Below, piece after piece: positions 1 through 64,000 of a stretch of DNA of 64,000 nt; position 1 is the first letter of the stretch; every line of letters starts with the position of its first letter. The stretch is from Papaver somniferum. Taxonomy: Eukaryota > Streptophyta > Magnoliopsida > Ranunculales > Papaveraceae. The DNA lies in contig NW_020621936.1 in NCBI RefSeq assembly GCF_003573695.1, positions 1,116,001 to 1,180,000 on the forward strand. The letters run 5' to 3'. Position numbers and translations under genes: made by a program. The notes below the pieces were generated by a model. That model saw only the letters and a program-made list of their open reading frames with translations. It made no database searches and was not told where the DNA came from.

Positions 1-1560
1 ATAGACAGCTACACCAGTAACAACACAACCGAGGAAGTTTGCTGTCACGGAGGATTAATTTGCTATAAATGCAAACTTCAAGTATTTATAGACAATGAAG
101 TTTGGACACCAAGGAATTTCCAAAACCGAAAATATTCTCAAAGATATTCAATATATTCCAAATTCGGTTTCCATAATTCCTGGAAATGCTCTGTCCAAAA
201 TAATGACCGAAAATCTCTTTGGAAAATCTCAACTAGTAAATGCACATTACTAATTCTCATTTTCCTAAAATAAAATTAACAACCTTAAATAAAAGATTCT
301 TAACTTATTTATATTTCGATCCTGGGATTTTCTTCCATTAGCTATTAAGGAATAACCTTGAACAATAAAAGATAAAAATTATTGTACGTGTTCAAAGTAT
401 GCCGACATCCTTACTTTGTAAGTCCTCTTTCATACTTACAACCTTGAAACCGATTTGCCACACATCCAAACAAGTTTAGAATTGGGTCATCTTACTTTCA
501 AGAAGTATGCGATTGATTAAGAAACACTCAATCACAAATCATGGGTTTAACGGTTCTACCAAAACAAGTTTCAGTTCTACCTCCATGTGAGTACTATGTA
601 TATTCACACTAGCTTTCCAAAATTCTGTTGACTAGGTACTGGATCGGCTCTCCACATATATATGATATCTAACTTATATGTGTTGCACATGTACATAGGA
701 TCGGTTCCCCTTTCTGCTACAAACTTGCTGCACCTCATACAAGGATCGATTCCCCTTTGTGATGTGTTGCACCTCTTTATAGGATCGGTTCCCCTTTACC
801 CAGATTCGGTCAAACAAATCACAAACTCGATCATACCATCTCAGGTGATTACTTAAGATCGGTTTCACTAATAAAAGTCATACCAATACATAAGTCAGGC
901 CTTTGTGAATAGTTTTACCAAGAACACAAACAAGTCGTGAGCGGTTATACTAAATCACACATATTGGATGTTCACCAGATATGCAATGAATAATAATCCC
1001 AATAACGCCTGGAGATTTCCTTTTCGATTCATAAACAAGTTTATGAACTTACTTCCTTAAAACGCATGTAAAACATTGTTTCCTAGGATGAAATCCTCAC
1101 CTCATACCCATACATAATCACAATAGCATTTAAATGATTATGTCGATGTTTTATCTACAAGTTTAATGGTTAAGCAATAAACTTCATACTGCATTCCTTA
1201 ATACTATGTCTATCTAGAGTGTTCATGCTTCGCAGTTTTGTTTTCAATATGCACGACTTGAAAGATACGTTAGGGAATGAAACAGTTCAAGTAAAATATC
1301 ACTAACCTCAAGTGGAAGGATGATGTTTTCATTGTAGCTTCTTACTTCTTCACTTCTTCGCAGTACTTGTAATGTCTCATATCCTAATACTTTCAAGCTA
1401 ACCTATACGAAGTTGACTCTAGTACATAATCAAGTGACTCTTAAAATGAGTTTTGATTCACTAAAATATGACAACCAAACTTGACATACCAAACCTTCTA
1501 GTCTGCTAGCGCTTTCTTGTTCTATGTGCTTGGTGGGTTCAACCGAGCTATGCTCTAACA
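1..1560 (-). repeat. Sirevirus-type LTR of old element S1 (its 3' LTR, cut by window edge)
   Basis: Read on the minus strand, the LTR starts at 1560 with TGTTAGAGCATAGCTCGG, directly after a polypurine tract at 1561-1574. Positions 680-1560 match 50588-51443 with scattered substitutions and small indels, so the two are the LTR pair of one element now separated by S2. No CA terminus is visible before position 1, so the LTR probably continues to the left. It has no coding capacity; short reading frames inside it are chance. Confidence 0.8.
640..805. repeat. Degenerate tandem repeat inside S1 LTR
   Basis: Four imperfect units each contain a motif like GGATCGGTTCCCCTT (near 642, 698, 742 and 782), alternating with TGTTGCACCTC-like spacers, at a spacing of about 40-57 bp. 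The same array appears in the partner LTR at about 50588-50708. Function unknown; LTR subrepeats of this size are common. Confidence 0.6.
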
Positions 1561-3322
1561 ATCTCCCCCTTTGTCCATTTTAGTGACAAAACTCTTACAA
1601 TCATATGGATAAACAAATTACAAGAATTCATTACACATACGCTTGATTCCCGAATTCAACAGCACAATAACCTGCATTCATTCAATCCTTAAATGTCGTT
1701 GTTGACATTATAATAACAAAGTTAATACTCCCCCTAAAGGTGAGATAGGTAGATTTCATCAATCTGCACGTCTTTGTTATACCAATTAATATGATATGCT
1801 ACTCCCCCTTAGTCTACGCTTTCACTCTTTCGTTAGATAAACTTTTAAGCAAGATTGTTCTTTTCCTTAGTGATACCAATCAATATAAAATCAATACCAG
1901 TATCACTTGTTTACTCCATATATTTCTCCCCCTTTTTGTCACAAAATGACAAAGGAACGAAAAAATAAAGGACAACACGAAAAGAATCTTACAAAACCCA
2001 AATAGAGTTAAGCACGAGGGTTCCACACACCATTTTTGATAACCAATATCAAAACTGAAACTAAAAAGTAATTTGTTTTGATATGTTATCAAGGAAACAA
2101 TTATCCGAAGCATTTTTCCTATTTTAGTTTATCAAACCAAAAATCAACTAAGCGCCTTAGTCCCTTTGCTAAACCAATTGTACAAATACAATCGCTTCAT
2201 TCGATAAGACCAAAATAAAGATAACTCTATTTTTCTCATCAGGTTCTAATTATCCATATAACTTAGACCTTTCAATTTTAAGCAAGACAAGTACTAGGTT
2301 AGTTAACTAGCATTTCTTGTTCGATTAGACTTGAATAACCGAAACCTCCACTTTTATAAGTCTAACTAAGACAAACTTAGTTTCTCTTATCCGAAATCGA
2401 ATTGGACTAAACAACTCATCCCGTAAGCCTTTTCTTTCGTTAAGCCATAAATAATTCATACAAACCAAAATAAATCAACTTGCATAATTATTCACCTCAA
2501 CCGAAAGTAATTGAATCAACATAAGCATTAAAACACCGCAATTGCAACGAAATTTTGTAAGCCTAAACAATTGATACCACACAATAAATCAAGATAACGA
2601 TAGTTTTTCTTAACCGGAACCAATTGAATCACACACACATCCATACACACATCATGGAATAAAATATCAATTTTACCGAAATTTTGTTAAGCAAAAGCGA
2701 AATATATGTGAAATAAAATCAGGCTTTTCTTAAACAGGAAAACAATTAACTAACAATATTGTTACCTCAAATTTCGCATCCACTTCTCCAATATGTTTGC
2801 ATCTTCTTCCAGAGAGAATTGATATCGAAATATCATTATGTTGTCATCCTTATGCAAAACAAAAGAATAAAAACAACAACCAACCTTTACCATAGAAAGG
2901 TTGAAACCCGGTTTTTACAATTGCAAGCAAAAGTTGAAAACCATCGAAACACATATGCTTTTATGCTAAACCAAAACCGATTCAACATATTGTGACTTTT
3001 TCACATATTGTTTCTACCACAACCCCTCATGATCCTTTTTTGATGAAGCCTACCAACATGGTCTAGAACTTAATCCTGCTAAATCAAAAAGTCACCCAAA
3101 CCATAAGGGTTCACAACATTATGAGATCGAATATCAAGGTAATAAAACCGAAATCAAACATCCCATAAACATCCATAGCAATAATAAAGCATTCAAGCAC
3201 AGGCTATGTAAATTAAAAACCATCACAAGAAAAATTATAAATCAAATAATTTTATTCATAATAGACCTAATACAATCATTGAAAGAAATCAAAAATTGAT
3301 GTTTATTTTCCTTTTTCAAAAT
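1561..3322 (-). other. S1 3' non-coding region with several polypurine tracts
   Basis: AT-rich DNA without a supported reading frame. On the minus strand it holds a polypurine tract touching the LTR (1561-1574) and further purine runs near 1728-1740, 1801-1810 and 1926-1940, all variants of AAAGGGGGAG. Multiple such tracts upstream of the 3' LTR are a recognised hallmark of the Sirevirus genus of plant Ty1/copia. About 1950-3322 holds nothing else I can name. Confidence 0.65.
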
Positions 3323-3668
3323 TCAGCCTTTTAGATCACCCTTCAAGGTTGAAACCGAATCAGAGGATTTTACCGTATTCCAATCATCTTCTATAATCAC
3401 TAGTCTTGATTCAAGACTAACAACATTGTCATTGACTTCCTTAACTTCCTTTCGCAAATCCTTTTCCATGTTCCTTACTTCACATAAAATTAGATCTAGT
3501 TTTAGTGAAAGATTCTTAAGAAGAGATCTCTTCATTAGGAACATCTTGTAGAAGTTCTGAAGATGAATCAGAATCGCCATCATAAGATTCGAGACGAAGT
3601 TTCTTGTTTGGAAACAATATAGTCCAGACTTTTTCGGTTTTGCGAGAGCTGCTACTAGAGGTAGACAT
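3323..3668 (-). pseudogene. Broken 3' ORF of S1 (unknown, possibly env-like position)
   Basis: A minus-strand ATG at 3668 opens a Ser-rich frame of about 50 codons (start MSTSSSSSRKTEKVW, then an acidic SYDGDSDSSSELL stretch) ending at a stop near 3516. A second frame, shifted by one, continues to 3323 with KDLRKEVKEVNDNVVSLESR, which looks like coiled coil. The two probably formed one protein before a frameshift. Its place, after gag and before the 3' non-coding tract, is where some Sireviruses carry an extra env-like ORF, but I see no signal peptide or membrane segment. Function not recognised. Confidence 0.4.
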
Positions 3669-3881
3669 ACTGTCAAATCTATATGAAAATGAAGAAAGAG
3701 GTCTTCCCTCTTATAAGTTCTAAGACTTTTTCTCAAAAATCTTTGAGAATATTATTTCACTTAAATTTTTAACCGCAAATCAATTTTTAGAAATATTTTT
3801 ATCCAAAAATATTTACATCAATATCCTTACTGTATACTTTTAAGGGTAACAACTAAGGATCCATGATAACCAGTTAGATGG
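3669..3881. other. AT-rich spacer where S1 pol would be expected
   Basis: About 200 bp joining the gag remnant to the 3' ORF. No protease, integrase, reverse transcriptase or RNase H sequence is present on either strand here or elsewhere in S1, so the whole pol region is missing. Confidence 0.6.
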
Positions 3882-4262
3882 TCACCTTTTGGTTGTTGAA
3901 TTTCTTCCCCTGAATATTTCAACATTCGTACATGGTTGAGGGGGCATTATGTTTGAACTTTTAGGTTCAACTTTTAATCTTGGTGTAAGATCATGATGTT
4001 CGAAGAACTTATTCTCCCGTTTTGAAGAGATCTTTGATATGTACTTAGATCTTGATTTTTCGGTTTTATACAGTCTCTCTCTCTGTTTAGTATCAGGACA
4101 TTGCCTTTGAAAATGCCCCTTTTGCATGCACAAGAAGCACACACCAGAATTGTTGCGTTTTCTGGATCTAGATTTCACAGACTTATTTAGTCTTACCTCC
4201 TTGTCTCTTGATACATTCATACCAGATGAATATTTATCAAAGCAATTGAGTCTATTTCTCAT
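3882..4262 (-). pseudogene. gag: S1 gag remnant with second CCHC zinc knuckle
   Basis: Minus-strand frame of 126 residues with a basic stretch (KSVKSRSRKRNNSG) followed by the knuckle CFLCMQKGHFQRQC, which fits CX2CX4HX4C. Sirevirus gag-pol proteins carry a zinc knuckle of this kind just before the protease. The frame ends at a stop near 3882 and no protease DSG follows. Upstream on the minus strand the gag frame is broken by stops (about 4263-4490), so the capsid-to-knuckle linker is degraded. Confidence 0.7.
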
Positions 4263-4489
4263 TTTCTGATTTTCTGCTTTTAACTTCCTTATCTCATCTT
4301 GACAAGACTTAATATCGAGTATGAGTTTAGATACTTGTACTTTTCAGAGCATTGAGTAACCTTGATTTTCTTCGGTCGTTTGTTATATTTTTGTTTATCA
4401 TTCAGAAGACTCGGTTTGAGTTGATCAAGCGATGATTTTATTTCAATGATGTCAGATTCAAGAAGGTGAGTTCTTTTGTCTTTACATGG

Positions 4490-4784
4490 AAATTATTCTT
4501 TGAAAATCGATGGAGTAAACTCTTCTTCAGTATCTAGAGTCGGAAGGACTTCAGAGTCATAGACTTCTGAAATAGTTGCAACGTGATCTATCTCATCAAT
4601 TTGATCATTGTCATTAGGACAATAATCAAGTGTGGTAGTGTAAGCATTTCTTTTCCGATGTGTGCCCTTTGTTGGACAGTCTGGAGAGATATGGCCGAAC
4701 CCTCTACATTTGTAGCATTGAGGAATAATATCATCATCATCCCAAGTGTCTTCACGTTTATGTGGAGGAATAGTTTTTCCTTTT
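4490..4784 (-). pseudogene. gag: S1 gag remnant with first CCHC zinc knuckle, split by S2
   Basis: The minus strand encodes KREDTWDDDDIIPQ and then the knuckle CYKCRGFGHISPDC (CX2CX4HX4C), followed by an acidic segment ending at a stop near 4490. This frame is not the 84-aa frame that starts at 4842. On its upstream side it stops at 4784, the S2 insertion point, and continues in frame at 50541 down to about 50588 with HQKRESSVSKG. It is a decayed fragment of a Sirevirus-like nucleocapsid; the capsid part is gone. Confidence 0.75.
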
Positions 4785-7134
4785 TGTTAGAGCATTGCTC
4801 GGTCGAACTCGCATGCGTTGCTATCTCAAGCATGTTTGTCAATGTTGGTGATCAGAACTATAAGTCTTGATTTCTAGTCTACTATAGCTAAGGTCTCGGA
4901 CTAGGATAGAAAGAGTAGTTGATCTCAAGAAATCCATAGCAATCATCATACAAGACGAAGGACTACTCAAGGAACTGGTGGATCTTCATCGACTAAAAGG
5001 TATGTGGAGACTTGAACTTATCTATCACTCAAAAGTCTATTTATCTCCTATCTTGAGACAAAAGTCGTTTTGCTATATAGACTAGATTATACACATTTGC
5101 TATTTCGAGCCGAGTTTATCTCGCCTATCTATTTCTCGAAATATGTGTTGGTAAGCTTTCGCTTTAACTAAGTTCATCTTTACCTAGTGACGAAATTCAT
5201 GACAAGTTTCAATCACTTTGAAAATTGCTTACTTTGACGAAAAATAGTTTGTGAATAACAACTATAGAATATCAACGTCCTCTAAGAATGTTTCAATGAT
5301 TGAAATGAGAGTTTAGATTATATAACCATTGGAGGATATAAGCATTGTTGTGGAAACACATATATATGTATAAGTCCTTATTCCTTGAAACGAAGTTTTC
5401 GAACTTTGTTGATCAAGAGAACCGGCATGGTGGTGTGAGCCAAGTCCGCGAACTCAGTCCGCGACCCGAGAATTTTTACTGGAGTTTGTGAACTCCATCC
5501 GGGAACTCAAGTCCGCGAACTTGAGTAGGTTATATCTAAAAACGATGTTTATGAACTTATTCTTATATAAAATAAGGAATGCAAATTGCAAACCGTGGCT
5601 ATATAGTTCATGAACCGATTCGAGTGAATCAAATCATTTTTGCTTCGATTGTGTCTTGTGTAGTTACATAAGATTTCCTTGAAATTGAACAACTCTCTAA
5701 CTAGTTCATTTGAGTCACTTGAACTAGTTATGGTGAAGAAGAATATGGTTGATATGAAACTGATCATATGGCTAACCATTTGGTTGACTATTGTTGAACC
5801 AACAAATGTACAAGTTTGGGTACGGTTACACAAGCCTAGAAACGTGCATTTCATTTGTGTGTAACAAGCTAGTTTTTGATATAATGGTTGAAAGATATTA
5901 GCTTGAATCTAATCAGGTTTTCATCTAACGGTGAATATTGAATGCTTTGTTACCAAGCTAACATTGATTGCAAACCCTGATTTGAAAGACTATATAAGGG
6001 AGAATTCTAGCAATTGGGAAACCTAATCCCCACACCTTCTGTGTGATACTAGTTGTTCTAAGCTAGAGTCGATTCTCCTTTAACCTTTGGTTTCTTCTTC
6101 TAAACCAGGTTAACGACTTAAAGACTTCATTGGGATTGTGAAGCCACACCAATACTAGTTTCTCTTAGTTGTGTGATCTGATCTTGTTGTTTCTATCGTA
6201 CGAGTACAATTGTAATAATTGGCTTGAGATTGATATCTCCGATAGGCAAGATATAAAAGTAATCACAAACACTTCGTCTCATCGTTTGTGATTCTATAAT
6301 ATCTTTTTTTACTGAGTCGATTAGGATTATTGTGAGGTGATTGATATTACTAGGCTGTTCTTCGGGAATATAAGTCCGGTTTATCAATTGGTTCATTTTC
6401 ACCTTGATTTATCAAAAGACGGAACAAAACTCGTAGGTATATTCGTGGGAGACGGGTTTATCTATTACCGTAGACTTTTCTGTGTGATACAGATTTGTTT
6501 ATTAAAGTCTTCGACTTTGGGTTGTAGCAACTCTTAATTGTGGGTGAGATCATCTAAGGGAATCAAGTACGTAGCATCTTGCTGGGATCAGAGACGTAGG
6601 AGCATAATTGTACCTTGGTTCAGTGTGAGATTGATTGGGGTTCAACTACAGTCCAGACCGAAGTTAATTTGGAGTAGGCTAGTGTCTGTAGCGGCTTAAT
6701 ACAGTGTGTGTTCAATCTGGACTAGGTCCCGGGGTTTTTCTGCATTTGCGGTTTCCTCGTTAACAAAATTCTGGTGTCTGTTTTATTTCTTTTATGCATT
6801 ATATTTTGTTATATAATTGAAAAATCACAGGTTGTGCGTTGTTCAATCAATTAGAATATCAGACCTTTTGGTTGTTGATTTAAATTGATTGACACTTGGA
6901 TATTGGTCTTTGGCACCATCCAAGTTATCTCTCTAGTATTTGATAAAGACTCGCAGATTTCTATTTGCTTGAGTATATATCAAATCGAGAGATAGAGATA
7001 TAAACTCTTTGATATACTTTTTATCTAGATTGAGTCTGACTGTCTAGTTGATTATCTAGAAAGTATATTGGAGTTTGTCCATACAGATTGTTAAGCGAAA
7101 TATTGGGTGTGGTTGTTGTACCCCCACTTTTTCA
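4785..7134 (+). repeat. S2 5' LTR
   Basis: 2350 bp from TGTTAGAGC to CCCCCACTTTTTCA. It is alignable along its whole length with 48359-50536. The main difference is about 171 bp (5425-5595) present here and missing from the 3' LTR. That segment repeats AGTCCGCGAACT-like motifs three times. No gene inside. Confidence 0.93.
5991..5998 (+). promoter_or_regulatory. TATA box of S2 5' LTR
   Basis: TATATAAG about 1.1 kb before the LTR end, followed by a short leader-like stretch. It is conserved in the 3' LTR at about 49392-49399. Candidate start of the S2 transcript. Confidence 0.55.
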
Positions 7135-7136
7135 AT

Positions 7137-7148
7137 TGGTATCAGAGC
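7137..7148 (+). other. S2 primer binding site
   Basis: TGGTATCAGAGC lies two bases after the 5' LTR. This is the usual plant copia PBS, complementary to the 3' end of initiator methionine tRNA, where minus-strand DNA synthesis is primed. Confidence 0.9.
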
Positions 7149-7200
7149 AGGAAAACACGTTCAAGACCTCACAAGTCTGTGTTTATAGCGATCTGACTCT

Positions 7201-8738
7201 ATGGACGGTAAAGTCTCTTGTAACACTTCACCAGGTTTAAAAACCAATCGTAGAAAAAGTTTTGATAAACTGGTTATTCTCCAGAAAAGGTTGGATGAAC
7301 AAATTCGGATCAATTCTGATCTTGTTGCTGAAATTGCGATACTTAAGGATTTGAAACCCATAATAAGTCCTTTGATGGATTTGAGTAACTCCAGTTGTTC
7401 CTCTTTGAAAAACTATCAAAAATCAGGTGATAAACAACGAGTAGATGTTGTTAAAACTGATTTGACTCAGAACTGCTCTGCCAAACTAAAAGGTGTTGGC
7501 CCATGTTTGTTTTGTGATTCCTCCAATCACTTTCAACATGATTGTGTGTCTTTCCAAAAGAGTCTAAAAGTTGCAAGTAATCTTCACAAGAGAACTAAAC
7601 AACTTTTTGCTTCTCTAAAAGGACATACAAAACTATCAGGAAACCCTAAACAGAATAGTACTGATAGTATGAGAGCTTTTGCTTTAAAATCAACATCACT
7701 CTTTCAATGGTTTCTTGACAGTGGATGTAGCAGACATATGACAGGTGATATCACTTGGTTCGTCTCCTCAGAGGACTATGAAGGCGGGCCTGTAACATTT
7801 GGAGATGGGAGTTGTTGCTACATAAGCAAGAAGGGGACGATCAAATTACCCGGCGTACCTAAAATCCATGATGTAGTTCACGTAAAAGGTATGACTGCAA
7901 ATCTTCTTTCTGTTAGTAAAATTTGTGACAAAGGACATCGAGTTGTCTTCAATGCAAATGGATGTGACATTGTAGACAAAACTGGAAAAGTAATTTTTCA
8001 AGGAACTCGTGGTAAAAACAACTGTTATCTTCTTGATACTCAGTTCAGCAACTGTTGTAATTTGACTAAGGTGGAATCTACACATCTTTAACATGAGCGT
8101 TTTGGTCACATCAACTACCGTCTTCTAACTAAGATCATTAACAAAGAACTTGTTAGAGGCGTTCCCAAAATCAACGCAAAGATTGAAGGTGTAGGTGGTG
8201 CCTGTCAAAAGGGTAAACAAACAAAAGTTCACCATAAATCATCTCGAGATATTCTCACTAAAGCTCCACTTGATTTAATTCATATGGATCTCTTCGGACC
8301 AATTCAACAACCCACGGTTGCTGGTAAGAAGTATGCTTTAGTTATGTTAGATGACTACACCAGATTCACTTGGGTTGCATTTCTTTCTCATAAGAATGAA
8401 ACCCTTGATGAATTCAAGATTATTGTTAAAAGAATCCAGAATGAACAAGGCCGCAAACTAAAGAAAATTAGGAGCGACCGTGGAACTGAATTCAAGGACA
8501 CTAAGGTGTTTGAATTTTGTGATGAACTGGGGATTATTCAACAATACTAACCACCCATTACTCCTCAATCTAATGGAGTTGCAAAAAGAAAGAATAGGAA
8601 CATTCAGGAAATGGCCAGGGTAATGCTCCATAACAAAAACTTACCTCTAAGGTTTTGGGGAGAAGCTGTGTTTACAACATGTTATTTGATCAACCGTGTT
8701 TACTTACGGTCTAAAATCCTAAACACTCCTTATGAGTT
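7201..8738 (+). pseudogene. gag-pol: S2 gag (partial)-protease-integrase, broken and split by GA
   Basis: The frame opens at 7201. The knuckle CLFCDSSNHFQHDC (CX2CX4HX4C) is at residues about 102-115 and the copia protease WFLDSGCSRHMTG at about 170-182 (active D-S-G). Only about 100 residues precede the knuckle, so the capsid domain is missing. A TAA at 8089-8091 sits where LWHERFGH is expected. The integrase zinc module has only one of its two cysteines (GGACQKGK). Core: first Asp in HMDLFGP (8287), second Asp in SDRGTEF (8476-8478). A second TAA at 8548-8550 follows. The catalytic Glu 35 residues after the second Asp is Lys (AAA, 8584-8586). Coding breaks off at PYEL in GA and resumes at 23798. 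Dead even before GA arrived, or decayed since. Confidence 0.9.
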
Positions 8739-9194
8739 TGTAGATGGTGGATTTTCAACAAGGGCTAAAATCATAAACTCGTGATTATACGAGCCTCTGA
8801 TCCAGCAATCATAAATGAGTATCGAGGCACGGGTCTCTCATGAATTCTCAACGGAGAGTACTTTCTCTCAGAGTACATGTAGATATGTAGTCTCACAGCC
8901 GGACAACGACATATCTCATGAATACTGAACACTTTCAGTTATTATTTCTATATAGTATCACGAGATGGAGGGCTCCTAGACAACTTGCTCTGCTAGTATA
9001 GAGCGATAACGTCTTCGGGAACAAACAACGAGTTTAACCTGACTATATAAAGGATATGACTTACCGACAAGCTCATATCGGGATAATTAATGCTCCTAGA
9101 CAGCTTGCTCTGCTAGTATAGAGACACAAAGTTAATTATTCATAATTAAGATTAATTCTGCCGTGACATTCACTACTGAATTCCCAGAATAATC

Positions 9195-9600
9195 TATTAT
9201 TGCTCCTATTCCATGGTCGAATCCACGACTGGTCCCATGGAATGGCAATAATAATTGCTCCTATTCGATGGTCGAATCCACGACTGGTCCCATGGAATGA
9301 CAATAAACAATTGTTCTGATTCTATGATCGAATCCACGGCTTGATCTCATAGAATAGAAATAACTATATTATCTCATTACTCCAATTTCATGATCGAATC
9401 CACAACTGGTCTCATAAATGGTAATAGATAAAACTCAGTTACTCCGATTCTATGGTCGAATCTACGATCCCATGGAATGGTAATGCTCACTTTATTATTC
9501 TGAATTCGTAGTCGAATCCTCAGCTGATCCTATGAATTAATAATAAACATCATATTACTCAGTTTTGTGAATTATTCTCCACTGAATTCCATAATTAGTA
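9195..9600. repeat. Degenerate palindromic tandem repeats in GA 5' LTR
   Basis: Units of about 55 bp carry ATTCCATGG, then TCGAATCCACGA, then CCATGGAAT, so each unit can fold on itself. Two or three clear units are followed by progressively degenerate ones. The 3' LTR has one clear unit fewer (from about 20700). Confidence 0.75.
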
Positions 9601-9779
9601 ATAAATAATCAACAACCGGGCGTCTGAGCTACCTCTAAGTAAGCCCCGATTTATATGGTGAAAGTGTATTCAACGACGATGCACTAACAATCACCGCACG
9701 AACGAATATTTCAAAATGCGACGAAACGATTAACCTATTGCAAAATAGGAAGAAAAATAATGAATAACCAAAATATTGA

Positions 9780-10430
9780 CCAAGGCGCCAAGGGATTGGA
9801 CTCACTGACTGTCCGACCGTGCCATGATCTACCCCACGCCAGTTTTATATTTTATCATATTTTTATTATTTTCCTTCATCTGATGAAAATCCTTTCATTT
9901 GAAAAAATCTCCTTCGTCTCAAGGAAACTCCTCGACTTCATGGTGTTTTTATAAACCCATGAAAATAATATAAAATTAAGAAAAAATAGTGTGGGGCGTG
10001 ACCATTGGCCAACCGGCCATGCCTTGGTCCCAGCCGGCCCCACACCTTATGGTTCCTCATTATTTTTTTATTATTATTATTATTATTTCTCCGATTTCAT
10101 GAAAAAACTCCTTGATTTCATGGTATTTTGCAAAAATTAGGAAATAAATAATATAAAATTATGAAAACTTGTGGGACCGGGCCCTAGCCGGCCGGCCATG
10201 CCTCCCACGGACCCACACGCCCTTGTTTTTATTATTTCAATATTTTTGCTTCCTTGAACTCATGAAAACTCCTTCACTTCAGGGAAACTCCCTAAATTCA
10301 TCAAAACTCTTTAAATCCATGATATTTTCATAAAATCATGAAAAATATTATAAAATTAAGGGAAAGGCACCACGGGACCGTGGTCACGACTGGCCGACCA
10401 TACCTTGGTTTCACGGTCCCACGCCTCCTC
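9780..10430. repeat. GC-rich CCGGCC-containing subrepeats in GA 5' LTR
   Basis: Three to four diverged units of roughly 190-200 bp. Each has an AT-rich half with CTTGATTTCATGG-like sequence and a GC-rich half such as TAGCCGGCCGGCCATGCC with GGTCCCACA. The 3' LTR (21240-22050) has one extra unit near 21655-21800, which largely explains its greater length. Confidence 0.7.
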
Positions 10431-11476
10431 ATTCCTTTATTTTATAATTATTCTCCATCATCTCATGGTGTTTTCCTCAGTTTCAGCGAAACCCTAATTT
10501 TGGCATATTTTCTCGAATGGACGCTCAACTGCACGTCAGAAAATATCAAAATTCTCAGAACTGAGACACGGACGTCTTGGGGACACGAGCATGTTATCTT
10601 GATCGTCCAAGATTGGCTCTTTGGCTTACAGAAGCCGGTCCCATCGATTTTCACAGTTTTGACCTAATTTGCACAATTGCACGTATTAGGTCCAAAACTC
10701 TTCCGAACACTTTGGATTTTTATGAAGTGATCGTCATTCGATCCTGTGACCACCCAGGGCCGGTTTCATGACCCTTTGGTCGGTCCCTCACCTCTTCATA
10801 ATTAATTAGGTTTTTTCACCTAAGGCTCAGACGAGCATTTTTGAATAAATGATTAAACCAGCATTTGATCATCTCTTCACCAACTCTTCAGGAGTTCTTT
10901 GTATTTGCTCACGTGAGCATTTGGACACTACATGGTTGATCCACGGTCCCATGTAGTCGGTCCCTCCTTCGTCCCATGGTTAAAATTCTGACGAACCATG
11001 AATTGATCATCAATTGATCAAATTAGGGTTTCTGAATCCAAGGATCATCATTCCAGATTCCAACCTTAATAATTTTACGACGACCTCATGGTCATTAATT
11101 TTATTAATTATGCTCGGTTCAACGACCAGTATGCTAATTAATATTTTTGGTACATTGCCAATAATCCATCAGATGAGCAATACATGCTCAGACGATCAAA
11201 TATTCAACAATTTATCACATGAGCAACACTTGCTCAGATGATAAATATTTGCTCAAACCAAGGAATATTGGTTCAACAATCAATATTCAACGATCCATCG
11301 AATGAGCAATACTTGCTCACTTCATCGTAAGAACTATACCTCTGTCTCATGACATGTTCAACTCATGAGTTTCAGAACATCATGTTCAATTCAGCAACAA
11401 CATGGACTCATCGTCCCATCAAACCACGAAGTCATCAATTGACTAACATACCACGAGACGTCAATCGTGTCACTTT

Positions 11477-11719
11477 GGGGGATATCACTTAGGGTTTTGG
11501 TCTGGCGGTTTATGACACGTGTGTTCAAACACACGATGGAATGTGAGCAAGTCGTGCAATCAGTTGAAGGAATTCACGAGGTAGTGGGTGGAAAATTGAC
11601 CAAGTCTCCACACGTTGAGCAACTGGTTTCAAACACGATCTCCACTTCCCCACTCATTGATTCCATCAACTGTCACACTTCATGGGGTCATGGTGTCTAA
11701 AATTCCATCAATATAAATA
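11477..11719 (+). promoter_or_regulatory. GA LTR promoter block: conserved box, G-box, TATA
   Basis: Contains GGGGATATCACTTAGGG and GTTTTGGTCTGGCGG (11477-11509), a G-box CACGTG at 11516-11521 and TATAAATA at 11712-11719. The first block recurs nearly unchanged in every gypsy LTR of the window, on both strands. G-boxes are known plant bZIP/bHLH sites. That this is the promoter is inference from its conservation and position about 430 bp before the LTR end. Confidence 0.6.
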
Positions 11720-12146
11720 AGTCTCTGAATCATGATTGAATCATCAGCATCAACAGCACCATCAATCTCACATCTCATCGACAACACGAGATCATCAACT
11801 CATCAATTGAGCAACTACTCTCAATTGAGCAATTTCAATCATTCAGAGCTTATCATATTCAGAATTCACACACCCACAATCTTTGATTACCATTGATTCC
11901 ACACATTTCCCAGCTTCCCTCCTACAGATCAACCCATCCTCTCTTGTGACCGAATTTACTCTGGAATGGTCATTGCCTTGATTTAGGCCGGAGTACTATA
12001 AATTGGTCTCTCGAATCTAAAGCACCCCCTTTACAGCGGTGCATCTGTGTGAGGTTTAAAATTTCGCTCGGTTCGAGGAGTCTCCTCCGTACGGCCATCT
12101 TCTAAATTCCTTAAAAACCAGCAAATCGTTTTTCCCATCTACAGAT

Positions 12147-12164
12147 TGGCGACCACAGTGGGAG
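12147..12164 (+). other. GA primer binding site
   Basis: TGGCGACCACAGTGGGAG begins three bases after the LTR. It resembles the TGGCGACTCCACTGGGG type of PBS described for Ogre elements (arginine tRNA). Confidence 0.7.
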
Positions 12165-12200
12165 ATCATTCTATCGGTTGGAATCTCACAATTTCACAAG

Positions 12201-14327
12201 ATGGTTGATCTCAGGTCAGGTTCAGTTACGAATCCTAACACAAACCATGCTAGCACTAGCAACAACAACAATCAGAATATCCCGGAGACAATTCCGACCT
12301 CCAACACTGATGGTGGTGACATTACTCCTCCTCACGTCGAAGGTAATCCACTGTCCGGACGACACCCTGAAGAAGTCAGAGGAGATCCACCACCTACCAT
12401 TGCTGATCTTATCAAAGCACAGGAGACTCTTGCAAAGAATCAGACTGACATGGCTGCTGCACAGAAGGAGCTGTGTAATTATCTCAAAACTCTTACTGAC
12501 AAGATGTCAGAGAAAACTCAAGTGAAGGGAAAGGAGAAGGATAAATCCTCAGACGACGATCCTGAAGTAATTCCAATCCATACAGTAGAAGACGACGAAG
12601 TTCGCAAAACTGCTGCAGACAACTCATCAGCGAAGGGATCATCGAACTTCATTACTCGCAAGGATCTGGAGCACCTCTTAGAGAATCGTGTAAAATACAA
12701 GACATCGCATGACCATCGTCATCAACCTCCTTATCCTGCCGCTACGCAGAGGATTCCACTCCCCAAAGGTTACGTTTCTCCAACTTCACCTTGTATGATG
12801 GAACTGGCAATGCTCGGGAACATGTCTCTCGTTTTCTCGAAGCCCTGGGAGAACATGAACATAATCATGTCGTTCGTCTCAAGGAATTCTCAAATCTCTG
12901 AAAGGCAGGCATACACCTGGTATAACAACATCACACCAGGGACTATCAACAATTGGGGAGAAATGGTTAACGCATTCTACAGGAAATACTTCTTCGTGTC
13001 AGAACAAGTCACCCTCTCCGACCTTGGAAGAATGTTTCAGAGGGTCAGTGAAAATCCCAATGATTATGTGAAAAGGTTCAGAGTCCAAGCCCTGGATTGT
13101 CATGACCCAAACGTCACGGAGCAACAATGGTGGACTTGTGCATCAATGGCATGCTCCCGGTCTACAGGGCCTTGCTGGAGAACTTCGATTCCAGACTTTC
13201 TCAGAGCTTCACGAAGCTGCGAAGAGGTCGGCAACCACTGCACCCTCTTTTGGAAAGAAAAGTCTACAAAGACTGAGGATTCAAAAGACACTCGAGGAAG
13301 CAGGCGTTTGATCAACAAGCAGTACAACCTGCAACCTTCAACAAATGCTGTCGCAGAAGGGAGTAAGCGAAAAGCAGAACCACAGCACAAGCAGACTTCC
13401 TCCACCCCTTCAAAGGCACACAAGAAGGAGAATTCGAAAGTCCCTCCTCAGCATACGGAAGATCCAGAAGCACCTGATTTTCCCTGTTCAATGGAAGAAG
13501 TTAATGAACTACTCGATGCCTGGATCCAAGATGGTGCAATCAAATTGCCTTATGTCAAGAAGGAACCAACTGAAGAAGCCATGGAAAATCCTCGGTATTG
13601 CCGCTTCCATAGATACGTCAGCCATCCCACAAGTGATTGCAAAATTTTGAAGCGCATATTCAAAGAAAAGGTCGAATCAGGAGAGCTCAACCTGGGGACT
13701 GAGGGAGTACACAAAAAACCCCTCCCAGTCCGAACTTTTACCATCTCTGAACCTCCTGTCAAGGAAGCGGTCCAATCTCTGATCGAACATGTCTGCGAGT
13801 TGTTGTATCTTTCGAAAGCTCAAAGGAAAGACATGTTTGCTGCACTGAACCACATCGTGTCCGGAAAACGCCTGCTGATCCAAGAGACCACCACCGAACC
13901 TTCAGCCACCGACAAAGAAATGTATGACTGGGGACTGCTCACCACAGTGCACATTAAAGGAAATGAGTTCAAGAGGGCGTTCGTCGATGTTGGTACCGCT
14001 GTCAACATCATCCCTTTGAAAACTCTCAGAGCTGCTGGTATTACTCGACAGGAAGCCACCCACGCTCCCATAGCAATCAGGGACCACGAAGGAATCTCCA
14101 GAGACGCATACGGCTTCATCACTCTCAAAGTTACGGAAAGATTGATCTGCACTGAGGCCAAGTTTTTCATAATCCGGGAAGACCCTGGATACGACATGGT
14201 CCTTGGAAGAACTTGGATTCATGCTGGAAGGATAACGATGCCTTCAACACATCCTGTCATCGACAAGGATTCCGAGTCGAAGACGAAGCAGAGGACGCAC
14301 CACCGTTTGAGCATCTGGAAGAAGTAA
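12201..14327 (+). CDS. gag: GA gag-protease polyprotein, 708 codons, with out-of-frame middle
   Basis: Starts at the ATG 40 bases after the PBS (MVDLRSGSVTNPNTN). Residues about 200-300 look like a retrotransposon gag domain (AYTWYNNITPGTINNWGEM, NAFYRKYFF, NPNDYVKRFRVQAL). From about 13130 to 13310 the gag-like sequence is found in the two other frames (VDLCINGMLPVYRALLENF, then SELHEAAKRS), so two or three indels have scrambled this part while leaving the long frame open. Residues about 470-485 have CRFHRYVSHPTSDC, the zinc-knuckle variant of Tat-type gags. The aspartic protease lies near residues 575-680 with RAFVDVGTAVNII (D-V-G instead of D-S/T-G) and YDMVLGRTWIH. The frame shifts just after the protease. 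Probably a pseudogene despite its length. Confidence 0.85.
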   Translation: MVDLRSGSVTNPNTNHASTSNNNNQNIPETIPTSNTDGGDITPPHVEGNPLSGRHPEEVRGDPPPTIADLIKAQETLAKNQTDMAAAQKELCNYLKTLTDKMSEKTQVKGKEKDKSSDDDPEVIPIHTVEDDEVRKTAADNSSAKGSSNFITRKDLEHLLENRVKYKTSHDHRHQPPYPAATQRIPLPKGYVSPTSPCMMELAMLGNMSLVFSKPWENMNIIMSFVSRNSQISERQAYTWYNNITPGTINNWGEMVNAFYRKYFFVSEQVTLSDLGRMFQRVSENPNDYVKRFRVQALDCHDPNVTEQQWWTCASMACSRSTGPCWRTSIPDFLRASRSCEEVGNHCTLFWKEKSTKTEDSKDTRGSRRLINKQYNLQPSTNAVAEGSKRKAEPQHKQTSSTPSKAHKKENSKVPPQHTEDPEAPDFPCSMEEVNELLDAWIQDGAIKLPYVKKEPTEEAMENPRYCRFHRYVSHPTSDCKILKRIFKEKVESGELNLGTEGVHKKPLPVRTFTISEPPVKEAVQSLIEHVCELLYLSKAQRKDMFAALNHIVSGKRLLIQETTTEPSATDKEMYDWGLLTTVHIKGNEFKRAFVDVGTAVNIIPLKTLRAAGITRQEATHAPIAIRDHEGISRDAYGFITLKVTERLICTEAKFFIIREDPGYDMVLGRTWIHAGRITMPSTHPVIDKDSESKTKQRTHHRLSIWKK

Positions 14328-14919
14328 AAACTCTGATGGGACTTACGCAGGAACTTGGAGAAAATCCGCACACCTTTGTCAGAAGGTTTCGAGCTCAGGC
14401 AAGTCTTATTCCCTCATGCTCCAATATTACCAATGTTCAGATACGCTACTATGGTCCAGGGACTTCTCCCATGAACAATTTAGCAGTCATCAAAAGCTAC
14501 GAGTGGGTAACTTCACCTCAGCAATATTACACCCAATGGTTGGGTTCAGAACTTCTTCAAATCGGTCACTCCATCGAGAGGTTTATTGTTGAAGACCTGG
14601 CTAAGCATGATCAACACTATGCTGGATACTCTCTTCCGCGCGAGTGTCCATATGTGCCACAATCGTGGAATTCCGTCAAACAGGGAATTCCGAATCAGCG
14701 GAAGATATTCAAGGCACGATCGACCAAGCCTAACAAGTTTCATGAAGGGACCTGGTTCTCAAAGCAGTTCAGCGCGGTCTTCATTCTACAAGGAACTCCA
14801 ATTGGGAAGGACCATTCATGGTCGCTAAGTCCGTGGCCGGAGGATACTACAAATTGATCAACACAGATGACAGAACCCTGCCAGTAATTCACGAAAATTG
14901 GCTCAAGGCGTTTATCTGA
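14328..14919 (+). pseudogene. pol: GA post-protease segment and integrase C-terminal tail
   Basis: Soon after the protease the sequence reads LEEVKTLMGLTQELGENPHT (frame 14213-14857), a family-specific stretch also present, decayed, in GB at 32200-32500. At 14800-14919, in another frame, the sequence NWEGPFMVAKSVAGGYYKL, then VIHENWLKAF and a stop match the very end of Tat/Ogre integrases. Reverse transcriptase, RNase H and the integrase core that should lie between are missing, so an ancestor lost about 3 kb of pol. Confidence 0.75.
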
Positions 14920-15198
14920 AATTATTGGACATTTGAGGTATTGGGCGTTCGAAGCATTCATGGCGTTTGGATTTAACATTTAGGATTTTCTTTCATTTGT
15001 ATTTCAATTCCTCCAAAACGTTTGCAATACTTGCAATTAGTATTTGAATTCAGCAATTTATCAAAATTCAGTTCATATTTCGTAAAAGAAATCTCTATCA
15101 AATCTACAAGAAAATCCTTAACCATCAGTCAATCCAAAACCATCTAAATATCAAAACCCAAGTATAAACCTCACATCTCTCAGAAGTTCAGAAGTTCA
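14920..15198. other. GA spacer after pol tail
   Basis: AT-rich, low-complexity spacer between the pol stop and the end of the antisense gene. No reading frame or motif noted. Confidence 0.5.
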
Positions 15199-15951
15199 AG
15201 AGATAATCAAAGGAAATCAGCAAGAAAAGGCTTTCGCTCATCAGCATCCTTCAAGATTTGCAAAGCCGCCCTCTCCTTGTTCAACTCCTCGGTCAGCTTG
15301 GAAATCTTGTCCTCCTTCTCCTTCACCATCATTGGGAAAGGGTATGTTCTTCTCACATGAATCCTTGATAACGTTTATTTGCTTGCGAAGCCATTTCACG
15401 TTGAGGCCAAGTCTCTCTGAATTCTCCAAGTTAAACTCCCAATCAAAGAGTATATCTGGAGTCACAGTATTCCTAGGTCTGGCACGCATATCACTCACGA
15501 CACGCAAGATAACGCCTACTTGCATGGTTAAAGCATAAGCACGCCCAGGATTCCTGTCAACGATCATGTGGCCAAACTTCTTCCATATTGTCTCGTACAA
15601 GCGTGCATATCCAATGGGAACGTTGAATCCACCGATCAGTTCATGATATGGGAGTGAAGTGTCAAATGGAGGATCAAAAGCAACTCCTGCAGTTGGATAT
15701 TCATACACTATTATACGGTTCTCAGTCACTGGAGCGGCTTCCACAACCAAAGCAATAATTCCTTCGGTATTCTCCGCTGCTGTCTCGGTTTCTTCTATCA
15801 CTGAGGCAACAACCATCTGGGTTTCCATAACATCAGTAGCGACCTTCTCATGGCCTTGAAGTGCAGGGATGGTTGTCTCTTCATCAATAACTCCAGAATG
15901 GTTAGAGTTATCATCGTTGGCTCCAGTATCCTCAACTTCGGTATTTAGCAC
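15199..15951 (-). pseudogene. Antisense PMD gene, C-terminal part (acidic/coiled coil)
   Basis: Minus-strand frame of 236 codons from 15951. It has an acidic Thr/Glu/Val-rich beginning (EETETAAENTEGIIALVVEA) and then a folded-looking part with DPPFDTSLPYHELIGGF and LNVKWLRKQINVIKDSCEK. Near 15325 the meaningful frame changes: the neighbouring frame continues with VKEKEDKISKLTEELNKERA, a clear coiled coil, to a stop at about 15199. A frameshift has therefore replaced the true C-terminus. It is probably the downstream exon of the gene whose PMD lies at 17157-18854; the junction is not provable from sequence alone. Confidence 0.55.
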
Positions 15952-17156
15952 CTAATACGAAGATTACATGAGGTTAGAGTCACGAATCCAAAGGATATTA
16001 TGAAACACAGTATACCATCAAGGCAACATCATCAAGGTTCATCATAATACATTCAAGGCACGAGCAAATAACATAAAAGTCATGAAAACACGTTTTACGA
16101 TGAGTCCGTCTGAAGAAACTGAACTCTGCTCTGTACTAAGAGACGAACTGGGAGCAATCTACAAGGAATTTGAGGATGGGTCATATACCATTCTCTTCGT
16201 ATGGATGTCCTCTACGACATGTCAAAATTTCATGACAATCCGATGAACGAGCAAGTAGATGTGGCCAAAATATCAAGTGATGCGCAATCTGAAAAAGTCC
16301 TGGAAGTCTCCTGGAAGTTTACTATTTCGCCTTTTTCAGGACCTGAACGTGCTCAAAACTTAAAAATTTCTTTTAAAGCTTGGAAATTTTCCGGGCTTGA
16401 ATTTGCACATGCAGATCATCAAAATCCGATTCCGGACGAAGATTCTACGGCATTTTTACTAAAAAGCTGGGTTCCGAATTTTCTGACGACGAAATTTGAC
16501 TAAGTTTTCATATACGCACATGGATTCACATTCATTCATTCAAAAATCAGCACTTTTATCTTCTATGAAGAAGGTACAGATATGCTTACTTGAGGGTATC
16601 CAAAGCATTCAAGGAGTTGGGATTGTCCGTGTCAACGATGGGAGGATCATTACTTCATTCTCCAAATCCTTGCACCGCCTGTGTCTCTATTCTCAAGAGA
16701 CGGTCGAGTGCAGCACTTCCATTCCATAACGACATCCTCCTGGACATATTCTCAAACAATTAGCTTTCATCAATAAAGCATCATAATCGAACATGTGAAG
16801 AGATACTTACAGCTTCTCTTCATCGCTCAAGTCAGGAATTGCTTGCTCAAAGGCGGAGAACCGAAGACCATCAATACTTGATGGAGCAAAATCTGCAACG
16901 GAATAACAATATCGGTTTCAGATCCTAATAATATGGGCGAGAAAGAGGAGGAAAATATTGGAAACTCACCAAAGCACCAACTGGGGACTTTACGGTATTA
17001 GGTAACAGCTTATAACCTTTATGCCTGCCTTCTCCGCCATGAATAACCGCCTCAGTCTCTGAGAAATCTACACCGATTCGAGGTCGTATATTACGACCGT
17101 CCTGTGGTGAAATCCAGTAATATAATCAGAATACAGTTCTTATAATTTCGTGAAGA
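15952..17156 (-). other. Intron-like region of antisense gene in GA
   Basis: AT-rich region between the two antisense coding parts. No supported frame on the minus strand. 16140-16500 is conserved in GB at 34540-34920 (shared GGATGGGTCATATACC and TCTTCGTATGGATG blocks), so it belongs to the family. The plus-strand frame at 16201-16503 falls in this block but is not kept open in GB. Confidence 0.45.
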
Positions 17157-17899
17157 TTATATGAAGAAACATACCTGAGAGCATCCTGGAGACGACTTTC
17201 GTTTATCACCAGAAAGATACTTCAATCTTGGTCGACTGGAAATCATCTCAGCCGAAGGAAGATCCTTGAATGGAGGTCTGGGAAATCTTACAAAGCCACG
17301 CAAACGCCCAAGTTGCTGATCCCAGAATTCTACATAACCTGGGGTTACATAGGCGAATCTATCAGAACCAGGAAACCAGTAGCTACTCCCTTCCACGTGA
17401 GTATGATCCAAATGAGTCCTGAGTTGCTCAACTGATGGCTTCCTTCTCCGTATGGTTGGAACACACTGATCCATACCCATTTGTCGAGCTGCTCTATCAA
17501 TATTATACTCCTCCACTGAAAGCTCTCCAAACGTGGCTGATAGCAAATGACCAGGGGTGCAACTCAACATGAAAGATCTTTCGCCATCACTCAGATGCGC
17601 ACCAGACGTCAAACTCGTGCTTTCTCCAGTATTGAAAGTCATCGGCTGAGAAACATAATCAGGGACTGACACCCACGGGCGAAAATTGAACTCAGATTCT
17701 TCATCTAACACATCAATGAAGCGTATTTTAGAACGAGGTGCTTTGTGGACCAACGCATGATCCTAGCATTATCTTTCTCAGGGAAAGTATGGCGCGCATC
17801 AGTATTCGGTCCTTGCAGAACATTACGTGGAGTAGGTGCATAATTCTTAAAGTGCTCCCACATCAAAGCTTGAAGAAATCGTGTTGGCATAACACTCAA
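17157..17899 (-). pseudogene. Antisense PMD gene, part after the domain core, two frameshifts
   Basis: Continuation of the PMD protein in two further frames. Frame 17899-17705 carries TRFLQALMWEHFKNYAPTPR, resembling the FLQxWxWERF region after the PMD core. Frame 17753-17157 carries KIRFIDVLDEESEFNFRPW, SSYWFPGSDRFAYVTPGYVE and a basic end. Frame changes near 17890 and 17740 break the protein. The last frame ends in CSQVCFFI at 17157, with GTATG just inside it that could be a splice donor. Confidence 0.65.
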
Positions 17900-18854
17900 T
17901 CTTCATAGAGCCGTTCGACACACTGGAGTCTATAATCAAGGAGTCCAGGTTGTAATACAAGGAGCCTAAGAATAAACTACCTATCGGAAGTTGCTCACCT
18001 TGAGCCATCTTAATAGCAAAGGGAATCACAAAAGGCTTCAACAAGTTTCCACTGTCTTCAAAAACGTCTCTGGACAACCATAAACATAAGAAAGCAGCAA
18101 TGGGTAACATACCGTCGATGGGTTTATCAGAAACCTCGTCTTTGGGCCACCAGTGTGTCAACCAGGAAGCATAGCATCCTTTACTACCAGCCTTATTCGC
18201 TTTCTCCATTGCAGCTGTCAAGACATGAGAAACGGCGGTCTCCTCATCTGAAAGATCCCCAGGAAGATTGCCCGTGATTGGGAGATGCATCAGAGCCGCC
18301 ACGTCTTCCAAGGTAATGGTAAACTCTCCCCATCTACATATGAAAGTGTGAGTGGGAATGCACCAGCGAGCAAACAGAGCCACAATACCACTTGCGTCAT
18401 GATAAATGAACAACTCTCCAGAAGCTTGAATAGCTCTCGTCACCTGCGCCTGGTCGAGCATAGTCCTCACATGAGGAAAACCCAACATATGCCTCGCCCA
18501 GCCGGCAAATTTCTCCAAAGGTCGTCGAGAAAGCTTAAACTCTATGATTGATGAGGTGAAGATCCCTCGTTCAAGACAAAATCGAATCACTGTCTTAGGA
18601 GTCACCAATTTCTTCTGAGTAACAGTTCTGGGATTTATCAAAAGACGATACACTGGGGATTTCAAATGTTGCTCAGCTCCTGGAATATCTTTTTCAAAGA
18701 ATGCATCATCTATGTTCGGGACATTCTTAATCCCAGGGATTTCGTCTTCGTCTCCCCCAACGGAAGTTTCATCCATGCATGTCTCATCTCTGGAGATACC
18801 ATCATCAACGCACATCTCTTCCCTCGAGGCGTCGTCAGCTTGGGAATTGGTCAT
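17847..18854 (-). pseudogene. Plant mobile domain (PMD) protein, antisense in GA
   Basis: Minus-strand frame of 335 codons from ATG 18854 (MTNSQADDASREEMCVDDG). The N-terminus is acidic with repeated DDG/DET motifs (residues 7-40). Residues about 85-300 fit the plant mobile domain, the aminotransferase-like domain of Arabidopsis MAIN and MAIL1: GWARHMLGFPHVR (118-130), RWCIPTHTFICRWGEFTI then TLEDVAALMHLPITG (163-195), which is the family's GEFTxTLEDVxxLxxLP signature, and LPIAAFLCLWLSRDVF. MAIN/MAIL1 are nuclear proteins that work with the phosphatase PP7L in gene expression and transposon silencing. The frame breaks near 17890. Position antisense, downstream of pol, matches antisense ORFs reported for Tat-lineage elements. 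Confidence 0.85.
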
Positions 18855-18943
18855 CTTTGCTGAGTAGCTGAAAAGGTTCTACTTCAGTATGCCGTCCAGA
18901 TATAAATCAAGGAAATACAAGCAAAAATGGTAACTCTTAACTC

Positions 18944-18955
18944 TTACCTTTTATA
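18944..18955 (-). promoter_or_regulatory. TATA-like site just upstream of antisense PMD ORF
   Basis: The minus strand has GTATAAAAGG about 95 bp before the PMD ATG. GB keeps ATTATAAATAGG at the equivalent place (about 35800). Possible promoter of the antisense gene, or a chance AT-rich match inside a 5' intron. Confidence 0.35.
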
Positions 18956-19797
18956 CTTCCACTAACAATAGTGATAGTAATGCTAGAGTTAACACCTCAA
19001 AATCGTTCGTCTCTTCGAAAACTGCAAAGAACGAAACTTTATTTAATTTCCGAAACTGATTTTTCATGAAATCACGACACAATTTTCATAATGTGAACAT
19101 TCACACAACTGACCTATGAAGTTTATAACAATAAAATATTTCATCATAAATATATTGTCTATCTTCGAAGGTTCCTCAAAAACACGTTTTGATTTTTCAA
19201 AACAACAATTAATGCAACTTGCATACATAAATTCTCAAGGATTTTATCTAATGAAAAAAATTCATGCAAATAAAATATACCATCATATTTTGCACAATAT
19301 ATGTCACGGCTGCATATAAAAAAAACTATTTTTCCTTCGTATCGTCGTTATTTGTCTTTAAAACGAAGGTTTATTTCAAAATACTGTGAAAGCTCACATC
19401 TCATACATATGATAAAGTTTTGTATTTACATGAAATCATAAGCAAAATTTTATCACTGGACACAAGTTCATCATATGAATTTTCCTTCGAGTCGTCGTAA
19501 TTTGTCTTTAAAACGAAGGATTATTTCGATTTCGTGAAAATTTACTCCTTTTATGATAAAACCTTACACATGAAAGCTCATACACTAAGTTTTATCACTG
19601 GACCTAGTTCATATATAAAAAAAAATCTCTCCTAAATCAGGGATTATAGTTAGTTTTCAAAACTAACGATCGAACGAACATACGTTTTCAAAAACGAGGG
19701 TTTTTCATAAAACTCACACTAATATACACACATGTATATTCATCATGATCAAAACATGAACAACTCATGATACAACATCAGCAAAAAAAAAAAACGC
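18956..19797. repeat. AT-rich region with repeated CCTTCG/CGAAGG hairpins
   Basis: Two copies (about 19328-19375 and 19481-19528, roughly 153 bp apart) of an arm TTTCCTTCG, a loop with GTCTTTAAAA, and an arm CGAAGG. Around them are repeated TTTTATCACTGGAC segments. A weaker version is at 36330-36350 in GB. No coding sequence seen. It may be an intron of the antisense gene. Confidence 0.5.
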
Positions 19798-19950
19798 ACG
19801 CACCTGGTCGGCCGGAAGTTGGCCGGCGGCAACCGACTGGCGGCGACGGCGGCGATCATGGCGGCGAACTTCAAGCTGCTGGCGTGAAGGAGGAGAGGAT
19901 GGAGAGCTGGACGTGGAAAATTAAAAAAAAAGGATTAATTCCTTTTATAC
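19798..19950 (-). other. GC-rich candidate first exon and promoter of antisense gene
   Basis: A GC-rich island in AT-rich surroundings. On the minus strand: TATAAAAGG at 19941-19949, about 85 bp of leader, ATG at 19859 reading MIAAVAASRLPPANFRP, and a donor-like CCAG|GTGCGT at 19804/19803. A possible acceptor CTACTCAG lies just before the PMD ATG (about 18862). This looks like the 5' exon of a captured host gene. The reading frame across the proposed intron is untested, and the exon could equally be non-coding leader. Confidence 0.4.
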
Positions 19951-20237
19951 AATTTTTTATTTCCAAAACCTAATTTTCCAAGGATTTCCTTATTGGGCCC
20001 GGCCCGCCCTCACGACCAGGTCTCGTCCAAACCAGCGGTTCAACACCAATTTATGCTCATCAAACGACTCCAATCATGACATTGAAGCCTTCATCAAGTC
20101 GTGGTTTGCTCATGCTTCTAAATCCGGTAACGTTCAACTTACGACTAAGTTCAATTACTGGTATTTATTTATGGCCGGAAAATCACCATTTAATGCTGAC
20201 TGAGGAACACGCTTTCCTCAGTAAGCAGGGGACTTAA
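19951..20237. other. GA 3' end with polypurine tract
   Basis: Non-coding. The last bases, AAGCAGGGGACTTAA just before 20238, form a short polypurine tract at the position needed to prime plus-strand synthesis at the 3' LTR. Confidence 0.55.
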
Positions 20238-23200
20238 TGTAGATGGTGGATTTTCGACAAGGGCTAAAATCGTAAACTCATAATTATACGAAGCTCTGAT
20301 CCAGCAATCAGACGTGAGTATTGAGACACGGGTCTCTCATCGAATTCTCAACGGAGAGTACTTTCTCTCGAGTACATGTAGATATGTAGTCTCACGACTG
20401 GACAACGACATATCTCATGAATACTGAACACTTTCAGTGATTATTTCTATATAGTATTACGAGATGGACGGCTCCTAGACAGCTTGCTCTGCTAGTATAG
20501 AGCGATAACGTCTTCAGAAACAAACAACGAGTTTACCCTGACTATATAAAGGATATGACTTACCGACAAGCTCATATCGGGATAATTAATGCTCCTAGAC
20601 AGCTTGCTCTGCTAGTATAGATCCACAAAGTTAATTATTCCTAATTAAGATTAATTCTGCCGTGACATTCACTACTGAATTCTCAGAATAATCGATTATT
20701 GCTCCTATTCCATGGTCGAATCCACGACTGGTCCCATGGAATGGAAATAAACAATTGTTCTGATTCTATAATTGAATCCACGTCTTTATCTCATAGAATA
20801 GCAATAACTATATTATCTCATTACTCCGATTTCATGATCGAATCCACAACTGGTCTCATAAATGGTAATAGATAAAACTCAATTACTCCGATTCTATGGT
20901 CGAATCTACGATCCCATGGAATGGTAATGCTCACTTTATTATTCTGAATTCGTAGTCGAATCCTCAGCTGATCCTATGAATTAATAATAAACATCTTATT
21001 ACTCAGTTTTGTGAATTATTCTCCACTGAATTCCACAATTAGTAATAAATAATCAACAACCGGGCGTCTGAGCTACCTCTAAGTAAGCCCCGATTTATAT
21101 GGTGAAAGTGTATTCAACGACGATGCACTAACAGTCACCGCACGAACGAGTATTTCAAAATACGACGAAACGATTAACCTATTGCAAAATAGGAAGAAAA
21201 ATAATGAATAATCAAAATATTGACCAAGGCGCCAAGGGATTGGACTCACTGACTGGACGGCCGTGCCATGACCTATCCCACGCCAGTTTTATATTTTTAT
21301 CATATTTTTATTATTTTCCTTCATCTGATGAAAATCCTTTCATTTGAACAAATCTCCTTCGTCTCGAGGAAACTCCTCGACTTCATGGTATTTTTATAAA
21401 CCCATGAAAATAATATAAAATTAAGGAAAAATAGTGTGGGGCGTGACCATTGGCCAACCGGCCATGCCTTGGTCCCAACCGGCCCCACACCTTATGGTTC
21501 CTCATTATTTATTTTTTTTATTATTATTATTTCTCTGATTTCATGAAAAAATCCTTGATTTCATGGTATTTTGCAAAAATTAGGAAATAAATAATATAAA
21601 ATTATAAAAACTCGTGGGACCGGGCCCTAGCCGGCCGACCATGCCCTAGCCGGTCCCACACGCTCCTTTATTTTATTATTTTTTATTTTATTTTCCTTGA
21701 ATTTATCAAATTCCTTGATTTCATGGTATTTCTCTCAAATTAGGAAAAATTCCCTCAAATCATGAAAAATACATTAGAAAAATATATAAAATTATGAAAA
21801 CTTGTGGGACCAGGCCCTAGCCGGCCGGCCATGCCTCCCACGGCCCCACACGCCCTTGTTTTTATTATTTTAATATTTTTTCTTCCTTGAACTCATAAAA
21901 ACTCCTTCACTTCAGGGAAACTCCCTAAATTCATCAAAACTCTTTAAATCCATGATATTTTCATAAAATCATGAAAAATATTAAAATTAAGGGAAAGGCA
22001 CCACGTGACCGTGGTCACGACTGGCCGACCATACCTTGGTTTCACGGTCCCACGCCTCCTCATTCCTTTATTTTATAATTATTCTCCATCATCTCATGGT
22101 GTTTTCCTCAGTTTCAGCGAAACCCTAATTTTGGCATATTTTCTCGAATGGACGCTCAACTGCACGTCAGAAAATATCAAAATTCTCAGAACTGAGACAC
22201 GGACGTATTGGGTACACGAGAATTTTATCTTGATCGACCAAGATTGGCTCTTTGGCTTACAGAAGCCGGTCCCATCGATTTTCACAGTTTTGACCTAATT
22301 TGCACAATTGCACGTATTAGGTCCAAAACTCTTCCGAACACTTTGGATTTTCATGAAGTGATCGTCGTTCGATCCCGTGACCACCCAGGGGCGGTTTCAT
22401 GACCCCTTGGTCGGTCCCTCACCTCTTCATAATTAATTAGGTTTTTTCACCTAAGGCTCAGACGAGCATTTTTGAATAAATGATTAAACCAGCATTTGAT
22501 CATCTCTTCACCAACTCTTCAGGAGTTCTTTGTATTTTATCACGTGAGCATGTGGACACTACATGGTTGATCCACGGTCCTATGTAGTCGCTCCCTCCTT
22601 CGTCCCATGGTTAAAATTCTGACGAACCATGAATTGATCATCAATTGATCAAATTAGGGTTTCTGAATCCAAGGATCATCATTCCAGATTCCAACCTTAA
22701 TAATTTTACGACGACCTCATGGTCATTAATTTTATTAATTATGCTCGGTTCAACGACCAGTATGCTAATTAATATTTTTGGTACGTTGCCAATAATCCAT
22801 CAGATGAGCAACACATGCTCAGACGATCAAATATTCAACAATTCATCACATGAGCAACACTTTCTCAAATGATAAATATTTTCTCAAACCAAGGAATATT
22901 GGTTCAAGAATCAATATTCAACGATCCATCGAATGAGCAATACTTGCTCACTTCATCGTAAGAACTATACCTCTGTCTCATGACATGTTCAACTCATGAG
23001 TTTCAGAGCATCATGTTCAACTCAGCAACTACATGGACTCATCGCCCCATCAAACCACTAAGTCATCAATTGAATAACATACCACGAGACGTCAATCATA
23101 TCACTTTGGGGGATATCACTTAGGGTTTTGGTCTGGCGGTCTACGACACGTGTGTTCAAACACACGATAGAATGTGAGCAAGTCGTGCAATCAGTTGAAG

Positions 23201-23792
23201 GAATTCACGAGGTAGTGGGTGGAAAATTGACCAAGTCTCCACACGTTGAGCAACTGGTTTCAAACACGATCTCCACTTCCCCACTCCTTGATTTCATCAA
23301 CTGTCACACTTCATGGGGTCATGGTGTCTAAAATTACAGCAATATAAATAAGTCTCTGAATCATGATTGAATCATCAGCATCAACAGTACCATCAATCTC
23401 ACGTCTCATCGACAACACGAGATCATCAACTCATAAATTGAGCAACTACTCTCAATTGAGCAATTTCAATCATTCAGAGCTTATCATATTCAGAATTCAC
23501 ACACCCACAATCTTTGATTACCATTGATTCCACATATTTCCCAACTTCCCTTCTACAGATCAACCCATCCTCTCTTGTGACCTAATTTACCCTGGAACGG
23601 TCATTGTCTTGATTTAGGCCGGAGTACTACAGATTGATCTCTCGAATCTAAAGCACCCCCTTTGCAGCGGTGCATCTGTGTGAGGTTTAACATTTCACTC
23701 GGTTCGAGGAGTCTCCTCCGTACGGTCGTCTCCTCCGTACGGTCGTTTCCTCAATTCCTTAAAAACCAGCAAATCGTTTTTCCCCATCTACA
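20238..23792 (+). repeat. GA 3' LTR
   Basis: 3555 bp, TGTAGATGGTGG to CCCATCTACA, matching the 5' LTR throughout. It has one more GC-rich subrepeat and one fewer palindromic unit. G-box at 23147-23152, TATAAATA at 23343-23350. Its last 60 bases repeat CGGTCGTCTCCTCCGTA once more than the 5' LTR. Confidence 0.93.
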
Positions 23793-23797
23793 GAGTT

Positions 23798-24785
23798 GTG
23801 GTATGGAAGAAAACCCAACTTACACTATCTTAGAGTGTTCGGAAGTAAGTGTTATATCCTAAAAGATCGAGAACAGAGAGGGAAATTCGATACCAAAAGT
23901 GATGAAGGTATATATCTTGGCTATGCCTCTGATAGCCGTGGTTTTCGAGTATTAAATCTCAGAACCCAGGTCATGATGGAATCTGCTAACGTTATCATTG
24001 ATGATATTAGTGATTTTCATCATGATAATCCTCCTGTTGAATTTCCTCCTACCGAGACAATTGAGAAAGTCAAAGAAATACCAGAATCAGTTGAAGTTAT
24101 CCCAACTGTTGTTGATCCTGATATTTCTAGTGACGAGGAGAAGAGCACTGATCAGACTAATCCTGACGAACGAGAACGTTTCCATCCACGACACCTCTGG
24201 GTTCAAAGGAATCATGATCCCAACAGTATTTTTAGGGGAAGAGATTCTACAGCTAAGACTAGAGGACAACTTCAAAACATGTGCAATTTTGGTTGTTATC
24301 TATCACAAGTAAAACCAAGAAATATTGATGAAGCTCTGAACGATCCCTTTTGGGTGAATGCAATGCATGAAGAGTTAAATCAATTTCAAAGACAAGATGT
24401 ATGGGAACTCGTACCTTGTCCCTCCAATGTCAATATTGTTGGAACAAAATGGATATTCAAGAACAAGTCTGATGAATTTGGCACAATTATCAGAAATAAA
24501 GCCAGACTTGTCGCTCAAGGATACTCACAAATTGAAGGTATCGACTTTGACGAAAACTTTTGCTCCTGTGGCACGACTTGAGTCCATTAGACTTTTATTA
24601 GCTCATGCTTGTTTTCTCAAGGTTAAGCTTTTCCAAATGGATATAAAATCCGCATTCTTAAACGGAATTCTAAAGGAGGAAGTATATGTTGCTCAACCTA
24701 AAGGATTTGAAAACCTTGATTTCCCAGATCATGTTCTTAGCTCAAAAAGGAATTATATGGGTTAAAACAAGCACCTAGAGCCTGA
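23798..24785 (+). pseudogene. pol: S2 pol: integrase C-terminus and start of reverse transcriptase
   Basis: Continues S2 integrase after the GA TSD (WYGRKPNLHYLRVFGSKCY, KSDEGIYLGYA), then a linker and the copia RT start (NDPFWVNAMHEELNQFQR, NVNIVGTKWIFKNK, NKARLVAQGYSQIEGIDF). An extra T near 24559 shifts the frame at ENFAPVARLES, which carries on in the next frame with LFQMDIKSAFLNGILKEEVY (first RT Asp). A one-base loss near 24740 shifts it again before KKELYGLKQAPRA. A TGA at 24783-24785 replaces the conserved Trp. Confidence 0.9.
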
Positions 24786-25838
24786 TTTGAAAAACTTACC
24801 ACTTCACTCATTAGAAAAGGTTTTTCAAGAGGTGGAGCTGATAAAACTTTGTTTACCAAATGGAGTGAAAAAGATGTTATCATTGCTCAAGTATATGTAG
24901 ATGATATCATCTATGGTTCAACTTCTAAGAGATTTGCAAAGGATTTCCAAGTCTCTCTTGCTAAAGAATTTGAAATGACCAATGTTGGTGAATTAAAATT
25001 TTTCTTAGGATTACAACTTCAACAACGTAAGGATGGAATTTACATATCCCAGGAAAAGTATGCAAGGTATCTTGTGTCAAAATTCGGTTTGGATAAGTCA
25101 TCTCCAAAACTGACACCTATGCCCACTACTGGTAAACTGTACAGAGATGAGAAAGGAGTAAAAGTAGATCAAAAATTGTATCGATCTATTATTGGTAGCC
25201 TTTTATATCTTACAGCTACTAGACCTAATATATTTTTTAGTGTTGGTTGTTGTGTTATATTTCAAGCTAATCCAAAGGAATCTCATCTTGCAGCTGCAAA
25301 AAGGATCATACGATATGTTAATCACACTGTCGGGTATGGTCTATATTATACTTTTGATACTAACACCGACCTTTCTGCTTATTCAGATGCTGATTGGGCA
25401 GGATGTGTAGAAGACATAAAAAGTACATCAGGGGTTTTTTACTACGTAGGACTGAATCTTGTGGCTTGGAATAGCAAGAACCAGAATTCACAATCCATGT
25501 CTACATGTGAAGCAGAATATATTTTTGCTGGCTCATGTTGCACTCAACTCCTATGGATGAAACAAATGCTAGTTGATTATGGAAATGATACTGGAATAAT
25601 GAAGATCTTTTGTGATAACTCTACTGCGATTCGAATCACTGAGAATCCCGTTGAGCACTCAAGAACAAAGCACATTGATATAAGGTACCATTTTATTCGA
25701 GACCTCTATGAAAATGGTATCATAAATATGGAATTTGTGCCTTCCGAAAAACAATCGACTGATATTCTCACCAAACCATTAGACACTGCTACGTTTCAAC
25801 ACTTACGACAGTCTATTGGTGTTGTTTTGGTTCATTAA
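24786..25838 (+). pseudogene. pol: S2 pol: reverse transcriptase catalytic half and RNase H
   Basis: Open from the TGA at 24785 to the natural stop at 25838. RT catalytic box AQVYVDDIIYGST (YVDD codons about 24894-24905), ELKFFLGLQ, QEKYARYLVSKFG and the copia RT thumb GSLLYLTATRPNIFFSV. RNase H follows with AYSDADWAGC, STCEAEYIFAGSC, IFCDNSTAIRI and HIDIRYHFIRD, ending DILTKPLDTATFQHLRQSIG. All visible catalytic residues are kept in this part, but upstream stops prevent expression. Confidence 0.92.
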
Positions 25839-26132
25839 TTTTTTCTATGACTCTTTTCCCTGTGCTTATCTCGATCTTTTGGGCAATTGAGTCTGAAACT
25901 CCAGTAGTGCTTACTTCAATTCTAGATTTGTTTCCGTAGGATTGGTTTTTCTGTCAGAATTCTTTGTGTGTTGTGTCAAAAGAAATCCTTCTTTTCTTTC
26001 GAAATTAAGGTCGCTCTTGTTGTTCTTTCGGGAATGACATTATATGGGGGGAGAGTTCTTAATTGAACTTGTGCTTAATTGACAAATCTTTGTGGGGAGT
26101 GCGGCTGTGGAATATTATAGGGGTTATCTTGT
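25839..26132 (+). other. S2 3' non-coding region, first piece
   Basis: Non-coding sequence after the pol stop, with a purine run ATGGGGGGAGAG near 26043 (a polypurine-like tract). It ends at the GB TSD CTTGT (26128-26132) and resumes at 47778. Confidence 0.7.
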
Positions 26133-26696
26133 TGTTGATGGTGGATTTTCAACAAAGGACAAAACCGTAAAATCATGATACTGCATGTTTCTGAGTTGGC
26201 TTCAGGCGTGTGACGATTCATATTTTACGAAGACATGATGAATATGTTTCCTGAAAGGCCTCCACTAGCTGAGCGTTCAGTGCCACGCATTTCATCATGT
26301 CCTCTATGTAGAATAACGTAATTGGGCGGTTCTCCGTAAGATTGAGAGCAACAACGCTTTCAGGACGCCGGTGACACTCACTGTTCCTTGACTACATGAG
26401 AGAGACCCGCCTCTATATAGAAGAACGATTGGGCGGTTCTCCGTAGATTGAGAGCAACAACGCCTTCATGACGTCGGTGACACTCACTATTCCCTGACTA
26501 TGTAGAGAGCCCGTGTATAGATCCAGGCGGTTCTCCGTAGATTGAGAGCAACAACGTCTTCAGGACTTCGGAAACTCGCTGTCTTCTGACTATACACCTT
26601 TAAAATGGGTATGACGCTTTAACCGGATAATATCTCTTCTGTAATAGATTAATTCTGTCGTGACATTTACCACTGAATTCCCAGAATGATCTATTA

Positions 26697-26985
26697 TTGC
26701 TCCTATTCCATGGTCGAATCCACGACCTGATCCCATGGAATGGCAACAACAATTGCTCCTATTCCATGGTCGAATCCACGGCATGATACCATGGAATGGC
26801 AATAACAATTGATCCTATTCCATGGTCGAAACCACGGCCTGATCCCATGGAATGGCAATAACAATTGCTCTTATTCCATGGTCGAATCCACGACCTGATC
26901 CCAAGGAATGGCAATAACAATTGCTCCTATTCCATAGTCGAATCTACGGTCTGATCCCATGGAATGGCAATAAACAATTGTATCA
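26697..26985. repeat. Five 56-bp palindromic tandem units, GB 5' LTR
   Basis: Each unit holds ATTCCATGG, a 19-base middle starting TCGAATCCACG, and CCATGGAAT. Units 3-5 are diverged in the loop or one arm. The 3' LTR has eight units. Confidence 0.85.
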
Positions 26986-27539
26986 TCTCATTATTCCGAT
27001 TTCATGATCGAATTCACGATCCCATGGAATGGTAATATTCGACTCTATTATTCCGAATTCATGGTCGAATCCACGGCTGATCCGATGGATTGATAATAAA
27101 CTAATACTCATTTTTATTACTCAGTTTCATGAATCATTCTCCACTGAATTTCATAAATTAGTAATAAATACTCAACAATCGGGCATCTGGACCATCACCG
27201 TGTAAGCCCCACAAAAATGGTGCAAGTGTACTCGACAATGATGCACGACTGAGCACCCGGATGCACAAACGAGCATTCAAAAAATATGGACAAATGAGGA
27301 ATCCTACGAAAAACAGGAGAAAAACAACAAAAAATAATAAAATAATAAGAAGCCCCTAGGGGCCGGGCCCACCAGCCGGCAGGCCGTGCCCATTCCTCTT
27401 CCATTATTTTTCCCTATTTTGTTATTTTCATGAACTCATGAAAACTCCTTGATTTTAGCAACTTTCCTTGTTTGAGCAAAACTAAACTCATGAACTCTCC
27501 ATAAATTCATGGATTCATGAAAAATAATATTATAAAATA

Positions 27540-28115
27540 GGGAAAGGTGTGCGGGATCGGGCAACCTAGCCGGCCGGCCATGCCCAAGCCGTGGCCGGTC
27601 CCACACCTTACAATCCCTAGATTTTTATAATTATTGTTTCCCAATTTCATGAAACTCCTCCGTTTCAACAAAACTCATGAATTCTCCATAACTTCATGGA
27701 TTCGTGAAAAATAATATTATAAAACATGGAAAGATGTGCGGGACCGGGCAACCTAGCCGGCCGGCCGGCCATGCCCAAGTCGTGGCCGGTCCCACACCTC
27801 ACAATCCCTAGCTTTTATAATTATTATTCCCTAAACTCATGAAACTTCTCTGTTTCAACGAAAGTTCATGGATTCTCCATAATATTACAATTTCATGAAA
27901 AAATAATAATATAAAATTAGGAAAAGGCGTGCGGGACCGGGCAACATAGCTGGCCGGCCATGCCTTAGCCGTGGCCGAACCACTCCTTGCAATCCCTAGT
28001 TTTTTATAATTATTATTTTCCTCAATTCATGAAACTCCTTGGTTTAAGCAACATTCATGATTCCTTCATATTTTCTCAAATTTTGCGCGAATCATGAAAA
28101 ACTAAAAGCCAACAT
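27540..28115. repeat. GC-rich 187-191 bp tandem units, GB 5' LTR
   Basis: Three clear units starting near 27543, 27730 and 27921 (GGGAAAGGTGTGCGGGA type). Each contains TAGCCGGCCGGCCATGCC and GTGGCCGGTCCCACACC. A weaker unit precedes them at about 27350. CpG- and CHG-rich within AT-rich DNA. Confidence 0.8.
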
Positions 28116-28939
28116 GGTCACACGACCGACTAGCCTCTCACGACAATATTAAATGTTAAAATGTCCTTATTTTAATATTTACAAAATATTGATCAATTGA
28201 GCATACATGCTCATTCCAATAAAAATCAAGAATTTCAGTCAAGATGAAACTCTTCTGAAAATTCACAATGTTGCTCGAACGCACATCAGAAAATGCTGAA
28301 ACTCTCAGTACAGAGACACGGACACCACGAAAACACTGCATGCCATCATGACCTACCAGAGTTATCCCTAGGGCTTGCACAAAGCCGGTCCCACATGTTT
28401 TCATAATTCTGACCTAATTTGCTCAATTGCTCATATTGGGCCCAAACTCTCTCCAACCAACCTGGGGATTGCTCAAACGACCAACAGCTGGTCCCGTGAT
28501 CACCAAGAGCCGGCCCCGTGCCCTCTTGGTGAGTCTCCCATCTTTCATACTTAGGTTTTATCACCTAATGCTGAACCCAGCAGTATTTCAATACATGATG
28601 AATCCGACATTTAATCATCGTTCTTTCACCAACTCTCCAACTGAGAACCCTGGGGCATGCTTACTCGAGCACGGGGCACCACATGGACGCCATATCCCAT
28701 GTGGTCGGTCCCTCTATCACTCATGACCTATTTTCAGCGATTCATCAGTTAACAAATAATTGATCTGAAATTAGGGTATCGAATAAATGTTCTACGAATC
28801 ATCATTCAGAGCAAGATTCAAACACTAATGAATTTATGATGGATTCAGCAACCAACATATGTATTAATCATATAATTTTTGGTAACCTACCAATATTTTA
28901 ATATTTTATTGGGTCACGTCACTAATAAATATTTCGTCG

Positions 28940-29215
28940 AATTGAGCAATACTTGCTCAGTTGCTCAAATATTGATCCAGCTATCAATATTTAGTAATAT
29001 TAGTAATTTGTAGAATTGAGCAATACTTGCTCAGTTGCACGTCAAATTATCAACGTTCAGTATTTTTTCGAATTGAGCAATACTTGCTCAGTTGCACGGC
29101 AAAATTATCAATTTGTCGAATTGAGCAATACTTGCTCAGTTGCTCGAATATTGATCCAACTATCAATATTCAGTAATTTATCAGTAATTCATCGAATTGA
29201 GCAATACTTGCTCAG
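28940..29215. repeat. Interspersed 17-bp palindromes TGAGCAATACTTGCTCA
   Basis: Exact or nearly exact copies start at 28943, 29017, 29074, 29122 and 29198, each followed by GTTGC. Arms of 7 bp, loop of 3. The GB 3' LTR has the same set (46617-46890). GA has diverged copies near 11180-11310, and the minus LTR at 53400-53509 a related array. Confidence 0.8.
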
Positions 29216-30108
29216 TTGCACGAATAATCCATGTATATTCAGTAACTCATCAATATTCAACAACTCGTCGAATTTACAATATTTGCTCAGACGAGCAACA
29301 TTAATACTCATGAATCACTGAGCATTCGTCAATCATGCTCGATTCAACAAAACTTAGACTCACTGTCTAATCAGTCAATAACTGGCTAATTAAAACACGT
29401 CTGCCTTGCAGACTCCACGATTCGTGAGACATCAATCACGTCACAAAAGGGGGGATATCACTTAGGGTTTTGGTCTGGCGGTCTACGGCACATGGATTCA
29501 TCCACAACGAGAAATGTGCGTAAGTCGTGCAAACGGTTGAAGGAGTTAGCAAAGTAGTTGGTGCACGATCAGTCAAGTCTCCACACGACATGGAACTGAC
29601 TTTAACACGATCTCCCACTTTCCCACTCTTTCACTCAAGAAACTGTCACACTTACAGGGATCAATGTGTCCACAACTCTGACAATATAAATAAGTCTCTG
29701 AATCCATGATTGAAAACATCATCAGCATTCATCCACACAGAATTTATCGAGTAACTACTCTCAAGAATTCATCGATCCACCAGAACTTATTCGAACTTAT
29801 CAGTTCACCAATTATTGCAGAAACCTTTAACACATCCATAATCCTTGATCATCATTGATCCCACACAATTCTCATCTTCCCTCCTACAAACCAACCCATC
29901 TCCCTCTTAGCGACCGAATTGACTATGGAATGGCCATTGACTTGGTTTAGGCCGGAGTCCTACAGATTGATCTCTCGAATCTAAGCACTCCCTTTGGAGT
30001 GCATCTGTGTGAGGTTCAACAGTTTGCTCGGTCGAGGAGTCTCGATAACACGCTCTATTCTTCACTTTCCTAAAAAACCAGCAAATCGTTTTTTGCCCAT
30101 CTACAGAT

Positions 30109-30126
30109 TGGCGACCACAGTGGGAG
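30109..30126 (+). other. GB primer binding site
   Basis: TGGCGACCACAGTGGGAG just after the 5' LTR, identical to the GA PBS. Confidence 0.7.
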
Positions 30127-30163
30127 ATTAATCTCTCGGTTGCAATCTCTAATTTTTCACAAA

Positions 30164-31382
30164 ATGGTTGGTCTTAGGTCTACTTCTGAAACTCCAGATT
30201 CTCACCAGAGTCTTTCAAATGACGATATTCCTCATGCTCATTCGAACGACTTTGGTAACGTTCGTCATCATTACTTCACTACTCCTTTTCTCTCTATTGA
30301 CGCATTCGAGGTAGAGATCCCGTCATTGACGAAATTGGCACAAAGGAAAAGAGCTTTAGCCAGGAACATCGATCGATTGAAAGAAGCTATCGATAACCTG
30401 TTCGCCTACATGGTGGAATTGACAAGGCTCTTGGGAGCAGAAATGGCGGAACATCCAAACCCTACTCCCGATGCTTCTCAAATCAACAGTTTCACAACAT
30501 ATGAAAAGCCGGTGGAACAAGAAGTCACACATTTGATCGAGAATCTATGTGAACTCCTGCATTTCTCCAGAGATCAGCGCGCGGACACGTTTGTGGCACC
30601 TAACAAAATATCATCTGACGCGCGAATAGTTCCTTCATCTCCGGTGGTTGAACAAGTGTCCATGGTATCTGAACTTTCGATCAACAACATCACCTTCACT
30701 GAGGAAGACCGAATGGCGGAGGAAGGACATAACCGAGCCCTGTTCGTAACTGCTTCCATTAAGAACTCCGAATTCAGGAGAGTTCTCAAAAATATGGGTG
30801 CTTCCACAAATCTTGTCACCATGAAGACTCTCAAGGATGCCAAAGTTCCGCAAAGCAAGATCGTTCATCATCCCATATTGATGATGGGTTTTGAAGGAAG
30901 CCAGAGCCACACATACGGGTATGTCTATGTCGATCTGAAGGTATGGCCAATTCAATCCACTGTCAAGTTTCATGTGATTGAGAAAGACCCTGATTATCAC
31001 ATGATACTCGGGGAGACCGTGTATTCATGACAATAAAGTTGTTCCTTCGACGTACCATCAATGTATGAAAGCTTTGGTCAACAACAAAATTGTCCGCATC
31101 CCAGCCTCAGTGTCTCCTTACGCTACGGTTTATGATGCTGAGTTCTTAGAACCTCCAAAGAGCATCCCCCAACCTCCGAGCAAGATCTGCAGTACTCCGC
31201 TCCCAAATTGGAAATTCATTGAGAAGGCTGACAAATCATCATCAACAGATGCTAAATCCTCCAAACCATCTACTACACCACTCAAGCGTCGTCAGAGTCA
31301 AGGTACGACTCCTAAAAAGTCCAACTTTATTACTAATTATGATGCAGAAGGGAGAGTCATTTATCTCCGTCGTAAGGATTAA
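30164..31382 (+). pseudogene. gag: GB gag-protease, capsid and knuckle deleted
   Basis: ATG 30164 (MVGLRSTSETPDSHQ) opens a frame to 31030. After an N-terminal helix (RALARNIDRLKEAIDNLFAY) the sequence jumps to VEQEVTHLIENLCELLHFSR, which in GA lies after the zinc knuckle, so the gag core and knuckle are deleted. The protease has RVLKNMGASTNLVTMKTL: the catalytic Asp is Asn. It ends near DPDYHMILG. A frameshift near 31010 moves the continuation to frame 31065-31382 (VNNKIVRIPASVSPYATVYD, then a Lys/Ser-rich linker ending RVIYLRRKD). Confidence 0.8.
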
Positions 31383-31625
31383 CAATTAACAGGGGAGGTC
31401 GACGAAAAGTCTCCCCGCCCTGAAGAATCATGCCAGAGTGAGCAATCACCCGATGAAGAAATATGAGATGCGCCACGACGGCTGCAGGATGACACAGATT
31501 CCACAACTGACGATCTTGAGACTATCAACATCGGAACAGACGAGAACCTAAGGCCAATTTTAATCAGTTCTGCTCTATCACCTGAGGAACGAGAAGGATT
31601 GATAGGTCTGTTGAAGGAGTACACA
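31383..31625 (+). pseudogene. pol: GB pol N-terminal fragment before RT
   Basis: Reads EEI-stop, then DDLETINIGTDENLRPI and SALSPEEREGLIGLLKEYT, the typical Tat/Ogre lead-in to reverse transcriptase. It breaks off exactly where RT should begin and joins a second gag-protease copy. Confidence 0.65.
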
Positions 31626-32520
31626 AGAATCATCTCCCTATCAGAACCTTTACACTCTCTGAACAACTAGTCAAAGAATCAGTTCAATCGTTGATCGAGC
31701 ATATCTGTGAAATTGCTCTATCTGTCTAAGGCACAAAGGAAAGATATGTTCACAACACCCAATTACATTGTGTAAGACATCTGTACATCCCAGGAATACT
31801 CCTTAAACCTTCATCCACAGACAAGAAGATGCACGTCTGGGGACTACTTACCACAGTCCATCTCAGAGGAAATAAATTCGGAAGAATGTTGATCGATGCT
31901 GACACCGCCATCAATATCATTCCACTGAAAACCTCAGAGCCGCAGGCATCACTCGACAAGAAGATACTCGTGATCCCATCTCGATCATATACCTTGAAGG
32001 AACGCTCGGAAATACTTATGGCTACATCACTCTCAAAGTGAACATAAGTTCACCTGGATAGAAACCAAGTTTCACATAATCCGTAAGATCCAGGATATGA
32101 CATGTTCTTCAGATGAGTGTGGATCCACGCTAAAAAGATGGGTACTGACGAAGCGCCTTTGGTTGCACATCTCTCCAACAAAGAAAGTTCCTATCTAGAG
32201 GATTTGGCGGACATTCCATCATCAGAGCACTTAGAGGAATTTCGAACTTTGACGAGGTTGAGGAAAGAACCTGCAAAATATGCATAAACATTCATCAAGA
32301 GAATCCGCACTCAGGAAAGTCTCATTCCTTCCATGTCTATGTCATTTATTTCCTCACATGTTATCCTAACATGGGGACTCAATTCTGTTAGCAACTCTGC
32401 AATACGTCATGAATGGTATCTTCACTGCATTAGTATTTCACCAAGTGGTTGAATCTGACACCGCTTCGAATCGAGCATCTCACCGAGGCATTCACTACTG
32501 AGAGATGACGGAAGCATGGA
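31626..32520 (+). pseudogene. Second, decayed gag-protease module in GB (GA type)
   Basis: Aligns to GA 13735-14600 rather than to GB's own first protease: LYLSKAQRKDMFTT, then MHVWGLLTTVHLRGNKFG and DADTAINIIPLKT (31829-32041 frame), then scattered pieces matching the GA segment after protease (EEFRTLTRLRKEP). Many stops and shifts. GB is therefore a recombinant of two related subfamilies. Confidence 0.7.
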
Positions 32521-33000
32521 AAAGAACACTTTGGGCATTTCTCCATAGACTTGTAGGAATGTCCACGAGTATCAAAAATCTCTGATGTCTGCACAAGTGT
32601 TGAATCCCGTTATCGCAGCGAAATGCCGAATCAACAGAAGATACACGGGCCAAGACGATCAATCCTAAGACATTCGACACTCCAGCGCTCGAGCATATAA
32701 GAAGCCTTCGAATTGTACTCCCAATCAAAGAATGCACCTTTGATAATTACACCTCTAGATTCAGCACAATATCTCGACGTGACACACTGGTTCAACACCG
32801 ACATGATCAAAGTATAGTTGAATTACAATCGATAAGCCTTCACTATCCCATGATAAGACTTCTGAAGCAGATGCAACATCATTCATCAATGAATGCTACA
32901 AACTCCTTCAACTCTGCTAAGTGAATGAGGGATGCACTGGGGACTTGATTTTATTGGAAATTTCAGTTCAATATATTTCAATAAATGTTATCCACATAAC
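32521..33000. other. Decayed GB internal sequence
   Basis: Continues the weak match to GA 14600-14920 and then loses it. No intact frame; the conserved integrase tail seen in GA is not recognisable. Confidence 0.4.
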
Positions 33001-35720
33001 AAGTCATTGCAACCTGATGTGATTCCATGAAACGTCGTCAAACAAAACCTCTCTACATCAAAAGCCCCTGCACGACTGGAGAACTTCCTCTCTTCACCAA
33101 TCATATCCAGAATGAAGACTGCTGCTGCTATCTACCGCGCAACAACATCGACTCCATGGCGAAGCCACTTCACAGTAAAGTCATATCAGTAGAATTTGGG
33201 TTGAAATCCTAATACCTTCATCTTCGGAATGCTCAACTTACCAATTAGTTCGTGCATGCTCACTGGATGGAAAAGCAAAGACTATCATCTTCGGTCTCTG
33301 TATCAACTCCAATCATAATATCAGCATCAGCATGTGGAGGAACTCTATTCATGGTCTCAACATCAACAAGAATTTATGGAAAACTTCCAGTTGTAATCTC
33401 AGCATCAGTCTCGGGCGCAATATCCGGCTTCATCAACTATTCATTCTCTATGGATCGTACTTCTTCAAGCCCTAATGATTCATATCAAGATGTGTAGACC
33501 TGAAAACATGGTAACATGAACGTCTTCCCAAAGCTTACACGACAGACGGGCACAAACCGAAGTCTTCTATAAGATATTCTCATCGCCTCCACAAAAGAGA
33601 TACAACACATTTCAGACCATGGGTTTACAAAAACGTACCAATGGGTGAGGAATGAGACAATTCCTCCTCAACAAAAGATGTTCGTATATGTCTCTTATAC
33701 AACATATCAAAGGGGCACATCAATCGAACATACGAGCTGAAATATATGGCCTTTACCGTCAGGTCTACGAAATCTGAAAAATTTGTACGGGATTACAAAT
33801 TACAAATGCGCACGCTTCGTTGGCTGACCTCTGCAACTCCAAATTGAGAGATTCTTTTCTCATGTGATAACTCAGTCTCTTAGCTTCAAAAGTTGGGATC
33901 AAGCATCGAATTCCGACGTCGTATGAGGTTCATACAGCTTCCATAACATACAACATGCAAGCAGCAATTCTTAGACGGGATTCATAACTTCCACAGTCGA
34001 TCGGTGTCCACCAGGTCATTCCGCTAAGTCTTTCATCAAGGTACCTCCAACTTCGACCACCTAGGTCTTTACATCAATTTTTCCACCTGGGTCCTCTATC
34101 TAGGTCTTTCCAGAAGAAGGGAAAACGAAAAGAGAGATTTAACAAAATACTGGGGACTGACGGTCCACTGATCATGCCAATCAGTTTCACAGTCCAAAAA
34201 TCGTGACACCAGACTCTCATGTGCTGATCATTCATCATAAAAGGAATGCTGCCACCGGTACATGGAATCATAGTCATTACATCACCCCCTCTTGAGAGCA
34301 ACCTCAGTGATGGTCTCGTGACCAGGGTTTCAGAAGTGATGTTTCTACGAGTGACAAAAAAAAAATGGCGCTGCAAGTACCATGCTCATGTATCAATCAA
34401 GGGGTCATGATCTCAAATGAATCAATGACATCAAAATCCCTCACCAACCGTTCAAGACACAAGCGAATGGTCAAAGACACAACAAGAGTGTTTTACAACA
34501 AGCCCGTCTAAGATAATTTTACGCTGCCCTGTATAAGACGACGATCTGGGAGCAATTGGTGAAGAATATAAGGATGGGTCATATACCATTCTCTTCGTAT
34601 GGATGTCCTCTACAACATATCCAAAATTCACAGCAATTAGAGAAACGAGCAAGGAGATGTGGCCAAAACATTGGACAACATACAATCTGAAAAAGTTCTG
34701 AAGGTCTCCTGGAAGTTTACTGTTTCGCCCTTTTTAGGCCCTAAACATGCTCAAAACTCAAAAAGCTTCTAAGCTAAAGCTTGGAAATTTTCTGGGATTG
34801 AAGATACATATGCAGACCGCGAAAATCCGACTTCGTACGAAGATTCTACAATGTTTTTACTAAAAGGCTGAAGTCTGAAATTTTCTGGTGGCGTATTTCA
34901 GCAAAATTATTCGTATACTCACATGGATTCTCATTCATTCGTTCACAAATCAGAAATTTCATACTTCTATGAAGAAATTACAGGAGATATACTTACTAGG
35001 GGAGTCTCTAAATCATTTGAAGGCTCGGTAATGCCGGAATCTCCATTGGCAACGCCGCTATCTCCATTCGGTTCGGGATTTCGGGAATTCTCCATATTCC
35101 CGTGTCCCAAAGAAGAGCACACTTCATAAACATGTTGCTTATCTACAATGATTTCTTCCTGGATTCATCAACAACCATTATTATTATTTCATTCAAGGAG
35201 ATGCCACGATCACCTGCACGAAAAAGATACTTACATCGACTTCTTCATCAGTGCTGGATTCATGAATTGTTTGCCTGAGAACAAGTTGAAGACCGTCAAT
35301 CGATGGAGAAAAAGTCTGAAAAGAGATAACAAACCTTGGTCTCGTGATCCTAATTGCACGGGCAAAGTCATGACACAAGGAGCGCTAACAACTCACCAAA
35401 AAAACGGCTGGGGACTGCACGCCATTTGCTAACATCCTGTAGTCCTTACTTCTGAGTTCTCCGCTCCCGTAGACTTTCTTCCATTTCCGTGGAGTCTACA
35501 TTGGTCCGGGATCTCACTATACGATCATCCTGTGGTAAATCTAATGAAATAACCAGGAGTACAACTCAATATGAAGGATCTCTCACCATCATTCAGAGGT
35601 CCCAGAAGTACCATTTCTTAAAGTTGCATCCATAGAGATGTCATCTATGGAAACACCATCTTTAGAATTATCATCATGGGAGTCAGTCATTCTTGCGAAG
35701 TGGCTACTTCGACACATCGT
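33001..35720 (-). pseudogene. Remnant of antisense PMD region in GB
   Basis: Matches the GA antisense region in order but with large gaps. 33290-33490 resembles the acidic C-terminal part, 34540-34920 the shared intron-like block (GA 16140-16530), 35520-35620 pieces of GA 17100-17610, and 35620-35690 the acidic N-terminus with start codon (CAT at about 35690). The PMD core itself (GA 17620-18750) is deleted. Not translatable. Confidence 0.6.
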
Positions 35721-36754
35721 TCATATAAAGCGCAGGATTCATGGAATCAAGGTGCTCACAACAGCGTCTATAAAAATGGTAACTATCCAAATCTTACCTA
35801 TTTATAATTTCACTAGTTGTAGTGATTACAATCTCGAGAATTTCTTCGCTCCTTCAAATCTACAAAGACGAACAAAATTCGTTATTCACAACCACGACGT
35901 TATTTTCATAAAACTGTGAACAATTCACGAAACTTCCATCATGTGAACAATTCACATTATTTTCACCGTGTTAACGATTCCCACCGAGTGAACACTCATT
36001 GGTTTTTTGCATACACTACCAGATCACAAAATCCATGCAAACAGTATTTCATCAAAAATTGTTTAATTCTAGCAATTACTGAAAATCAAAAACTTAATTT
36101 CACATAAGTTTTCACTGTATGAACATTCACTGGTTTTTCAAAAATTGGACAGACGTCCATTCTACAATTGTGAAAACTCACATACATACATTATTTCACC
36201 GTGAATAACTGTCTACTTTCAACAGTTGTTCAAAATCAAAACATTGATTTTACAAAATATATATTTTAACGTGAAACTCATATAACTTTGAAAATATATG
36301 AATTTATTTTTGCTCCCTCTCATGAGCATCCGTCCTTGAAACGAGGGTATACTTTCAGAAAATAAAAATTTTCATGAAAGCTCATAGACAAAATTTTATA
36401 TCGTTAGACTCAGGTCTATTTTGTTTGTTTCTCAAACTAACGAACGAACGTCTGTTCCTAAAACAAGGATTTCCTTTTTTGGGCCGAGTCCGTAAATCCT
36501 AAATCGACCATAACTAGGATTCTGAACGCCCAAATCAGCAGTGCCTCATCTCTCCACGCTTACGAGATGACACTCTATCTTGCTATCAGGGTCCTTATCT
36601 GTACGTTTGCTCGTACATGACACCATTGGAGAAAATCGAGGATTCTGAAGCTACCTTTGTACGACTGAATTCAACCACCGATCTCGTCGACTGAAAATCA
36701 CCATTTAATGCTTACTGCGGAACATGACTGTCCCTCACTAAGCAGTGGACTTAA
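35721..36754. other. GB 3' AT-rich region and polypurine tract
   Basis: AT-rich, with a TATA-like motif on the minus strand near 35800 and a hairpin remnant near 36330. It ends with TAAGCAGTGGACTTAA before the 3' LTR, the weak polypurine tract. No coding sequence seen. GA's GC-rich exon is absent here. Confidence 0.45.
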
Positions 36755-38766
36755 TGTTGATGGTGTATTTTCAACAAAGGACAAAACCGTAAAATCATGA
36801 TACTGCATGTTTCTGAGTTGGCTTCAGGCGTGTGACGATTCATATTTTACGAAGCCATGATGAATATGTTTCCTGAAAGGCCTCCACTAGCTGAGCGTTC
36901 AGTGCCACGTACTTCATCATGACCTCTATGTAGAATAACGTAATTGAGCGGTTCTCCGTAAGATTGAGAGAAACAACGCCTTCAGGACGCCGGTGACACT
37001 TACTGTTCCCTGACTACATGAGAGAGGCCCGCCTCTACATAGAAGAACGATTGGGCAGTTCTTCGTAGATTGAGAGCAACAACGCCTTCAGGACGTCGGT
37101 GGCACTCACTGTTCCCTGATTATGTAGAGAGACCGTGTATAGATCTAGGCGGTTCTCCGTAGATTGAGAGCAACAACGTCTTCAGGACTTCGAAAACTCG
37201 TTGTCTTCTGACTATACACCTTCAGAATGGGTATGACGCTTTCACTGGCTAATATCTCTTCTGCAATAGATTAATTCTGCCGTGACATTTACCACTGAAT
37301 TCCCAGAATGATCTATTATTTCTCATATTCCATGGTCGAATCCACGGTCTGATCCCATGGAATGGCAATAAAAATTGCTCCTATTCCATGGTCGAATCCA
37401 CGGCCTGATCCCATGGAATGGAAATAACAATTGCTCCTATTCCATGGTCGAATCCACGGCCTGATCCCATGGAATGCCAATAACAATTGCTCTTATTCCA
37501 TGGTCGAATCCACGGCCTGATCCCATGGAATGGCAATAACAATTGCTCATATTCCATGTTCGAATCCACGACCCGATCCCATGGAATGACAATAACAATT
37601 GCTCTTATTCCATGGTCGAATCCACGGCATGATCCCATGGAATGACAATAACAATTGCTCATATTCCATGGTCGAATCCACGGCCTGATCCCATGGAATG
37701 GCAATAACAATTGCTCATATTCCATAGTCGAATCCACGGCCTGATCCCATGGAATGGCAATAAACAATTGTATCATCTAATTATTCCGATTTCATGATCG
37801 AATTCACGATCCCATGGAATGGTAATATTCGAATCTATTATTCCGAATTCATGGTCGAATCCATGGCTGATCCTATGGATTGATAATAAACTACTACTCA
37901 CTTTTATTACTCAGTTTCATGAATCATTCTCCAATGAATTTCATAAATTAGTAATAAATACTCAACAATCGGGCATCTGGATTCACCGAGTAAGCCCCAC
38001 AAAAATGGTGCAAGTGTACTCGAAAATGATGCACGACTGAGCACCCGGATGCACAAACGAGCATCCAATAAATATGGATAGATGAGGAATCCTACACAAA
38101 ACAGGAGAAAAACAACAAAAAATAATAAAATAATAAGAGACGCCCAGGGGCCGGGCCCATCGGCCGGCCGGCCGGCCGTGCACTAGCCGTGGCCGGTCCC
38201 ATGCCTCTTCCATTATTTTTCCCTATTTTGTTATTTTCATGAACTCATGAAAACTCCTTGATTTTAACAACTTTCCTTGTTTGAGCAAAACTCATGAACT
38301 CTCCATAACTTCATGGATTCATGAAAAATAATATTATAAAATAGGGAAAGGTGTGCGGGATCGGACAACCTAGCCGACCGGCCATGCCCAAGTCGTGGCC
38401 GGTCCCACACCTTATAATCTCTAGCTTTTTATAATTATTACTTCCCAATTTCAGAAACTCCTCTGTTTCAACAAAACTTATGAATTCTCCACAACTTCAT
38501 GGATTCGTGAAAAATAATATTATAAAATATGGAAAGGTGTGCGGGACCAGGCAACCTAGCCGGCTGTCCATGCCCAAGCCGTGGCCGGTCCCACACCTCA
38601 CAATCCCTAGCTTTTACAATTATTATTCCCTAAACTCATGAAACTTCTCTGTTTCAACGAAAATTCATGGATTCTCCATAACATCACGATTTCATGAAAA
38701 AATAATAATATAAAATTAGGGAAAGGCGTGCGGGACCGGGCAACATAGCTGGCCGGCCATGCCTTA
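36755..38766 (+). repeat. GB 3' LTR, first piece
   Basis: Starts TGTTGATGGTG and matches the 5' LTR up to the third GC-rich unit, where LC inserted. The 38762-38766 CCTTA is the LC target site. Confidence 0.92.
37318..37770. repeat. Eight 56-bp palindromic tandem units, GB 3' LTR
   Basis: Clean 56-bp spacing (unit starts 37374, 37430, 37486, 37542, 37598, 37654, 37710, plus one before). Arms ATTCCATGG and CCATGGAAT are kept in most units; the loop varies slightly. A 131-codon minus-strand frame through it is only the translated repeat. Confidence 0.9.
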
Positions 38767-40480
38767 TGATAGACACATTTTTGTGTCTAATTTGTCTCGA
38801 TTCTATATATTGATAATGCTCATTTTTGTACTTATTATGGTGTTTTATGTGTGTGTAGGTATTTTTGACCAATAAACATTTTTGGAAAAATCGGCTCGAA
38901 AAGTTGCACGGGGCACCCCGGAGGACACTTGTTATTCGAACCCCTCAAATGGATAAGGGGAAGGTCATCTTCTTCATTTGAATTTTGAATTTTGGAGGGA
39001 AAATAGGCACCAAATTAGGGTTGAAGAATTAAAGCTATTCTAGGGAGATTCAACGGCTGAAATCAAATGGGTTTATTCCTAAAGACTAAACAGGACTGGT
39101 AATGGTCTTAGTTTCGCCCAGAATTGGCTGGATAATCGGCTGGATAATCGGCAAGAGATGAATCAAGTTTTATGGTTTTTGGCGGGAAAATTGTTCTTCA
39201 CGTACAAAATTAGGGTTCGATTATTAAACGTGTTCCAGGGAGATTCAATCACCAGAATTACTTTGAACGGGCCTGTTTGGGCTAAACAGGGATCTTATAT
39301 GTCTTCTCATCGATCAGAATTGGCTGGATCATCGAGATGATGCAAAACAGGCCCATGGACTTTCATGGGAATTTCAGGCGAGACTAGGGCAAGTTTATGT
39401 CGGGTTTCTTCGTTGATTTGGAGTAGTAACAACATGTTACGACAAAACAGGAGGGGTATATACATCAGAATCGAAAAGGGAAGGGTATTGATTGGTTTTC
39501 GATAAAACAGAGGAGGTGGAAACATTGTAGGGTCTGCTGATAACTTGGGAAGATACGTGAACTATTAAGAGAGTATATGGACGTCTAGGATCATCTCCTA
39601 TATTTACTTAAGAGAGTTTTAATCAAAACAGGGAAGATACTCGTGTTAGAATCGTAAAAAAGAGAAAGAGACCAGAAAAGGCAGGAAAGGTCCATGACTT
39701 TCGAGTGAAGATTAAACGAGTTTTAATCGGCCTGTTACGTATAAATATGTTGCGAGGAGGTCACAGAGGGGTGTCGAGAGTTTGGGGTATGAAACGGAGG
39801 TTACAGAGCCGGAGTTGCAGAGGAGTATCAAGGTGCTGCATGGAAGAAGAACACCAACAATATATCACACTTTATAAAGACAGTCATCTTTCCTTTGTAA
39901 CAACAACCCAATTGTAACAGTGGGATTTGTAATAACTATCTCTGTTACAAACTCGCTGCACTATATTATTTTTCAATAAAAACACCTTTTGAGCCATATT
40001 TCTATCTTTTGGGTGTGTTTTCGACATGAGGAGCTAAACTCCAATACTGGGACAAAGGAGGAAGCTATTTTTCATGCATGTGGTAATTTTACTTATTTCT
40101 TGTATGACTTTTTGCACTTGATTTAATTGTTTTATGATTTTCACTAATTAGTTGTGATTTCGTTTGATAACGTATGCTTAGTATTAATACTTTTGATGCG
40201 TTATGCTTGTGATTTACAATTAATCTTTTAAAAATCCACCTTGGCAAAGAAGAAGAGTCTATAAAAAGTTAACTTTGGAGCTATAAATGTCTAGAATAAT
40301 TAGTTGAACCACATGAACATGAGAATTGGTGGAATCTGAAGTCCTAGTATCTCTTGTTATCGTGACAATCTTATGAATATATTTTCTTTATTTTAGTGTT
40401 TTTTTTAGTATTAAGTCTAGAATCGAGTCTTTACAAGTCCGAGTTGAACGAACTTTTACTACCACTTAAAAACTACATCA
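38767..40480 (+). repeat. LC 5' LTR
   Basis: 1714 bp. It has a TTTATAAAG TATA-like site at 39871-39879 and AATAAA at 39975-39980. Compared with the 3' LTR it has a duplicated GGCTGGATAATC (39131-39154) and about 14 extra bases near 38970. Confidence 0.92.
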
Positions 40481-40485
40481 ATTTT

Positions 40486-40502
40486 TGGCGCCGTCGACGC
40501 GG
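40486..40502 (+). other. LC primer binding site
   Basis: TGGCGCCGTCGACGCGG five bases after the LTR, similar to the TGGCGCCGTTGCCGGGG site of Athila/Tat-type gypsy elements. LC2 has TGGAGCCGACGACGCGG at the same place. Confidence 0.7.
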
Positions 40503-41045
40503 ACTTGTATTTAGATTTGTTTTAGGTTTCTTTTTCTTTTTATTATTTTTTGTTCTTTTTTACGCGTTTTGGTATTTTTCGATTCTTTTCAGATTCGGAG
40601 CGAAGCTTCAAGGGAAGAAAAAGTGTTATAAAAGGAAAGCATCGCCAAATAGGGAAAGAAAAGAGGAATCCGAAAGGAGTGGAGAAGAAGATTTTGTATA
40701 TAGTTATTTTGTTTTATTTTTAGAAACTGTAAATAGGGTGTTATTTTTGTAATTTTTCTTTTCCTTTTTGGACATTTTTATTTTTGGACTTTTTGGACAT
40801 TCTTGGACATTATTTTTAAAACCCTAAGGAAGGGTTAAAAATTAAATATAAACTGTTTGCAGGGAAGGACGACAGTTACGATACTGTCTCGGCCCCTCGG
40901 GTTCTACACTGACATCGGAGTTGGTGGCCTGAGTCGACTTCAACGGTTCATCGCCCGTCTGGTACGGGAGGTAAGACTCTATCCACCCACGAATCCCCTG
41001 TCAGTGGGTTTTATTTTGTGTGACAACTCACACCCCTGCAATAGA
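40503..41045 (+). other. LC leader with conserved block and shrunken intron
   Basis: A T-rich leader, then a strongly conserved block (40862-40970, containing ACGATACTGTCTCGG and GTCGACTTCAACGG), ending in a splice-donor-like GGGAG|GTAAG at 40970/40971. An acceptor-like CCCCTGCAATAG precedes the ATG at 41046. The putative intron is about 74 bp here but about 582 bp in LC2. The conserved block lacks stop-free coding across both copies. Confidence 0.55.
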
Positions 41046-42651
41046 ATGTCGAACTGGTATTACAAGAGCCAATACAACGAATAGCCGACTGAGTTTCAAA
41101 ATGGACGTTACTACTTTGACAATAGTGTGAATAGTGGTTGGGAACATCAACCTTTTCAAGGTTATGGCTCATACCTTGATGAGCCCAATTACTATCCACA
41201 CACGCACCCATACGAGCAAAATTCTTATATTTCTCCTTTAGAAGAGTCCCTCAGGAAATTAGAGGAGTCGACACGTAAGTTAGCTGAGATGAATAACTTA
41301 GTTTATGACGAAACAGAACTTTCTATAGAGGAATCCTTCAAGCTGATAGCTGAGACGAACGAAAGAATTGCTCGAAATAATCTTAATTTCCAATACAGTG
41401 ATTCCAATAGTACCCTTGAAAATGAGAATAGTTATTTGCATAATTAAGATGATGAGGATAAAATTGGTAACACTACTTGTTTAGATGAGGTTCAACCATT
41501 TTCATGTTATTATGATGATTATGATGTGGATAATGTTGATGAAGAATTTGAAATGTGTAGGCATAGTGATCAGGAATTTGTTACTCCAAATGAACTTTAT
41601 GATGATAGTGTTATTTCTGGTTCAGATCCCGATAATTTTAATGATTATTCACCTATTCAAAAGGACGAGGATTTGATTAGAGATACCACTTTTAGATGAT
41701 GTAGTATTTCCTTTTGATTACGAAGTAGATAATGGTTTAGAGGAACGAGTTTATTCTGAGAATACCGTTTTAAAGTCTAGCGATTTAGAAACAATGGTCT
41801 TAGACGAAGAAAATGAACTCATACAACTATTAAATATGAGTGAGGATGCGTCACTTGAGTATAACCTAGAAGAAGCAATTGACTATTTTCAGGATTCCAA
41901 CGATCTAGAAATTGAGAAAATTGTAGCTAGTCTATCTAGAGATACCCAAAAATATAAGTTTGGGGGTGATTATCATTCTCCATGTGCTTTAACTCTTTCA
42001 AAGGTCCCTCACTTAGGACTCGACATATGTGCCTCAACCATTTTGCAAGATTATCTTCATACACGTTTTCCTGAACCTAGTGATGTCCATAAGGAAGTTC
42101 AGTTGTTAGAAACCCATCCTATGGTTGATGAGGTTAGACCAGGCTATGATACCAAGATCGACCTTGTTTTCCCACCAAATATTTTTCAACCAATTGTGGG
42201 AACCTATAGTTTTCAGATGTGTCAATTATTAAGTTTTGAGACTAAACCTAATTTTAAGATATTAGGGTCGACACATTTATTTAAGGAAGTCCACCACCCT
42301 TATTGTGGTCGATTATGTGAGTCAAAACTAATTGACTTAGAGGATCCTAAATTATTCAGGTTATTATTATGTGCTTCTAAGTTTTTACTCGAGTTTTTCC
42401 AGACTCTAATACCTGAACCGGATCTTAGCTTTGAGGAATTCCAGCGCATGAAAATATTTTATCTAGACCCTTTCCTAGAGCCTGAACCTGAACCACAGTT
42501 AGATGTAGTTGTCTTAAACAGGAAACTAGACAAGGGTGCGCTTTATTTGTCAATTTTCTTGGCATGTTGCAGATTCCTTTTACTTGTGATAGCTCTATTT
42601 GGTTTTGATGACCCACAGATATTTCGGCTATTACTTTATGATACAAGGTGA
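41046..42651 (+). pseudogene. LC orphan acidic protein, broken
   Basis: Starts MSNWYYKSQYNE and meets a TAG at 41082. In the same frame it continues 41127-41447 (SGWEHQPFQGYGSY, coiled-coil-like LEESLRKLEESTRKLAE, ARNNLNFQYS) to a TAA where LC2 has Gln. After a 2-base loss near 41690 the frame 41794-42651 follows: acidic LLNMSEDASLEYNLEEA, EIEKIVASLSRDTQ, HLGLDICASTI, LFRLLLCASKFLLEF, EPEPEPQ, then a hydrophobic segment YLSIFLACCRFLLLVIALF and a conserved DDPQIFRLLLYD end. No domain recognised. LC2 has different lesions, so the ancestor coded for about 550-600 residues. It occupies the gag position; it could be a diverged gag or an env-like protein. Confidence 0.7.
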
Positions 42652-43169
42652 TTAATCCTTTCTTATGTCTGGCTGAAGACGTTAAACTTAGCACTTCTTG
42701 GGAGGTAACCCAATCTCATGCAACACGGTAATATCTTTCCTTATCTCTTTTGCTTCAAATGGTAACAGTTTCTCCTTGTTCATGCTTTTAATTTTATCTT
42801 TAGAACATTGAGGACAATGTTAGATTTAAGTTTGGGGGTATGGGAGAAACTTTTTAGTTGCAATAAATAAACTCCAGAGCCTAGAAATTTATGCATATTA
42901 AGGATCGCACTAACTAATCTAAGTGGATGGAAGCATTTTGGTTGTAGGAGTTGAGGAACCAATCTGATTAGATGGCAACATCTAAAGAGTCTATTCATAA
43001 AAGCACAAAGCTCAGTTGTTAGGAATAACATGGTAGTTTCCCTATATCTCGTTGAGTCCATTTCACTTCTGTTTTTATTTTTCTTTTTAAATATGTTTCT
43101 AAGTGATTTGGTGGGGCTCACGATTCAAGTTGTTACCAATGCTAGGGTGAATTAGAGTGACTGAGATAC

Positions 43170-43269
43170 CATGAAAAAAAAAGTTGAAAAATAAAAAGAA
43201 AAAAAAAGAAAAAAAAAAGAGATGGAAAAAAAAAAGAAAAAAGAAAAAAGAAAAAAAGAGAAAAAAAAT
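43170..43269. repeat. A/G low-complexity tract in LC
   Basis: About 100 bases of A-rich sequence with scattered G (AAAAAGAAAAAAAG type). LC2 has only a short A-rich trace here, so it expanded in this copy. Minus-strand Phe-rich frames across it are artefacts. Confidence 0.85.
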
Positions 43270-43313
43270 TTGAGACCAGACCATTTGACCAAAAGGAATA
43301 AATTCAATAAAGT

Positions 43314-43400
43314 CGACCACTGGTACCCTTGTATATGCCAGTTGTGTTGACCTAGAGTTAGGTTATCGACCACTGGTTCCCTTGTATATGCCAGTGTGTT
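43314..43400. repeat. Short direct repeat in LC 3' region
   Basis: CGACCACTGGTACCCTTG with TATATGCCAGT occurs twice about 56 bp apart (43314 and 43370). The same duplication is in LC2 at 63360-63440, so it is ancestral to the family. Confidence 0.75.
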
Positions 43401-43946
43401 GATATTAGTCAGACTAGTATCTCAATCCATTAGGATAGGTTCATTTTGGCGGAAGCCTTCAGACAGATATGGGAAACGCCGTTCACTTAGTAAACATCAA
43501 AACCATCTATGTTTTTCTATATCCATACTCTTGATCTATCCACGTGATTAGTTTTGACTCCGGATATTGATGTCCATAGTGCAACTATCTGAGTAGAGCT
43601 CTGTCACTTTATATGAATTTTAGTATGCTTGAGTGCAAACTCGTGTACATCAATTGGAATTTCGCATCAGGGTACTTCCTCCTGTAGTCAATAAGTATGC
43701 CAACCAAGGAGATTCTTTAGTGCCTTCCAAGGTTCTGTGTAGATAGCTAGGGTCCGGAGTAAAGGTTTTGTGGGTATACCTCTTGTAAGCCCTCCGGAGA
43801 CAACACTCCGCCACTAGGGACACTTAGGGGTTTAAAGGCTTATTGCATACGCTAAATGCAATCGACGATGCCTGCGTCAGTGAGTTAGGATTTTATTTTA
43901 TTTTATTTTTGCTCGAGGACTAGCAAATAATAGGTTTGGGGGTATT

Positions 43947-45634
43947 TGATAGACACATTTTTGTGTCTAATTTGTCTCGATTCTATATATTGATAGTGCT
44001 CATTTTTGTACTTATTATGGTGTTTTATGTGTGTGTAGGTATTTTTGGCCAATAAACATTTTTGGAAAAATCGGCTCGAAAAGTTGCGCGGGGCACCCCA
44101 AAGGACACTTGCTATTCGGACCCCTCAAATGGATAAGGGGAAGGTCAATTTTGAATTTTGGAGGGAAAATAGGCACCAAATTAGGGTTGAAGAATTGAAG
44201 CTGTTCTAGGGAGATTCAATGGCTGAAATCAAATGGGTTTATTCCTAAAGGCTAAACAGGACTGGTAATGGTCTTAGTTTCTCCCAGAATTGGATGGATA
44301 ATCGGCAAGAGATGAATCAAGTTTTATGGTTTTTGGCGGGAAAATTGTTCTTCACGTACAGAATTAGGGTTCGATTATTAAACGTGTTCCAGGGAGATTC
44401 AATCACCAGAATTACTTTGAACGGGCCTGTTTGGGCTAAACAGGGATGGTATATGTCTTCTCATCGATCAGAATTGGCTGGATCATCGAGATGATGCAAA
44501 ACAGGCCCATGGACTTTCATGGGAATTTCAGGTGAGACTAGGGCAAGTTTATGTCGGGTTTCTTCGTTGATTTGGAGTAGTAACAACCTGTTACGACAAA
44601 ACAGGAGGGGTATATACATCAGAATCGAAAAGGGAAGGGTATTGATTGGTTTTCGATAAAACAGAGGAGGTGGAAACATTTTAGGGTCTGTTGATAACTT
44701 GGGAAGATACGTGAACTATTAAGAGAGTATATGGACGTCTAGGATCATCTCCTATATTTACTTAAGAGAGTTTTAATCAAAACAGGGAAGATACCCGTGT
44801 TAGAATCGTAAAAAAGGGAAAGGGAGCAGAAAAGGAAGGAAAAGTCCGTGACTTTCGAGTGAAGATTAAACGAGTTTTAATCGGCCTGTTATGTATAAAT
44901 ATGTTGCGAGGAGGTCACAGAGGGGTGTCGAGAGTTTGGGGAAAGAAACGGAGGTTACAGAGCCGGAGTTGCAGAGGAGTATCAAGGTGCTACATGGAAG
45001 AAGAACACCAACAATAGATCACACTTTATAAAGACAGTCATCTTTCCTTTGTAACAGCAACCCAATTGTAACAGTGGGATTTGTAACAACTATCTCTGTT
45101 ACGAACTCGCTGCACTATATTATTTTTCAATAAAAACACCTTTTGAGCCATATTTCTATCTTTTGGGTGTGTTTTCGACATGAGGATCTAAACTCCAATA
45201 CTGGGACAAAGGAGGAAGCTATTTTTCATGCATGTGGTAATTTTACTTATTTCTTGTATGACTTTTTGCACTTGATTTAATTGTTTTATGATTTTCACTA
45301 ATTAGTTGTGATTTCGTTTGATAACGTATGCTTAGTCTTAATACTTTTGATGCGTTATGCTTGTGATTTACAATTAATCTTTTAAAAATCCACCTTGGCA
45401 AAGAAGAAGAGTCTATAAAAAGTTAACTTTGGAGCTATAAATGTCTAGAATAATTAGTTGAACCACATGAACATGAGAATTGGTGGAATCCGAAGTCCTA
45501 GTATCTCTCGTTATCGTGACAATCTTTTGAATATATTTTCTTTATTTTAGTGTTTTTTTTAGTATTAAGTCTAGAATCGAGTCTTTACAAGTCCGAGTTG
45601 AACGAACTTTTACTACCACTTAAAAACTACATCA
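43947..45634 (+). repeat. LC 3' LTR
   Basis: 1688 bp, TGATAGACAC to AAACTACATCA, very similar to the 5' LTR. TATA-like TTTATAAAG at 45025-45033, AATAAA at 45129-45134. Followed by the TSD CCTTA. Confidence 0.92.
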
Positions 45635-45639
45635 CCTTA

Positions 45640-47777
45640 GCCGTGGCCGGCCCCACACCTTGCAATCCCTAGTTTTATAATTATTATTTTCCTCAATTCA
45701 TGAAACTCCTGGGTTTGAGCAAAATTCATGATTCCTTCATATTTTCTCAAATTTTGCTCGAATCATGAAAATCTAAAAGCCATCATGGTCACACGACCGT
45801 CTAGCCTATCACGACAATATTAAATGTTAAAATGTCCTTATTTTAATATTTACAAAATATTGATCAATTGAGCATACATGCTCATTCCAACAAAAATCAA
45901 GAATTTCAGTCAAGATGAAACTCTTCTGAAAATTCACAATGTTGCTCGAACACACATCAGAAAATGATGAAACTCTAAGTACGGCGACATGGACATCACG
46001 ACAACACGTGCATGCCTTCATGACCGACCAGAGTCATCCCTAGGGATTGCACAAATCCGGTCCCACACGTTTTTATAATTCTGACCTAATTTGCTCAATT
46101 GCTCATATTGTGCCCAAACTCTCTCCAACCAACCTGGGGATTGATCAAACGACCAACAGCTGGTCCCGTGATCACCAAGATCCGGCCCCGTGCCCTCTTG
46201 GTCGGTATCCCATCTTTCATACTTAGGTTTTATCACCTAATGCTTAACCCAACAGTATTTCAATAAATGATGAATTCGGCATTTAATCATCGTTCTTTCA
46301 CCAACTCTCCAACTGAGAACCCTGGTGCATGCTCACTCGAGCACGGGGCACCACATGGACGCCATATCCCATGTGGTCGGTCCTTCTATCACTCATGACC
46401 TATTTCCAACGATTCATCAGTTAACAAATAATTGATCTGAAATTAGGGTTTCGAATAAATGTTCTACGAATCATCATTCGGAGCAAGATTCAAACACTAA
46501 TGAATTTATGATGGATTCAACAACCAACATCTGAATTAATCATATAATTTTTGGTAATCTACCAATATTTTAATATTTTATTGGGTCACGGCACCAATAA
46601 ATATTTCGTCAAATTGAGCAATACTTGCTCAGTTGCTCAAATATTGATCCAACTATCAATATTTAGTAATATTAGTAATTTGTAGAATTGAGCAATACTT
46701 GCTCAGTTGCACGTCAAATTATCAACGTTCAGTATTTTGTCGAATTGAGCAATACTTGCTCAGTTGCACGGCAAAATTATCGATTTGTCGAATTGAGCAA
46801 TACTTGCTCAGTTGCTCGAATATTGATCCAACTATCAATATTCAGTAATTTATCAGTAATTCATCGAATTGAGCAATACTTGCTCAGTTGCACGAATAAT
46901 CCATGTATATTCAGTAACTCATCAATATTCAACAACTCGTCGAATTTACAATATTTGCTCAGACGAGCAACATTAATACTCATGAATCACTGAGCATTCG
47001 TCAATCATGATCGATTCAACAAAACTTAGACTCACTGTCTAATCAGTCAATAACTGACTAATTAAAACAGGCCTGCCTTGCAGACTCCACGATTTGTGAG
47101 ACATCAATCACGTCACAAATGGGGGGATATCACTTAGGGTTTTGGTCTGGCGGTCTACGGCACGTGGATTCATCCACAACGAGAAATGTGCGTAAGTCAT
47201 GCAAACGGTTGAAGAAGTTAGCAAAGTAGTGGGTGCACGATCAGTGAAGTCTCCACACGACATGGAACTGACTTTAACACGATCTCCCACTTTCCCACTC
47301 TTTCACTCAAGAAACCGTCATACTTACAGGGATCAATGTGTTCACAACTCTTACAATATAAATAAGTCTCTGAATCCATGATTGACAACATCATCAGCAA
47401 TCGTCCACATAGAATTTCTGGAGTAACTACTCTCAAGAATTCATCAATCCACCAGAACTTATTCGAAATTATCAGTTCACCAATTATTGCAGAAACCTTC
47501 AATACATCCACAATCCTTGATCATGATTGATCCCACAAAATTCTCAGCTTCCCTCCTACATACCAACCCATCTCCCTCTTTGCGACCGAATTGACTATGG
47601 AACGACCATTGACTTGGTTTAGGCCGGAGTCTTACAGATTGATCTCTCGAATCTAAGCACTCCCTTTGCAGTGCATCTGTGTGAGGTTCAACAGTTTGCT
47701 CAATCGAGGAGTCTCGATAACACGCTCGATTCTTCACTTTCCTAAAAAACCAGCAAATCGTTTTTTCCCCATTTACA
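45640..47777 (+). repeat. GB 3' LTR, second piece
   Basis: Resumes the GC-rich unit after LC (GCCGTGGCCGGCCCCACACC), then matches the 5' LTR: the palindrome series 46617-46890, the conserved GATATCACTTAGGG block near 47127, a G-box CACGTG at 47161-47166, TATAAATA at 47357-47364 and the end CCATTTACA. The 5' LTR has CACATG at the G-box site. Confidence 0.92.
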
Positions 47778-48358
47778 CTTGTATCTTTATAAACTCCTTG
47801 ATGAATGCATTTAGCTTCGGCTTTATGATTGCATCTAAATTAGATGATATATTTTTGCTTTCTTTTGGTCAAGAAATGTCTCTTTCAGAAATTTCATTAG
47901 GATCCCGTTCTTATACCTTTTCCAATTTTATTGACAAAAAGGGGGAGAGTTAATATGTAGTTCACACTACAATTACATATGGTTTTCGGACCATTATGTA
48001 AGGGGGAGTGGTTTCCATGTGAGATAGAGTATTGACTAAGGGGGAGTGATACATATCACCATAGTATTGTTGTTGAAGTTGTGATACAATTGAACTTTGA
48101 CGTTGTGTAATGATACTATGACACTGTATAACAATGATTGAGAACTCTTGTTTTCTCATTGTTATAATTACGGATTTTCAACAACGATGATGCTGAACTT
48201 ACAACCTTTGGGATCATTGAGTACTTGGAAGTGACGAAGATTTCAAGTAATGTTGAAGATTAGGCGTATGGAATATGAGCTACAAAAGTTAATTTATTTA
48301 TTTTTTGTATTCCATATGTACTGATAGTTTTGTCACTAAAATTGACAAAGGGGGAGAT
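47778..48358 (+). other. S2 3' non-coding region, second piece, with four polypurine tracts
   Basis: Continues S2 from 26132. It contains AAAAAGGGGGAGAG (about 47936), TAAGGGGGAGTGG (about 47999), TAAGGGGGAGTGA (about 48038) and finally GACAAAGGGGGAGAT (48344-48358) touching the 3' LTR. A series of such tracts is a known Sirevirus signature. No supported ORF. Confidence 0.8.
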
Positions 48359-50536
48359 TGTTAGAGCATTTCTCGGTCAAACTCGCATGCGTTGCTATCT
48401 CAAGCATGTTTGTCAATGTTAGTGATCAAAACTATAAGTCTTGATTTCTAGTCTACTATAGCTAAGGTCTCGGACTAGGATAGAAAGTGTAGTTGATCTC
48501 AAGAAGTCCATGGAAATCATCATACAAGACGAAGGACTACTCAAGGAACCGGTGGATCTTCATCGACTAAAAGATATGTGGAGACTTAAAATTATCTATC
48601 ACTCAAAAGTCTATTTATCTCCTATCTTGAGACAAAATTCGTTTTGCTATATAGACTTAGATTATACACATTTGCTATTTCGAGTCGAGTTTATCTCGCC
48701 TATCTATTTCTCGAAATATGTGTTGGTAAGCTTTCGCTTTAACCGAGTTCATCTTTACATAGTGACGAAAGTCATGACAAGTTTCAATCAATTTGAAAAT
48801 TGCTTACTTTGACGAAAAATAGTTTGTGAATAACAACTATAGAATATCAACGTCCTCTAAGAATGTTTCAATGATTGAAATGAGAGTTTAGATTATGTAA
48901 CCATTGGAGGATATAAGCATTGTTGTGGAAACACATATATGTATAAGTCCTTATTCCTTGAACCGAAGTTTGCGGACTTTGTTGATCAAGAGAACCGTGG
49001 CTATATAGTTCATGAACTGATTCGAGTGAATCAAATCGTTTTTGCTTCGATTGTGTCTTGTGCAGTTACATAAGATTTCCTTGCAATTGAACAACTCTCT
49101 AACTAGTTCATTTGAGTCACTTGAACTAGTTATGGTGAAGAAGAATATGGTTGATATGAAAGTGATCATATGGCTAACCATTTGGTTGACTATTTTTGAA
49201 CCAAAAATGTACAAGTTTGGGTACGGTTACACAAGCCTAGAAACGTGCATTTCATTTGTGTGTAACAAGCTAGTTTTCGATCTAACGGTTGAAAGATATT
49301 AGCTTGAATCTAATCAGGTTTTCATCTAACGGTGAATATTAAATGCTTTTTTACCAAGCTAACATTGATTGCAAACCCTGATTTGAAAGACTATATAAGG
49401 GAGAACTCTAGCAACTGGGAAACTTAATCCCCACACCTTCTGTGTGATACTAGTTGTGCTAAGCTAGAATCGATTCTCATTTAACCTTTGGTTTCTTCTT
49501 CTAAACCAGGTTAACGACTTAAAGACTTCATTGGGATTGTGAAGCCAGACCGATACTACTTTCTCGTAGTTGTGTGATCTGATCTTGTTGTTTCTATCGT
49601 ATGAGTACAATTGTAATAATTGGCTTGAGATTTATATCTCCGATAGGCAAGATATAAAAGTAATCACAAACACTTCGTCTCGTCGTTTTTGATTCCACAA
49701 TATCTTTTTTCGCTGAGTCGATTAGGATTATTGTGAGGTGATTGATAATACTAGGATGTTCTTTGGGAATATAAGTCTTTTTTATCAATTGGTTCCTGTT
49801 CACGTTGATTTATCAAAAGACGGAAAAAAACTCGTAGGTTTATTCATGGGAGACGGATTTATCTATTACCGTATACTTTTCTGTGTGATACAAATTTGTT
49901 TATTTAATTCTTCGACTTTGGGTCGTAGCAACTCTTAGTTGTGGGTGAGATCAGCTAAGGGAATCAAGTATGTAGCGTCCTGCTAGGATCAGAGACGTAG
50001 GAGCATAACTGTACCTTGGATCAATGTGAGATTGATTGGGGTTCAACTACAGTCCAGACCGAAGTTAATTTGGAGTAGGCTAGTGTTTGTAGCGTCTTAA
50101 TACAGTGTGTGTTCAATCTGGACTAGGTCCCGGGGTTTTTCTGCATTTGCGGTTTCCTCGTTAACAAAGTTCTGGTGTCTGTGTTGTTGTTTTTTCCGCA
50201 TTATATTTTGTTATATAATTGAAATATCACAGGTTGTGTGTTGTTCAATCACTTAGAATATCCGACCTTTTGGTTGTTGATTTAAATTGATTGACACTTG
50301 GATATTGGTCTTTGGTACCATCAAAGTTATCTCTCTAGTATTTGATAAAGACTCACAAATTTCTATTTACTTGAGTATATATCAAATCGAGAGATAGAGA
50401 TATAAACTCTTTGATATACTTTTTCTCTAGATTGAGTCTGACTGTCTAGTTGATTCTCTAGAAAGTATATTGGAGTTTTTCCATACAGATTGTTAAGCAA
50501 AATATTGGGTGTGGTTGTTGTACCCCCACTTTTTCA
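48359..50536 (+). repeat. S2 3' LTR
   Basis: 2178 bp. It lacks the 171-bp segment seen at 5425-5595 of the 5' LTR; the break lies at an AACCG present once here and twice there, which suggests a deletion between short repeats. TATATAAG at about 49392. Ends CCCCACTTTTTCA before the TSD CTTTT. Confidence 0.93.
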
Positions 50537-50541
50537 CTTTT

Positions 50542-50588
50542 GACACGGATGATTCTCTTTTTTGATGTCTCAACAGTTTCTAAAAACG
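50542..50588 (-). pseudogene. gag: S1 gag fragment on the far side of S2
   Basis: The minus strand reads HQKRESSVS in the same frame as the knuckle fragment at 4784, confirming that S2 inserted into S1 gag. On its upstream side it runs directly into a truncated LTR, so the S1 PBS, leader and gag N-terminus have been deleted. Confidence 0.7.
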
Positions 50589-51443
50589 TGTTGCACATGT
50601 CCATAGGATCGGTTCCCCTTTCTGCTACAAACTTGTTGCACCTCATACAAGGATCGATTCCCCTTTGTGATGTGTTGCACCTCTTCATAGGATCGGTTCC
50701 CCTTTACCCAGATTCGGTCAAACAAATCACAAACTCAATCATACCATCTCAGGTGATTACTTATGATCAGTTTCGCTAATAAAAGTCATACCAATACATA
50801 AGTCAGGCCTTTGTGAAGAGTTTTACCAAGAACACAAACAAGTCGTGAGCGGTTATACTAAATCACACATATTGGATGTTCACAAGATATGCAATGAATA
50901 ACAATCCCAATAACGCCTGACGATTTCCTTTTCTATTCATAAACAAGTTTATGAACTTACTTCCTTAAAACACATGTAAAACATTGTTTCCTAGGATGAA
51001 ATACTCACCTCATATCCATACATAATCACAATAGCATTTAAACGATTATGTTGATGTCTTATCTACAAAGTTTAATGGTTAAGCAATAAACTTCATATTG
51101 TATTCCTTAATACTATGTCTATCTAGATTGTTCATGCTTCACAGTTTTGTTTTCAATATGCACGACTTGAAAGATACGTTAGGGAATGAAACAGTACAAG
51201 TCAAATATCACTAACCTGAAGTGGAAGGATGATGTTGTCGTTGTAGCTTCTTACTTCTTCACTTCTTCAAGTCTTAGCAATACTTGTAATGTCTCATATC
51301 CTAATACTTTCAAGCTAACCTATACGAAGTTGACTCTAGTACATAATCAAGCGACTCTTAAAATGAGTTTTGATTCACTAAAATATGACAAGCAAACTTT
51401 ACATACCAACGCTTGGTGGGTTCAATCGATCTATGCTCTAACA
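50588..51443 (-). repeat. S1 5' LTR, truncated at its 3' end
   Basis: Minus-strand LTR starting TGTTAGAGCATAG at 51443 and alignable to 680-1560. It ends abruptly at 50588 against gag sequence. The element outside it begins AAGGA (51444-51448), a possible TSD whose partner is outside the window. Confidence 0.8.
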
Positions 51444-51858
51444 AAGGATTTTTACGAGATACCTTAATCGAAGTTTTATTTTTATCTTCCGATTTCGATT
51501 AACAAGTGTTGGTATACGATCGAAAACTGAAATCTATCAAAACCTAGGGTTTATGATCAACAACTCTTGAATGGTTTGATATCAGAAGAGAAAACCTTAG
51601 AATAGACAAGAGGTGAAAAACCTAGATTACAAGTTGTATAATCAATCACGAAGATTAAACCCAACTTGGCTTTGTGATCCCCAATACAAAAACTTTTATC
51701 TCACTCTTGTTCACGAAGAACATAAGACATGAAAAACAACCTTATGAGCTTACACCAGTTTTCCAAAGGGGATGAAAAACGTGTAGCACTCACGAACCCT
51801 TTATTTATAGTGAAAGGTAGCTTGAAATCTAAACAAAGCTATTTTCCTTTTTCAAGAC
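51444..51858. other. Unassigned block
   Basis: 415 bp without an internal match elsewhere in the window. The minus strand has CTATAAATAAAGGG at about 51798-51811, followed by leader-like sequence. It could be an old LTR or promoter fragment, or the only host sequence here. No supported ORF. Confidence 0.35.
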
Positions 51859-52505
51859 TCTCCTAGCCGGCCGGCCATGCCCTAGCGTGGCCGGTCCCAC
51901 ATCTTATGATCTCTTATTTTTTTATTATTATTTTCTTCCATGAAACTCCTCCGTTTGAGAAAAACCATGGTTTTCCAAATTTTCTCAAATATTGCTCAAA
52001 TGGTCAAAAGCCAAAAAGTCAAATGGTCATGACCGACTAGGCTTCTCACGTAAGCATTAATATTATTATTTTAATATTCTTAAATATTGGTCGCACGAGC
52101 AAAGTTTTACTTACTCATTCGAGCAAAATTGAGAGTTTCAGTCAAAGATCAAACTCTTCTGAAAATCCAAAATATTGCTCGAACGCGCACCAGAAAATAC
52201 CAAAATTCTCAGAATTGAGACACGGACACTATGGTGACACGAGCATGCCACCTTGACCGACCAAGGTTGGCCCTTAGGCTTGCAAGGATCCGGTCCCACA
52301 TACTTTAACAACTTTGACCTAATTACTCTTTATTGGGTTCAAACTCTTTCCAACCAACTTGGAACTTGTTCAATCGATCATCAGTTGGTTCAGCGACCAC
52401 CAAGGGCCGGTTTCATAAACCTTGGTCAGTCCCTCATCTCTCCATAATTAGGTTTTATTGCTTAATGCTCAGACGAGCACTATTTCAATAAATGATTAAA
52501 CCAGC
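51859..52505 (+). repeat. Gypsy LTR fragment, plus strand
   Basis: Matches the middle of GA/GB LTRs, from the GC-rich unit (TAGCCGGCCGGCCATGCCCT) to ATGATTAAACCAGC. There the minus-strand LTR begins; in GA the same sequence continues CCAGCATTTGATC. Its left end at about 51859 is a broken junction. Confidence 0.8.
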
Positions 52506-53509
52506 TGTGAGTGGGGAAAAACGATTTGCTGGTTTTTATGGAATTGAAGATTCGACAGTGTGGAGACTCCTTGAACCGAGCGAAATGTTGAGCCTCACAC
52601 AGATGCACTACAAGAAGGGAGTGCTTTAAGTTCGAGAGATCAATCTGTAAGACCCCGGCCTAAACCAAGAACAATGGTCGTTCCAAAGTCAATTCGGTCA
52701 CAAGAGAGGATGGGTTGATCTGTAGGAGGGAAACTGAGAAATGCGTGAGATCAATGGTGATCTGAGATTGTAGGTGTGTTGTGAATTCAGCGTGAAAATG
52801 CTCTGAATGATTGAATTTTGCTCAATTGAGAGTAATTTCTGTGAGTTCGTGTAGACGACAGATTGTCTGTATGAACTTTGATGAGAAATTGCTCGTTTTA
52901 GCGAAATGTTGTTCGAATGTTCGAAAACTGTTGTTCTTTCAATCAGGATCCAGAGATATTTTATAATGCCGGAGTTGAAAACACCATGATCCCATGAAGT
53001 GTGACAGTTGCTGGAATCAGAGAATGTGAAATGGGGAAATCGTGTTAAAACCAATTACTCATCGTGCGGAAACTTGGTTAAATTTCCACCCACTACTTTA
53101 CTGATTCTTCCAACTGATTGCACGACTTGCTCACATTCTCATAGTGGGTGAACACGCGTGTCGTAGACCGCCAGACCAAAACCCTAGTTAATATCCCCCC
53201 ATGTGACACGATTGAAATCTCGTGATTGTGGAGTCAGTTGATGACTTTATGGGACGATGAGTCCATGTAGCGCTGAGTCGAACATGATTAGCAAATGTTC
53301 TGAAACTCATGAGTTTAACGTATCTGCTGGGAAAAGGTATCATTATAACCTAAGACGAGCAAACTGTGTTGCTAGATTTTTGAATATTGATAGTTGAACC
53401 AATATTCTTTGATTTGAGCAAATATTACTAGTCTGAGCGAATATTTCTAATTGAGTAAATATTGCCGGTTCGAGCGAATATTGCTAGTTCGAGCAAATAT
53501 TGCTAGTTT

Positions 53510-54118
53510 TGTAGGATCAGAATCTCGCACAGAAGAATATGCTTGCGAAATTTTTAACAACACATCGCGAACACATCGCAGGATGATTTCAGAAACGACA
53601 TAACAGATGACATCAACTTAAACATGAGAAAATTTTGATGATCTTGCGAAAATTAGGAATGTTGCGAATGTTACATTTGTAAGCTAGCGAAAATACCGCA
53701 ACCCAGATCCGAAATTAGTGGAAATGTTAGCTGTACATTAGCTGTCATCCACTATATAAATAGCTATATAAAGAGAAAGGCAAGAGATAGAAGGGAGATA
53801 GATAATCAGAAAGAGAGACACACTTTAGGAGAGGATACATTCTATAGAGAGAAGGTATAATTAGTTGTATTATTATTATGTCCTTCTTCTTCCTCTTTCA
53901 AGAACCTAGAGCTCCCAATACTCATTAATGGAGTCTCCATGTAATCAAGATGTAATTAAAAATAATCATAGTAAAACCTAACCCCGGGATGTAGATCAAA
54001 TTGATCGAACCACGTAAACCTTGTATCTCTTTACAATTTTAGCATTCTTATCATCATTTTTATGTTTAGATCTACAAATTATTACAAGGGGTGTGTTGTA
54101 GGATTTCCTGCAACTACA
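53510..54118 (+). repeat. LD 5' LTR
   Basis: 609 bp. TATA candidates TATATAAA at 53753-53760 and CTATATAAAG just after. A C/T-rich leader follows. Nearly identical to 57891-58502. Confidence 0.92.
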
Positions 54119-54121
54119 TTT

Positions 54122-54138
54122 TGGCGCTAGAAACAGGG
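54122..54138 (+). other. LD primer binding site
   Basis: TGGCGCTAGAAACAGGG three bases after the LTR, of the TGGCGC type used by plant gypsy elements. Confidence 0.65.
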
Positions 54139-54459
54139 AGGAGTAAAGGATTTATCCTTCATGTAACTTGTTGGATCAAGAAATTTTCATGAAGATTAGC
54201 TACTGTTCATATTTTTCTATATCTACAAAGCTTAGATTCAAAAATGGAAATTTTATGGAAGAAATCACACTTTCAGGGAGTAAACATCATCAACAATTCA
54301 AAGACGTGAAAAGAGGGAGAGAAAAAATTAGTTGTTGTGGTGAAATTTAAGGAAAAAATGGAAGTTTCAGTGGAAGATTTTCATGTTCAAGAGAAGAAAC
54401 AAGGGAAAGACGAAGATAAGATAAGAGGCAGGCGCTGTAATTTCTGTCACAAACAGAAA

Positions 54460-55135
54460 TTCGCACAGATGGTTCAAGGCTGAGCGAACAACAAATAGGT
54501 CACGGGTTCGAATTCGCAGAGACACATATTTTTCATTTTCTTCTCATTTGCATGGGAGAATAAAAGAATACGGAAAAAAGTTATGCGCTAATTTCGCAGA
54601 GAGGTTCTTGCACAATTGGTCCAGAGAGCAGTATGTGTGTTCGTGGTCGCAAGTTTGACTTCGCCTGCCAACATAGTTTTCTTCTTTTTTACAGATAGCG
54701 AAAAAATGAATAATTTCGCAATATTGTTTCATTATTTCGCAAACAAGAGACAGCACAATTGGTCATCTGCGAAGTTAATGAGTTCATGGTCGTGTGATCA
54801 AGTCCCAACACCTGCGTATTTTTTCGCACATATGTTTCTTTGATTATTTCGCACAGAAGAGAGTTGATGATAATTTCGCAGAGATATTTCACAAAGAAGA
54901 AGCTTGCACAGTTGGTCAGGAGGCATGAATGCAAGCAGCAGGTCGCGGGATCAATTCTTGCTTCTCGCATGTTTATTTTTGTTACGCGAAATTTATACAG
55001 AATTGCCTCTCACACAGTTGGAATTTGATTACTTCACAAGAACTTTGATTATTTCGCAAGAGAGGGTTAACATAGTTGGTATGGTGCGAGAATATGCAAG
55101 TAGCAGGTCGCGAGTTAAATTCTTGCCTTTCGCAT
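54460..55135 (+). repeat. Five tRNA-like modules in tandem, LD interior
   Basis: About every 145-165 bp (starts near 54463, 54609, 54753, 54905 and 55069) comes an A-box-like GCACAGTTGG and, 25-35 bases on, AGGTCGCGGG leading to a B-box-like element. Module 1 has GGTTCGAATTC, almost the pol III B-box consensus. Modules 4 and 5 form a T-arm: GCGGG/CTTGC with loop ATCAATT, and GCGAG/CTTGC with loop TTAAATT, both 7-base loops. No complete acceptor stem or clear anticodon arm is seen, so these are tRNA-derived repeats, not tRNA genes. Separators carry ATTTCGCAGAGA. Confidence 0.55.
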
Positions 55136-55259
55136 CTGTTTTTGCTAAGCGACACTTATACTTCATGCAACGTATTTTTCGCGCGAGATTGACAACAACA
55201 ACGAATCACATAAAAGCTAAGTACCACTTTCCTTGAACATTTACTTTTACAGAAAATAA

Positions 55260-55600
55260 ATAAAAAATTGATTTGATTTACAAAAAGCGATTCAATCGCA
55301 CGATTACAAAGATTTCAAGATCTCAAAGATTATAAAGATTACTAAGATTTCAAGATTACAAAGACTTCAAAATTACAAAGATTGCGAGATTTCAAAATTA
55401 CATAAAACTGAGAAAATTAAATTTATATGTTTCTCTAGAATATTTCTTTTGCAGAGAATAAAAAGATTTTTGATTTGATTTACAAAATGCGAAACAATAG
55501 CAGAATTACAAAGATTTCACAATTACAAAGATTTCAGAATTATAATGTATAAAAATTTCTCTTGAATATTTACTTTGCTTCAAATGATATGATATTATGA
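55260..55600. repeat. Short AT-rich repeats in LD
   Basis: Repeated ACAAAGATTTCAAGATT units (55300-55400 and 55500-55550) and two copies of a TTTGATTTGATTTACAAAA segment about 220 bp apart. Non-coding. Confidence 0.6.
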
Positions 55601-55779
55601 GAATGAAAGAGTGGATGAAAGAAATGACAGAAATGAAAGAATGAATGAAAGAATGAAAGAACAAAGAAACGCGAAAATTTCGCAAGAGACAATATAAGAT
55701 CCATAAAAATCTAAGATTAGAATGGGGCGAACCTTTATGGCGTACACCCTAGTTCGCGAATAAAATTTCACAAGAGGCA

Positions 55780-56280
55780 AATGTAAGACCTAAAGTACGT
55801 CATAGAAGGGGGTACTTTTAGCATGACTCAGGGAAAAGGTTACACCTCCCCTGGAACCTGAGTCATGGAGATTTGGGGTCAATAAATCACATCCGGGAGA
55901 GGCACCTTGGATTCTCAGCTTAAGCATATGACTTAGGTTGGGCGACTAAGGTAATAAAGACTCTCCCAAGGAGTGCGGAATCTGATCAAGGCGCCGAGGT
56001 ACACTGTTGAGTCAAGAGTGCCAGGGGCGTCTGGAGCGTACCTTGCCATTCTTGACAAGTCTTGGCTTATACTGCACTCGGCCCGAAGAAAACCGCACTT
56101 AGGGTGCAGTCTCGTAACCATAATCCCTATAGCTAAAAGGGATAAGAGGATGCGAAAACAACTGGTTGTTGTTAAGACTGGATGGGAGGATCTAACCTTG
56201 TATTGTAGAAGTATGCCTCCTTGAAGGGGCAACCAGGGGGGAGATAAGGGCGGCACCCTCCATTAGGGAGCTGATAAGTG
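55780..56280. other. GC-richer unique block of LD
   Basis: A block of higher GC content without a convincing frame on either strand (the longest frames, about 80-107 codons, overlap on both strands and have no recognisable motif). Possibly captured sequence; origin unknown. Confidence 0.35.
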
Positions 56281-56284
56281 TCTT

Positions 56285-56600
56285 AAGACGCAAATGTCAT
56301 GAGGCTTTTTACTCGCAATGGTATTAAGGCTTGTCATATTTGTGCGACAATCCTGAAGAGGCAATAATACTAGAGAAAAAGATAAGACGAGATCAATGGG
56401 TCATTACATGAAAATGTGAAGACGTCCTGCGATTTCGTCGCAAGACGGCAATGTCATGGGGATTTATTTTCGCAAGAATATTTAGGCCTGTCATATTTTC
56501 GCAACAATCCTGAAGAGGCAATAATACAAAAGAAAAAGTTAAGGAAAGATCAATGGATTTTTGCATGAAAGTGCAAAGACGTCCTGCGATTTTGTCGCAA
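56285..56600. repeat. 155-bp tandem duplication in LD
   Basis: Two units (about 56297 and 56452) share CAATCCTGAAGAGGCAATAA and GACGTCCTGCGATTT. Each ends TCGTCGCAA or similar. Confidence 0.8.
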
Positions 56601-57890
56601 TGACAAGAGGTGGCAAAATAAGACCTTTAACTAGGAAGGAAAAATAAGACCACATAAGAAAATGAGTAAGCAAGTAAGCTTGCGAATATGTATATGGAAA
56701 TGAAACTGAGGCAGTGAAAATGCCGCAGACTTGATACTATGATCATACTGTTATGAGATACTAATAGTACAGGAAAAAGGAAAGATGAAACACAAGTAAG
56801 AACTTGTGAGGAACAATAACTACACGAAAAGGAATGCATACAATAAAGAAAAATCCAGAGAAATGGAGAATGGAGGCAATTTAAAGTTACATCAATTTTA
56901 GAGTGCAAAATGAGCTAAGTAACACAAACATTAACTATACATTGCAATAGATAAGCATTCTCATCATACAAGCATCATACTCACATCATAAAAGCATTGC
57001 ATAAGCATTTCATGGCATAAACATCGCATACACATTTCATAACATAATCATCACATAAGCATTATATTCGCATAAGTACTTTACAAAATTGTATGGAATA
57101 ATATTGTAGAATTTCGTAATAATATCGCAGAATTTAGCAGAATTATTCAGGATTACTCAGAATTTCACAGGATTATTCAGAATTTCCAAAGATTATTCAG
57201 AACTTCACAGAATGATTCAGAATTTCGCAGAATGATTCAAAATTTCGTAGAATGTATCAGAATTTCGCAGAATATGATTCTTCCGAATGATGTGATTAAC
57301 TCGCTCAATTATTTCACACAATTATAAGCAACTTGAAGAGATTATACTATTGCATGAACACAAGACATGAGACAGAGGCAAAGATAAGAATGAAGAAACA
57401 ATTAGCACATTCAACATTTTCTCAAGGATTCTACCCTCATAGATAAAGAACAGAGGCAACTATGGATTACCAAGAAAACATTTTATGTTCTTTATCTTCT
57501 CGGCAAGAATCATCAAAAATGGAGTAATAATTTTGCATGAATAGATGCAATACTTATTATTCTCATTCAAGGACGGATACTTCTTATATTCTGAGGATTG
57601 AATACTTCTTATACTTCTTAAAGGATACTTCATACTTCATACTTCTTATATATTTCGAGGATTGAGTACTTCTTATACTTCTTCAAGTATACTTCATACT
57701 TCACATACTTCAAGAGATGATACTTCTTATTTACTTCGCAACGCTCCGGAACTTCACAAAAGAATAGAGGCAAGCACGTACTTTTCAAGTCCAATATTCT
57801 TTCGCTCATTCCTTCAACAACTACTACTACAAAGTGGATTTTTCCTTAAAGAACGCTTTTCAAGCAATATTCAAGAAAAAAGAGGCAAGA
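56600..57890. repeat. LD 3' interior: short repeats and polypurine tract
   Basis: AT-rich with CATAAGCATT units (56940-57080), GATTCAGAATTTCGCAGA units (57130-57280) and TACTTCTTATACTTC units (57550-57730). It ends with a purine run AAGAAAAAAGAGGCAAGA (57873-57890) before the 3' LTR. No gene. Confidence 0.7.
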
Positions 57891-58502
57891 TTTAGGATCA
57901 GAATCTCGCACAGAAGAATATGCTTGCGAATTTTTTAATAACACATCGCGAAGACATCGCAGGATGATTTCAGAAACGACATAACAGATGACATCAACTT
58001 AAATATGAGAAAAGTATGATGATCTAGCGAAAATTAGGAATGTTGCGAATGTTACATTTGTAAGCTTGCGAAAATACCGCAAGCCATATCCGAAATTAGG
58101 GGAAATGTTAGCTGTACATTAGCTGTCATCCACTATGTAAACACCTATATAAAGAGAAAGGCAAAAGAGAGAAAGGAGATAGATAATCATAAAGAGAGAC
58201 ACACATTAGGAGAGGATACATTCTGTAGAGAGAGAAGGTAGAATTAGTTGTATTATTATTATCTCCTTCTTCTTCCTCCTTCAAGAACCTAGAGCTCCAA
58301 ATACTCATTAATGGAGTCTCCATGTAATCAAGATGTAATTACAAATAATCATAGTAAAACCTAACCCCGTGGATGTAGATCAAATTGATCGAACCACGTA
58401 AACCTTGTCTCTCTTTACAATTTTAGCATTCTTATCATCATTTTTATGTTTAGATTTACAAATTATTACAATGGGTGTGTTGTAGGATTTCCTGCAACTA
58501 CA
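57891..58502 (+). repeat. LD 3' LTR
   Basis: 612 bp. Matches the 5' LTR; its first bases are TTTAGG instead of TGTAGG, a terminal mutation. Followed by TSD AGTTT. Confidence 0.92.
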
Positions 58503-60409
58503 AGTTTGAACAAATATTGTTCTTTTGATGAATTGTTGGTAGCTGAACCAAATAAAATATTAATTTAAGTTACTGACTGCTGAGTCGAGCAAAATAAATA
58601 TGAATGTTAATCATGGAATCAACATAAAATTATCAGAGTGTTCGAATCTGCTCAGAATCACGTTTCTGCAAAGCTCTGGATTCAAAACCCTAATTTTACC
58701 GAGATAATGATTTATTGCAAATCACATGAAACCGGATACATGGGATGACGGGTTCACCATATAACGCCCAGATGCTCGAATGAGCAAAAACACCAAAGTC
58801 TCTTGAGGACCAGTTGGTGAAAGAATGATTAAATGATGGTTCAATCATTTACTGAAATAATGTTCGTGTGAGCGACAAATCATAAAACCTGTTTTATGGA
58901 AAATATGAGGGACCGGCCAAGAGGTCATGAGACCGGATCTTGGTGGCCGTGGGACCAGTAGATGGTCGTTTGAGCGAATTTCCTATTGTTTGGAAAGAGT
59001 TCGAACCTAATATGAGCAGCTGAGCAAATTAGGTTAAAATCATTAAAGCACGCGAGACCAGCTGTTTGCAAGCCTCAGGGTCACCCTTGGTCGATCAAGG
59101 GGATGTGCCCGTGTCACCATGATGTCCGTGCTTCAGTCCTGAGAATTTTGATATTTTCTGATGCACGTTTGAGCAACATTTGGAGAAAATATGCAAAATC
59201 CATGGTTTTGCTGAAACCGGCAAAAATACATGAGATGATGGAAATTATAAATAAACATGAAATCACAAGTTGTGGGACCGGCCACGGCTAGGGCATTGCC
59301 GGCCGGCTGACACGCGGTCCCACATGCTTTCCCCAGTTTTATGTGATTTCATGTATTTTTCTTTGATTTTAAGGGAAATTCCATGAAACTGGAGAGTTTG
59401 GCGAAATTATGGAACTTCCATGAGATGAGAGACATAAATTCTCCATATTTGCCATTGTAAACACCCCTTGAGCAATGAAAAACTATTCTGAGCGTGTTTT
59501 CACCATGTGGAGCTAGAACCCATCACTGGGACGACGGAGAAAGCTGTTTTTGACCCATGTGGTAATTTTATTTAATTCTTTTATGACTGTTTGCACTATT
59601 ATAATTGATTTATGATTTTTCTTGGTTATTTCTGATTTCGTTTGATGTCGCATGCTTAGTCTTAGGTACTTTTGATGCGTCATGCTTGTGATTTACACAT
59701 AATTCTTTATAAAATCCAACTTGGCAAAGATTTAGAGTCGATGTTTGTTATTTTATGAGCTTTAATTGTCCGGAATTAATAGTTGAACCGCATGAATGTG
59801 AGAATTGGTGGAATCCCGAGTCCCAGTCATCTCTTCATCCCGTCACAATATTTGTATATATTTTCCTTATTTTTGTTTATTAAAACTTAAAATCAATCCA
59901 ACAAAGTCCGAGTGAACGACAACCTTTACCACTATCTAAAATTCGATCAATTTTTGGAGCCGACGACGCGGATTTGTTTATAGATTTGTTTTTAGGTTTT
60001 ATTTTATTTGTTCTTTTTTACGCGTTTTGGTATTTTTGTTTGCTTTCAGATTTGGAGCTAAGCTAAAGAAAAAGAAAAAGTGCTGAAAAGAAAAGCCCAA
60101 AAAGGAAAGAAAAGAGAAATCCAAAAGGAGTGAAGAAGAAGATTTTGTATATTATTTTAGTTTTATTTTTTTAGAAATTTTAATTAAGGTTTTTATTTTT
60201 GTAATCTTTTATTTTTGGAAAATTTTTTTTTCGGACATTGAACATTGGACTTTATTTTTAAAACCCTAAGGAAGGGTTGGTTTAAATATGAACTGCACAG
60301 GGAAGGACGACAGTTACGATACTGTCTCGGCCCCTCGGGTTCGTACACTGACATCGGAGTCGGTGGCCCGAGTCGACTTCAACGGTTCATCCCCCGTCTG
60401 GAACGGGAG

Positions 60410-60991
60410 GTAAGAATTATAAACACCCGCGAATCCCCTGTCAGCGGGTTTACTGGATGATTTTGTATGCATATATGTTGAGGACCTGAAATCGGATTTA
60501 ATTTTCTAGTAAAGGGCAAGGCCTGGCCAAATCAAGATAAGGACTCGGATTTCATCACTGTTTTCTTCTTGCCCGCCTTAAGAACACGTAACCTACGCGA
60601 ACCTAATCCTTAAAATACTGACTAGAACGAGGCCGATAAGGTAACGAGCTTAATAGGAAAGTCATTCGAAAAATATTGGTTACTATTTTAAGCATACTTC
60701 GAAGTTCATGATGGTTTCTGTGAGTTGAATGCGTGACTGCGCCGCCTTGTAATTCCGGTGAGGCCTTGGGTATCAAAGCTCCACTGAGCTTCCCTCGCCT
60801 CTATTCAACTTACTTTAACTCGGATTGATTTCAGAGGGGTTTTCTCAAATTGTAACGAATTCCCTTTCGAAGGATTAGAAGCTGGTCTAGAAACAATCTA
60901 AGGGAGCCATCATGCTTTTTGTTTGCTAGATAAAATAGGCTTGTTGTGGTCGAGTCAGCCTTGTTTGTGCTTGTGTAGAATTCCCTTGCAG
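60410..60991 (+). other. Probable intron in LC2 leader
   Basis: Donor GGGAG|GTAAG at 60409/60410 and acceptor CCCTTGCAG at 60991, six bases before the ATG 60997. The sequence inside is not conserved in LC, where donor and acceptor are only about 74 bp apart, whereas both flanks are. A leader intron would explain this. Confidence 0.55.
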
Positions 60992-60996
60992 TTAGG

Positions 60997-62812
60997 ATGT
61001 CAAACTGGTATTATAATAGCCATCACAATGAATATGAATATCCAACTGAACAATATGGACATCACTCTTTTTATGACCATAGTGCGAATAGTGGTTGGGA
61101 ACGCCAACCTTTCAAAGGTTATGGGTCATACCATGGTGAGCCCAATTACTATCCACACGTGCATCGTTCATTCGAGCAATAAAATTATAATAATAGTTCT
61201 TCATCTCTAGAGATACAATAAAACTTTTGAAAAGTAGTCCTTTTTATGATCCTTCTGTTCCTATTCCTTCCCTAGAAGAGTCCCTCAGGGGTTTAGCTGA
61301 GTCGACACGAAAGTTAGCTGAATCGACATGTCAGTTAGCTGAGGTGAGGTGAATAACGTAGTTATGGACGAAAGGACTACAACAACAACTGAATCTTTAG
61401 AAGATATCATTAATAGATTAACTCAAAACTTAGATCCAACACTAAGGGAACTTTCTTTGGAGGAGACCCTTGAGAGGATAGCTGAGTCGACACGTAGACT
61501 TGAGTTAGAGACGAACGAAAGTATCGCTCGAAATAACTTGAATTTCCAATATAGTGTATCCAATAATACCTTTGAGAATGAAGATAGTTATTCACATAAT
61601 CAAGATGATGAGGATAAAATTGGTAACACTACTTGTTTAGATGAGGTCCAACCATTTTCATGTTATTATAATGATGATTATGATGAGGATAGTGTTGATG
61701 AAGAATTAGAAATAAGTAGGCATAGTGATCAGGAATTTTTTACTCCAATTGAACTTAATAATGATAATGTTTCTTGTTCAAATCCAAATAATTATAATAA
61801 TTATTCATCTATTCAAAAGGACGAGGATTTGACTAGAGATACTCCCGTTTTAGAAGATGTAGTATTTCCTTATGATTACGAAGCCATTGATAGTTTAGAG
61901 GAACGAGTTTATTCTGAGAATATTGTTTTAGAGTCTAGCGATTTAGAAACATTAGTCTTAGACGAAGAATATGAACTCGTAGAGATTTTAAATATGAGTG
62001 AGGATGCATCATCACCTGAGTATAATCTGCATGAAGCAATTAACCATTTTCAGGATTCCGATGATCTAGAAATTAGGGAAATTGTAGCTAGTCTATCTAG
62101 AGATACCCAAAACTCTAAGTTTGGGTGTGATTAGCATTATCCTTGTGCCTTACCTTTAGCTCTTACAGAGATCCCTCACTTGGGACTTGATTTGTGTGCC
62201 TCAACCATTGTGCCAGATTACCTTCATACTAGCTCTCTCGAACCTAATAATGTCCAAGAAGAAGTTCAGTTGTTAGAAACACATCCTCTGGTTGATGTGG
62301 TTTACCCAGGATATGATACCCAGATTGATGTTTTCCCACCAAAAACTTTTATTCCAATTGTGGGAACGTTTGAATTTCAGATGTGTCGGTTATTGAGTTT
62401 TGAGACTAAACCTAATTACTTTAAGAGACTAGTGTCGACACATTTGTTTAAGGAAGACCACCACTTTCATTATGGTCAGCTGTGTAAGTCAAATTTGATT
62501 GATTTAGAGGATCCCCAGTTATTTAGGTTACTTTTATGTGCTTCTAAATTCTTAGTTGAGTATTTCCAGACTCTACAACCTGACCTTCAGGATCCTTCCT
62601 TTGAGGAAGTCCAGCCAATGAAAGCCTTTTATCTAGACCCTTTTGTAGAGCCTGAAACTGAACCAAAACTAGATATTGTTGTCTTAAAGTTAAATAAGGG
62701 TATGTTCGACATCTTCATGGTATGTTACGATTTTCTCTTCTTTTGGGTAACACTTTTTGATTCAGATGACCCGCAATTATTCCGGATGCTGCTATATGAT
62801 TCTTCGTGGTGA
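60997..62812 (+). pseudogene. LC2 orphan acidic protein, broken
   Basis: ATG 60997 (MSNWYYNSHHNEYEYPTEQ), stop at 61180-61182, then a shifted frame at 61349-62134 with NNLNFQYS, a very acidic Asp/Glu/Ser-rich middle and EIVASLSRDTQ. A TAG at 62132-62134 stands where LC has Tyr, and the same frame continues 62180-62812 (HLGLDLCASTI, FRLLLCASKFLVEYFQTL, FVEPETEP, hydrophobic MFDIFMVCYDFLFFWVTLF, DDPQLFRMLLYD). Its stops differ from those in LC. The repeated LAESTRKLAES-like part (61270-61340) is longer than in LC. No domain known to me. Confidence 0.7.
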
Positions 62813-63892
62813 CTAATACTTTCTTAGTCTGGCTGAAGACTTTAAACTTAGCACTTCTTGGGAGGTAACCCAATATTCATGCAACACGGTAATATCTTTC
62901 CTTATATCTTTTGCTTCAAGTTGTAACAGTTTCTCCTTGTTCATGCTTTTAATTTTATCTTTAGAACATTGAGGACAATGTTAGATTTAAGTTTGGGGGT
63001 ATGGGATAAACTTTTTAGTTGCATTAAATAAACTCCAGAGCCTAGAAATTTATGCTTATTAAGGATGACACTAACCAATCTAAGTGGATGGAAGCATCTT
63101 GGTTATAGGAGTTGAGGAACCAATCTGATTAGATGGAAACATCTAAAGAGTCTATTCATAAAAGCACAGAGCTCAGGTGTTAGAAAAAAAAAGAAAAGAT
63201 GGTAGTTTCGCCATATCCTCGTGATGGAAACATCGAAAGAATCCTGATCACTTTTTTTTTTTTTTACCATTGCTAGGGTGAAATAGAGTGACTGAGACTA
63301 AAAATAAAAATAAAAATTGAGACCAGACCACCAGACCAACCGGAATAAATACAATAAAGTCGACCACTGGTACCCTTGTATCTGCCAGCTGAGTTGCCTA
63401 TAGTTAGGATTATCGACCAATGGTCCCCTTGTATATGCCAGTGTTTTGATATTAGTCCAGACTAGTATCTCAGTCCATTAGGATAGGTTCATCTTAGTCA
63501 ACATCATCTACGTTTTTCTCTACATCCATCTTCTTAATCTATCCATGTGATTGGTTGACTCCGGTTTATGATGTCCAGAAACTATCTGAGTAGAGCTCTG
63601 TCACTTTATATGAATTTAGTATGCTTGAGTGCAAACTCGTGTACAACAATTGGAATTTCACATCAGGGTACTTCCTCCTGTAGTCAATAAGTATGCCAAC
63701 CAAGGAGATTTCTTAGTGCCTTCCACGGTTTTGCGTAGATAGCTAGGGTCTAGAGTAAAGGTTTTGTGGGTACACCTCTGGTAAACCCTCCCGAGACTAT
63801 AACTCGGTTACTAGGGCCACCTAGTGAGTTTGAGTTTTCTTTTCTATAATAAATTTGCTCGTGGACTAGCAAATAATAAGTTTGGGGGTATT
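62813..63892 (+). other. LC2 3' non-coding region
   Basis: Matches LC 42652-43946: AAGTTTGGGGGT at 62989-63000 and the polypurine tract at 63878-63892, the duplicated ACCACTGGTACCC unit, but only short A-rich runs in place of LC's A/G tract. No gene. Confidence 0.7.
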
Positions 63893-64000
63893 TGATAGAC
63901 ACATTTTTGTGTCTAATTTGATCTCAATACTAAATATTGTTGGCACTCGATTTTGTACTAATTATGGTGTTTTTGTGTTTGTGTAGGTGTTTTTTGAGAA
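63893..64000 (+). repeat. LC2 3' LTR, start only
   Basis: TGATAGACACATTTTTGTG and following bases match the LC LTR start with several substitutions. The rest lies outside the window. Confidence 0.85.

Follow-up and report, generated by a model that had tools for sequence, protein, structure and literature searches.

An LTR retrotransposon family of Papaver somniferum that lacks pol carries an intron-bearing gene for a plant mobile domain (PMD) protein on the strand opposite to gag-protease. The structure of this gene, its conservation, the selection acting on it and the pol-less backbone of its carriers were observed directly, whereas transcription, DNA binding, targets and an anti-silencing effect we only infer. 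Our preferred reading, to which we give a probability of roughly 0.45, is that this non-autonomous family carries its own spliced antisense PMD gene, the product of which binds the family's DNA and relieves or resists silencing. The whole stretch analysed (64,000 nucleotides, here the window) holds one decayed copy belonging to a large family of non-autonomous elements, putatively of Tat/Retand type, with the following features.

8739..23792 (+): pol-less LTR retrotransposon, putatively of Tat/Retand type, inside a copia frame
8739..12143 (+): 5' LTR, GAGTT at 8734-8738
12060..14327 (+): gag-protease stop-to-stop ORF; Retrotrans_gag 1.9e-5, barely over cut-off; aspartyl protease weak, under cut-off
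14330..14920 (+): remainder after pol deletion, a second gag-like module (by eye) and a putative integrase C-terminal tail
15207..15951 (-): exon 6, C-terminal region with coiled-coil-like tail, end set by relatives
16590..16739 (-): exon 5
16811..16892 (-): exon 4
16970..17101 (-): exon 3
17175..18867 (-): exon 2, start ATG 18854, PMD, frameshifted in the window copy
18948..19021 (-): exon 1b, non-coding leader inside the first intron; acceptor in 19/20, donor in 19/20, ATG absent in 20/20
19804..19915 (-): exon 1, GC-rich non-coding leader, putative 5' end
19942..19949 (-): TATA box of the antisense gene
20238..23792 (+): 3' LTR, GAGTT at 23793-23797

The element is flanked at both ends by the target site duplication GAGTT and its LTR termini are TGTAGATGG...CCATCTACA. 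The K2P distance between its two LTRs is 0.0356, a divergence that would make it about 2 My old. Copia-type ORFs lie on its left and right, and a profile search placed Pol_BBD in the upstream one. The family keeps gag-protease, which is under purifying selection in pol-less copies judging from dN/dS, and RT, RNase H and most of the integrase are missing in the copies read. The remainder downstream of gag-protease, with a tail which we take to be the C-terminal end of the integrase, is colinear in 13 of the 16 other PMD copies; these 13 are pol-less, down to about 70% identity, and have no room for pol. No pol-bearing PMD carrier was found among the 16, with three giving no information: in L055 the gag-like module and tail are followed by other DNA, L070 matches nothing beyond 14980 on the upstream side (10 of its 16 ORFs of at least 70 aa were scanned and lack a pol domain), and L071 is located in the PMD and LTR portions of an element.

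The sequence-only reading had placed a PMD frame antisense within a gypsy element, and this was borne out by a PF10536 match (2.5e-27, 96.4 bits, cut-off 34.9) at 17847-18878 (-), opposite to the gag-protease ORF; the remainder of the domain matches under the cut-off (1.7e-4) at 17157-17762 (-). Across the genome, 14,127 first-look candidates yielded 118 scored PMD matches, and family members with long open PMD frames, as that reading anticipated, are present among these loci. It had also proposed a dN/dS comparison among family members: the values are 0.09-0.14 between families, far below 1, and near or above 1 in some close pairs, with dS taken from simple counting estimates that are partly near saturation. 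None of the three outcomes that the sequence-only reading had named as contrary to it, namely a missing PMD profile match, a lack of family members with an intact frame, and dN/dS near 1 throughout the family, was obtained. The history of the copies is probably mosaic, to judge from L021, which shares about 92% identity with the window across introns 1 and 5 and yet has a dS of 0.93 in exon 2.

The antisense gene lies in the stretch separating the pol remnant from the 3' LTR. For the alignment of its structure, 18 of 38 loci were left out; they are other PMD types and did not match the window gene at the DNA level. The proposed upstream TATA box, TATAAAAG, is found in 11/11 copies covering the site, and in L042 (75% family) identity near it is not above that of its surroundings (0.67 for 19960-19931). 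As had been suggested, a GC-rich exon with a donor site follows: GC content is 68% at 19804-19915 vs 30% over 18868-19803, and the donor is GT in all 19 aligned rows with letters there, L002, gapped in this alignment, reading CAGGC. Its supposed coding role was rejected, because the ATG at 19859 occurs in the window alone among 20 aligned rows (several gapped there), and exon 1 is therefore read as a leader. The ATG at 18854, kept in 20/20 rows, was taken as the translation start. A second TATA-like site near 18955 was also discarded, as exon 1b ends there and a splice donor comes next; the TATA is missing in L025, L032 and L036, L021 has a changed version of it, and the donor is retained. By summed exon lengths the five coding exons would give a protein of about 930 aa, the PMD followed by a C-terminal region. 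The window copy is broken, with a shift in the exon 2 frame near codon 334. The coiled-coil-like tail is in frame in the relatives L039, L040 and L053, whereas the window exon 6 frame is out of register with them and stops at 15241.

In the phylogenetic tree, the window PMD falls among PMDs from Papaver and Cannabis, and a very long branch (support 100/100, with a long-branch warning from the tree tool) splits 19 from 23 rows, leaving the MAIN-like PMDs on the opposite side. The tree does not support a recent capture from the host; the sequence-only reading had called the gene captured. Encoded inside a Gypsy element and phylogenetically apart from host MAIN-like PMDs, it is putatively of the PMD-A type, for which clades encoded solely by Gypsy elements have been reported (PMC5418596).

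Structure prediction supports a VANC21-like DNA-binding fold for the PMD. Two predicted PMD folds match the DNA-bound VANC21 structure 9lnj, and a MAIN-LIKE 1-like protein has the same predicted fold as the element PMD. The P0004 model, of a relative rather than the window protein, is of moderate confidence (mean pLDDT 67); for P0057, one of five models reached 70.5, the others 49-54, and the 70.5 model was used for the search. At the sequence level, DUF1985 (PF09331) matched weakly in 5 of 40 PMD proteins; these five are MAIN-like, and none of them reached the cut-off. P0001, which aligns with the window ORF at 98% identity across 91% of its length, had no DUF1985 match. Sequence searches returned no solved structure at E up to 1, and among the best 50 of 58 matches in a viral fold library none exceeded a probability of 0.07. 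Among the papers listed by our literature searches, none connected PMD with VANC, whether through homology or through structure; the paper behind 9lnj may already report the likeness. Nothing was found on the plant mobile domain with AlphaFold. The predicted fold points to VANC-type DNA binding rather than to simple competition with the host complex. Because host MAIN-like PMDs with the same predicted fold act in silencing, the fold alone would be compatible with pro- and anti-silencing roles alike, and a common fold by itself demonstrates no function.

The mechanism that we consider most likely builds on these features. The antisense orientation would allow the introns of the PMD gene to survive the RNA stage; the PMD, as a DNA-binding domain with the VANC21 fold, could bind its own family's DNA at non-coding sites (LTR and introns); once bound, it would relieve or resist silencing, so that genomic RNA is produced, and this RNA of pol-less copies could then be copied by enzymes from autonomous relatives. 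As a target we considered a candidate repeated motif, TCATGAAA/TTTCATGA, present in LTRs and introns and chosen after the fact. Elsewhere in the window it occurs more often than expected as well (25 vs 5.4 expected), mostly in LTR regions of a related element, and the enrichment may represent mere LTR tandem repeats. A broader proposal, which we regard as doubtful, is that PMD and VANC form one superfamily of sequence-specific DNA binders, that the element PMD acts as an anti-silencing factor specific to its family and reads this motif in LTRs and introns, that its coding exons are swapped between subfamilies by recombination, and that the PMD gene is one reason for the continued spread of the non-autonomous lineage across a synonymous distance of roughly 1 or above.

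Several parts of this arrangement have precedents. In Ogre, 57% of elements are reported to carry PF10536 (PMC6317226), and both PMD-bearing Ogre and the Gypsy-only PMD-A1/A2 resemble the window element in having the PMD as an extra ORF and in a clade apart from MAIN-like proteins. PMDs on Gypsy elements are already known; the difference here is that the carrier has no pol and that introns, leader exons, a TATA box and selection on the gene are demonstrated. The window element shares with the Tat lineage (Ogre/Retand) the reverse-oriented extra ORF between pol and the 3' LTR, and with Papaver Retand Group I, described as non-autonomous with mainly GAG and PROT (PMC12582370), the genus and the gene content, GAG and PROT kept and RT-RNase H-integrase absent; the term 'mobile domain' is absent from the main text of that paper. 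TRP28, the antisense accessory ORFs of Retand with suspected DNA binding (PMC11963269), are likewise antisense between pol and the 3' LTR, but their domain differs, and 'PMD' and 'plant mobile' have no occurrences in that main text. VANC21, reported as an accessory protein of VANDAL21 encoded by an intron-bearing gene (PMC5735166, PMC10398659), is TE-encoded as the window PMD is, and the predicted PMD fold matches 9lnj; however, VANDAL (MULE) is a DNA transposon whereas the carrier here is an LTR retrotransposon, and no DUF1985 match was found in the gypsy-type PMDs scanned.

The closest host counterparts, MAIN and MAIL1 (PMD-C), are reported to act with PP7L in silencing (PMC7156037) and have both the plant mobile domain and the predicted fold (MAIN-LIKE 1-like protein) in common with the element PMD. 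Given this common fold and the described function of host PMDs in TE silencing (PMC5418596, PMC7156037), the element PMD could be a decoy or competitor of MAIN/MAIL1/PP7L, a possibility raised by the sequence-only reading, displacing host PMDs or titrating PP7L rather than binding sites of its own; we consider this unlikely, as the very long branch that separates element and host PMDs gives no obvious reason to expect that they contact partners through the same surface. It is less likely still that the PMD is under selection in pol-bearing, autonomous relatives, from which pol-less copies repeatedly re-receive the gene by recombination. The mosaic L021 would fit such a supply, as would the autonomous Retand (Group III) reported in Papaver (PMC12582370), but all 13 informative PMD copies are pol-less and the gag-protease of pol-less copies is itself under purifying selection.

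The antisense unit could also act via RNA, or regulate sense expression apart from silencing, a comparison made for the TRP28 ORFs of Retand, with the PMD serving in transcription or packaging as an ordinary factor. In keeping with this idea, to which we assign a low probability, every recently active Retand cluster studied is reported to have antisense accessory ORFs (PMC11963269); dN/dS values of 0.09-0.14 indicate that the protein matters, contrary to a purely RNA role. The broken window copy and the close pairs with dN/dS near 1 are what a neutral passenger gene fragment would show, but for the family as a whole this is very improbable, given a dN/dS near 0.1 between families, the conserved splice sites and TATA box, and the copies with long open frames.

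The plant mobile domain occurs both in host silencing factors and in transposons, and its function is described as unknown (PMC8616336). A counter-silencing role was already proposed for MULE-borne PMDs (PMC5418596), and TE PMDs and VANC21 have been listed side by side as counter-silencing strategies (PMC8616336). The match between two predicted PMD folds and DNA-bound VANC21 yields a testable hypothesis, namely that host and transposon PMDs alike bind DNA in a sequence-specific manner. If this is true, one fold family would include a silencing factor of the host as well as an anti-silencing factor of a transposon. Moreover, the pol-less family suggests that selection can retain an accessory gene in elements unable to copy themselves.

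The PMD-bearing element, its gag-protease frame and one exon of the antisense gene are placed as follows, splice-site counts being rows of the gene-model alignment.

8739-23792, + strand: LTR element with LTRs of 3405 and 3555 bases, GAGTT flanking both sides
12060-14327, + strand: gag-protease ORF (Retrotrans_gag 1.9e-5; protease match weak, under the cut-off)
19021-18948, - strand: exon 1b of the PMD gene (acceptor 19/20, donor 19/20, ATG 0/20)

Both LTRs start with TGTAGATGG and end with CCATCTACA. The insertion site is a copia frame, which resumes beyond the right LTR, Pol_BBD being found in the ORF upstream of the element. The LTRs differ by a K2P distance of 0.0356, with 10 indels, which at the substitution rate of 8.1e-9 applied to Papaver (excerpt of PMC12582370) gives an age of about 2.2 My.

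The window element has no RT, RNase H or integrase core. After its gag-protease ORF come a second gag-like module and then a stretch that, named by eye, we take to be a putative integrase C-terminal tail. The pol junction is colinear with the window in 13 of 16 other PMD-bearing copies, at 69.6-97.8% identity (three sets: 3/3, 7/8 and 3/5), so the loss of pol is not damage to a single copy. The remaining three, uninformative at the junction, are L055, which passes into other DNA within the second gag-like module, L070, where nothing matches upstream of 14980 and none of the 10 ORFs scanned, out of 16, has a pol domain, and L071, which covers PMD and LTR parts of an element. The second gag/capsid-like module itself, at 14340-14700 between protease and integrase tail, has ENPHTFVRRFRAQ like ENPNDYVKRFRVQ of gag and is also present in copies L052, L053, L068 and L069. 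Compared by domain content, the window element fits Papaver Retand Group I, described as non-autonomous with mainly GAG and PROT (excerpt of PMC12582370).

The sequence-only reading had proposed a PMD frame on the opposite strand, and PF10536 does match at 17847-18878 (-) with 2.5e-27, the remaining part of the domain giving a weak match at 17157-17762 (-). In an alignment of 20 rows (the window and 19 copies, most of them near relatives), the donors of exons 2-5 read GT in 20/20 rows each, the acceptors read AG in 18/20 (exon 2), 19/20 (exon 3), 18/20 (exon 4) and 20/20 (exon 5), and the exon 6 acceptor is present in all 9 rows running through the site. The independent rows are L021 (80% identity to the window in exon 2) and L025, L032 and L036 (75-76%), and all 11 splice sites examined are kept in these four. 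The TATA box that had been claimed was found in 11 of the 11 copies covering the place; in the family about 75% identical to the window, conservation of the surrounding 30-base block does not exceed that of the neighbouring sequence. As to the claimed GC-rich exon with a donor and an ATG, the composition (68% GC) and the donor held (GT in all 19 lettered rows; L002, gapped there in the alignment, reads CAGGC), but the rows have no ATG in common at the window's position. This exon 1 changes fast, with indels; the common start codon is ATG 18854 (20/20 rows), and the predicted protein, from summed exon lengths, has about 930 aa.

Comparison of dN and dS among family members, put forward earlier as a check, gave between-family exon 2 ratios of 0.09-0.14, far below 1: 0.13 for window-L021 (dN 0.118, dS 0.93), 0.09 for window-L032 (dN 0.138, dS 1.54) and 0.14 for L004-L062 (dN 0.285, dS 2.06), L032-L062 being saturated and yielding no ratio. 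For window-L032, exon 6 gave 0.36 at dS 1.1 (wrong-frame controls 0.74 and 1.18), gag 0.07 and gagC-protease 0.17. These low between-family ratios for the PMD gene and gag therefore indicate that both genes were kept while pol was gone. Within the family, exon 2 ratios against the window span 0.14-0.97, each resting on a small number of changes (in 14 of the 15 copies; L002 is unchanged), and other close pairs reach 1.15 (L025-L032), as would be expected of copies decaying once inserted. For window-L002, gagC-protease gave 0.93.

The window copy does not encode the full protein: exon 2 has a frame shift near codon 334, and at the end of exon 6 the frame differs from that of L039, L040 and L053. 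The genome profile search covered 2.715 Gb. Among the 118 scored matches, the window's included (the best 118 of 14,127 candidates), the matched part is without a stop in 80, and in 22 a frame of 575 aa or more is free of stops. Exons 2-5 as joined are stop-free in L019 and L031 among the 20 rows, with one acceptor altered in each (exon 1b and exon 2, respectively). Between L021 and the window, introns 1 and 5 are 92% and 91% identical and exon 6 has a dS of 0.13, but exon 2 has a dS of 0.93; between the window and L022, the divergence lies instead in a block at about 16950-16600. Recombination between subfamilies explains this mosaic pattern most simply.

A recent capture of the gene from the host finds no support in a 42-row PMD tree, in which MAIN-like PMDs lie on the far side of a 100/100 branch from the window family, under a tool warning that long branches meet. 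The window family clusters with Papaver proteins P0003, P0004, P0006, P0007, P0011, P0012, P0014 and P0018, and six Cannabis proteins are also in its group. In the excerpts consulted, PMD-A1/A2 are clades found solely in Gypsy and PMD-C comprises host MAIN/MAIL with MULE captures (Ikeda et al., PMC5418596), and 57% of Ogre elements have a PMD (Neumann et al., PMC6317226). Taken together, the tree grouping, the Gypsy-only PMD-A clades and the Ogre figure make the PMD gene most likely an old component of such elements rather than a fresh capture. Separately, the PMD of the MAIN-like Papaver protein P0029 is followed by an RT_RNaseH_2 match (below cut-off, at 3.9e-6), a hint that PMDs of the L009 type may be element-borne too. 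PMD matches also fall, as short stretches of high identity, in Papaver proteins named TFIID subunit 11-like, SDHAF2-like, ABCF4-like and ddx56 (P0021, P0023, P0077 and P0080), which are likely annotation chimeras with element fragments.

The motif TCATGAAA occurs 11 times in LTR3 and introns 1 and 5, once from gag to tail (12200-14930) and 0 times in the counted PMD exon stretches; in 100 dinucleotide shuffles, no 8-mer of more than two letters exceeded 7 occurrences. The window holds 43 sites, 18 in the PMD element and 25 elsewhere, 24 of the latter (27.0-28.1, 36.4-38.7 and 45.7 kb) lying in repeats of a second, related element. Chosen after looking, TCATGAAA may be a candidate target, as a lead only, with LTR tandem repeats as the alternative. 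The second LTR element spans 26100-47300, its LTR-type repeats (26.1-29.6 and 36.7-47.3 kb) apparently split by a further insertion. Tandem arrays with a 56-bp unit lie at 26584-27051 and 37206-37897, and the element's gag-like ORF, at 30074-31030, has no gag profile match. Acidic ORFs at 41677-42651 (no Pfam match) and 61343-62812 are alike by eye.

In its ordinary aspect the window holds one broken copy of a PMD-bearing Gypsy element, a published kind. A connection between PMD and VANC21, the DNA-binding anti-silencing protein of the transposon VANDAL21, was not found in the available text of the papers searched, the publication behind its DNA-bound structure 9lnj being outside that scope. 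As far as the literature search reached, two things are new: an antisense gene of seven exons, its TATA box conserved, that selection has maintained in a lineage lacking pol, and the link of PMD proteins to VANC21 suggested by predicted structure.
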